From the IMG/VR virus record IMGVR_UViG_3300032309_002445, positions 1-34,761 of that record: 34,761 nt of DNA; one strand, 5' to 3'. This document shows, one piece after another, positions 1-34,761 of this stretch. The notes under the pieces are model-generated. The model was not told where the DNA came from, did no database searches, and saw only the letters and a program-made list of their open reading frames with translations. This DNA is from a virus. The translations under genes were made by a program, and so were the position numbers. Each line of letters starts with the position of its first letter. Within the stretch, counting starts at the first letter, position 1.

Positions 1-2523
1 ATCGTTTGCACCACGAGGATTCGCAAGTAAATTCCAGTTTTCGCGCTGTTTTTCTCTTAGTTCAACAAGTCTTGCTTCTATTTGTTGTTTGGTGCGTAAG
101 TTTCCATTCGCACCTATTCTTTCCAAGAATTGTCCCTGAATTGCTAACAGCCTATTTTGTACATCACCGTACTGTTGTGGGTTCTGTGCGTACCTTTCAA
201 CTTCTGCGAGTAGCGCGTAGTTGAAATCTCTTACAGCAGCCTGTCGTCCATCATTTTCATTAAATGAGTAAGCATCTACATGTAAGCCAAATTGTGCCCT
301 TTGTTCAGGGGTCAAAATTTCGGTGAGCATGCGCTCTACCAATGCTTCGTTTTCAGGTGTAAATTTTGCTACATCCGCTACTTGTGGTTCAAATTTGAGT
401 GCTTTAGGTGCATCTGGTGTTTTTGGTTTAGCAGGAACATCAGGTTTTGCATCAGGCACGACTTCAGGCTTGTCCGCAGAAGGTGGTTTGTTATGTTTTA
501 CAACATCACCCCATGCTTCAATGACTGATTCAATTTCTTCCTTCAGTTCGCGTACATTCATTTCCCTATCGGCACCACGCACAACATCAAGAGGACTTAT
601 ATCGCCCCTGTCTTGTGCTTGTTGAATGCGTTCAAGACGAGCATTAAGCCCAAGGATATTTGTTTCCGCGATACGCAAAGCAGTTCGTTTTTTTGCTTCA
701 GCATCACGGTCATTAGCGCCAGTAAAGTTTTTTGGGTCATTCAAAATCTCTAAGCGTTTACCCAAAACATCTCTGTTTATACGCTCAACGAAAGTATCGT
801 CTCGCAGTGCGTCATTAAGGTTGATTGCGCGTTTTTTAACCACTTTGGGTTTGGGAGTTTTTGGAGTTTTTGACTTTCCTTCAGCAATGTCTATTGCTTC
901 TTGGAATTTCTTGTTTTCAAGTTCCCTGCGACGTCTATCTTGCGCATTGATAGCAATTCGATTAAGTGCACTTATCCTAATTTCTCCCGCGCCATTTTGT
1001 CTTAATATATTAATGTTGTTCTCAATAAACTGGTTCGCTGCTCTTATTTCCGAATTGTTTATGGCTATGCGTTCACGCAAATCGTCGGGGTCACCAAATT
1101 CATCGTCAAGAATTCGTCTTTCAAAGTTTTGTAGGACATCCTCAATTGCATCATCCTCATTTCTCCACTGAACCCTAAATGCTCTTTCTTCATCTATTGA
1201 AAGTCTTCTCACATCTTGAGGCAAGAATGCATCAAGGAAAGCGTCAGGATTGCCACCCTCAAGAGCACGCTCCCTATCAGCATCAGCCAAAATAGCGTCA
1301 GCCTGACGAGCCGCTTCTGCCCGTACTTCTACTGAACGAGCCGCGTTATCGCTATTTCCCGGACCTGCAATATCATCAAATTCAACTTGCCTAAGGGGAA
1401 GATTGTTCTCACCGAAGGCTCTTATGATGTCTGCGGCAATACGGTTTGCATCACCCTCGCCTCTTGCGATTCTTTCATTTACTAAATTGCCGCGTGCGTT
1501 TCGTCTGTTGTCCTCAGAGTAGTAGCGCCCGAATCGTCTCTCTAATTCATTTTTGTCTTCACCCGCATAGTCTGGATTTCTCCAATATGCATCGTTAGGT
1601 AAGCCTCGTCGACGAAAACGATTTCTAACATTTCTTTCTGAGCGTTCATCTGGCTCGCTCTCTATGACATCCTTTGGTTTAGGTCGGCGTGGTTTAACAA
1701 CTTTTGGCTCAACAATAGGTTTTGGCTTCTTTGCTTCTTCTTGTTGCGGTTTAGGTGGTTTTGCTGTTTCTACAACTGCACGGCGACGACGACGAGCGGG
1801 TGCTTCGCCTGTGCGTGGTGCACCGGGTTCGTTGATTTCCCTATCCATCCGTCGTTGTTCAGAATCACGCAGGTTTCCTTCACCACGCGGTTTGACGGGT
1901 CGTCTTGGACGAGCGGGCGCTTCACCTGTGCGTGGCGCACCCGGCTGTTCAATCTCTCTATCCATGCGTCGTTGCTCAGAGTCACGAAGGTTTGGTGCAC
2001 GCCGTCTGCGTGGAGCACGAGGCGCTTCAGGTGTTGAAACAGCCTCAGGTGCATCAACAGATGGTGGACGAGGCGTAACAGTGCGACGCCTTCCACCGCG
2101 AGGAGCAGGAGACGGAACATCTCCGCCATCTAGTCTTTCTGCTACGCCACGCAAACCTCTTTCAAGACGACCAGCGCCACCACCTTCAGGATTTAAGCGT
2201 TGAAGAATTCTGCGCTCACGGCGAGCAATACGACGACCTCTACGAGCGTCGTCAATGTTTTCCATTCTTTCGCCAATGTCGGCAATTTGGTTTGCGATTC
2301 GGCGTGCTACGCCCCAACCGCATGAACGCCCAAACCTGTCAGTGATTTGTCCACCGTATCGTGTCCCCACTGGACAGCGAAAACCACCGCGACGGTTCGT
2401 TCCCGGAATAGACAGACTCGGATCCCAGATAGCACGAACAGCCTTTACTTCATAAGCCATAGTTGACGTGTTCTGTTCGCTAAGGAAAGATTTTGCTTTG
2501 AAGTCAACAGTATTGTTAAGCAT
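1..2523 (-). CDS. Large Arg/Pro-rich protein with Cys-X17-Cys module, C-terminus outside window
   Basis: The frame is open from an ATG at 2523 to the left window edge, giving 841 residues with no stop, so the C-terminus is missing. Residues 25-86 carry a conserved module with GFRCPVGTRYGGQITD and cysteines C50 and C68 spaced Cys-X17-Cys. This module is almost identical to residues 136-197 of the 965-residue protein two genes upstream. An Arg-rich segment follows (about 87-115), then two tandem copies of a 28-residue unit (178-205 and 217-244), a Lys/Pro/Arg linker, and a long charged, probably helical region rich in Asp, Glu, Asn and Arg. The gene starts 3 bases after the preceding stop, so it belongs to the leftward head-locus operon. 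No enzymatic motif was recognised in the visible part. It is probably a virion-associated or capsid-interior protein, by position and shared module only. Confidence 0.8.
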   Translation of the reverse strand, partial: MLNNTVDFKAKSFLSEQNTSTMAYEVKAVRAIWDPSLSIPGTNRRGGFRCPVGTRYGGQITDRFGRSCGWGVARRIANQIADIGERMENIDDARRGRRIARRERRILQRLNPEGGGAGRLERGLRGVAERLDGGDVPSPAPRGGRRRTVTPRPPSVDAPEAVSTPEAPRAPRRRRAPNLRDSEQRRMDREIEQPGAPRTGEAPARPRRPVKPRGEGNLRDSEQRRMDREINEPGAPRTGEAPARRRRRAVVETAKPPKPQQEEAKKPKPIVEPKVVKPRRPKPKDVIESEPDERSERNVRNRFRRRGLPNDAYWRNPDYAGEDKNELERRFGRYYSEDNRRNARGNLVNERIARGEGDANRIAADIIRAFGENNLPLRQVEFDDIAGPGNSDNAARSVEVRAEAARQADAILADADRERALEGGNPDAFLDAFLPQDVRRLSIDEERAFRVQWRNEDDAIEDVLQNFERRILDDEFGDPDDLRERIAINNSEIRAANQFIENNINILRQNGAGEIRISALNRIAINAQDRRRRELENKKFQEAIDIAEGKSKTPKTPKPKVVKKRAINLNDALRDDTFVERINRDVLGKRLEILNDPKNFTGANDRDAEAKKRTALRIAETNILGLNARLERIQQAQDRGDISPLDVVRGADREMNVRELKEEIESVIEAWGDVVKHNKPPSADKPEVVPDAKPDVPAKPKTPDAPKALKFEPQVADVAKFTPENEALVERMLTEILTPEQRAQFGLHVDAYSFNENDGRQAAVRDFNYALLAEVERYAQNPQQYGDVQNRLLAIQGQFLERIGANGNLRTKQQIEARLVELREKQRENWNLLANPRGAND
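1792..1992 (-). repeat. Two tandem copies of a 28-residue coding repeat (39-residue period)
   Basis: Within the partial left-most protein, the unit beginning NLRDSEQRRMDREI and ending PGAPRTGEAPAR occurs at residues 178-205 (bases 1909-1992) and 217-244 (bases 1792-1875). Twenty-six of 28 residues are the same. The units sit in an Arg/Pro-rich linker, so this looks like a duplicated linker segment rather than a folded domain. Confidence 0.8.
2266..2451 (-). repeat. Cys-X17-Cys module, copy 1 (62 residues)
   Basis: Residues 25-86 of the left-most protein, from EVKAVRA through the two cysteines to IADIGER. They match residues 136-197 of the 965-residue protein at 61 of 62 positions (only Ile/Val differs). 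By codon-by-codon comparison, 41 of the 61 matching codons differ silently. The module is therefore conserved as protein, not recently copied as DNA. Confidence 0.9.
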
Positions 2524-2526
2524 TAT

Positions 2527-2838
2527 TTACGCCGTGAAACTTTTCTTATTTGGAAGCGACTTAACTGCTTCGTTGTATAGTTCTTCCGTTACTTGACCGT
2601 CAGAACTGAAACGAGAAGATATTCCTAGAATTTTGCTCAAGATTCTTTCAACTCCGCTTTTGGGGTCAGGGATTTCTTTTCTACCACTAGATGCTGACAA
2701 AATGTCAAAAAGCGCGTTCACTGCGTCCATATCGGAGCCCCTCATTTCAACTACCCCATCAATGTTTTTTACAGCAAAAGAACTATGTTTTTTATCGGTG
2801 TAGAAATCCCTAAATTCCCCTATTGCGAACTCTTTCAT
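2527..2838 (-). CDS. Small hypothetical protein in the head-locus operon
   Basis: 103 residues, no recognised family. It lies 3 bases after the stop of the 965-residue gene and 3 bases before the start of the next gene, so it is clearly an operon member. The N-terminal half (MKEFAIGEFRDFYTDKKH onward) looks like a short mixed alpha/beta unit. The C-terminal half is helical and charged. No cysteines, signal peptide or membrane segment are visible. Its position between two proteins sharing the Cys-X17-Cys module suggests a small accessory or chaperone role, which is a guess from context only. Confidence 0.7.
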   Translation of the reverse strand: MKEFAIGEFRDFYTDKKHSSFAVKNIDGVVEMRGSDMDAVNALFDILSASSGRKEIPDPKSGVERILSKILGISSRFSSDGQVTEELYNEAVKSLPNKKSFTA

Positions 2839-2841
2839 AAT

Positions 2842-5739
2842 TTACCTCTGGTCGACAGGGAGGAATCCGACAACTGTGCTTCGTTTCCTCCGTAGTTTGG
2901 TTAAGTGGTCTTGCATTCCATCATATAATGCTCCTGCTCGCCTAACATTCGCAGGAGTCCTTTCCTGATTTTTCAATGCATCCGCAACGAATTCAGTTTT
3001 CCCAACGCTGAGAACTCTCTCTGTTTTGTTAACAATTTCATCAAATGTTTGTAACATTGCTTCATATGTTTGCTTGCGGATAGCAGCATTACCTATTTGT
3101 TGCAATTCTTGTGATGCCTCACGCATCAAGTTTCGATCCATGAAGAATTCATTTACATAGTCCGAAAAACCACGATTATGAGACCAACCAGCACGAGCGA
3201 GGTCAAGTGGAACGGCTAGTGCTTTCTTTGTTCCATCCGGCGCAGTCACTATTCGACCGATTCCGTTACCTGAATGCCTATCGGACACACCAAGAATAAA
3301 GTTAGACCAAAGGTTAGCCATTCTCATGGGTAGACCCCTGTCCGGTGCTTGTTGTAGTTGTGATTTTACAAAGTCGGTATTTGGGCGCCCTCCATCAGGA
3401 CCTACTTCATGGTCATTGGGAACATCATTGAAAGCCATTGGTGTAACAATAAACTGTGCCCCTGCATTTCGATTCGCACGGGCTCCATATTGTCCAAGGT
3501 CTCGTACGAGTTGAGGCGTTGGCTGAAGCCTGCCATCAGCGATTGCACCATCACCAATGATGCCCACCTCAGCAAGATAGTTCCACCCAACCAATTCCCC
3601 AACGTTGTCTTTATCTTCAGCGGCTTTTAAAACCCAACCTTGGTTGGTCTTTTTCCCATCTTTTCCACGCAAGAAAAATAGTTGAGTAAACCCAATTGCT
3701 CCGCCGCTGGGGGTTATTCTTCTGAACCTAGCATTTAAGTCTGTTTCGTCCGCTGATGCGTTTTGAAACAGAGCCTCAAACATAAATTCCGCCGGAACTT
3801 TCTCAAAATCCCCGCCGTTTTTAACATGGTCAATCGCTTTTTGTTGTGTATCTATTGATTTGTCTTCTTTGTCCACCCATTTGCCAAGACCGCCATTTCC
3901 TCGCTCAATAGGAAGGACTCCATGAGCATTTTCCTTACGAGTGAATGGTCGTAAGGGCGAGCCGTCTGCTTGTTGCATTGGTACCTGTGGTCGTGGTGCT
4001 CTTGGTGGAGCAGGGGGAGCGGGCGGAGTAACGGGAGGCAAGTTTGTCGGACCGACCGCAGGAGGTGGAGTGATTGGCTGAACCACTGCTGGTCTAGCAG
4101 GAGGTGGTTGTGGAGGCTCAGGCAGGGCTCTGATATTTGCACCATTTGCATTAGCCCTGTCTATTTCTGCTTTTTTTACAACATAATGCTTCCCGTTATA
4201 AAGAACTATCTTCAAGTCTTCATCTTGCGCAGCACCTCGTCGCATCTCGTTGCGTTTCCGTAATGCATCTAGCAAACTAACTTGCCCACGCTGACCGGGG
4301 GCGTTGAATGGCTTTCGTGCTGCTCTTACTGGTCGTGCTGGTGCTGGCTCGGGAACATCATCAGGTGTTGGTTTACGGGATGCGCTACGACCCGCATCAA
4401 CTGCTGTAGCGGCGCGACGACGACGACGATTGTTTTGTGGACGCCTTGGTGCTGGTGGTTCAAAGTCTTGCGGTGCACTACGACCGTGAACATCTTTCCA
4501 AGCATCACGCAAGTTATCTTTATTTATCGCGTACCATTCGCGTCGTGTCAACATTCCTGCATTGCCACCACCTTCACGAATTTCACGGACACGCTGTGCA
4601 TACTCGTTGTACTTACGAAGGACATACGGCTGGAATGCTTCAGACTCACCTGCATCAGAAGCCTCTCGTGCTGTTAGTACATCAACATTTTCTGGTTGTG
4701 GGGCGACTCGTGGGCGAGGCTGTGGGCGTCGCTGTCCTTGTGGTGCGGGTTTTGGTGTTGGTTTCGGCTTTGGCTTTGGTTTTGGTGCTGTTTCAGGAAT
4801 AACATCACGGCGTCTATTACGAGGTGGGCGTGCAGATGGTGTTTCTACTTCTTCGTCTCTTGGTGCTTGCCGTCCCCTTCGTCTTGGGACTCTTGGCATA
4901 ATTACTTCATCGCGAACTCTGCGTAATTCTGCTAATGCTTCTTGACGATTTGCTTCACGAACAGGATCTATTTCTCTCTGTGGGCGTGGTGCTCTTGGTG
5001 CATTTCCATCACCGTCAAGTCTTTGAGCAATATCTCTCAAGCCGCCTTCAATACGACCAGTTCGTTGTCCACCCTGTAGACGCGCAATCATTCTTGCGTT
5101 ACGACGGTCAAGACGACGCTTACGCTTGTCGTCATCTCGTTGTTCTAGACGCTCACCAATATCTGCAATTTGGTTAGCAATACGCCGAGCAACACCCCAT
5201 CCGCACGAGCGACCAAACCTATCTGTGATTTGTCCGCCATAACGAGTTCCTACAGGACAACGAAACCCACCACGGCGATTTGTGCCGGGAATGGAAAGGC
5301 TCGGATCCCAAACTGCGCGAACTGCTTTGACTTCAAAGTTTGCTGAAGACCGTGTTTGGTCTGATATGAAAGAAGCCGCCTTGAAAGTTAAAACATTCCT
5401 ATATTCAGCATTAGAGAATTCCGAGAGAAGAACTTCTGAAATTGAAAGAACAGGCAGAGTTACTAATTCCTGAGAATATTGTGGCTCACCATTAAGAAGA
5501 GCAACTTTCTTGGATGTCACTGAACTGTCAGGACTAGGACCTTCAATTATTTTTGAAGAGTCCATTGTCTGCTCTAGTTCGGCTCTTGTTATTTTAGTTT
5601 TAGAGTATTCTTGACGTAAAAATACAGCGATTTCCTTAGCCGATTCTGTCATCGGTTGAAATTTTGTTCCTTCAGGGGTCGTTGAGACCACCATGAAAGG
5701 CGTGTTGTCGCGATTTTTTATAATGAAAACTGATTTCAT
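2842..5739 (-). CDS. 965-aa protein: Cys-X17-Cys module, Pro/Arg-rich linker, kinase-like C-terminal domain
   Basis: Residues 1-115 form a unique N-terminal region. Residues 117-127 (LTFKAASFISD) and 136-197 carry the shared module with C161 and C179. Residues about 205-600 are low-complexity linker rich in Arg, Pro, Ala and Lys, including a KPKPKPKPTPKP run. Residues about 615-965 hold a domain with a kinase-like catalytic layout: VLK with Lys705 as possible ATP-anchoring lysine, a following Glu-rich helix, DRHSGN at 820-825, and Asp846 in PLDLA. DRHxxN followed by Asp is typical of the HipA/PI3-4-kinase/Fam20-like groups of the protein-kinase fold. The domain starts with GGLGKW, also present in the 557-residue protein. 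The ATG start has a GGAAAG ribosome site. It is probably a virion protein with a phosphotransferase-like domain; the substrate is unknown. Confidence 0.75.
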   Translation of the reverse strand: MKSVFIIKNRDNTPFMVVSTTPEGTKFQPMTESAKEIAVFLRQEYSKTKITRAELEQTMDSSKIIEGPSPDSSVTSKKVALLNGEPQYSQELVTLPVLSISEVLLSEFSNAEYRNVLTFKAASFISDQTRSSANFEVKAVRAVWDPSLSIPGTNRRGGFRCPVGTRYGGQITDRFGRSCGWGVARRIANQIADIGERLEQRDDDKRKRRLDRRNARMIARLQGGQRTGRIEGGLRDIAQRLDGDGNAPRAPRPQREIDPVREANRQEALAELRRVRDEVIMPRVPRRRGRQAPRDEEVETPSARPPRNRRRDVIPETAPKPKPKPKPTPKPAPQGQRRPQPRPRVAPQPENVDVLTAREASDAGESEAFQPYVLRKYNEYAQRVREIREGGGNAGMLTRREWYAINKDNLRDAWKDVHGRSAPQDFEPPAPRRPQNNRRRRRAATAVDAGRSASRKPTPDDVPEPAPARPVRAARKPFNAPGQRGQVSLLDALRKRNEMRRGAAQDEDLKIVLYNGKHYVVKKAEIDRANANGANIRALPEPPQPPPARPAVVQPITPPPAVGPTNLPPVTPPAPPAPPRAPRPQVPMQQADGSPLRPFTRKENAHGVLPIERGNGGLGKWVDKEDKSIDTQQKAIDHVKNGGDFEKVPAEFMFEALFQNASADETDLNARFRRITPSGGAIGFTQLFFLRGKDGKKTNQGWVLKAAEDKDNVGELVGWNYLAEVGIIGDGAIADGRLQPTPQLVRDLGQYGARANRNAGAQFIVTPMAFNDVPNDHEVGPDGGRPNTDFVKSQLQQAPDRGLPMRMANLWSNFILGVSDRHSGNGIGRIVTAPDGTKKALAVPLDLARAGWSHNRGFSDYVNEFFMDRNLMREASQELQQIGNAAIRKQTYEAMLQTFDEIVNKTERVLSVGKTEFVADALKNQERTPANVRRAGALYDGMQDHLTKLRRKRSTVVGFLPVDQR
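5149..5334 (-). repeat. Cys-X17-Cys module, copy 2 (62 residues)
   Basis: Residues 136-197 of the 965-residue protein, the counterpart of the module at 2266-2451. One amino-acid difference in 62 residues, against 41 synonymous codon differences. Looser relatives with the same cysteine spacing are at 6590-6646 and 9409-9465. Confidence 0.9.
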
Positions 5740-5834
5740 TGGGTGCTTTCCAAGGAATACGAAGAAGACTTCTGTTCTCCGCCTTTGCCAACGGCGATAT
5801 TGCTATATGAAAATGGTATCACTAATAAGGACAT
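5736..5834 (-). CDS. Possible 32-residue small protein
   Basis: A short frame starts at ATG 5834 (MSLLVIPFSYSNIAVGKG...) and ends at a TGA that overlaps the ATG of the 965-residue gene in an ATGA arrangement. It fills most of the 121-base gap after the 557-residue gene. No convincing ribosome binding site precedes it and no family is recognised. The only support is the ATGA coupling, so it may be chance or a short leader peptide. Confidence 0.2.
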   Translation of the reverse strand: MSLLVIPFSYSNIAVGKGGEQKSSSYSLESTQ

Positions 5835-5860
5835 GGAATTTCAGAGCATTTGTAAATATA

Positions 5861-7534
5861 TTATTTCAAATTCTTCTTGATAAAGGTTTCATAAATCCAG
5901 CGAGGCGCTGTTCTCTCAACACCATCAACACCCGTGTATGTCACCATCTCAAGCGCTTCAGGAATACCACCAAACTGTGTTGAGTACTTAAACGCACCAT
6001 CAGAGTTGGTAGCGAAATCCTCAATGTTTTTTATGATGTTGTCTTTTGTGCTTGATTCAGCAAGAGCGTTAATCATGCGTGGGAATTTTCGCTTCTCGCC
6101 GACGGTGAATGCTCGTGACCGTTCAAGACTGACAACAACACCATTCGGTGCCACGAAAGCAATTTTGCTCATAGATGGTCCACCAAGTAGTGCTAAATCG
6201 TCTGATGTAATGTCTTCAGGCAATTGAATTGCTCGTATCATTGCGCCTTCAACCATGTCAGGGTTTTCGCTGAACGACCGAAGAACGGAAGACGAGACAA
6301 CAGGACGCAGGATTACTCCGTCCCTACGAATCATTCTGCCTTCACCGCGTGGTGCACCTTTCAGGAGCGAGATTGAATCCTTGACAGCAGTATCAAACTT
6401 GCTCTTATTGAAAGCACCCGTTCTAGGGATTTGAGCCATTCGTTGGATTTGGATAGTTCTAGCGTTGCTCGGGTTTCCTTCTAGAACTTCTGAAAGGTTT
6501 TCGGCTCGTGCGTTACCAAGGTTCATTGCTCCACGAACTGCTCGTCCGAGAAGTGCCAAAGGTCCGGGTATTTCAAAGAGTTGAGCACCACAGGTTGAGA
6601 AGCGGTTGTCGGTGAACCTTCCACCATATTCAAATCCAGCAGGGCACCGTGCCTGCCTATTTCGGTTTGGCTTCAGTCGGCTTAAAGCACCACCGCCACC
6701 GCCGGGAACAAGAGCGCCATACACACGAGAACGAATAGGCGATGTAATACTTGAAACATTGCCCGGCGTTATAGCCGAACCAACCGCCTGCAATGCACGA
6801 CCAGCAGGGTTGCTTGACCCAACTAATCCTGCTTTTACTTCAACATCTTCTTCGTCGTTTTTTTCAACACGGTAGCCACCGCCTCGTTTTTTGTATTCAC
6901 GAACAAGCCAAGCATTGGCATACGCAGATGGGTAAACATTAAACTTCTTTTTCGCCTCATTTTTGATACGGGCATAAAGTTCTGGATCCGTAGGAACATT
7001 CTCGCTCTTAAATGTGGTCACATTTATAGGCTTGTTTCCGTCACGAACTTCCGAAGTTTCAGCGCGACGCTTTCTCCGTACGGCAGAATTAATTTCCTCA
7101 GCAGTCATACGCATCGCTATGGATTTCTTTACACACTTGGGGTATTTTCCTGAATCAGCATCTCCCCGTCCGCATGGCTCAAAACCGCCACCCTTTTTTG
7201 GACGAGAGATGTCAACCCATTCTTCATCAAACCATTTTCCAAGACCGCCACGCTTTGTTTCATCACCAACGAAAGTCTCTGCACCAAGGCGAGAAACTCG
7301 TGTTTTTAGATAAAGGGTCGCCTTAAAATTCAAAAGTTCCCTGTTTCCATTAAGTGGGACTTTCCTAATATCGGAGCCACTCTTAAAAATAAAATTCTGT
7401 CTAGATTGTTCAGGATTGAAGTAAATTTCTTGGTCAAGCACGAGATTAGTGCGCTTCATTAGTGTTTTTTCACGCAAAGCAACACGAAAACGCCGAGCAA
7501 AAATATCAAAATTTTGGTTAAATGATTCACTCAT
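5861..7534 (-). CDS. 557-aa head-locus protein with DUF5872-like segment and Cys-X17-Cys motif
   Basis: Residues 67-77 (LLNFKATLYLK) resemble the FKA segment that precedes the cysteine module in neighbouring proteins. Residues 97-220 contain GGLGKWFDEEWVDIS, CGRGDADSGKYPKCV and YPSAYANAWLVREYKKRGG. I recognise these as resembling a small domain (DUF5872-like, recalled from memory) found in phage and giant-virus proteins; its function is unknown. Residues 231-240 contain EVKAG. C297 and C315 form the third Cys-X17-Cys motif (RCPAGFEYGGRFTDNRFSTC), with a Gly/Ala-rich helix following. The C-terminal 230 residues are unassigned and show no DRH kinase signature. The start overlaps the preceding 86-residue gene by 8 bases. 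It is probably a minor capsid or packaged protein, inferred from location. Confidence 0.75.
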   Translation of the reverse strand: MSESFNQNFDIFARRFRVALREKTLMKRTNLVLDQEIYFNPEQSRQNFIFKSGSDIRKVPLNGNRELLNFKATLYLKTRVSRLGAETFVGDETKRGGLGKWFDEEWVDISRPKKGGGFEPCGRGDADSGKYPKCVKKSIAMRMTAEEINSAVRRKRRAETSEVRDGNKPINVTTFKSENVPTDPELYARIKNEAKKKFNVYPSAYANAWLVREYKKRGGGYRVEKNDEEDVEVKAGLVGSSNPAGRALQAVGSAITPGNVSSITSPIRSRVYGALVPGGGGGALSRLKPNRNRQARCPAGFEYGGRFTDNRFSTCGAQLFEIPGPLALLGRAVRGAMNLGNARAENLSEVLEGNPSNARTIQIQRMAQIPRTGAFNKSKFDTAVKDSISLLKGAPRGEGRMIRRDGVILRPVVSSSVLRSFSENPDMVEGAMIRAIQLPEDITSDDLALLGGPSMSKIAFVAPNGVVVSLERSRAFTVGEKRKFPRMINALAESSTKDNIIKNIEDFATNSDGAFKYSTQFGGIPEALEMVTYTGVDGVERTAPRWIYETFIKKNLK

Positions 7535-7787
7535 CTTTTGTTGGTTCTTTCGGTTGTTCTGGTTCAGCGATTTCCGCTGGCAAAGTGGCTTTCCATTTTT
7601 TTGCTAGCACACGTAAAAGTTCAATATTGTCTGTATCTAAAATATTGGTACTAATACTATAATAGGACATTTTAGGGGTGGCGTTTTGAAGGCTATCCCT
7701 CCCTGAAAATGTCACTTCTTGACTCCTTGAGGTGAAGTAAGAGGTTTTGGAAATGCTCGTGCTTGGTGCGACCAATCCGTATCTCAA
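7527..7787 (-). CDS. Small hypothetical protein, 86 aa
   Basis: No recognised family. The N-terminal half is Ser/Thr/Tyr-rich and polar. The C-terminus is an amphipathic helix (IELLRVLAKKWKATL) followed by a Pro/Glu/Lys tail. It overlaps the upstream 102-residue gene by four bases (ATGA) and the downstream 557-residue gene by eight bases, so it is translationally coupled on both sides. That tight packing supports it as a real gene, probably a small structural accessory. Confidence 0.65.
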   Translation of the reverse strand: MRYGLVAPSTSISKTSYFTSRSQEVTFSGRDSLQNATPKMSYYSISTNILDTDNIELLRVLAKKWKATLPAEIAEPEQPKEPTKDE

Positions 7788-8092
7788 AGGTCTTCCCCTT
7801 CGGCTGGTTTCTTTTCCATCTCCACAATTTGCTCATTGGCAAACTTGACGCGAAGCCCATTCAGGACATTTTCTATTTCAGGCGTCACTTCACCAGTCTT
7901 GACATTTTGGTAAGAAAAGCGAGTCAGGAAGTTCTCAAAGGGCAGATTTTTGTTTGCGTCAAAGTATGTGTACCAAGACTTTTGTCTGTCAAATGATTGA
8001 CAAATAACTTCATATTTTTCTTCATTATGGACAAATGCGATGGGTTCAAATTTTGTGTATTCATCGCCAGTGATTAGTGCGTAGGAAGCCAT
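7784..8092 (-). CDS. Small hypothetical protein, 102 aa
   Basis: Starts at an ATG that overlaps the stop of the 528-residue kinase-like gene by one base (TAATG) and ends with ATGA coupling to the 86-residue gene. It appears as a compact alpha/beta protein (YALITGDEYTKFEPIAFVHNEE, then aromatic-rich WYTYFDANKNLPFENFL) with an acidic tail ending AEGEDL. No family, cysteine cluster or membrane segment is recognised. Coupling to the kinase-like gene suggests similar expression levels. Confidence 0.7.
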   Translation of the reverse strand: MASYALITGDEYTKFEPIAFVHNEEKYEVICQSFDRQKSWYTYFDANKNLPFENFLTRFSYQNVKTGEVTPEIENVLNGLRVKFANEQIVEMEKKPAEGEDL

Positions 8093-9678
8093 TAGAAATC
8101 AACCATCGCTTCATATTTATCTACACCATTTCTTTTACCCCATTCAATCAGGGACTCTGGATTTAGCGGTTTTGGCTCTCGGAACCTTGACATCATCGCC
8201 CTCATTAGTTCTTCTGGATTGGCATTTTGTAATATATCTATTCGTTTTATGGCGTCTTGTATTGCGGCTTCGCGCCCTGATTCAAGAGAACCGCCAAGTT
8301 GTCCAAGATGCGTTCGTGCTTCCTTTATCTGAGTAAGCAATTTTTCTCTGTCTATCGCTCGCAATTCTTCCTGAATCTTTTCAATTTCGAGGACTACTTG
8401 CTTACGACCTTCAAGGGTATTGAGTTTTTCGGCTTCCAGTTCTAAACGAACTGCCATAACTCCGCCAACGGGTTTTACCCAATATTTGTACTCTTCGTCA
8501 GCACCCATTCCCGGCGGAAATGCTAGTGACTGGTCAATCGGAATCAAGGCTGAATTTTTTCCTGCTTCGTCCGTAGCAAGAAGCATGTTCGCTTCATGTC
8601 TGTCATTGTTCTGCAAAATAGAGTCAAAAAAAGCCAACCTAACTATCTCTTCACTGTTTATAGATGTTGACTCTCCATCTCCCGATACCGCACCAGAGGA
8701 AATGTCGCCTTCGTACCTATTGTGAGCAAGTTCAGATACCAACGAATGACCTTTATTAATCTTAATACCAGTATCGCCAAGTGTTTCCTCTACCCCATAA
8801 GTGAATCTCATTGGCATGGGTTCGTAGCCAAGATGATTGCCAAAAATTTCTGCGACTATTTCGTTATATGCTTCGTCCCCGTGAAAAGAGCCTTTGCCGT
8901 TCTGGTATTTTATTCCTAACAAAGCACCAGTCTTGGTGTCTCTGAGTCGGGTCATGCCATTGATTCCGCCACCTTCACCTAGTTTCTCAAACCGTTTAGT
9001 CTCACCACCAGTCATACGAACGCCAGTATTTTTGAAGACTTCCTCAATCGCTAACTTTTCAGCAGAATTCGGTATATCTATATTTGCCAAAATCGCTTCA
9101 ATGAGATGCTCGTCTGGTATGTCTGTTAATGCTCCGCCCTCTGCAACATGGGAAACAGAATCTTTTAACTCTAATAAGAATTTACGTTCGCCAGTAATAG
9201 GAGAGAAAACTCCATTACCTTTCGGTACGCGCTTCTGCGCAGTGAAACCTTCCTCATCATGGAAACCAATATCTGGATTTGTTTTCAAGTCCTTGGCTTT
9301 TACGGTCTTGGTTGCTTTTCCGCGTTTAAAACCATCCGATGCACGGTCAGCCAATTTCTCAGACGCATCAACTGCCTGCTGAGCCAATGTCTCCGCGCTA
9401 GGAACCATGCAGTTCGACATTTGCATGTCAGTAAATTGATTGGCATTAGGCGTGCCCGGTGGACAACGAAGTTTCCCTAGTGAGTCAACGATGACACCAG
9501 CGGCACGAGCGGCACGCATTCCAACTGTTTGCAAACCATCATTGTCCTTGATGGTCGGTCCAAGAAAACCCTTAAACAGTAGAACATTTTCTTGAACAAC
9601 CGAAATTGAGTTTAGATACTCGAAAACTCTCTCGTTTGCGTCAAAAGCACGAGACGACCTAATCATCGTCTCCTCCAA
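8092..9678 (-). CDS. 528-aa protein: Cys-X17-Cys motif plus kinase-like (HipA/PI3-4K-like) domain
   Basis: The N-terminus has C72 and C90 in RCPPGTPNANQFTDMQMSNC, the fourth copy of the Cys-X17-Cys motif in this locus. Residues about 228-400 have a kinase-like layout: a Gly-rich stretch (KLGEGGGING), Lys257 in LGIKYQNG, a Glu-bearing helix (EAYNEIVAEIFG), SLVSELA as a hinge-like segment, the catalytic-loop signature DRHEAN at 359-364, and Asp382 in IPIDQS as the metal-binding candidate. All of the expected polar residues are present, so activity is plausible. The last 120 residues are a Lys/Glu-rich predicted coiled coil and a helical tail. Family assignment (HipA, PI3/4-kinase or Fam20-like) rests on the DRHxxN pattern only; the substrate is unknown. 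Its position among head genes suggests a virion-associated enzyme. Confidence 0.75.
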   Translation of the reverse strand: MEETMIRSSRAFDANERVFEYLNSISVVQENVLLFKGFLGPTIKDNDGLQTVGMRAARAAGVIVDSLGKLRCPPGTPNANQFTDMQMSNCMVPSAETLAQQAVDASEKLADRASDGFKRGKATKTVKAKDLKTNPDIGFHDEEGFTAQKRVPKGNGVFSPITGERKFLLELKDSVSHVAEGGALTDIPDEHLIEAILANIDIPNSAEKLAIEEVFKNTGVRMTGGETKRFEKLGEGGGINGMTRLRDTKTGALLGIKYQNGKGSFHGDEAYNEIVAEIFGNHLGYEPMPMRFTYGVEETLGDTGIKINKGHSLVSELAHNRYEGDISSGAVSGDGESTSINSEEIVRLAFFDSILQNNDRHEANMLLATDEAGKNSALIPIDQSLAFPPGMGADEEYKYWVKPVGGVMAVRLELEAEKLNTLEGRKQVVLEIEKIQEELRAIDREKLLTQIKEARTHLGQLGGSLESGREAAIQDAIKRIDILQNANPEELMRAMMSRFREPKPLNPESLIEWGKRNGVDKYEAMVDF

Positions 9679-9951
9679 TTACTCTCTAATTGATTCAGAC
9701 GATTGGTTGATTGTCGAAAGTTGAACCACATCTTCATCGTCTTCATCTTGTTTTTTAGAAGCCTTCTTAGGTTGTGCTTTTTCTTCCGACTTAACTTCAA
9801 CAGGCAAATCTTCCTGTACGACGACCTCTTCAAGAATTTCTTCAACAACCTCTTCAGGAGCAGGTGAAGTTTCAACTACTTGTGTTTCAACCTGCGGTGT
9901 TTGCACCGGAGGCATAAAACCCGAATCAAGGGGCTGACGTTCTTTTTTCAT
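9679..9951 (-). CDS. Small Glu-rich acidic protein, 90 aa
   Basis: Very acidic and low in complexity, with Val/Glu runs (EEVVEEILEEVV) and Pro/Thr spacers. The C-terminus ends in a Lys/Asp stretch and a Ser-rich tail. The start overlaps the upstream stop in TAATG, and the stop is directly followed by the kinase-like gene. No family is recognised. Small acidic helical proteins in this position can be scaffolding proteins, and this one lies after the protease gene where scaffolds are often found. That role is inference from composition and place. Confidence 0.65.
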   Translation of the reverse strand: MKKERQPLDSGFMPPVQTPQVETQVVETSPAPEEVVEEILEEVVVQEDLPVEVKSEEKAQPKKASKKQDEDDEDVVQLSTINQSSESIRE

Positions 9952-11468
9952 TAAACTTCGCCAAAGCCTGTTTCAATCTGAAGCATTTCAAGTTCCATCA
10001 AGTTACTAAGGAACTGCTTTGCTTCGTCATCAACAAGAACTTTTTCTTCCGAAGACCAAGATTCTGGAATCATGTCTTCGCGGTCAAGTTCTTTTGCACG
10101 CTTCATGATGTGCATTTTTGCTTTTGCTTTATCTGATGCACGACCATAAGCCATGATGGCGTTCTTCAAGTCTTCTTCATCTTTGATTGGGAAAGAACCA
10201 TCGCTGAGAGCCATTCCGCCCTTAGCCATTTCCATACGCTCTTCTTCGCTATACATTGCCTTGAGTGCAATATCAGCAATCTCTTCATCAATGTCCGATG
10301 CTTCGTCAGCGTCATATTCGTCGTATCCAAGGATTTCGCCATCTACACCAACATAGACATCGTATGACTTGCCATCAATGCCTTCAATTTCAACAGCGTA
10401 TGCGTCGTATCCGTCAAACATGTCTGCATCAACGGAGACAACATCTCCCTCAATTGACTTTGTTGCAATAGCAGATGCTTCGCTGAAAGAAATAACTTTC
10501 TGACCCGGGATTGTTGCTACTTCACCGATTAAGTCCTCGTTAAGGAGGTGCCAACCCATGCATTCTCCACTTGTTCCATCAAAGTAAGCCTCAACTGGCT
10601 TTCCATCTTTGCGTTGAACATCAACAACAAAAATGTCAACTTCGTCTGCGTAACCAGAGTCCAAAACTTTTCCTGCGAACATGGTTTCAGCCATGCCCTC
10701 AACTTCAAGAAGGCTTGGCATTGTGTCTTGCTGTTCACATCCACCTGGGCATGATGCACAGATTTGCGAACCACCTGCATAGACTTTCCGCTCAATTGCG
10801 CAAACGAAAGCAAGGTCATCGTAGTCTGCTGACTTTACGCCCATGGTCTCCATGCGCTTGGCGCGAGCCTTCTTGCGTTGCTCCATCATTTTCTCGATTT
10901 CGCCGTACATCTTTTCTTCTTCGTCGTCCAAGTCGTCCGGCATATCGTCGTCTTCGTCGTCTTCGCCGTACATTTTTTCGTCTTCAAGAAAAGCCATCAT
11001 GCGCTTTTTCTTTTTCATCAGTGCATCCATGGACATTTCACCGTCACCATGCATACCTTTTTCTTCTTCGTCGTACATCTTTTCTTGCTCCATGAAATCC
11101 ATCATGCGCTTTTTCTTTGCCTCATCCATTGGCATATCGTCTTCGCCGTACATCTTTTCTTCGTCAAGGACAGCCATCATTGGCTTTTTCTTTTTCTTTG
11201 ACGGAGCCATTGGCACAGCCATGCCACTGTTCATCATTTTTTCTTCAGATGCAGTCACCCACTCGCTCTTTTCTCCACGAACGGGAGTAGATGCTTCTGG
11301 TGCCATATCGGCGGGAACGGCTTGTTCTGTCTGTGTGACAGCCTTTGCTCCGCACTTGCCGCAAACTTTCGCACCGGGCTTGTAGCCACAATCCTTCAAC
11401 TCTAAACCTTTGGCGCATTCGATTCCGCCGTCAGCAAGAAGTTTTACTATTGGTGTCTTATTTTCCAT
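9951..11468 (-). CDS. Acidic head-locus protein with KMY repeats, PepSY-like units and DUF6582-like C-terminus
   Basis: I chose ATG 11468 because AAGGAG (11478-11483) lies at ideal spacing, giving 505 residues. The frame stays open to a GTG at 11651, and that 61-residue extension contains a CSVCSNPSRC cluster, so a longer form is possible. In the long-form numbering, residues 157-250 hold four Lys-rich/acidic repeats built around EKMYxE. Then come four cysteines (C284, C298, C301, C305) and two PepSY-like units (about 318-378 and 386-447). A segment at 478-532 (ALSDGSFPIK ... NAIMAYGRA ... HIMKRAKEL ... MIPESW) resembles DUF6582, often seen in actinophage capsid and protease proteins (recalled knowledge). 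It lies directly after the protease gene, a usual scaffold or capsid position, but I see no HK97 capsid fold signature. Function unknown; likely structural or scaffolding. Confidence 0.7.
   Translation of the reverse strand: MENKTPIVKLLADGGIECAKGLELKDCGYKPGAKVCGKCGAKAVTQTEQAVPADMAPEASTPVRGEKSEWVTASEEKMMNSGMAVPMAPSKKKKKPMMAVLDEEKMYGEDDMPMDEAKKKRMMDFMEQEKMYDEEEKGMHGDGEMSMDALMKKKKRMMAFLEDEKMYGEDDEDDDMPDDLDDEEEKMYGEIEKMMEQRKKARAKRMETMGVKSADYDDLAFVCAIERKVYAGGSQICASCPGGCEQQDTMPSLLEVEGMAETMFAGKVLDSGYADEVDIFVVDVQRKDGKPVEAYFDGTSGECMGWHLLNEDLIGEVATIPGQKVISFSEASAIATKSIEGDVVSVDADMFDGYDAYAVEIEGIDGKSYDVYVGVDGEILGYDEYDADEASDIDEEIADIALKAMYSEEERMEMAKGGMALSDGSFPIKDEEDLKNAIMAYGRASDKAKAKMHIMKRAKELDREDMIPESWSSEEKVLVDDEAKQFLSNLMELEMLQIETGFGEV
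10902..11183 (-). repeat. Degenerate KMY coding repeats (four units)
   Basis: Units of the form basic run, MMxxxxxEKMYxE, acidic run recur four times in the acidic PepSY/DUF6582-like protein (EEKMYGEDD, QEKMYDEEE, DEKMYGEDD, EEKMYGEIE). They alternate positive and negative charge, as in a helical or coiled-coil scaffold. DNA copies are imperfect. Confidence 0.75.
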
Positions 11469-11640
11469 GTCTGTGGACTCCTTGTAGTGCATCGTTTTTG
11501 CAATGCACCTTGATGGATTAGAGCAAACAGAGCATGGTGTCAGACGTTTTTCGCCAGACATCACACACTGATACTTTGCTGTTTTTTGTGGTAAACCTGT
11601 TATTGAAGTATAACTCATAATAGTGTTTTGTTTTTGTTTC

Positions 11641-11669
11641 AAATGCAACACAGATTCTGTGAAGCATTT
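11641..11669. other. 29-bp imperfect palindrome in the gap after the protease gene
   Basis: The arms AAATGC..CACAGA and TCTGTG..GCATTT are symmetrical around base 11655, with one 2x2 A/A mismatch. On the plus strand the hairpin is followed at once by TTTTTTATTT, the orientation of an intrinsic terminator for plus-strand (antisense) transcripts. On the minus strand it would be a leader hairpin upstream of the 505-residue gene. It overlaps the GTG of the possible longer form of that gene. Confidence 0.45.
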
Positions 11670-11676
11670 TTTTTAT

Positions 11677-13782
11677 TTACAGAACATCCATCACATTAAC
11701 GAGAGCGTCAAAGGCGTCATCTTCAAGGTCGGTCAAATCAACCTTGACTCCGTCTTCGGTAACTTCTGATTTGATTTGGTAGTAATCCAAAACTGGATCA
11801 AGAAGGTCTTTCAATTCGTAAAGTGAACGCTTGTCTGAGGAGATGGTCATAGTCTCATCCTCGGTGTAACCAAATGATTTTGCTTGCATGTCGGTTGCAA
11901 TACCACCAGCACTAAGGACTTCCTGCAAAAGATTGAAAGCATTTTGCAGTTTGAGCATGTTTCGTGAATTGATAACACGACCAGCCTTGACCTCAATGTC
12001 TTCGTCAGCATCTTTGCCCATCAACTCTGAAATCGCAGCCATTAACATGCCAATCATCTGCTTTGGATTTTTATCTCCGCCACCACAACCGCAGTCATCA
12101 TCGTCGTCAGAACCTTTGTAGTAAGGCATTTCCATGACTCCGCCATTGTCGTCATCGCCTTCCATGACCCAGTTGTCTTTGTCAGCCATGTAGTTAATGA
12201 AGTCAGGCTCAGCATTCATGAATTGCTTCAAAGCCTCATATGCCTTTTCGTCTGCTTCATCATCATTTTCAAACTCAACATCTTCCATCTTCATAGTCTC
12301 TTCTGTCTCGTCTGATTCAGCCAAGCGACTAGCCATAGCCTCCATCATTTCGTAGCCCTTTTCTTCCGATTCAAGGAAGTCAAAGACGGACTTGATTTCG
12401 TCTTCGGTCATGGTTTCAAGCGACTTGCCGGGTTTTAGGACTCCACGAAGACGGTTATTGAATTCGTTGTCATCCCAATTCCGTTTGCGTAGTTTTCCAC
12501 GGCAGTTCTTCATGCCGGGGTGATGGCAACCTTCGTTCGGCCAGAGACCAGTGGTTTCGTGATGCAACCATGCGCAGATGTTGTTCAACGGGTAAAGTTC
12601 AGGGTGGTTGGCAAGAATTACGCGACAACGGCGGAATCCGCCGGGTTTACGCATAATTGGACGCCAGTAACGAAGGAGTTGTTCAAGGTTCCCACGGCGA
12701 GGTCCGTATCCACGGGTTCGCGCAGTGACGATTTCTTGCGGAATGATTCCACCAAGAGGGTCTGCTTTTTCTGGTGATTTTGGCTTAACACCCATGGGGA
12801 CTTGTGGGTCAGCGTCAAGGCGGTAACGGTCTTCGTAGCGTCGCTCAGCGTCTGAACCGCTAGGAACATTGTCTGAATCTGCGTTGACATAAACGGTTTG
12901 TGGCTTTACTCGTGTTGCGTCACCAAACATGAATTGATTGTTATCAAAATGGTAGGAAACACGCATCGTCATGATGCCTTGACCCTCTACACGGTGGTCA
13001 AAAATCACGCTATTTGCGTCTGATTCCCTTATTTTAACGGCTCCACCAAACTTCTTGGCGAGTGCGTATGGCAGGTTCTCCTGACGACTACGCGATGGCA
13101 TTGGCGCATCTACGGCGTCATCATCGTATTCATCGTCTCGTTCTTCTTGTGGCTTATTGCGTTGCATGTTGCTTGCCATGAAGCGTGCGAGAAGTGAACG
13201 ACCCGCTTCGGTGATGTTGCCGTTTTCGTCACGCATCTGACCTTTTGAGTCGTTGCCTTCAAAGGACTTAATTGAGATTGTGCCCGTAAGTTGGTTTGCG
13301 CCGTGAAGAACAGGACTTGCCTCATATAGTTCAACTTTTTTGAGGACATTTGCTTGGCGTTGTGGGTCAAAATCTGCATCAAGGGTTTTGTAGCCAATTG
13401 ACCACTCTTGCTCTTCGCCAAAGAAGGCAACATCTGCGAAAGCCTGACGTCCTCGCTCGGATTTAAGGTTAAATTGAACTTTTGCGTAAAGTCCACCAAT
13501 GCCAGCGGCACGCATTTTGATTGGAAGTCGTGGGTCAGACGGTGGAACTTCGTACATTTCAAGTACTTTTCCGATTGGTTCATTCCAGTTGTGACCCCAA
13601 ACGACGCGAGGTTTACGCCTTTTAAGGCTCTCGGTGAATGCGCCCGGCACGATGATGTCGCCAACGCTGTCCTTGTTCCCAATGCCTGCAACGAAGCATT
13701 CAACGACACCAAGCGCTTCGTCAATATTGAATTGACCTTGGAGTGCTTTGTATTGCTGAGAATCTACTGCGGTGTTTGGCAT
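11677..13782 (-). CDS. Prohead protease (S78-like) with long C-terminal structural extension
   Basis: The first 170 residues match the HK97-type prohead protease (peptidase S78) pattern: GDIIVPGAF (41-49), His64 in VVWGHNWNEPIG, Ser128 in EWSIGY, and Glu154 in LYEASPVLHGA, in the usual order. It would cleave scaffold and capsid delta domains during head maturation. At 701 residues it is much longer than the roughly 200 residues usual for the family. The extension contains an unassigned domain (about 235-300), a Cys/His cluster (C386, C403, C419, C427 with HH at 407-408 and 420-421), acidic helices, a DDDDDCGCGGG stretch, and EVKAGRV at 597-603. The extension may act as scaffold. The ATG has a GGAG ribosome site nearby and the gene follows the portal gene after a 93-base gap. 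Confidence 0.85.
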   Translation of the reverse strand: MPNTAVDSQQYKALQGQFNIDEALGVVECFVAGIGNKDSVGDIIVPGAFTESLKRRKPRVVWGHNWNEPIGKVLEMYEVPPSDPRLPIKMRAAGIGGLYAKVQFNLKSERGRQAFADVAFFGEEQEWSIGYKTLDADFDPQRQANVLKKVELYEASPVLHGANQLTGTISIKSFEGNDSKGQMRDENGNITEAGRSLLARFMASNMQRNKPQEERDDEYDDDAVDAPMPSRSRQENLPYALAKKFGGAVKIRESDANSVIFDHRVEGQGIMTMRVSYHFDNNQFMFGDATRVKPQTVYVNADSDNVPSGSDAERRYEDRYRLDADPQVPMGVKPKSPEKADPLGGIIPQEIVTARTRGYGPRRGNLEQLLRYWRPIMRKPGGFRRCRVILANHPELYPLNNICAWLHHETTGLWPNEGCHHPGMKNCRGKLRKRNWDDNEFNNRLRGVLKPGKSLETMTEDEIKSVFDFLESEEKGYEMMEAMASRLAESDETEETMKMEDVEFENDDEADEKAYEALKQFMNAEPDFINYMADKDNWVMEGDDDNGGVMEMPYYKGSDDDDDCGCGGGDKNPKQMIGMLMAAISELMGKDADEDIEVKAGRVINSRNMLKLQNAFNLLQEVLSAGGIATDMQAKSFGYTEDETMTISSDKRSLYELKDLLDPVLDYYQIKSEVTEDGVKVDLTDLEDDAFDALVNVMDVL

Positions 13783-13801
13783 GGTGCTCCGATGAAAAGT
13801 T

Positions 13802-13819
13802 GTTTATTTAACAATAAAC
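13802..13819. other. AT-rich perfect hairpin in protease leader
   Basis: GTTTATT and AATAAAC form a 7-bp stem with a TAAC loop, just upstream of the protease ribosome binding site on the minus strand. It may be a weak leader structure or an operator. There is no GC-rich stem and no adjoining T-run suited to termination. Confidence 0.3.
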
Positions 13820-13849
13820 TATTTGGAGCCCCAAAAAAGGAACACTTTA

Positions 13850-13855
13850 AGTATA
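13850..13855 (-). promoter_or_regulatory. Possible -10 element upstream of the protease gene
   Basis: TATACT on the minus strand lies in the AT-rich 93-base gap between portal and protease genes, about 68 bases before the ATG. No good -35 hexamer is seen at 16-18 bases. A plus-strand TATAAT overlaps the same place, so the signal may be only local AT-richness. Confidence 0.25.
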
Positions 13856-13875
13856 ATGGGCTTGTTTTACTGAAA

Positions 13876-16086
13876 CTACTCTTTATTGAAGCCGAAACGC
13901 AAACGGCAACGACAGTTAAATGTGAGAGCAGGTGGTGCTAAAGGGTCACCCGGAAAGCGCAAAACCGTACCGTCAACCAAGAATCCGTCACTAAAATCAA
14001 CCGTATTGCCCTCTAATGTCTTATGAGTACTGCGAACGCGGGAATCTTTTCGTGTAATCCAAGTCTTCGTCAAGCCAACATTGTTTTCTTTACCAGCCAA
14101 GAACACTCCGCCGTTGTATGAAGCCTGAGCCTCATGTTCAGCAATATCCCTGCGACGTTTGGAAAGAAGTTTGAGGAAAATTGCTATTAGCGCAAGACGC
14201 AGAAGAACAGAACGCTCTTCTTCGCTTTCTTCCATCAACGCAACGGCTATAGCCGCTCCAATTTCTTCGGCGGTAGAAGCATTAGCCATTTGCATTCTCT
14301 CAACCTGCTGTTGGGCGAGTTTTTCAACTTCTTGTGGTTCCATGACCACATTGCTACTTGTCCTAGAAGCAACATATTCTTTAGCCTCTGTATAGATTGC
14401 CAAAATGATTGGTTCTAGGTCGTCGGCAAGTTGTTTGTTCCAAACCTCTTGGTCAAAAACCATATCTACGGTAAGAATTCCCGTGGATAACGCTTTTAGT
14501 CCACGCTTTCCAAAAGCCTTCTCCATAACAACACGCTGTTGTCTTTCAAACACACGCTCAAGAGCACGGTCAAGTATTTCAGTCCATCTGTCGGTATCTG
14601 CGTCTGCTTTAGTTTCAAGTTCCTGTACGAACTTCAACTGCATTTCTTGCTGAATCTTTTCAAACTCTGATAACTGTTGGTCAGGTGTCAGTGTTGCTGT
14701 TTCAGGAGCGACCCCTGCTTGAGTGTCAGGAATCTGTATCTCTGTTGGTGGCGCAGGAGGTGGAACCTGCATTGCGCCTTCCTGTGGAGGTAAGCCTTGA
14801 GGCATGGCATTCGGGTCAACACCAGCCATATCAACAGGCTGTTGTTCTTCAGGCTTGAAAGCCTTCTCAGTGTTGGCAATAGGGGTGAGGTTCGGATTGG
14901 ACAGAAGACTGTCTGCAAGTTCAGATTCAACCTTCTTGCGACCTGTGGCGGTTCTGTATTCGTTGAGACTGATAAGACCTTGTTGGAATTCGTCCATCAC
15001 ATAGCGTTCGCGTTCCTGCTTTGCAAGAATGAGAATGGGAATGTCTTCCGTATCAAAATCAACATAATACTTTTCGTCAAGTTCATCAAATGCTCGCGCA
15101 AGAGTATGAAGATGAGGAGCCATTGTCTCCATCCAAAAGACACGCAACTCTTCTGACGCATTTGAGAATGTTCTTCCTGATGCGTTACCAATGACCGACT
15201 CAGGAACACCAAAAGCCGCAAAGATTTCGTTCTTTTGAAGTTCACGCATTTGGGTGTACGCGGCATCTCTTGGTGAAGCAGAAGTATCTATGTAGTCAAC
15301 TCCATCTGATGAAGCAAGGACGGTTGTCGAGCCAGCACGAGAAAGGTTTCCACGGAATCGGTTCTTCAGTTCCTGCTTGTCATCGTCTTCCATGTCACCA
15401 CGAACCACAAGTAGTCCACCCGGACGACCATCATTGATGAGGTAGTTACGGTTATAGAGTTTAGACAAGTTCTCTAATTCAATTGCAATACCAGCGGATT
15501 CCATAGGAGTCATTGAGAGATACGGGTCTAATGGGTGTGGGCGTCTTATCCAACAAACATCTTCTGGCTTTAGGACAAACTTCGTTCCGTTGCGCATGTC
15601 AACTTCAAAGCCTTGAACAAATTTCTTGCTGTCAGGAATTGGTGCTGTGTACTGTGGCGGAAGAAGTTGCAACGCAATTATTTTTCCGTCTCGGGAGCGA
15701 ACCTTTTCAATAAATACGCCTCGCGTGCTCATCAACAATTGAGCAGAAATTCTGTATCTGAAAGCGAAAGAGTTTTCACCGTCGTTTGACTTTGAATTGA
15801 AAATCTCAAGTAGCGATTCGTTGTCTTTTGTTTGTTCTCCGCGCTGGTCGTTACCTTTTCGCAGAATGACAGGAAGTCGTGCTTGGTTTCCTGCAATTGC
15901 GTCTATGCAACGGAATACCCAAGTAACTTTTTGCATACCTTCTCGGTATGCGCGGTCAATATCCCATCCATCTTTATATGGTTTACCAACTCGTCCCATG
16001 TCAAAAGCGACAGGAGCACCGGGGTTGGACATTGCTTTTTCAGCACTGTTTCTTAGATCTTTATTGTTGTCGCTATTCCAAGCCAT
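13876..16086 (-). CDS. Portal protein fused to MuF-like minor head domain
   Basis: 736 residues. The N-terminal 430 residues look like an HK97-type portal: VTWVFRCIDAIAGNQARLPV near the start, LLPPQYTAPIPD, LNEYR, and the characteristic NEIFAAFGVPESVIG region. The middle is a Pro/Gln-rich linker. The last 75 residues match the MuF (phage Mu protein F) ending: KTWITRKDSRVRSTHKTLEG, then FPGDPLAPPALTFNCRCRL. The portal forms the dodecameric DNA entry vertex, and MuF domains sit inside the head. Separate genes are usual, so this is a fusion. The start overlaps the stop of the small membrane protein gene by TAATG. Confidence 0.92.
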   Translation of the reverse strand: MAWNSDNNKDLRNSAEKAMSNPGAPVAFDMGRVGKPYKDGWDIDRAYREGMQKVTWVFRCIDAIAGNQARLPVILRKGNDQRGEQTKDNESLLEIFNSKSNDGENSFAFRYRISAQLLMSTRGVFIEKVRSRDGKIIALQLLPPQYTAPIPDSKKFVQGFEVDMRNGTKFVLKPEDVCWIRRPHPLDPYLSMTPMESAGIAIELENLSKLYNRNYLINDGRPGGLLVVRGDMEDDDKQELKNRFRGNLSRAGSTTVLASSDGVDYIDTSASPRDAAYTQMRELQKNEIFAAFGVPESVIGNASGRTFSNASEELRVFWMETMAPHLHTLARAFDELDEKYYVDFDTEDIPILILAKQERERYVMDEFQQGLISLNEYRTATGRKKVESELADSLLSNPNLTPIANTEKAFKPEEQQPVDMAGVDPNAMPQGLPPQEGAMQVPPPAPPTEIQIPDTQAGVAPETATLTPDQQLSEFEKIQQEMQLKFVQELETKADADTDRWTEILDRALERVFERQQRVVMEKAFGKRGLKALSTGILTVDMVFDQEVWNKQLADDLEPIILAIYTEAKEYVASRTSSNVVMEPQEVEKLAQQQVERMQMANASTAEEIGAAIAVALMEESEEERSVLLRLALIAIFLKLLSKRRRDIAEHEAQASYNGGVFLAGKENNVGLTKTWITRKDSRVRSTHKTLEGNTVDFSDGFLVDGTVLRFPGDPLAPPALTFNCRCRLRFGFNKE

Positions 16087-16262
16087 TATTCAGATCCCAA
16101 CAGGTAACCATAGATTCCACAGGTTACTCCGAAGGCAATTATGCCTGCTGGTGGGAAAATGAGACCCGTACCTATCGAAATTCCTGTGACGAATAAAACC
16201 ATCAAACAGTTTGCAAGGTTGGGGCGGGTAAGGGAATATTTAAATTTTCGGAAAATGTCCAT
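16086..16262 (-). CDS. Small membrane protein upstream of portal, 58 aa
   Basis: I chose ATG 16262 (MDIFRKFKYSL...) because AAGGTGAT, an excellent anti-Shine-Dalgarno match, lies 8 bases upstream. In-frame starts at 16271 and 16274 sit too close to that site. A basic N-terminus is followed by hydrophobic residues (LMVLFVTGISIGTGLIFPP, then GIIAFGVTCGIYGYLL), suggesting one or two membrane segments. Its stop overlaps the portal start. No family is assigned. A holin-like role is possible, but its place at the head of the portal operon does not favour lysis. Confidence 0.6.
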   Translation of the reverse strand: MDIFRKFKYSLTRPNLANCLMVLFVTGISIGTGLIFPPAGIIAFGVTCGIYGYLLGSE

Positions 16263-16336
16263 TGAGACCATCACCTTAGCAAATGAGAGACCTCTTTAAT
16301 ACTACATTATGTATGTACCGATATTTACGAGGACTG
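16263..16336. promoter_or_regulatory. Divergent control region between head and terminase operons
   Basis: About 74 bases separate the chosen starts of two divergent operons, so promoters for both directions must lie here or upstream within genes. The stretch 16295-16316 is AT-rich and contains a perfect 11-bp palindrome, TACATTATGTA (16303-16313), that could serve as a shared -10 area or operator. No consensus -35 is obvious on either strand. Confidence 0.4.
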
Positions 16337-17641
16337 ATGGCTGACTGGGATAAAATTTATGATTACCTCCAACCGAAGGAGTCACTCTTCTGCCCTGAAG
16401 AGGCTTCTCTGACGCAGAAAGTTTTCTTGCGTAGTTACTCGCTTGAGGGTCTGTTCGGTGGTGCCGCAGGTGGAGGCAAAAGCAGTGCTTTACTAATGGC
16501 GGCTTTGCAGTATGTGGATGTTCCAAACTATTCAGCGATTCTTTTCCGTCGCACCTATGCCGACCTTTCCCTGCCGGGTGCACTCATGGATCGTTTCCGT
16601 ACTTGGGTGTCGGCGTATGACGATGTTCATTGGAACGCCAACAGTTATGTCGCTACTTTCCCGTCAGGTGCACGAGTTTCATTTGGATATTTAAATAATA
16701 CTAATGATTACCTACGTTATAAAGGTTCTGAATTTCAATTTATAGGCATGGATGAGGTAACCGAAATCCGCGAATCGGACTACAGATACATGTTCTCCCG
16801 TCTCCGCCGTCCTGCGAGTGGACCTTTGTCCAAAGTCCCTTTGAGGATGCGTTCAGCCTCCAACCCTGCCCCTAATTGGGTTAGACAGCGATTTATTGTT
16901 GAAGGCAAAAATGAGCAGAGATTTTTTGTACCATCATTTTTAACTGACAACCCCGGAATTGACGCAGAATCGTACCGTCAGGCGTTATCTGTTCTTGACC
17001 CTGTAGAGCGCAGAAGGCTTGAAATGGGCGACTGGTGGGCAACCACTCTTGGAACATTGTTTGATAGAACCGATTTCCCTATCATTGACGGTTCGGATGT
17101 TCCCGAAATCACAAGTAGCGCTAGAGCAGTCAGATATTGGGACTTGGCGGCAACGGAGCCTCATTCAGGAAATACCGACCCTGACTGGACGGTAGGAACC
17201 TTGATGCTTTTTGACCAAGGAATCGCCTACATCATGGATGTTCGTAAAATAAGAGCGAAATCAGACAAAGTTGAAGCATTTATCCATCAAACAGCCCAAG
17301 AGGACGGAAAAGGTGTAACTATCCGTATGGAGCAAGAGCCGGGCTCTTCAGGTAAGGCACTTATTGACCAATATGCACGATATGTAGTGCCGGGTTGGGA
17401 TTTACAGGGTATCCGTTCATCTGGAGACAAGGAAACAAGAGCGAGACCATTCGCAGCCGCTGTTGCTAACGGCAATGTTCGCTTAGTGAGAGGAAAATGG
17501 ATTACCGATTGGTTGGACGAAGTTTCGTCTTTCCCAGAGGCTTGCACTCATGACGACCAAGTTGACTCTGCCGTCGGAGCCTTCACATTTTTGACTGGAT
17601 TGGGGTTGCCTCAACGAAAGAAAGCCGTTATCATCGTGTGA
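16337..17641 (+). CDS. terL: Terminase large subunit
   Basis: 434 residues from ATG 16337 (MADWDKIYDYLQ). GAGGA lies just upstream; the frame is open to 16283 but those upstream starts lack a ribosome site. The ATPase domain has Walker A GGAAGGGKSS (41-50) and Walker B FQFIGMDE (133-140). The nuclease domain has acidic residues in RYWDLAATE (Asp269), RMEQEPGSSGK and HDDQVDSA near the C-terminus, the terminase RNase-H-like layout. It would pump DNA into the prohead and cut the concatemer. It opens the rightward operon, away from the portal it must dock to. No small terminase subunit was recognised in the window. Confidence 0.95.
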   Translation: MADWDKIYDYLQPKESLFCPEEASLTQKVFLRSYSLEGLFGGAAGGGKSSALLMAALQYVDVPNYSAILFRRTYADLSLPGALMDRFRTWVSAYDDVHWNANSYVATFPSGARVSFGYLNNTNDYLRYKGSEFQFIGMDEVTEIRESDYRYMFSRLRRPASGPLSKVPLRMRSASNPAPNWVRQRFIVEGKNEQRFFVPSFLTDNPGIDAESYRQALSVLDPVERRRLEMGDWWATTLGTLFDRTDFPIIDGSDVPEITSSARAVRYWDLAATEPHSGNTDPDWTVGTLMLFDQGIAYIMDVRKIRAKSDKVEAFIHQTAQEDGKGVTIRMEQEPGSSGKALIDQYARYVVPGWDLQGIRSSGDKETRARPFAAAVANGNVRLVRGKWITDWLDEVSSFPEACTHDDQVDSAVGAFTFLTGLGLPQRKKAVIIV

Positions 17642-17669
17642 ACTAAACCTAGTTCCTGAAAGAGGAAAT

Positions 17670-18167
17670 GTGGAATCCAAAGACCTATTAGAACTTATTG
17701 AATTCCGTAAAGCAATGATTGCCATTGGCGATAAGGCTTTACAGAACCTAGAGCAGGATGATGAGCAATTATGGTGCGACACACTTGTTTTGCTTCACGC
17801 CATAAAGGGCGACATTTCGTCTATATTTACCCAGTTTTCCAATCTTTTTGCTGAGAAAATTGAACTTTCCGAGTATCAGTCTTCTAATGGTCAATTGATT
17901 GAAAAGAAGTCTGCATTTGACCGCAAGGGATGGAGACACGAAGATATTGCTTCTGAAGTCTTGCGTAGATTGCGTGACCTTTCCGTTGACATGGATACGG
18001 GTGAAGTGACAATGTCTGATGAAGAAATTGCCATGAAACTTCTTGATTATGTTCAGCCCTCTTATTGGCGTGTTAAAGAGTTGTCAAAACTAGGCATAAA
18101 CGCAGACCAGTTCTGTGAAGTCGGAGAACTAAAAACAAGCATTATCGTGCGAAAGGAAAAAATCTAA
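17670..18167 (+). CDS. Hypothetical protein, 165 aa, before the Rad52-like gene
   Basis: Starts at GTG 17670 with AGAGGA just upstream and ends in a one-base overlap (TAATG) with the Rad52-like gene. It appears largely helical and charged, with WRHEDIASEVLRRLRDLSVDMDTGEV and a later helical segment. No catalytic motif, cysteine cluster or membrane segment is visible. Tight coupling to the recombination genes suggests an accessory role in DNA metabolism, by context only. Confidence 0.75.
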   Translation: MESKDLLELIEFRKAMIAIGDKALQNLEQDDEQLWCDTLVLLHAIKGDISSIFTQFSNLFAEKIELSEYQSSNGQLIEKKSAFDRKGWRHEDIASEVLRRLRDLSVDMDTGEVTMSDEEIAMKLLDYVQPSYWRVKELSKLGINADQFCEVGELKTSIIVRKEKI

Positions 18168-18859
18168 TGAACGATATTTACCAACAACTAACCGAACAAT
18201 TTCCCCCCGAGATGGAGAAGCGCCTCAATAAAGGTGGTGCAAGTTTGGTCTATATCCCTATTAGTGAAGTTATTACTCGGATGAATAAAATCATCGGTGT
18301 AGAAAACTGGTCTTTCATTGTCAAAGGTTGGGAACAGGTAGGAACATCAATCGTTGCTCATGTATCAGTAACAGCAACCATTTTGGGAAATACTGTCACT
18401 AGAGAAGGTGTCGGCGGGCAGAAAATCAAGTTGACCAAACAGGGAGAGCCTGTTGACATTGGAGACGAAGTCAAGGGTGCCGTTTCAGACGCTTTGAAGA
18501 AAGCGGTTCAAACACTTGGTATCGGTTTGTATCTTGCACGGTCTTATGAAGCAATGGAAATTGAGCAGGTACTTGACGCACCAGTTGCTCTTCCTGCTCC
18601 TACCGTTTCTCCAAAGTACACACAGTTCAAGTCTCTACTTGAGGGAAATGACGAATACAAAGCAAAGATTAAAGATTTTTGGGGTCATTATGGTGGTGGA
18701 CGACCAGTTCCAAAGCCATCAGAGTTCACAGAAGAAGAACTTGACATCTTGATTGCTGAAATTGTTTCGTACAGTTTCCCCGGCGCGACAGTCGTGGAAA
18801 AACCTCCTGTCAAAAAGCAGAAGAGTACTGAAATGCCTTCTCGCAGAGACCTTGACTAA
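18167..18859 (+). CDS. Rad52/22-like single-strand annealing protein
   Basis: 230 residues. The first 130 match the Rad52/22 double-strand-break-repair family: ISEVITRMNKIIGVENWSF, then VSVTATILGNTVTREGVGG, a QGEPVDIGDEVKGAVSDAL segment, and KKAVQTLGIGLYLARSYE, with the family's basic and Gly residues. Such phage proteins anneal complementary single strands during replication and recombination. The C-terminal 90 residues are divergent and end in a basic tail (KKQKSTEMPSRR). It sits directly before a Cas4/RecB-like nuclease, which could provide single-stranded ends, forming a two-gene recombination unit like Red beta/exo. Confidence 0.88.
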   Translation: MNDIYQQLTEQFPPEMEKRLNKGGASLVYIPISEVITRMNKIIGVENWSFIVKGWEQVGTSIVAHVSVTATILGNTVTREGVGGQKIKLTKQGEPVDIGDEVKGAVSDALKKAVQTLGIGLYLARSYEAMEIEQVLDAPVALPAPTVSPKYTQFKSLLEGNDEYKAKIKDFWGHYGGGRPVPKPSEFTEEELDILIAEIVSYSFPGATVVEKPPVKKQKSTEMPSRRDLD

Positions 18860-19628
18860 TTTGCTTACCGCTCCCGAATATCTTTCACCAAGTTCCATAG
18901 GCACATTTCATCAATGTCCGTTGAAGTACAAACTTTCCCGAATTGATGGAATCAAGGAACCGCCAACAGAACACACGCTTCTAGGTAATTATGTTCACTC
19001 CATCCTTGAGGAATTTTATCGCCTTGACGCAAGTGAGCGAAATGTTTTGAGCGCAAGAACACTTTTCAGAAACATATGGGAAGATTACGCCCAAGATGTT
19101 GTGGATATCTACCACGGTAAAACAGAAAGCATTTCTCAGTTTAGGTTGCGTGCGCGTTACTGCGTAGAGAACCTTATGGGTATGGAATCATCGCAGACCA
19201 TTGAATTTGATGGAATTGAAACCGAACTTAATCATGCTGTAAGCGGTGTGAAGATAAAAGGCTTTATTGATAGGTGGGCTGTTGCTGACGGCAAGATAAA
19301 CATTGGCGATTACAAGACTGGCAAGGTTCCTCAGCCACGATTCCGTGACGACAAATTTGACCAACTCTTAATTTATGCGATTATTTTGTCAGAGATAGAA
19401 GACAAAGATATTGGGACATTGGAATTGCTGTACATCAAAGATAGCGTTAAATTGACCAAAAACCCGACAAAAGAAGATGTTACAAGAATAACTAACATGT
19501 TAGTTGAGACAAGAAATGCCATAGATGCAAGATGTGAAACCGAGGTCTTTGAAACCAAGGTCGGAGTCTTGTGTGGATGGTGCCACTATAAACCTATATG
19601 CCCTGCATGGAGTAAGAAGAAGAAATGA
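18852..19628 (+). CDS. Cas4/RecB-like PD-(D/E)XK nuclease with four-cysteine Fe-S site
   Basis: I take TTG 18852, which overlaps the Rad52-like stop by 8 bases, as start (258 residues). The frame extends to 18753, but that would give a long overlap. Motifs: LSPSSIGTFHQCPLKYKL with C22; GNYVHSILEEF with His49; KGFIDRW with Asp140; IGDYKTGK with Asp153 and Lys155; and C241, C244, C250 in CGWCHYKPIC. This is the RecB/Cas4/AddB nuclease layout with a likely [4Fe-4S] cluster held by one N-terminal and three C-terminal cysteines. It probably resects DNA ends for the Rad52-like annealer. The stop overlaps the next start in ATGA. Confidence 0.88.
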   Translation: MTNLLTAPEYLSPSSIGTFHQCPLKYKLSRIDGIKEPPTEHTLLGNYVHSILEEFYRLDASERNVLSARTLFRNIWEDYAQDVVDIYHGKTESISQFRLRARYCVENLMGMESSQTIEFDGIETELNHAVSGVKIKGFIDRWAVADGKINIGDYKTGKVPQPRFRDDKFDQLLIYAIILSEIEDKDIGTLELLYIKDSVKLTKNPTKEDVTRITNMLVETRNAIDARCETEVFETKVGVLCGWCHYKPICPAWSKKKK

Positions 19629-20143
19629 ACGACGAATCATTCGCACGCCTAGTTGCTGACGATGTAAAAAATAAATCAACCGAAGCCCAAAAAAAATATC
19701 TTCAGTTGCCTGAAAACATCACAAGATGGAGAAGGGCTCTTGAGTACCTAGATTCAAATCTTCAGGAACAGATAAAACAAATTAATTCCTACGAGACATT
19801 AAAACTCAAAGAATTTGAACATTTGGGTGAAGAAGGAACCGCCCTAATTGCTGAAACATCAGCCAATTTCACTGCTCGTAGGTCAAAAATTGAAAGATTT
19901 GATTTTTTTGTCAAAGCGAAACTTGATGAAGTATCAAGATTCAACGCTTTGTCCCCTAGCGATGGTTCTTCGCAAAATGCAGAAGACTTTTACCGTAGGG
20001 CTATCCGCAAATGGTGGTCACTCATGGAAGACTTCGAAATGGAAACTACCCGCATTGACGAGGCTCTCTACGCAACGCTTGACGGCAGGTGGGAATTTGA
20101 AGGATTAACCCAAGATAATGTCTTCGGTGATTTTGAAGATTAA
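19625..20143 (+). CDS. Hypothetical helical protein, 172 aa
   Basis: Coupled by ATGA to the nuclease gene. The sequence appears almost wholly helical and charged, with likely coiled coil around LEYLDSNLQEQIKQINSYETLKLKEF and FFVKAKLDEV, and a Trp-rich segment (IRKWWSLMEDFEMETTRID). The tail is acidic (DNVFGDFED). No family is recognised. Being in the recombination cassette suggests a DNA-metabolism accessory, but nothing in the sequence proves it. Confidence 0.75.
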   Translation: MNDESFARLVADDVKNKSTEAQKKYLQLPENITRWRRALEYLDSNLQEQIKQINSYETLKLKEFEHLGEEGTALIAETSANFTARRSKIERFDFFVKAKLDEVSRFNALSPSDGSSQNAEDFYRRAIRKWWSLMEDFEMETTRIDEALYATLDGRWEFEGLTQDNVFGDFED

Positions 20144-20151
20144 GTACAATA

Positions 20152-21285
20152 GTGACTAGGCAAAGACTATTTCTTGACATTTCTTGTGTTGACGCCGCTC
20201 GTGAACGGTTGCGTCATGTGTACGACACCTTTGACACTGTTTGCTACCAATTTTCTGGTGGTAAAGACAGTACAGCGATTATCTACCTTGCAAAAGAAAT
20301 CCACGAAGAGCGAAATCTCGGAAAAGTAAAAGTTATTTTTCGTGACGAAGAAATGGTTAGCCCTACAGTTGTTTCCTTTGTTGAAAAAGTCAGGAATTAT
20401 GATTGGGTTGACATGGAATGGTATTGCCTTCCATCAGGTCAAGAAATATGGGTTCTAGGTCGGCGTGAGTATGTTTTGCTTTGGTCTCCACAAAGAAAGG
20501 CTGAAGGTCGTTTAGTTCGTGAAATGCCTGAGTGGGCTATCAAGGCGGAACACTTTGGTTTAGACCCGTCAAAACCCTGTCCTAATCTTGTTGACTACTA
20601 CACGATGCAGGGCAAGAAGGGTAGAACCGCATTCGTTATGGGTGTCCGTGCCAACGAGTCAATGGTCAGATACAGGTCGTGCGTACAGAAACTTCATGAA
20701 AACTACATTGTTTCACCTTTTCTTTTACAGAAATCAATACCTCTTAAATTTGCCAAAGTCATTTATGACTGGACAACCGAAGATGTCATGAAGTTCATCA
20801 TTGATGAACACAAGGCTGAATATTGCGAATATTATGATTTGGCAGAATTGACAGGTAGCAACAGTCGTGTTGGAATTCCTTTACATTCTGTTGCAATTAG
20901 ACGCATTGGCGATGTCGTTGCTACTGAGCCAGAGTTTTACGACCAGTTAGTTCGCTGTTTTCCTCAAATTGATGCTCAACGGAGATATTGGGCTGACTTT
21001 GATATTGAGAGTTTGATTCTGAACTATTCGTCTATGGGTTGGGATGGTGTATCTCAATGTATTGATGACCACATGCTGACACCCGGAATGCGATTGGATG
21101 CATTGAAGTTCGCTTCTGCTTTCAGAAAAAAAAGAGCAGTAGACCCATTTGGTTTCCCTCTTGAATACTTGATTAGAACGCTCTTGTTAAACGAATTTCA
21201 TCAGTCAACACCAACTCCTGTCGGACCGAAAACGAGGGCACATACGATGCGTTTGAAGGCGATAGAGGCTGGCGAGGATTACTAA
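20152..21285 (+). CDS. PAPS-reductase-like PP-loop ATPase (IbrA-like)
   Basis: 377 residues from GTG 20152. The PP-loop SGGKDST is at residues 35-41, followed by IFRDEEMVSPTVVSFVEKV, a segment typical of phosphoadenosine-phosphosulfate-reductase-like proteins. GKKGRTAFVMGVRANESMVRYRSC resembles the family's later conserved block. The length is far above true PAPS reductases (about 240 residues) and fits the IbrA/DUF3440-like group found in phages. Such enzymes adenylate a substrate before sulfur or nitrogen chemistry; the real substrate is unknown. The next gene is ParB/IbrB-like, the usual partner in IbrA-IbrB pairs. Confidence 0.85.
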   Translation: MTRQRLFLDISCVDAARERLRHVYDTFDTVCYQFSGGKDSTAIIYLAKEIHEERNLGKVKVIFRDEEMVSPTVVSFVEKVRNYDWVDMEWYCLPSGQEIWVLGRREYVLLWSPQRKAEGRLVREMPEWAIKAEHFGLDPSKPCPNLVDYYTMQGKKGRTAFVMGVRANESMVRYRSCVQKLHENYIVSPFLLQKSIPLKFAKVIYDWTTEDVMKFIIDEHKAEYCEYYDLAELTGSNSRVGIPLHSVAIRRIGDVVATEPEFYDQLVRCFPQIDAQRRYWADFDIESLILNYSSMGWDGVSQCIDDHMLTPGMRLDALKFASAFRKKRAVDPFGFPLEYLIRTLLLNEFHQSTPTPVGPKTRAHTMRLKAIEAGEDY

Positions 21286-21299
21286 CATGAGGAGAATTT

Positions 21300-21848
21300 A
21301 TGGAATTAACTGAAGTTAAAAATAAAGTCTTAAAAATCCCTAAGTGGGGTTCTACAAGCATTTTAAGACCAGAGAAAATGCTTCTTAAACTTTCTCTAAT
21401 TGAACATGGTTGGCTACAGCCACTAGTTGTCAGGCTCTCAGATAAAACAATTATTGACGGCTATCAGAGATATCTAATATCCATAGACGACGAAAAGTTT
21501 TTAAAAAAGCACGGCGACAAGATTCCTGTCATTTATCAGGATGTTGACGAAATTGAAGCGATGGTGATGCATGTTCGTCTAAATAGGGCGCGTGGTTCCG
21601 TCAATTCGTACGGTCTGAGTAAATTAGTGAAAAGAATTGTTGCTTCAGGTAGATATGAAGAAGACGATTTGGGAAACCTGTTCTTGATGCATGATGACGA
21701 GGTTGATTTGCTCTTGTCAGACGGTCTTTTAAAGAAGAAAAATTGGCAGAAATACGAATATTCTCGTGCTTGGGTTCCGATTGAGGTACCAAAACCCGTT
21801 GTTGAGGACACTGTTTTGATTGAACGCCCTCCAAACGCCGACCGTTAG
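21300..21848 (+). CDS. ParB/IbrB-like protein
   Basis: 182 residues from ATG 21300 with GAGGAG upstream. The core resembles the ParB/sulfiredoxin fold: ILRPEKMLLKLSLIEHGWLQPLVVR, then TIIDGYQRYLIS (the usual DGxxR motif as DGYQRY), and VMHVRLNRARGSVNSYGLSKLVKRI, a ParB-like helical region. There is no partner ParA and no centromere-like repeat in view, so plasmid-style partition is unlikely. It follows the PAPS-reductase-like gene, as IbrB follows IbrA. In such pairs a role in DNA modification or regulation has been suggested, not shown. Confidence 0.82.
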   Translation: MELTEVKNKVLKIPKWGSTSILRPEKMLLKLSLIEHGWLQPLVVRLSDKTIIDGYQRYLISIDDEKFLKKHGDKIPVIYQDVDEIEAMVMHVRLNRARGSVNSYGLSKLVKRIVASGRYEEDDLGNLFLMHDDEVDLLLSDGLLKKKNWQKYEYSRAWVPIEVPKPVVEDTVLIERPPNADR

Positions 21849-21869
21849 GGAATACAAATAGTCAGTATG

Positions 21870-21878
21870 TGGTAAAAT
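21870..21878 (+). promoter_or_regulatory. Possible extended -10 promoter before the Arg-rich gene
   Basis: TGGTAAAAT (TGn plus TAAAAT, with the hexamer at 21873-21878) lies in the 58-base gap after the ParB-like gene, 29 bases before the next ATG. There is no clear -35, which extended -10 promoters do not need. It would start transcription of the connector and tail operon at the end of the DNA-metabolism cassette. Confidence 0.35.
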
Positions 21879-21906
21879 TCCAAGTACCCCTTTCAGGAGA
21901 TTACTG

Positions 21907-22320
21907 ATGCCACGACCAAGAACGACTGAAGATGTTGAATTCCGCACAGATGTGGATAGTGCTGGCGATGTTGTTCGACGTGCTCGTTTTGTCCGTCGTC
22001 CTCGCCGAGTAGGTGGTCGTAATGTTCCCGGAAATGCTCGTTATTATCGTCGTCGTCAGGCTGAACTCAATGCCGCTAGACGGCAACGCCGTGGCGCTGT
22101 AGCAGGAGCGGGTAACGCAGCCCGTCGTGGACGAGCCGCCGAGCGAACAGCAAGAGGTGCAGGTCGTGCGGGTCGTAATGCAGGCAATCCTCGTACGGTA
22201 ACCCCTCGTGGTACTGGTGGAAATGCTCGTCGTCGTGGTGGTGTTCGTGGCGCTCTTGCCCGTGCCGCAAGAGGAATTGCTGACAGGCTCGAAAGACGCC
22301 GAACTCGTCGTAGCCGATAA
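21907..22320 (+). CDS. Arg-rich, Lys-free basic protein (protamine-like), 137 aa
   Basis: By my count there are 41 arginines (30%), no lysine and about 10 acidic residues. It is built of RRG, ARR and GRAG blocks with Gly, Ala and Asn spacers. The start has AGGAG 8 bases upstream, and the next gene follows after 13 bases with its own GGAGG. Arginines are mostly CGT or CGC. The composition is protamine- or histone-tail-like, suggesting nucleic acid binding, perhaps DNA packing within the capsid. Placement between the DNA cassette and the first connector gene supports a virion-related role. It could instead be an intrinsically disordered structural linker. No family is recognised. Confidence 0.75.
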   Translation: MPRPRTTEDVEFRTDVDSAGDVVRRARFVRRPRRVGGRNVPGNARYYRRRQAELNAARRQRRGAVAGAGNAARRGRAAERTARGAGRAGRNAGNPRTVTPRGTGGNARRRGGVRGALARAARGIADRLERRRTRRSR

Positions 22321-22333
22321 TCGGAGGTAGCCA

Positions 22334-23209
22334 ATGGCTTTGGTGACGGTTTCCGATCTAAAGACTTACATGGACATTAGTTTTTCCAACAGACAAGAAG
22401 ATGCTGCTCAATTTGTGCTTGACGGACTTCAAAGCGAACTTGAAACATTTCTTCGCCGACCTATAGAGGTTGCTTCTTTTACGGAAAAATATGTCCTTGA
22501 ATCAGACCATACGGGTTTACCTATGGGCTCAACCATTTTTAATGATTTCTATCAGGCTTCAGATATAGACCCTGTCGGGCTCATCACTTACGGAACACCG
22601 CCACCAACGGTTTACCTTCTTAACTCACCAGTTGTTTCCGTTCAGAGCGTCACTGTGACGAACCTTTCAGAAACAAACCGTGTTCTCGGGGAAGCCATCA
22701 AAAGAACGGCAACGGTCACTTCGGTAACTGTCGCAGGCACAACAGTTACATATACCGCTGCTAGCCACGGTTTTACTGTTGGGCAAAACATTGCGGTGAC
22801 TGGTTTGAGCACTTCTGCTTTAAACCTTGCGTCCAACGTTATTACTTCTGTTGCTACCAACACCTTTACAGTGACTCAGAGTGGACTTACTGCGGGAACC
22901 TTTGCCCAAACTGGCACGGCAGTCGCATCAGGCGTTGATTACACCGTAAGAAAGTTTGGAATTGACTTTTATCGTGGTTTTGCCAACGACGTCGTAACCG
23001 TCACCTACACCGCTGGTCTCGCTGGTGGAAATACACCCATGTTCAAACTCATGATACTCAGAGCGGCTGCTCGTGAAGTTCAGAACATGCATGACGATGT
23101 TGTTGGTATCAAGGACTTGGGTGCTCGTGAAGTTGCGTTAATGGAAACAGGTTTCTTAGAAAAGGAATTGAATGCTGTTAAGCGTTATCGCAGAAACAGG
23201 ATTTCCTAG
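22334..23209 (+). CDS. Head-tail connector (gp6/adaptor-like) with inserted beta domain
   Basis: 291 residues with GGAGG upstream. The N-terminus (VTVSDLKTYMDI, then FVLDGLQSELETFLRRPIE) and C-terminus (FKLMILRAAAREVQNMHDD) fit the helical head-tail adaptor family that sits below the portal. A beta-rich insert at about residues 125-200 contains ASHGFTVGQNIAVTGL and VATNTFTVTQSGL. A related insert occurs in the J-like baseplate protein at the right edge of the window. Family members are usually about 100-200 residues, so the insert accounts for the extra length. Confidence 0.72.
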   Translation: MALVTVSDLKTYMDISFSNRQEDAAQFVLDGLQSELETFLRRPIEVASFTEKYVLESDHTGLPMGSTIFNDFYQASDIDPVGLITYGTPPPTVYLLNSPVVSVQSVTVTNLSETNRVLGEAIKRTATVTSVTVAGTTVTYTAASHGFTVGQNIAVTGLSTSALNLASNVITSVATNTFTVTQSGLTAGTFAQTGTAVASGVDYTVRKFGIDFYRGFANDVVTVTYTAGLAGGNTPMFKLMILRAAAREVQNMHDDVVGIKDLGAREVALMETGFLEKELNAVKRYRRNRIS

Positions 23210-23212
23210 CCG

Positions 23213-23680
23213 ATGGCTTCTAACTTGAAAATAACAATAAAGGTTGACGCTCGCGCCGCAATTAAGTTAATGAAAAGCATGGAACGTCGTTCTTTGGATT
23301 TCAAAACTGTTTTCAGGTGGGCTAAAAGAGAACTTGGCTTAATGAACGCCGCGAACTTCACCTCAAACGGTCTCCCCGTTGGAGGTTGGTCTCCTCTCAG
23401 TCCTGCATATTCGGCTTGGAAGGCAGTGAATTTCCCGGGCAGACCAACAATGGTGAGAAGCGGGAAACTTTTTAATTCCCTTCGTAGTCTTGACGGTCCT
23501 GTTAACTCTATTGGTTTCATAAAAGCAACTTTCGGCACAGATGTTGAGTACGCGAAGTTCCATCAGTATGGAACGACAAAGATGGCAAAGCGTAAACTTG
23601 TTTATGAACCTGCTGGTTTTGCTGAGCGTTTAGCCGTACTGTCGGCGAGACATGTTGTCAATGGTAGTTTGGGCGTTTAA
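23213..23680 (+). CDS. Phage virion morphogenesis / tail completion-like protein
   Basis: 155 residues, starting 3 bases after the connector stop. The text GLPVGGWSPLSPAYSAWK, then MVRSGKLFNSLRS, and VEYAKFHQYGT is characteristic of the virion morphogenesis (Mu G-like/gpS) and HK97 gp10-like families that complete the neck or tail joining. The length agrees with the family. It lies between the adaptor and the putative terminator gene, the expected position. Confidence 0.82.
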   Translation: MASNLKITIKVDARAAIKLMKSMERRSLDFKTVFRWAKRELGLMNAANFTSNGLPVGGWSPLSPAYSAWKAVNFPGRPTMVRSGKLFNSLRSLDGPVNSIGFIKATFGTDVEYAKFHQYGTTKMAKRKLVYEPAGFAERLAVLSARHVVNGSLGV

Positions 23681-23689
23681 GGATTAATT

Positions 23690-24301
23690 GTGACCACACC
23701 AGTAACTGACCTCATGCATGGTGCTCAATGGGCTAAATACTATGTAAACCAATATTTGACTGGTGATTTGCCTAGCAGGATAAATCGTTATCGTTCTGGA
23801 TGGAACCTTGACTCCAAAGAGTTGCCTACGCCCGAATTTTTCTTGACTTACGAACCAATTGCCCTTGACCACTGGCCGACAATTATCACGGTCTGTATAG
23901 CGACTTCTCCGTTTGAGCGAATGATGCAAGGCAGACAGGGCGACCCTCTCTATCGCGTGACATACAGTATGCGAACTTATATTTGGGCTAAAACAGAGGG
24001 TTCTGAAGCGGTCACACTTATGCGAGATAGGTTGACGACAGTTGTTCGTTCAGCGCTTATGGATAGACCTTGTCTGACAAGGTATGACAGTACATATGAT
24101 GCCGACGTGAATATTGATGAATCATCAATGCGTGAGGAGTTTTCTGACCTAACACTAATTAAAGGTGACCGCGTATTAGCGGGGGCATATTTAGGCTATG
24201 ATTTAATATTGAACGAAGTTATATACCGAGACCAAATCGCCGCCATAACTGGCTACGACATAGATAGTTACAACATGCGCAGTACGACGGAGGAATACTA
24301 A
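23690..24301 (+). CDS. Neck / tail terminator-like protein
   Basis: 203 residues from GTG 23690 with AAGGA 7 bases upstream. The order (connector, morphogenesis protein, this gene, sheath) and a mixed alpha/beta sequence (PTIITVCIATSPFERMM, then YRVTYSMRTYIWAKTEGSEA, a run like that in tail-terminator folds) suggest the terminator that caps the tail tube at the neck. No motif makes this certain. The stop overlaps the next start by one base. Confidence 0.6.
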   Translation: MTTPVTDLMHGAQWAKYYVNQYLTGDLPSRINRYRSGWNLDSKELPTPEFFLTYEPIALDHWPTIITVCIATSPFERMMQGRQGDPLYRVTYSMRTYIWAKTEGSEAVTLMRDRLTTVVRSALMDRPCLTRYDSTYDADVNIDESSMREEFSDLTLIKGDRVLAGAYLGYDLILNEVIYRDQIAAITGYDIDSYNMRSTTEEY

Positions 24302-24672
24302 TGGAACCAATTTATGACGGAACAAATGCGTCTGGCTTGCTAAAAGTATGGAATGCCACAAAGGGATATTTGGATGTAAGCACAGAAGGTCACCTTCTGA
24401 TTGGTGAAACAACCGCTTGGGTTGAAGAAACCCCTGAGATTATTTCCTTGATTGAAAAGGGTTTACTCATCCTTGTTGAGGGAGAAACCACTTTGAGTTC
24501 CTCGGAAACCGTTACACCTACTGAAAACGCAAAAAAAAAGCGGTCTTCAACCGTAACGAACCCGTCATCCACCAACACAGAAGATCAACCTGTTGCGGAT
24601 GAAACAGTTAATAAAAATGATGACAGCAAAATTGAGCCGTCAGATAATGATGTTTCAGTTGAGACTGTTTAA
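24301..24672 (+). CDS. Hypothetical protein, 123 aa, before tail sheath
   Basis: Residues 1-60 form a folded-looking part (MEPIYDGTNASGLLKVWNAT, then ETPEIISLIEKGLLILVEG). The rest is Ser/Thr/Glu/Asp-rich and probably disordered, with a KKKR patch in the middle. It is coupled by TAATG to the neck gene. No family is recognised. Small proteins with an extended acidic tail before the sheath gene are common in phages and often undescribed. Confidence 0.7.
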   Translation: MEPIYDGTNASGLLKVWNATKGYLDVSTEGHLLIGETTAWVEETPEIISLIEKGLLILVEGETTLSSSETVTPTENAKKKRSSTVTNPSSTNTEDQPVADETVNKNDDSKIEPSDNDVSVETV

Positions 24673-24691
24673 GTAATGTATACTCGTTTTA

Positions 24692-24703
24692 AAGAAATTT
24701 CTT
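24692..24703. promoter_or_regulatory. 12-bp perfect palindrome in sheath leader
   Basis: AAGAAATTTCTT lies 23 bases before the sheath start codon, inside a 53-base gap. A TATACT hexamer (24679-24684) lies upstream and could be a -10, with TTGAGA at 24659 as a poorly spaced (14-base) -35. It could be an operator or a weak mRNA hairpin for the abundant sheath message. Confidence 0.3.
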
Positions 24704-24725
24704 CGACCCAAATGGAGGGTGCTAG

Positions 24726-26192
24726 ATGGCTGGCGTAACAATTACAACCGCAGTTCGCACAGGCGCAATCAATACCGGAACCGCCCCTGCGGCTACGTTC
24801 TTCCTTCTTGGCACTTCCGAGCGCGGAACCAACACCGTGGCAACACAGGTGACCTCGCTTGAAGACTTTGAAACCAAGTTTGGTGCCCATGTAACAGGCT
24901 CGTACTCATGGTATTCAACAAAGACATTCTTTGAAGAGGGCGGAGTGAACATGTATTTCGTTCGTGTCACCGCTGCTGCTGGTGTAGTTGGAACAAAAGC
25001 ACTCACCACTGCAACATCATCGGGTCCTGGAATTACTTTCAGTGCGGTTGGTAAAGGTGCTTGGGCGAACAACCTTTCGTTCGTTGCAACAAACAACACC
25101 ACATCATTTGACCTAACTGTTACCTACAGTGGAACAACGGTCTTCTCGGGAACTGGTTTTACAACCCTTACGGAGTGCATTACCGCAGTAAACGCAAGCA
25201 CAACAGCACGGTATTACTTCACAGCGGCACTAACTGCATCGGCAGTGGCATCACAACTATTAGCAACAGCCGCCGCGACATCGCCTTCAAACGGTTCAGA
25301 TGGAACTGTAGCAAAATCAGACTTCATCAGCGCAATTGCACTCTTCACTGAAGAACTTGGTGCTGGTGCTGTAGCCGCACCGGGTGTTGCAACAGGCTCA
25401 AGCGATGCGGCTCTTTACGATGCGCTCCGCACACATGCCGCTTTGTACAACCGAATTGCGTTGTGTGGCTTTGTGTCAACTGCTTCTCTTTCTGATGCTC
25501 GTTCAGCATCAACTGGATACACAGGAACAACTTCCCACGAATACATGGCTTTCTACCATCCTTGGGTTCAGATTCCTAACAACACCGTAACTGTGGACAT
25601 CCCACCAGAAGCATATGTAGCGGCTGTTCGTTCCCGTACACATAACTCAACTGGTCCATGGAAGGCTTACGCAGGTATTGCATCAGAGGCAAAGTTTGTT
25701 TCAGGTTTGACTCTCCCTGTGAGTCGCTCAGAAGGCGACCTGATGGATGCGGCTTATGTGAACCCAATTCGTCTTATCAATGGTCGTGTCCGCATCTATG
25801 GTGCTCGTTCGCACTCAACCGTTGTCGCACAGTGGCGTTTCATCACCGCTCGTGACACGATTAACTACATCGTGACTCAGGCAAATGGTCGTTTGGAAGA
25901 CCTCGTATTCTCAACAATTGATGGTCGTTCAACATTGTTTGCAAACATCATCAACTCAATTCAATCAGTTCTTGAACCGATCCGAATTGGTGGCGGTTTG
26001 TACGAAGGATTTGACGCGACTGGTCGTCGTGTTGACTACGGATATACAATCAAATGCGATTCTTCTTTGAACCCTGTTGCCACACTTGAAACAGGAACAG
26101 TACAGGCACGAATTGGTGTTCGTTGCTCAACTGTTGGTGACAAAATCGAAGTTGATCTTATCAAGTCAAATCTAACAACTGCTTTGGCATAA
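24726..26192 (+). CDS. Contractile tail sheath protein
   Basis: 488 residues with GGAGGG upstream. The N-terminus (TTAVRTGAINTGTAPAAT, then FFLLGTSERGTNTVATQV) and the C-terminal half (RVRIYGARSHS, INYIVTQANGRLEDLVF, then a conserved tail with VDYGYTIKCDSSLNP) match tail sheath proteins of Mu/P2/PBSX-type phages. Subunits form helical rings around the tube and contract on infection. The inner domain (about 100-250) is Ala/Thr/Ser-rich and variable, as usual for a surface-exposed insert. It is followed at once by the tube gene. Confidence 0.95.
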   Translation: MAGVTITTAVRTGAINTGTAPAATFFLLGTSERGTNTVATQVTSLEDFETKFGAHVTGSYSWYSTKTFFEEGGVNMYFVRVTAAAGVVGTKALTTATSSGPGITFSAVGKGAWANNLSFVATNNTTSFDLTVTYSGTTVFSGTGFTTLTECITAVNASTTARYYFTAALTASAVASQLLATAAATSPSNGSDGTVAKSDFISAIALFTEELGAGAVAAPGVATGSSDAALYDALRTHAALYNRIALCGFVSTASLSDARSASTGYTGTTSHEYMAFYHPWVQIPNNTVTVDIPPEAYVAAVRSRTHNSTGPWKAYAGIASEAKFVSGLTLPVSRSEGDLMDAAYVNPIRLINGRVRIYGARSHSTVVAQWRFITARDTINYIVTQANGRLEDLVFSTIDGRSTLFANIINSIQSVLEPIRIGGGLYEGFDATGRRVDYGYTIKCDSSLNPVATLETGTVQARIGVRCSTVGDKIEVDLIKSNLTTALA

Positions 26193-26203
26193 CGGAGGAA
26201 TAA

Positions 26204-26686
26204 ATGGCTCGTCCAACACTTTTCAAGAATCTTGCTACGCAACGACAAATCGTTGGCAAGATTTCGCCAACTGAAACCACTTCAAACCTCCCTACCTTTC
26301 CAGACTATTTCACACAGATTTCTGGTGGAGAAATTACTGCCTCGGTAGAAAAGGTTTACCACGGTGGTGACTTGTTCTCGGAAACACTCTGTGCTCCGAT
26401 GGAAATTGGTGACATTACCTTAACTGGTTATGTGTCTACTGATTCGGCTTTCATGCAGAAAATTCAGGCTTTGCGCCAAGTAGTCGGACGCGTACGCTAC
26501 GACATTGATGTCCATGTCTTTGACTGTGACATTGCTGTTCCGGGTGCTGACCGTCAGTACACAAAGGCATTGCTCGTTGGTTTGACTGAACCAGATGGTG
26601 ACGCAACCTCAGGAACTCCTGCTACTTTCGCCCTTACATTCAGTGTTTCAACTGTTTCCGTGGGCAACACTCCTCAAACCGCTTAA
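26204..26686 (+). CDS. Tail tube protein
   Basis: 160 residues with CGGAGGA upstream, 11 bases after the sheath stop. Size and place fit the tail tube partner of a contractile sheath (XkdM/Mu tube-like). Beta-rich segments (ISGGEITASVEKVYHGG, then GDITLTGYV) fit the tube fold. The C-terminus (GTPATFALTFSVSTVSVGN) also looks like beta strands. An apparent intrinsic terminator follows. Confidence 0.88.
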   Translation: MARPTLFKNLATQRQIVGKISPTETTSNLPTFPDYFTQISGGEITASVEKVYHGGDLFSETLCAPMEIGDITLTGYVSTDSAFMQKIQALRQVVGRVRYDIDVHVFDCDIAVPGADRQYTKALLVGLTEPDGDATSGTPATFALTFSVSTVSVGNTPQTA

Positions 26687-26696
26687 TAACTGTATT

Positions 26697-26728
26697 TGCA
26701 GAACCGTATTTTACGGGGTTGCATTTTT
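26697..26728 (+). terminator. Likely intrinsic terminator after tail tube gene
   Basis: An outer TGCA/TGCA pair, an inner CCGTA/TACGG stem with a TTT loop, and a following TTTTT run (26724-26728) form a terminator-like hairpin 11 bases after the tube stop. A partial terminator here would keep sheath and tube more abundant than the chaperone and tape measure. The internal loop (GAA against GGT) weakens the stem. Confidence 0.5.
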
Positions 26729-26757
26729 GATATTGATGTCGTGTTAGTGTCTCGGAT

Positions 26758-27306
26758 ATGACAAACATCCATTTCAACTCAGAAGACAGTGGAATTTCGG
26801 AATCCCCGACCATTGCTCCACGAACCGCATATAATGATGACATTCGCGACAATGACAATGTTCTTGCCTCGCTGAAGAAAATCATTCAGGACAAAGTTCG
26901 TCGTCCTGATGTTTATATCAATGTTCCAGAGCGACCCGGCGTTCAAGTGCGAATTTCGCCAAATATCTCGCAGAACCAACTAAAGGCTTGGCGTCGTAAC
27001 GCTGGCGAAGAGCGCAAATCAGGCATGGATACACTCAAGTTCTCTGCAAACCTGATTGCCGCCACGACAACAGGAATCATCGTGAACGATACTGTCGTTA
27101 CTGATGAAGGTGGTGTTGAGTTAACTTTCGCTTCACCTGAAATCATGGCAATGACAAACACGACTCGTCCTCATCCTGATTGTGTTTTGGCTTTCTTTGG
27201 TCTTGAACCACACATTGAAGCCGCGGCTGTTGCAATTATTGAAGCGGCTGGCTACGGAGATACGGTTGATGCAGTGGACCCTACGAAGAGGTCTTCCGAG
27301 AGTTAA
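26758..27306 (+). CDS. Tail assembly chaperone, short form (gpG-like)
   Basis: 182 residues. Lying between tube and tape measure, it is in the position of the tail assembly chaperone that guides tape-measure packing. The sequence is polar and charged in the first half, then helical with SPEIMAMTNTTRPHP and ALFAFFG-like segments (VLAFFGLEPHIEAAAVAII). The ribosome site is weak (CGGA). The frame ends at TAA 27304. A -1 frame continues from 27270 with no start codon, strongly suggesting a frameshifted longer form (see next entry). Confidence 0.82.
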   Translation: MTNIHFNSEDSGISESPTIAPRTAYNDDIRDNDNVLASLKKIIQDKVRRPDVYINVPERPGVQVRISPNISQNQLKAWRRNAGEERKSGMDTLKFSANLIAATTTGIIVNDTVVTDEGGVELTFASPEIMAMTNTTRPHPDCVLAFFGLEPHIEAAAVAIIEAAGYGDTVDAVDPTKRSSES

Positions 27307-27476
27307 CGGACGACTTCCGCATCGTTCTTGCGGCGAGGCTTGGCGACCTCTTCAAAACTGATCCCATACAACTACTGAATAGCACTAATGAAGAATGGGT
27401 TATTCGGCTTGCGTGTGCTAAAGTTATACAGACGGATAGAGAAAAACAGGAAGCGGAAATGCGACGAAATAAGTAG
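26758..27476 (+). CDS. Tail assembly chaperone, predicted -1 frameshift long form (gpGT-like)
   Basis: From 27270 the -1 frame is open for about 69 codons, ending at TAG 27474. It codes ELTDDFRIVLAARLGDLF and then a charged helix. It contains no ATG, GTG or TTG that could start it until an ATG near the end, so it must be read by shifting from the short form. The shift must fall between 27270 and 27303. GAC-CCT (27277-27282), where CCT could slip back to CCC, is a candidate, but it is not a classic XXXYYYZ heptamer. The long form would be about 239 residues if so. G/GT frameshifting is widespread in tailed phages. Confidence 0.72.
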
Positions 27477-27530
27477 TCGGTTTTTGCTGGAGCGCTCATA
27501 CTCCCTAACCCTTAAAACGGAGACGGATAG

Positions 27531-30500
27531 ATGGCAGCCGAGCGCGTAGTAATTGACATTGAGGTCAACTCTGATATTGCGACGATAGAGGCTACCCGTG
27601 AAGCCCTTGAACGCTTAACCAACGCACAAAAACGCTACAACCGTGAACGCGACCGTGAACCTCGCGGCGGAGGTGGCGGTGGAAGCGGAGGCGGAGGCGG
27701 CGGTGGAGGCGGAAACAATCGCACTCCTCGTGCACCCGGCGTAAGAGGAAGTGGTGGGGGAAACAGGGGTCGTTACGCAGGTTTCGCTGGACAGGTTTTT
27801 GACTTCCGTGGTGACGCAGGTAAGGCAATTGCATCCTACGGTGCTTTACTCAAGATAGTCAACAAACTATCAATGATTTCTTTGCCGTTATTGGCTGGTG
27901 CTTTGAGCGGAATTTCCTTGGCTTTTCAAGCAGGAACATATTTCATCAAAATGTACAGGGCGGCGATGTCTTCAATGGCGTCCGCAGTTGGTCTCGCATT
28001 TGTTGCTATTACTACTTTATTGGCTGCCCAGAAAGAATTTGCCGCTGTTCAAATTTCTCCTCAATACGCTAATGGAACACAGTCGTCAACTGACCGTTTT
28101 GTTGCCGCTGGACAAGCAATGTCAATGTTTACCGACAATACACAGTTGGCGATTATTGGTGCCAAAGGTCTACAGTCGGCTTTTACCACTTTAAGCAAGG
28201 TGAAACCAGTTACTGGTGAAACTGTTGGTGCCTTCACAACATTGACAGATTATGTCGCTGGTCAGGGTGGCGACATAGAGGGCAATACTAAGAAACTCGC
28301 TGACTTCTTAGCCGCCGTACAGAAAAAAGGCACACTTGCTGGTGGTGCTGAAGCCGCCAAAGCACTAGGACCAGACTTTGAAAAAATCGTGAAAGAGGCT
28401 AGTGCTCTAGGTGTTAAAACTAGTGATGAGTTTTTGAAAGCAGCGGCTGAAGGAAAACTTGGTGAAACTTTTGCAACAAAGTATGCAGGAACTTTAGATG
28501 CTTTGAACAATACGGTCATGGGGCGTTTCAAGCAGGCTATCTCTGCAATCAAGGGTCAGTTAACTGACTTGGGTGGTGAGTACCTTTCTGAGACAGGCGG
28601 TGCGATAGTCCGTTTGCAGGGAATTATTCAAACAACGATTGCTCGTCTTGCTTATGTTCTTAATGATTTCGATGCCGCTGGAAAAATGGGCTCTTTCATG
28701 GACATGGTGCAGAAAGCGTCAGACAAACTCATAGTCGTTATGACTAAGTATTTGGGCACATCGCCTGACCTGTTTGAATTTTTTGGTAATTCATTCAACA
28801 GTATTGCTAACGCTTTTGACGCTATGCAAGATTGGATGAGACAGTTTCAAGCCGCTGGAACAATGATTAATGATTACTTCTTCAAACCGCTGTTCAATAC
28901 ACTCGGTCAAAGTTTCTCTGACAGTATGGAAAGCCTCTCCAACACTATCAGCGGTAACGGTCCTGCTATTGAATCTTTTGCAAATGCAATAGCAGGCGTT
29001 CTTACTTCTATAGGTAAATACGGTAACGAAATCAGGAAACTGTTTATTGATGCATTGCCTGTTTTGACTTTGCTTCTCAAGGGTGTTGAGATGTTCTTTA
29101 AAGGTCTAGGTGCCTTTGCTCAGGCTGCGTCATCTATCGCTAAGACTTTGTCAAAACTTGGACCTTTGGGCAAGGTTGCTGGTGGAATTGTTTCTGTAGT
29201 TGCACTCTATTCTTTGTTCACTATTGCAACACGTTTTTTTAAGACGCTTGGGGCTATGTTTGGCAAAAACATGAAGAACTCAATGACTGTGAACGCCCGA
29301 GTAGTTAATGTGAACGGTTCCCCCATGGGTGGTGGTGGCGCTGGCGGTGGTCCGATGGGTCGCGGAGGTCCTCGCCCTGCTGGTAGTTCTGGTATGGGTC
29401 TTTTTGGAAGAACAAAAAACGCATTCATGGGTGCTGGTCGTGGTGGCGCAAATCTAGGTGGAAGATTAAAAGCCGCTGGAATTGCTGGTGGTAGACAATT
29501 TGGAATGTATGGTTCCAATATTGCTTCAGGCGCAAAGGGTGCTTTCAACGCCATTGGTGGTCTGTCTGGTTTAGGGGGCATGGCTGCGATGGCGGGCGGT
29601 TCGTACCTTTATGGAAAAGGTGACGAAGCAGGAGGATTTAACAAAGCAGGTGGTGCCGCTATGAAAACTGCCGGTCTTACTGCACAAGTCGCTGGCGGAG
29701 CGAAAATGCTTGGTTTGGGAAATAAGGCTGTCGCTCCTCTTGCGGCGGCTACCGCTGCTTACGGTGTTTCAAGTTACACCTCTGAAAGATTTTTCAAGGA
29801 CGATTCTGTCAAATCACGAGCAGGTTCTGCGCTTGTTGGCGCAGCAGGAGGAGCCGCCGCTGGTGCTGCGGTGGGTGCAATTTTTGCTCCGTTCACGGCA
29901 GGGCTTTCAGTTGCGGCAATGGCTGCTGTCGGTGGAGTTGTAGGCGGTATTACTGGATATCTCAAGGCTGGTAAACAACGCAAAAATATTAGAAGCGCAG
30001 CAGAAACGTTGGAAGAAGATTTCACTTCATCTGTTGAGGCTGCTTTTGAGGGTGGCAATGTTGACGACTTGTTAATCGCCCGCGAAAACTTAATGAAAGG
30101 TCAAAAGGAACTAATCGAGACGGGCGGAGATGCGGCATATGCTCAGCAGGCTCTGGCAAAATACAATGAACAGTTCGCAAAACTAAATACTCAAATTGAT
30201 AACTATACGGGAACTGTTGCCATCTCTGAAAAATATTTTGGTGTAGGTGCAGAGGCTTTGAATAAACTGGCTGAAAAGGCTGGCATAGACCTAAAAGACA
30301 AGATGCTTAACTTCCGTGAGATTTTGAATCTTGTAGGAAAGACCGCTGAAGAAAAAGCACGATTAATTAAAGTTGCTTGGTCAAACATAGGTTCATTTGC
30401 TGTTTCCGAGGCGACGAGTTACTTTGATAAGCAACAGCAGGCACGAGAGCAATCCAAGTTGGTAGACGCTTCTGAGTTAAGACTCAAGGGTGGTCAAACG

Positions 30501-31169
30501 AGTCTTGAGACACAGCAGGATTTTCTAAAAAATCTAATCAACTTCAACGTGTCTAAATTTGGTGATACTGGCGGATTGGCAAATGCTTATACTGCTTTGG
30601 AGAGTCAACTTGGTGAAGGTGGCGGTTTAAGTGGTCTCTCCGATGAAGTAAAAGCAAGTTTGCGAGGAGAATTGAAAGCGGCTGGTGCTGACCCTGCGGG
30701 TGTAATCAAAAATGTAATAGCCTCTATAGGTGAAACAGGACTCGCTGATTTGCTTGGCGGTTCTGCTGGTGTACCAGCATCGGTTATGGGTAAAGATGGA
30801 AAAATTGACCCAACTAAGTTAAATCAACTTGCTATTGAAACAATGACTGGTCCAAACGGCGCATACTTCCTTGCAAACCTACAGAAAGCACAAGAAGCAT
30901 CAGCGCGCGCAACGCCTAAACAGATGCCCGGTTTGGGAACTGCTTCCGTGTTTGCTCAACCGGGATTACAGGGTGCAGGTGCAGGCGCTCTTGGAGTAGG
31001 GGCTGTCCCTCCTGCCACAGTAGTAGCACCAAGTTATGTGAACACAACAGTGAACGCTTCTGTTCTTGATAGAAGCACTATTCAACAAATTGAGGCTGCT
31101 GTCGCCAAGGGGCTTCGCGATGCAAAAGAACGAGGCGCTACAGCCTCCATTGGTGTAGAAAGAAAGTGA
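27531..31169 (+). CDS. Tail tape measure protein
   Basis: 1212 residues from ATG 27531 with CGGAGA upstream, preceded by the chaperone. The N-terminal helical part (IATIEATREALERLTNAQKRY) is followed by a near-continuous poly-Gly/Ser linker (about residues 46-65), hydrophobic segments (MISLPLLAGALSGISLAF, then SAVGLAFVAITTLLAA), a long helical region, another Gly-rich stretch (about 605-645), and Ala/Gly-rich potential membrane helices (SALVGAAGGAAAGAAVGAIF). Tape measures span the tail tube and set its length; at about 1.5 angstroms per residue the tail would be near 180 nm (inference). Confidence 0.93.
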   Translation: MAAERVVIDIEVNSDIATIEATREALERLTNAQKRYNRERDREPRGGGGGGSGGGGGGGGGNNRTPRAPGVRGSGGGNRGRYAGFAGQVFDFRGDAGKAIASYGALLKIVNKLSMISLPLLAGALSGISLAFQAGTYFIKMYRAAMSSMASAVGLAFVAITTLLAAQKEFAAVQISPQYANGTQSSTDRFVAAGQAMSMFTDNTQLAIIGAKGLQSAFTTLSKVKPVTGETVGAFTTLTDYVAGQGGDIEGNTKKLADFLAAVQKKGTLAGGAEAAKALGPDFEKIVKEASALGVKTSDEFLKAAAEGKLGETFATKYAGTLDALNNTVMGRFKQAISAIKGQLTDLGGEYLSETGGAIVRLQGIIQTTIARLAYVLNDFDAAGKMGSFMDMVQKASDKLIVVMTKYLGTSPDLFEFFGNSFNSIANAFDAMQDWMRQFQAAGTMINDYFFKPLFNTLGQSFSDSMESLSNTISGNGPAIESFANAIAGVLTSIGKYGNEIRKLFIDALPVLTLLLKGVEMFFKGLGAFAQAASSIAKTLSKLGPLGKVAGGIVSVVALYSLFTIATRFFKTLGAMFGKNMKNSMTVNARVVNVNGSPMGGGGAGGGPMGRGGPRPAGSSGMGLFGRTKNAFMGAGRGGANLGGRLKAAGIAGGRQFGMYGSNIASGAKGAFNAIGGLSGLGGMAAMAGGSYLYGKGDEAGGFNKAGGAAMKTAGLTAQVAGGAKMLGLGNKAVAPLAAATAAYGVSSYTSERFFKDDSVKSRAGSALVGAAGGAAAGAAVGAIFAPFTAGLSVAAMAAVGGVVGGITGYLKAGKQRKNIRSAAETLEEDFTSSVEAAFEGGNVDDLLIARENLMKGQKELIETGGDAAYAQQALAKYNEQFAKLNTQIDNYTGTVAISEKYFGVGAEALNKLAEKAGIDLKDKMLNFREILNLVGKTAEEKARLIKVAWSNIGSFAVSEATSYFDKQQQAREQSKLVDASELRLKGGQTSLETQQDFLKNLINFNVSKFGDTGGLANAYTALESQLGEGGGLSGLSDEVKASLRGELKAAGADPAGVIKNVIASIGETGLADLLGGSAGVPASVMGKDGKIDPTKLNQLAIETMTGPNGAYFLANLQKAQEASARATPKQMPGLGTASVFAQPGLQGAGAGALGVGAVPPATVVAPSYVNTTVNASVLDRSTIQQIEAAVAKGLRDAKERGATASIGVERK

Positions 31170-31182
31170 CTAGGAAATAATT

Positions 31183-31983
31183 ATGGCTAACACAGTTACT
31201 GTTTGGGTAAGAATGAAAGACCCAACACCAGAGGCTGACCGTATGAGCGCTACTATAGGTGGTGCCTTACCTCTTATTTTAAGAATGACCACTGGTAGTA
31301 ATGAAACAGATAGAGATTTTGTTTTCCCTTACAGTCCTAGAGAAATTAAGGTTGGGAAACTTTCTGACGAAATGGTTCAGATAGCACGACCGGGCACCAC
31401 CCCTATTGTTGCATTCAAAAGCCACAACTTGATGACGATTGATTTCACTGCCTTGATTGCGTATCCGGGTGATGGGTTGGTTCAAGATGTTGAAAGAGAA
31501 CTGTTTGCTTTGCGTACCATGGCGTCAAGCAGTAACCGTGTTTTTCAGTTGCTGAACTACGATATTTTTACTTACACGCCTTTTGTGTATAGAAATATGT
31601 CTGCCGAAAGACAAAGTACATTACTTTTTTCTATAACAGAAATGAGTATTGATGTTGTGCGTAGAAATAAGGAAAACAAGATTACGAGCGCTAATGTTCA
31701 AATCAGTTTAGTTGAGAACAGAAACCCTAAGATAAATATCACCGCGATTCCTCCTTTGAAGTTTACGAGACCAAATCCAAAATGCGCGAGCGCGGATTAC
31801 AGGAAAAAGAATCCAACCAAATGCAAGCCGAAAAAAGTAACACCTCCTAGATCTCGTACTGCTTCTGAAGCATCGCTCACCACCGGCGCCGCAAATATCA
31901 AAGGACAGCAAGGCATGCATTGTATCTATCCTATTGGTGCTAAAAAAGAGATATGTCCGGGCGAACCCGGATATACAGGATAG
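31183..31983 (+). CDS. Baseplate-proximal tail protein (XkdP position)
   Basis: 266 residues, just after the tape measure. The first 200 residues (VFPYSPREIKVGKLSDEMVQIARPG, then SSNRVFQLLNYDIFTYTPF, and SIDVVRRNKENKITSANVQISLVE) resemble proteins at this place in PBSX-type tails. I see no clear LysM repeat. The last 65 residues add a basic, cysteine-bearing extension (CASADYRKKNPTKCKPKK, then GMHCIYPIGAKKEICPGEPG) that looks disordered, with possible metal binding or disulfides. Probably a hub-linked tail protein. Confidence 0.7.
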   Translation: MANTVTVWVRMKDPTPEADRMSATIGGALPLILRMTTGSNETDRDFVFPYSPREIKVGKLSDEMVQIARPGTTPIVAFKSHNLMTIDFTALIAYPGDGLVQDVERELFALRTMASSSNRVFQLLNYDIFTYTPFVYRNMSAERQSTLLFSITEMSIDVVRRNKENKITSANVQISLVENRNPKINITAIPPLKFTRPNPKCASADYRKKNPTKCKPKKVTPPRSRTASEASLTTGAANIKGQQGMHCIYPIGAKKEICPGEPGYTG

Positions 31984-31999
31984 AAAACTGTCATAAATA

Positions 32000-33025
32000 G
32001 TGATTACAGATAAGACTATTATCATTACTGGTCATGACCAGACCCCTCTTTTAAGTGCTCAAATAGCACAGAGTGTTACTTCAATCATCGTCAACTACAC
32101 GGTTGATGGTGCATCTCAGGTCACCGTTGAACTTGTTGACGACGGACTTGAAATGTGGAACAACAATTATTTTCAAGTCGGGAACATCGTTGAGTTTTTT
32201 GATGGTACTTTGACCGAAAACTACATGATTGCCAGTCATGAAATATCCAACGGTGAGGGCAATTATTTTAAAATAAAATTAGAACTTCGCACAGAGGCAA
32301 TTCAAAGAATGAAAATGGACAGGAAGCCTGAAGCATTCAAATCAACTACAGCCTACGAATATGCGCAAAAAGTCGCAAAAAAGTTCGGTCTAGCGTTTAT
32401 TGGTCAAGAACCAAAAGGTATCAAAACTACGACCATCAAGGTTAGACAAGACAAGAATAGGGAATCTGTTTACGATGTTCTTGTTCGTTCAGCAAAAGAT
32501 TTACAATATCTTTGCTTCGTAATGTATGCGATACCTGCCTCTGGTGGCAGGGCGGTTCCGACACTTTTTTATGGTTCCCCAAATTGGCTTCTTGGGCGTT
32601 GGGGAGTAGAGAAAACCGATGTATTCACCTTTACTACTGCGGATGGCAAGACTGAAAAGCGTCCACTTTATTTTATTCCTTTGAAGTATCCAAATGACAC
32701 TAAACTCAACTTCTTCCTTACTGATGTTCCCGAGTTGAGACGATCTATGGATAGTCCCAAAGAGTCGGAAGGTACCGCAAATATCTGGGTTGGCGACAGA
32801 CATGAAGAGAACATAGGTAGTGCGTATAATATAAGAGCAGGCATGACTGTCGTTGTTTACGGAATCAAGGGTTTTGATAAGTCAGCATATTTGATTACAT
32901 CTGTTGAGTATCAGTACGGACTGCCAGAACCTGTAAAAATAAGGTTTGCAACTTTGGAAAAAATCAACCCCGAAGATAAAAAGAAAATTGACGCAAAAGT
33001 CGCTGAAACAACAGTGATTGGCTAG
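32000..33025 (+). CDS. Baseplate hub protein (XkdQ/gpD-like)
   Basis: 341 residues from GTG 32000, without a strong ribosome site. The sequence shows the hub layout: beta-rich N-terminus with VDGASQVTVELVDDG and QVGNIVEFFDGTL, a middle TAYEYAQKVAKKFGLAF segment, and a late NIRAGMTVVVYGIKGFDKSAYLITSVEY block typical of XkdQ and late control gene D proteins. Such hubs form the central ring at the tube tip that carries the spike. It is followed after 11 bases by the spike-like gene. Confidence 0.82.
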   Translation: MITDKTIIITGHDQTPLLSAQIAQSVTSIIVNYTVDGASQVTVELVDDGLEMWNNNYFQVGNIVEFFDGTLTENYMIASHEISNGEGNYFKIKLELRTEAIQRMKMDRKPEAFKSTTAYEYAQKVAKKFGLAFIGQEPKGIKTTTIKVRQDKNRESVYDVLVRSAKDLQYLCFVMYAIPASGGRAVPTLFYGSPNWLLGRWGVEKTDVFTFTTADGKTEKRPLYFIPLKYPNDTKLNFFLTDVPELRRSMDSPKESEGTANIWVGDRHEENIGSAYNIRAGMTVVVYGIKGFDKSAYLITSVEYQYGLPEPVKIRFATLEKINPEDKKKIDAKVAETTVIG

Positions 33026-33036
33026 TAAGGAATGTT

Positions 33037-33453
33037 ATGACAGCAACTCTAGGAGGTGACGGGTTAGACGGCATGCAACGTGCCGACTCGTCACAGATGA
33101 CCAATGCCTCATTCTCGTCTATTCACATTGGTGTAGTTACGGCAACCTCAGATGCTACAAAAACTGGTTTTGTTCGGATTCCTGCATTAAATCAATCGGC
33201 TCAACTTGGTCCTTTTAAGTTTCTAGAACCGTTTTCATTTCCAGTTACTACGCCTGTAAAACAGACACTCACTACCACTTCAGCGGTTGTTTCAGGCACA
33301 ACGGTGCTTACGGGTGCTTCACTGTCAAATACAACCACAGACCTGTCTGGTGCGTACTCAGGTTCACTGACGCTACCTGCCGTGGGAACACGAGTGCTTG
33401 TAGTTTTCCTTAACGACTCCCTTGACGAAGGTGTTATTGTGGGGAAAATATGA
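33037..33453 (+). CDS. Baseplate spike OB-fold protein (XkdR/gpV-like)
   Basis: 138 residues. The ending TLPAVGTRVLVVFLNDSLDEGVIVGKI is characteristic of OB-fold baseplate spike proteins of the gpV/gp5-type group. The middle is Ser/Thr-rich. It is smaller than gp5 and lacks an obvious lysozyme or beta-helix, so the tip may be completed by another protein. The stop overlaps the next start by four bases (ATGA). Confidence 0.75.
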   Translation: MTATLGGDGLDGMQRADSSQMTNASFSSIHIGVVTATSDATKTGFVRIPALNQSAQLGPFKFLEPFSFPVTTPVKQTLTTTSAVVSGTTVLTGASLSNTTTDLSGAYSGSLTLPAVGTRVLVVFLNDSLDEGVIVGKI

Positions 33454-33752
33454 ACACCATTCGCTTGCCTATACGGTTCAGTTCTGTTTCTTCACAGATG
33501 GAAACAATTGATGAAACTACCGATGAGTACTACGCAACACTAATTGGGTTCGCAATACAGATTGAAAACAATTCTTTACCTATTTCAACTTTTTATGGCG
33601 CTTCTGACCCTGTTTTTGACGATCGTCAGACAGGAAGAATTGTTCAGGAAGTTTCAAAGCACATCCCCGAGATAAAGGTCATAGAGGTAAATACCGTGAA
33701 AGACAATGCTGGTAAAACAAACTTGGCAATACGATTTGAAAGGTTGTCATAA
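33450..33752 (+). CDS. Baseplate wedge protein (gp25/W-like)
   Basis: 100 residues, overlapping the spike gene by ATGA. The length and ending (FDDRQTGRIVQEVSKHIPEIKVIEVNTVKDN, then LAIRFERLS) fit the gp25/W family, which starts sheath assembly at the baseplate. The position directly before the J-like gene is the usual one in contractile tails. Confidence 0.82.
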   Translation: MNTIRLPIRFSSVSSQMETIDETTDEYYATLIGFAIQIENNSLPISTFYGASDPVFDDRQTGRIVQEVSKHIPEIKVIEVNTVKDNAGKTNLAIRFERLS

Positions 33753-33754
33753 AC

Positions 33755-34761
33755 ATGGCTTCACCAAACTTCTCCCCATACATTGACCTGACTATCAATA
33801 ATAAAACAATTACTGAAGTCTATGACGCTTCTGTTCAGTATGCCCAAACAGCACTTCCTGAGTTCACCCCTCGTGTTGGAACAATCGAAAACGCCCTCCT
33901 AGAGGCAGTCGCCCACGCAACTGGGAGTTTGATAAATACGATAAACGCGCTTCCTGATGGACTAATGGAAGGTCTACTCAAATTGATGGGCTTTTCACGC
34001 ACCGAAGCAACACCATCCACAGCAACGGCATCAATCACCTTGTCAATCAATACGGGCGCAACAATTTCCGCTGGCACTGTTTTCTCCTATAATGTTTTTG
34101 ATGCTGAAGGTGTTCTGACACAATACCTATATGAGACAATCGCCGACCTAACAATTGCTTCAGGCTCAACAACTGGCACCGCCGCTGTCGTTGCTTCTGA
34201 GGCGTCTGCATATCCAGACATTCCAGTTGGTACTGAACTGACTGTTGTTTCTAGTACTCCGTTCATTCTCGGCGTGACGATAACTTCGGTTGCAACTGTC
34301 GGAACAGATACGGAAACTGACTCCGAATACTTTGACCGCGCTGTAACTTATCTTGGTTCTTTGAGTTCTTCTATCGCAACAGCATCACAGTTAACAAACT
34401 ATATTGCTATCAATTACCCTACGGTAAGCCGTTTTAAAGTTTTTGACTTGACGCAAGCAAAAGAGAACGATATTGTCAATGCCGTCTTGACATCTAACGT
34501 GGTGACACTTACGACTCGTTATGCTCATGGTTTCTCTGTTGGGGACAGCGTGATAGTCGCAGGGATGGCTACAGCCACCTACAACGGAACATACACAATT
34601 ACAGTTGTGCCGACAACCACAACATTTCGTTACGCAAAGACAAATGCAAACATCACTACTGCCGTTACTACAGTTGGAAATGTAGTTCTTGCTAACGGAA
34701 TGCTTTACTCAACTGGAAATGTTGGTGGTGCTGTAACCATTTCTATGTGCGACTCAGCAGG
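33755..34761 (+). CDS. Baseplate J-like protein, partial
   Basis: Open from ATG 33755 to the right window edge (335 residues, C-terminus missing). The start (MASPNFSPYIDLTINNKT) and GTDTETDSEYFDRAVTYL (183-200), a Baseplate_J hallmark, identify it. It forms the wedge ring with W/gp25-like proteins. Residues about 243-310 hold a beta-rich insert with AHGFSVGDSVIVAGMA and YNGTYTITVV, related to the insert in the head-tail connector. Only two residues separate it from the preceding gene's stop. Confidence 0.9.
   Translation, partial: MASPNFSPYIDLTINNKTITEVYDASVQYAQTALPEFTPRVGTIENALLEAVAHATGSLINTINALPDGLMEGLLKLMGFSRTEATPSTATASITLSINTGATISAGTVFSYNVFDAEGVLTQYLYETIADLTIASGSTTGTAAVVASEASAYPDIPVGTELTVVSSTPFILGVTITSVATVGTDTETDSEYFDRAVTYLGSLSSSIATASQLTNYIAINYPTVSRFKVFDLTQAKENDIVNAVLTSNVVTLTTRYAHGFSVGDSVIVAGMATATYNGTYTITVVPTTTTFRYAKTNANITTAVTTVGNVVLANGMLYSTGNVGGAVTISMCDSA

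What the first reader, a model, noticed from the sequence alone, without database searches (positions are those of the whole stretch)
2266..5334. Near-identical 62-residue Cys module in two adjacent genes despite saturated silent differences
Residues 25-86 of the left-most protein and 136-197 of the 965-residue protein match at 61 of 62 positions, but 41 of the 61 matching codons differ synonymously (counted from the sequence). This excludes a recent DNA copy or gene conversion and shows very strong purifying selection on the protein. The rest of the two proteins is largely different. The module probably binds one fixed partner, such as the capsid or a scaffold (inference).
Basis: partly seen in the sequence, partly recalled or inferred. 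Interest (0 to 1): 0.85.

Follow-up and report, generated by a model that had tools for sequence, protein, structure and literature searches.

The report
Shared tag on phage head cargo proteins
Several large neighbouring proteins of a lake-water phage group carry the same short protein tag in front of swappable enzyme domains, and the tag is most likely what loads these enzymes into the virus head for delivery into the host, although its binding partner is unknown.

Summary
The silent sites are fully randomised: 41 differences against 38.1 ± 3.6 expected for independent codon choice; pN 0.0145, pS 0.88.

The pair is part of a larger battery. A diverged Cys-X17-Cys core occurs in four window genes. 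In 58 related viral loci and the window it occurs in 189 ORFs, in the order K-D-(A1)-B-A2, between the portal/prohead protease and the major capsid gene. Behind the tag sit swappable domains: mostly PI3/4K-HipA-like kinases with intact catalytic residues, also DUF3626, ParB-like and, in distant phages, ART-PolyVal and RNase_T. Near-identical phages keep 98% identical N-termini with 26% identical C-termini. Copies within a phage match better than between phages, although their DNA is nearly randomised.

Best reading: a head-loading tag for injected polyvalent effectors, working like the T4 capsid targeting sequence but not homologous to it. The partner is unproven. "Excludes gene conversion" holds for this phage, but some relatives keep a silent-site trace of it. 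No Pfam or PHROG family covers the module.

The parts
2266..2451 (-). 62-residue Cys module, copy A (residues 25-86 of the left-most ORF)
5149..5334 (-). 62-residue Cys module, copy B (residues 136-197 of the 965-aa protein)
6554..6673 (-). diverged module copy D (RCPAGFEYGGRFTDNRFSTCG), residues 288-327 of the 557-aa protein
9367..9486 (-). diverged module copy K (RCPPGTPNANQFTDMQMSNC), residues 65-104 of the 528-aa protein
1..2523 (-). gene A: tag followed by an Arg/Pro-rich stretch; C-terminus beyond the window
2842..5739 (-). gene B: N-domain, FKA motif, tag, Arg/Pro-rich stretch, kinase-like C-terminus
5386..5739 (-). B-specific N-terminal domain (about 118 aa), homologous in B genes of distant lineages
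2494..2502 (-). FKA motif upstream of module A, candidate prohead protease site (inferred)
5377..5385 (-). FKA motif upstream of module B, candidate prohead protease site (inferred)
2845..3972 (-). kinase-like domain of B (residues 590-965), DRHxxN at residue 820
5861..7534 (-). gene D (557 aa): DUF5872 plus diverged module
8092..9678 (-). gene K (528 aa): diverged module plus PI3/4-kinase-like domain
9951..11651 (-). 566-aa PepSY-domain protein, constant neighbour just upstream of the module genes
11677..13782 (-). prohead protease (Peptidase_S78), 701 aa
13876..16086 (-). portal fused to a MuF domain

Best explanation
The module is a shared N-terminal loading tag of a battery of internal head proteins. 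During head assembly the tag, with the conserved FKA site just before it, is bound by one common component of the prohead (scaffold region of the protease, portal/MuF, or inner face of the capsid protein). This brings each large protein into the head. After infection the proteins are ejected with the DNA, and their C-terminal domains (HipA/PI4K-like kinases and others) act on the host. The tag is kept nearly identical within a phage because all copies must fit the same partner, while the C-terminal effectors are exchanged freely. Shown: the tag family, its four copies here, saturated silent sites, matched change within phages, head-gene location, swappable C-termini, kinase fold (predicted) and catalytic residues. 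Inferred: packaging, partner, protease cleavage, ejection and action on the host.
For: Conserved order portal, protease, PepSY protein, K-D-(A1)-B-A2, 377/379-aa protein, HK97-type major capsid gene. Tag core Cys-X17-Cys in 188 of 188 proteins where the motif could be read, across four gene classes. Within-phage A-B identity 0.913 against 0.852 +- 0.008 after shuffling (25 loci); with one phage per lineage, 7 of 7 A copies match their own B best, p = 0.0002. B genes of distant lineages share the same extra N-domain, so the A/B split is older than the lineages. The same tag with a swapped effector: 98% against 26% identity. Effector types typical of injected polyvalent proteins: ART-PolyVal and RNase_T in distant tag-bearing proteins, ParB-like, kinase. 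Named actino-myophages with related portals carry giant proteins, and in one case an annotated ADP-ribosyltransferase, in the same portal-to-capsid slot. Precedent: T4 internal proteins IPII and IPIII share an identical targeting peptide but differ elsewhere (PMC9026906).
Against: No virion proteomics or binding data. If FK|A is cleaved, the module stays on the mature protein, unlike the T4 targeting sequence, which is removed; so the module could instead work after ejection. The cleavage motif is only weakly enriched in head proteins and was chosen after looking. Some within-phage matching may come from old gene conversion. The module model is of moderate confidence (pLDDT 77, pTM 0.41) with no fold match that names a function.
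Confidence: 0.55

Rival explanations
1. The module acts after ejection, for example as a membrane-, envelope- or DNA-binding or assembly domain that all injected effectors need, and is not the packaging signal.
For: It lies downstream of the candidate cleavage site, so it would stay on the mature protein. It is followed by a long, strongly basic Arg-rich helix. In class D it sits in the middle of the protein.
Against: Change in concert within each phage is better explained by a phage-encoded partner than by a host target; the tag sits close to the N-terminus in A and K.
Confidence: 0.22
2. The near-identity is the left-over of repeated gene conversion between tag copies; silent sites then randomise between events, and no common partner is needed beyond ordinary purifying selection.
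For: Some relatives keep fewer silent differences than expected (L040 0.62, L005 0.64, L031 0.73); silent differences are slightly lower within than between phages (p about 0.01).
Against: The window pair and L003, with the most alike proteins, have 1.07 and 0.98 of the random expectation. Conversion alone does not keep the protein fixed while silent sites saturate.
Confidence: 0.15
3. The module is a structural building block (for example a decoration, plug or scaffold-like domain) of a head whose large proteins are mainly structural, and the kinase-like domains are inactive leftovers.
For: Head-gene location and very basic linkers.
Against: The kinase catalytic residues (K, E, DRHxxN, D) are invariant in 19 proteins, and C-termini are exchanged wholesale, which is unusual for structural parts.
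Confidence: 0.08

Closest known systems
T4 capsid targeting sequence (CTS) of internal proteins IPI-III and Alt
   Same: One short N-terminal signal shared by different cargo proteins of the same phage, next to prohead protease processing; cargo includes an enzyme (Alt) injected into the host (PMC9026906, PMC7411985).
   Different: The CTS is about 10-20 residues and is cut off; this module is about 62 residues with two invariant cysteines, lies after the candidate cut site, and no sequence relation is apparent.
Polyvalent proteins of phages and conjugative elements (Iyer et al. 2017, PMC5512222)
   Same: Giant multidomain proteins encoded among late head genes, with kinase, ART, ParB-like and nuclease domains, predicted to be packaged and injected; a distant tag-bearing protein matches ART-PolyVal.
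   Different: The passages read from that paper name no such Cys tag; the kinases here are PI3/4K-HipA-like (DRHxxN), and several separate proteins share one tag.
Polymorphic toxin systems
   Same: Constant N-terminal delivery part, exchangeable C-terminal effector.
   Different: Delivery would be by the phage head; immunity genes and secretion domains were not looked for.
SPN3US ejection proteins with long propeptides
   Same: Several head proteins of one myophage carry N-terminal propeptides, and for one of them a role in targeting to the prohead is proposed (PMC7411985).
   Different: Those propeptides are 111-130 residues and are cut at a T4-like motif; no shared Cys module is mentioned in the passages read.
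HipA / PI4K / CtkA / CotH atypical kinases
   Same: Predicted fold (VIA Z 10-12 to CotH, PI4KII-alpha, CtkA, Fam20C, HipA; rmsd 4.3-5.4 over about 220-260 residues) and catalytic residues.
   Different: About 10% sequence identity; fused to a phage tag; substrate unknown.

Membership tests
T4-type capsid targeting sequence | short N-terminal peptide shared by several cargo proteins of one phage | tested here: met
   module or its diverged form in 3-5 consecutive proteins per phage, near the N-terminus in A and K
T4-type capsid targeting sequence | removed by the prohead protease as a propeptide | tested here: inconclusive
   conserved [KR][AST] site lies before the module, which would leave the module on the protein; no cleavage data
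T4-type capsid targeting sequence | necessary and sufficient for head incorporation | not testable with these tools
   needs virions and fusion proteins
Polyvalent proteins | large multidomain protein encoded among virion or packaging genes | tested here: met
   about 500-2,900 aa, between portal/protease and capsid genes
Polyvalent proteins | contains domains catalogued in polyvalent proteins (ART-PolyVal, ParB, kinase, nuclease) | tested here: inconclusive
   in relatives: ART-PolyVal E 3e-6 (below the Pfam cut-off), RNase_T E 5e-14, ParB-like phrog_1033 E 8e-5; in the window only a PI3/4K-like kinase, which was not compared with the kinase clade of that paper
Polyvalent proteins | packaged in the virion and injected | not testable with these tools
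   no proteomics at hand
PI3/4K-HipA-like kinase superfamily | conserved nucleotide-binding lysine, DRHxxN and metal-binding aspartate in a kinase fold | tested here: met
   invariant K116, E126, D231-R-H-x-x-N236, D257 in 19 proteins; model pLDDT 89, pTM 0.91; best PDB matches are atypical kinases
Known domain family for the module (Pfam or PHROGs) | significant profile match over the module | tested here: not met
   no Pfam or PHROG match over the module in the window proteins; window A and B have no family at all

The most novel reading that the evidence does not exclude
A phage-wide sorting code: a previously unnamed Cys-X17-Cys tag that co-evolves as a matched set within each phage and lets it load an exchangeable arsenal of kinase-like and other effectors into its head, as a phage counterpart of polymorphic toxin systems.
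Probability: 0.35. Interest if true: 0.78.

Novelty: new variant of a known kind. Interest (0 to 1): 0.6.

Why it matters
If the tag is the loading signal, it gives a sequence marker for injected effectors in a large group of uncultured phages whose head cargo is otherwise unannotated, and it predicts which giant proteins enter the host. It would also give a head-loading signal outside the T4 group and a natural series of kinase effectors to assay. The matched change of copies with randomised silent sites is a clean natural case of several proteins held to one partner.

Tried and rejected
Module in named phages: no tblastn match in 50,697 records. Module in 84,980 species genomes: no relative, so no prophage or host link. 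Fold of the module: moderate model, no informative match; sequence profile against the PDB gave only a chance-level ribosomal zinc protein, E 1. A motif scan of the portal-to-capsid region of three named relatives found no clear module. L026 B looked like a recombinant between lineages, but silent sites were not decisive. K|A/S cleavage motif: weak, post-hoc enrichment only. The second possible site inside the module (EVK|A) was dropped because other lineages have R at that place. A zinc finger is not claimed, since only two cysteines are conserved.

Full report
The window is a 34,761-base virus record with head genes on the minus strand (portal with MuF domain, prohead protease, then the finding's genes) and terminase, sheath and tail genes on the plus strand (sheath and tail names are from reading the sequence). 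The two module copies are exactly as described: 61/62 residues, 41/61 silent codon differences, 142/186 nucleotides, 42 of 44 differences at third positions. Nei-Gojobori gives pS 0.88 and pN 0.0145. If codons were drawn independently from this phage's own usage, 38.1 ± 3.6 of the matching codons would differ; 41 do. So the silent sites carry no memory of a common copy, while the protein is almost frozen.

The module is not limited to this phage or to two genes. A scan of viral contigs gave 58 loci; in these and the window an iterated profile found 189 module-bearing ORFs. Four classes exist: K (RCPPGTPNANQFTDMQMSNC), D (RCPAGFEYGGRFTDNRFSTCG, with DUF5872 in the window copy), and A and B (RCPVGTRYGGQITDRFGRSCG). 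The shared core is R-C-P-x-G, and the second cysteine is always 17 residues further on (188 of 188). The gene order is K-D-(A1)-B-A2. Upstream lie portal, protease and a PepSY protein; downstream a 377/379-aa protein and an HK97-type major capsid gene. More distant phages have a single protein, often 2,500-2,900 aa long, with the K-type module, again right after the PepSY protein. No relative was found in named phages or species genomes. Portal relatives point to actinobacterial myophages, whose portal-to-capsid slot also holds giant proteins and, in Gordonia phage GMA6, an annotated ADP-ribosyltransferase.

The copies within a phage change together. Across 25 loci, A-B identity within a phage is 0.913 against 0.852 ± 0.008 for shuffled partners. 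Taking one phage per lineage, all seven A copies match their own B best (p = 0.0002). Matched changes include S/N at module position 43, Q/A/E at 55, D/N at 58, and the PPGMAF variant in both copies of L050. Because B genes of distant lineages share a homologous extra N-terminal domain, the A/B split is older than the lineages, so the matching is real concerted change. Its cause is less certain. Silent differences within phages average 0.88 of the random expectation against 0.955 between lineages, and single pairs fall to 0.62-0.64. Occasional conversion in some lineages is therefore likely. It left no trace in the window phage (1.07) or its nearest relative L003 (0.98).

Behind the tag comes a long Arg/Pro-rich stretch and then a variable C-terminal domain. 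The commonest is a kinase-like domain with DRHxxN and a later aspartate. A profile of 19 such domains matches PI3-kinases and PI4-kinases in the PDB (E 1.6e-4). The model (pLDDT 89, pTM 0.91) finds CotH, PI4KII-alpha, CtkA, Fam20C and HipA at Z 10-12, and the catalytic residues are invariant. Other tag-bearing proteins carry DUF3626 (E 6e-10), ParB-like, KTSC, RNase_T and ART-PolyVal domains. B genes of near-identical phages can be 98% identical through the tag and 26% identical in the last 330 residues (L015 against L018; five such pairs at 88-98% against 26-30%). This is a constant tag with exchanged effectors.

A conserved [FYH][KR][AST]xxF motif sits about 15 residues before the tag in A and B; related NFKA and LFKG motifs stand in D and K. 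The capsid proteins of the group have conserved KS[LI]G and EFK[AST]L sites in the N-arm, and HK97 is cut at K103/S104 (PMC10275583). This suggests a prohead protease site, but enrichment in head proteins is weak and the motif was chosen after inspection. Cleavage is a lead, not a result.

Mechanism, by inference: the tag docks all these proteins on one prohead component, the protease trims the short N-terminal piece, and the effectors leave with the DNA. This works like the T4 capsid targeting sequence, where IPII and IPIII share an identical peptide but differ elsewhere (PMC9026906). It is not filed as a member of that family: no sequence relation is apparent, the size differs, and the tag would stay on the protein. 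By domains and gene location the proteins resemble the polyvalent proteins of Iyer et al. (PMC5512222); packaging itself is untested. The main rival is that the module acts after ejection.

Noticed in passing
window 1-2523 (-), about residues 178-260: Gene A holds two copies of an NLRDSEQRRMDREI..PGAPRTGEAPARRR motif in its Arg-rich stretch; a regular expression for its core finds it once or twice in 42 of 189 module-bearing ORFs.
   Followed up: partly
L018 11139-12278 and L029 10894-12027: A conserved 377-379-aa protein sits between the last tagged gene and the major capsid gene and has repeated Cys motifs of another kind (GCxGVRT...YYAVC, NLGCIGIRRYTARDGKLVWLPC).
   Followed up: no
window 5861-7534 (-), about residues 90-225: The D protein carries DUF5872 and a neighbouring stretch shared with Pelagibacter, Roseobacter and Synechococcus phages; its role is unknown.
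   Followed up: no
L007, L008, L003, L026 (K genes): The K slot holds several unrelated C-terminal domains (kinase, DUF3626, ParB-like, unknown) behind the same tag in related phages.
   Followed up: partly
L064 18697-32571: Streptomyces phage Gilgamesh has a single gene of about 13.9 kb (gp48, hypothetical) in the slot after the portal.
   Followed up: no
window 21907-22320 (+): A 137-aa protein that is very rich in Arg, Gly and Ala lies just before the neck/tail genes.
   Followed up: no
window 20152-21285 (+): A 377-aa protein with an SGGKDST loop (PAPS-reductase/DndC-like by motif only) lies between terminase and tail genes.
   Followed up: no

What the first reader, a model, noticed from the sequence alone, without database searches (positions are those of the whole stretch)
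2320..9465. Cys-X17-Cys motif shared by four consecutive large head-locus proteins
Proteins at 1-2523, 2842-5739, 5861-7534 and 8092-9678 each contain one RCPxG...FTD/ITD...C motif with exactly 17 residues between cysteines (C50/C68, C161/C179, C297/C315, C72/C90). In at least three a similar FKA segment precedes it. The remaining domains differ: two kinase-like, one DUF5872-like, one of unknown type. This suggests a tag that docks different cargo domains to a common site in the virion. No described system known to me matches it.
Basis: partly seen in the sequence, partly recalled or inferred. Interest (0 to 1): 0.88.

Follow-up and report, generated by a model that had tools for sequence, protein, structure and literature searches.

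The report
Shared cysteine tag on phage head cargo
Four neighbouring genes in a contractile-tailed phage, and in roughly sixty related uncultured phages, attach the same tiny two-cysteine module to very different enzymes probably packed inside the virus head, suggesting an unrecognised way for phages to load a mixed protein cargo for injection into bacteria.

Summary
All four proteins carry RCPxG...(F/I)TD...C with exactly 17 residues between the cysteines. Profiles of the three classes match each other (hhalign E 7e-7 to 9e-8). The module recurs in about 60 IMG/VR phage contigs (one class much more widely), with spacing 17 in every instance scored. It is absent from Pfam, PHROGs, 50,697 phage records and GTDB genomes, as far as these tools reach.

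The genes lie between the portal-MuF/S78 protease genes and, in relatives, the major capsid gene. C-terminal cargo varies: PI3/PI4-, HipA- or CotH-like kinases, DUF5872, an uncharacterised domain. The module is far better conserved than the cargo, and other cysteines are almost gone (57 of 63 class C proteins hold only the motif pair).

Best reading: propeptide, protease site, retained two-cysteine docking module, polymorphic effector packaged for injection. Packaging, cleavage, disulfide and docking are inferred, not shown. New variant of a known kind (T4 Alt/IPs, SPN3US E proteins, polyvalent proteins).

The parts
2320..2376 (-). C-X17-C module of protein 1 (CPVGTRYGGQITDRFGRSC, C50-C68), class C
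   Evidence: same 65-aa block as protein 2
2494..2502 (-). FKA (F8-K9-A10) of protein 1, predicted prohead-protease site
   Evidence: [FYHMNVL][KR][ASTG] in 40 of 45 distinct class C N-termini by a fixed window; the five misses have a different distance to the tag, and those seen carry NFKA, YKA, YRA or FKS just outside the window
1..2523 (-). protein 1 (841 aa, truncated by window end): short propeptide, class C module, Arg/Pro-rich linker, C-terminal cargo seen only in relatives (~225-aa domain without library match; GNAT-like by eye)
2527..2838 (-). 103-aa protein next to protein 1; small ~100-aa ORFs often precede cargo genes that lack an N-terminal domain (possible stand-alone propeptide or chaperone)
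2842..5739 (-). protein 2 (965 aa): N-terminal alpha/beta domain, class C module, long Arg/Pro linker, C-terminal kinase-like domain (GVSDRHSGNG ... VPLDLARA)
   Evidence: sequence; kinase hits in homologues; N-terminal model
5494..5739 (-). N-terminal alpha/beta domain of protein 2 (residues 1-82), predicted part of the propeptide
   Evidence: AlphaFold2 pLDDT mostly 80-85, no PDB match
5377..5385 (-). FKA (F119-K120-A121) of protein 2, predicted protease site
   Evidence: K120 and A121 at least 90% conserved over 32 sequences
5203..5259 (-). C-X17-C module of protein 2 (C161-C179), class C
   Evidence: both Cys invariant in 32 sequences
5861..7534 (-). protein 3 (557 aa): N-terminal part, NFKA site, DUF5872 insert, class B module and conserved C-terminal domain
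6863..7249 (-). DUF5872 / phrog_23735 segment (residues 96-224)
   Evidence: Pfam PF19197 7e-15; phrog_23735 3.9e-16
7319..7327 (-). FKA (F70-K71-A72) of protein 3, predicted protease site
   Evidence: NFKA/EYKA/NYKA-like in most class B N-termini, also in the wider group as SFKA/EFKA/EYKA
6590..6646 (-). C-X17-C module of protein 3 (CPAGFEYGGRFTDNRFSTC, C297-C315), class B
7784..8092 (-). 102-aa protein next to the kinase gene, of the small-ORF type
8092..9678 (-). protein 4 (528 aa): propeptide, class A module, PI3/PI4-, HipA- or CotH-like kinase domain (DRHEAN and second Asp motifs present)
   Evidence: PF00454 3.5e-4, below cut-off; phrog_3162 6e-8; Foldseek to PI4KIIalpha 3e-5 and CotH kinase 1.5e-4
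9568..9576 (-). FKG (F35-K36-G37) of protein 4, predicted protease site
   Evidence: KG[FY][LM]G in 21 of 21 class A proteins; low-pLDDT loop
9409..9465 (-). C-X17-C module of protein 4 (CPPGTPNANQFTDMQMSNC, C72-C90), class A
9951..11651 (-). 566-aa Cys-rich acidic protein with CxxC cluster and PepSY domain; candidate scaffold or protease inhibitor
   Evidence: PF03413 2.6e-5; Cys 2.5% over 18 orthologues
11677..13782 (-). S78 (HK97-type) prohead protease with long C-terminal extension
   Evidence: PF04586 8.4e-12; phrog_80 5.5e-30
13744..13752 (-). YKA (Y11-K12-A13) of the protease, predicted self-cleavage site
   Evidence: [YF]K[AS] in all 13 displayed orthologues with intact N-termini; also cultured GMA6 (NLNYKA) and Cantare (NLQYKG)
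13876..16086 (-). portal-MuF fusion protein
   Evidence: PF04860 3e-48, PF04233 2.2e-7, phrog_2662 2.6e-94

Best explanation
The four proteins are head-internal cargo proteins of a contractile-tailed phage related to actinobacterial myophages. Each is built as: an N-terminal propeptide that targets it into the prohead core (short, or carrying a ~80-aa alpha/beta domain); a site [FY]K|[ASG] cut by the S78 prohead protease; a small two-cysteine module that stays on the mature protein; and a variable C-terminal effector domain (kinase, DUF5872-associated domain, others). The module is the common handle: it folds as a small element closed by, or joined through, its two cysteines and holds the different effectors in or to a common place in the head until they are ejected with the DNA to act on host targets. 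Shown: module homology, invariant spacing, strong conservation against variable cargo, near-total loss of other cysteines, position in the head locus, recurrence of the K|small site in the protease and near the scaffold/shell junction of the capsid protein. Inferred: packaging, cleavage, cysteine pairing, docking, injection.
For: Module homology and invariant spacing. Tag 67-97% identical against cargo 31-46% among P2 orthologues; duplicated tag with pS 0.88 and pN 0.05. Non-motif Cys 0.0086% in 70,115 aa of class C against 0.38% in connector/tail and 0.58% in all + strand proteins of the window; 57/63 class C, 18/21 class A and 14/20 class B proteins have exactly the two motif Cys. Locus: portal-MuF, S78 protease, module genes and, in relatives, MCP. 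K|small: FKA/FKG/NFKA in the cargo, [YF]K[AS] at the protease start, KSLGE and EFK[AST]L in the MCP; the HK97 record gives KS at residues 103-104 followed by LGS, and HK97 MCP has a 103-residue N-terminal scaffold (PMC10275583). Cargo: kinase hits and PI4K/CotH-like fold. The next gene in relatives has a DUF3721 N-terminus and variable C-termini, in one phage an Arr-like ADP-ribosyltransferase. Cultured Gordonia relatives put a VIP2-like ART and a large protein with a shared N-terminal tag after the portal gene. Precedents: SPN3US N-terminal propeptides of 20-254 residues (PMC10052503); T4 Alt and phage polyvalent proteins (PMC5512222).
Against: No virion proteomics for this group. AlphaFold2 gives the module pLDDT of only 56-73 in protein 2 and 36-57 in protein 4, so no fold or Cys-Cys distance is established. 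In the model FKA of protein 2 lies in a helix (110-139), not an open loop. K|small tripeptides are only mildly enriched by raw count (head 24 against 16.4 expected; other genes 28 against 22); the case rests on position and conservation. In some wider relatives the capsid K of KSIGE is E or Q, so EFK|S may be the capsid site instead. Some class B proteins have four Cys. Other genes of the locus (protease, 566-aa protein, DUF3721 genes) are Cys-rich.
Confidence: 0.5

Rival explanations
1. The two cysteines work between molecules: two modules share a zinc site (zinc-hook style, C4 from two chains) or form intermolecular disulfides, stapling the different cargo proteins into one core particle that comes apart in the reducing host cytoplasm.
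For: Exactly two Cys, no conserved His or third ligand in the core; near-total purge of other Cys, as expected where stray disulfides would harm; three or four modules in one phage genome.
Against: No structural evidence; P, G and TD conservation fits an intramolecular mini-fold equally well; class B of the wider group keeps extra Cys.
Confidence: 0.2
2. The module is an assembly (scaffold-core) element that binds portal-MuF, the 566-aa protein or DNA during prohead assembly and has no role after maturation; the cargo needs no docking in the mature head.
For: It sits just after the predicted propeptide; class C modules are followed by an Arg-rich stretch (median 21.7% Arg, net +10 per 100 aa) that could bind DNA or an acidic scaffold.
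Against: It lies downstream of the predicted cleavage site and no conserved K|small site was noticed after it, so it should stay on the mature protein; classes A and B lack the strong Arg stretch.
Confidence: 0.2
3. The proteins are late-expressed but not in the virion (host-takeover enzymes encoded in the head operon), and FKA/VKA is simply part of the fold.
For: No proteomics; AlphaFold places FKA in a helix in protein 2.
Against: Syntenic position between protease and MCP genes in relatives; the same [FY]K[AS] feature starts the protease; Cys depletion resembles the MCP (0.038%) rather than the window's other proteins.
Confidence: 0.15
4. The shared motif is only a relic of gene duplication and recombination, without a function in common.
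For: P1 and P2 clearly duplicated the block; cargo genes are mosaic.
Against: Synonymous saturation with pN 0.05; invariant letters across three classes and roughly sixty or more contigs; constant spacing.
Confidence: 0.03

Closest known systems
T4 Alt and internal proteins (capsid targeting sequence, prohead protease gp21)
   Same: Cargo loaded into the prohead by an N-terminal propeptide, cut by the prohead protease, injected with DNA; Alt is an enzyme acting on host proteins (PMC5512222; propeptide part from general knowledge and PMC10052503).
   Different: T4 uses another protease and cleavage motif and, to my knowledge, no retained two-cysteine module; here the cargo sits in an HK97-type (S78) head locus.
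phiKZ/SPN3US ejection (E) proteins
   Same: Several head proteins with long N-terminal propeptides removed by one protease; paralogous cargo (gp53/gp54) (PMC10052503).
   Different: Other phage lineage; listed sites end in E (for example ASE-20, E-124) rather than K; no shared Cys module known to me.
Polyvalent proteins of phages (Iyer et al. 2017)
   Same: Large multi-domain proteins in phage head contexts, predicted to be packaged and injected, with kinases, ARTs and acetyltransferases (PMC5512222).
   Different: Polyvalent proteins join several catalytic domains in one chain; here consecutive separate genes carry one common small tag, mostly with one recognised effector domain each. The word 'cysteine' does not occur in that paper.
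MuF polymorphic toxins
   Same: Phage head protein N-terminus with variable toxic C-terminus (PMC5576092, listing and abstract only).
   Different: MuF here sits in the portal fusion; the four cargo proteins have no MuF domain, and immunity genes were not systematically sought.
Gordonia/Mycobacterium head-locus tag VRDxDYWGxPxGTPIxxGM (seen here)
   Same: Short tag shared by consecutive proteins encoded just after the portal gene, including a VIP2-like ART, and inside a MuF fusion protein.
   Different: No cysteines in the tag; profile comparison does not support homology (hhalign probability about 5% or less).

Membership tests
Head-packaged, protease-processed injected effector (T4 Alt / SPN3US E-protein kind) | Encoded in the head assembly locus with a prohead protease | tested here: met
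   Portal-MuF, S78 protease, cargo genes, MCP order in relatives
Head-packaged, protease-processed injected effector (T4 Alt / SPN3US E-protein kind) | N-terminal propeptide ending at the protease's site | tested here: inconclusive
   Conserved [FY]K[ASG] in cargo and protease and K|S in MCP like HK97; no cleavage data; capsid site ambiguous
Head-packaged, protease-processed injected effector (T4 Alt / SPN3US E-protein kind) | Present in the virion and delivered to the host | not testable with these tools
   Needs virion mass spectrometry and delivery assays
Polyvalent proteins | Two or more disparate catalytic domains in one polypeptide | tested here: not met
   At most one recognised effector domain per window protein; proteins up to 2,454 aa in relatives are not fully annotated
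MuF polymorphic toxins | MuF domain at the N-terminus of the toxin protein | tested here: not met
   PF04233 only in the portal fusion 13876-16086, not in the four cargo proteins
PI3/PI4-, HipA-like kinase (protein 4) | Fold and catalytic motifs (DRHxxN, second Asp) | tested here: met
   DRHEAN and ID motifs in sequence; Foldseek to PI4KIIalpha, PI3K, CotH kinase at E about 2e-5 to 4e-4; Pfam score below the curated cut-off, so the exact kinase family is open
Known Cys-module family (Pfam/PHROGs) | Any profile covering the C-X17-C module | tested here: not met
   No hit over the module in the four window proteins; no recurrent family fitting it among 81 homologues
GNAT acetyltransferase (cargo of protein 1 relatives) | Profile match | tested here: not met
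   No hit in Pfam, PHROGs or PDB sequences above noise; resemblance is by eye only

The most novel reading that the evidence does not exclude
A redox-keyed cargo system: one small two-cysteine module, left on the protein when the prohead protease removes the propeptide, staples a whole set of unrelated effectors into the phage head through disulfides (or shared zinc) that form in the virion and open in the reducing host cytoplasm, which is why nearly every other cysteine has been purged from proteins up to more than 2,000 residues long.
Probability: 0.15. Interest if true: 0.85.

Novelty: new variant of a known kind. Interest (0 to 1): 0.64.

Why it matters
It would give a sequence handle for predicting which phage proteins of unknown function are packed in the head and injected, in a group of large uncultured myophages. 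The combination of one conserved mini-module, many unrelated effectors, a predicted HK97-type processing site and near-complete loss of other cysteines makes specific, cheap predictions about how mixed protein cargo is loaded and released. It also suggests that HK97-type proteases can process a multi-protein cargo, as the proteases of T4 and phiKZ-type phages do.

Tried and rejected
Chance: rejected by spacing statistics, profile matches and conservation. Single Zn-knuckle: only two Cys and no conserved His in the core, so a monomeric zinc site is unlikely. The C79-X17-C97 in the 566-aa protein (9951-11651) is a different four-Cys cluster (CAKG..CGYK..CGKC) and not a fifth member. Homology to the Gordonia VRDxDYWGxPxGTPI tag: hhalign probability about 5% or less, so analogy only. 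Gilgamesh gp48 (4,624 aa, no Cys) begins with LEVKAARRKWNP...GRF near its N-terminus, suggestive of the class C start but not testable at this length. The module was not found in cultured phage records (tblastn) or GTDB genome contigs. A PDB fold search of the module gave nothing. Protein 1 cargo as GNAT: not supported by any library. Host not determined; the portal's nearest cultured relatives include Streptomyces, Gordonia and Brevibacterium phages. Clustering the cargo by BLAST single linkage merged nearly everything and was not informative.

Full report
OBSERVATION. The four minus-strand ORFs 1-2523, 2842-5739, 5861-7534 and 8092-9678 each hold one RCPxG...[FI]TD....C with 17 residues between the cysteines, at the stated positions. 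Random placement of the actual cysteines gives this step with probabilities 0.0024, 0.0021, 0.021 and 0.0035. P1 and P2 share the block by duplication, so three cases are independent. Profiles of the three classes align with each other at E 9e-8 to 7e-7.

FAMILY. The window is a 34,761-base IMG/VR record. Scans of viral contigs with the kinase protein and with the P2 block returned 40 and 58 loci, many from the same contigs and some over 100 kb. Profile-guided scans returned 92 and 251 confirmed stretches for classes C and B. In synteny the usual order is portal-MuF, S78 protease, a Cys-rich ~500-aa protein, class A (kinase in the window), small ORF, class B, one to three class C genes often next to a ~100-aa ORF, a DUF3721-type gene, then the major capsid protein. 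About 118 distinct instances from the first scans and all 63 further hits scored have spacing 17 (the first set was partly found by that spacing, but a profile search of the same loci turned up no instance with another spacing). The wider group carries class B, and in some phages a class A-like protein of about 1,450-1,480 aa, without class C in the stretches seen. The module is in no Pfam or PHROGs profile found, is not found by tblastn in 50,697 phage records and not in GTDB genome contigs.

SELECTION AND CYSTEINES. Between P2 orthologues the tag is 67-97% identical while the region after it is 31-46%. The duplicated 65-codon block in the window has pS 0.88 and pN 0.05. Class C proteins contain 6 non-motif cysteines in 70,115 residues (0.0086%), against 0.38% in connector/tail proteins and 0.58% in all plus-strand proteins of the window; the capsid protein family is 0.038%. 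Exactly two Cys are found in 57/63 class C, 18/21 class A and 14/20 class B representatives. In the wider class B group many proteins have four, so the purge is strongest where class C occurs. That nearly every other cysteine is lost while these two never change is the most telling sequence fact; it suggests that the thiols pair, or bind metal, in a setting where stray thiols are harmful (inference).

CARGO. Protein 4 has a PI3/PI4-kinase-like or HipA-like domain: PF00454 at 3.5e-4 (below cut-off), phrog_3162 at 6e-8, and an AlphaFold2 model whose PDB matches are PI4KIIalpha, PI3K, MAP kinases and CotH kinase at E about 2e-5 to 4e-4. Protein 2 has GVSDRHSGNG...VPLD, the same kind of signature (sequence). 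Eight of 40 class C and nine of 41 class A+B homologues match PF00454, and 37 of 63 class C representatives have a DRHxxN pattern. Protein 3 has DUF5872 (7e-15). Protein 1 is cut by the window; its orthologues end in a conserved ~225-aa domain that looked GNAT-like to me but matched no profile or PDB sequence, so I leave it unassigned. The next gene in relatives has a DUF3721 N-terminus with variable C-termini, one an Arr-like ADP-ribosyltransferase (6.2e-6). Cultured relatives by portal place an RNA ligase, a VIP2-like ART and large unknown proteins after the portal gene.

PROCESSING. The capsid protein has an N-terminal ~100 aa followed by xKSLGE...EFK[AST]L. The HK97 gp5 record has K103-S104 followed by LGS, and a paper on HK97 gives a 103-residue N-terminal scaffold domain followed by a 281-residue shell domain (PMC10275583). 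I therefore infer that [FY]K|[ASG] is the site of the S78 protease and that the four proteins lose N-terminal propeptides, as SPN3US head proteins do (20-254 residues, PMC10052503). Limits: raw tripeptide counts are only mildly enriched, the AlphaFold model puts FKA of protein 2 in a helix, and in some wider relatives the first capsid K is E or Q.

MECHANISM. Most likely: the propeptide targets the protein into the prohead core; the protease frees it; the retained module, closed by its cysteines or paired with another module, holds the effector in a common place; the effectors leave with the DNA and act on host targets. My own estimates: packaging 0.75; cleavage at FK|small 0.6; cysteine pairing 0.5; the module as docking site 0.4. 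The module's own fold is unknown: pLDDT 56-73 and no PDB match.

COMPARISON. It works like T4 Alt and internal proteins and SPN3US ejection proteins, and its cargo resembles that of polyvalent proteins (PMC5512222). It is not filed as a polyvalent protein (several catalytic domains in one chain not met in the window) nor as a MuF toxin (MuF domain absent from the cargo). An analogous tag, VRDxDYWGxPxGTPIxxGM, links a VIP2-like ART and its neighbour in Gordonia phages and occurs inside a mycobacteriophage MuF fusion, but profile comparison does not support homology. I call the find a new variant of a known kind.

Noticed in passing
L103:22697-36571 (Streptomyces phage Gilgamesh gp48): A 4,624-aa protein without a single cysteine lies between portal-MuF and the gp52 'hydrolase' (similar to the Cantare head maturation protease by BLAST); near its start it reads LEVKAARRKWNP, like the class C start.
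   Followed up: partly
L107:14061-18106; L104:8862-13003; L110 gp8; L111:5962-6930: Cultured Gordonia phages share the tag VRDxDYWGxPxGTPIxxGM between a VIP2-like ART and its neighbour; the same tag sits in a Mycobacterium protease/MuF fusion and a Stormageddon ART.
   Followed up: partly
9951-11651: Cys-rich acidic protein with a PepSY domain and repeated EKMYGEDD-like units next to the protease: possible scaffold or protease inhibitor.
   Followed up: no
L054:15836-17128 and orthologues: The gene before MCP has a DUF3721 N-terminus (GCxGAHxxxxxWMPC) with highly variable C-terminal cargo, one an Arr-like ADP-ribosyltransferase; a second polymorphic tag family.
   Followed up: partly
2527-2838 and 7784-8092: Small ~100-aa ORFs alternate with the cargo genes in many relatives; possible stand-alone propeptides or chaperones.
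   Followed up: partly
21907-22320: 137-aa Arg-rich protein (protamine-like composition) between the early + strand genes and the connector/tail genes.
   Followed up: no
20152-21285: Phosphoadenosine phosphosulfate reductase-like gene (phrog_2302, 2e-76) among the head/tail genes.
   Followed up: no
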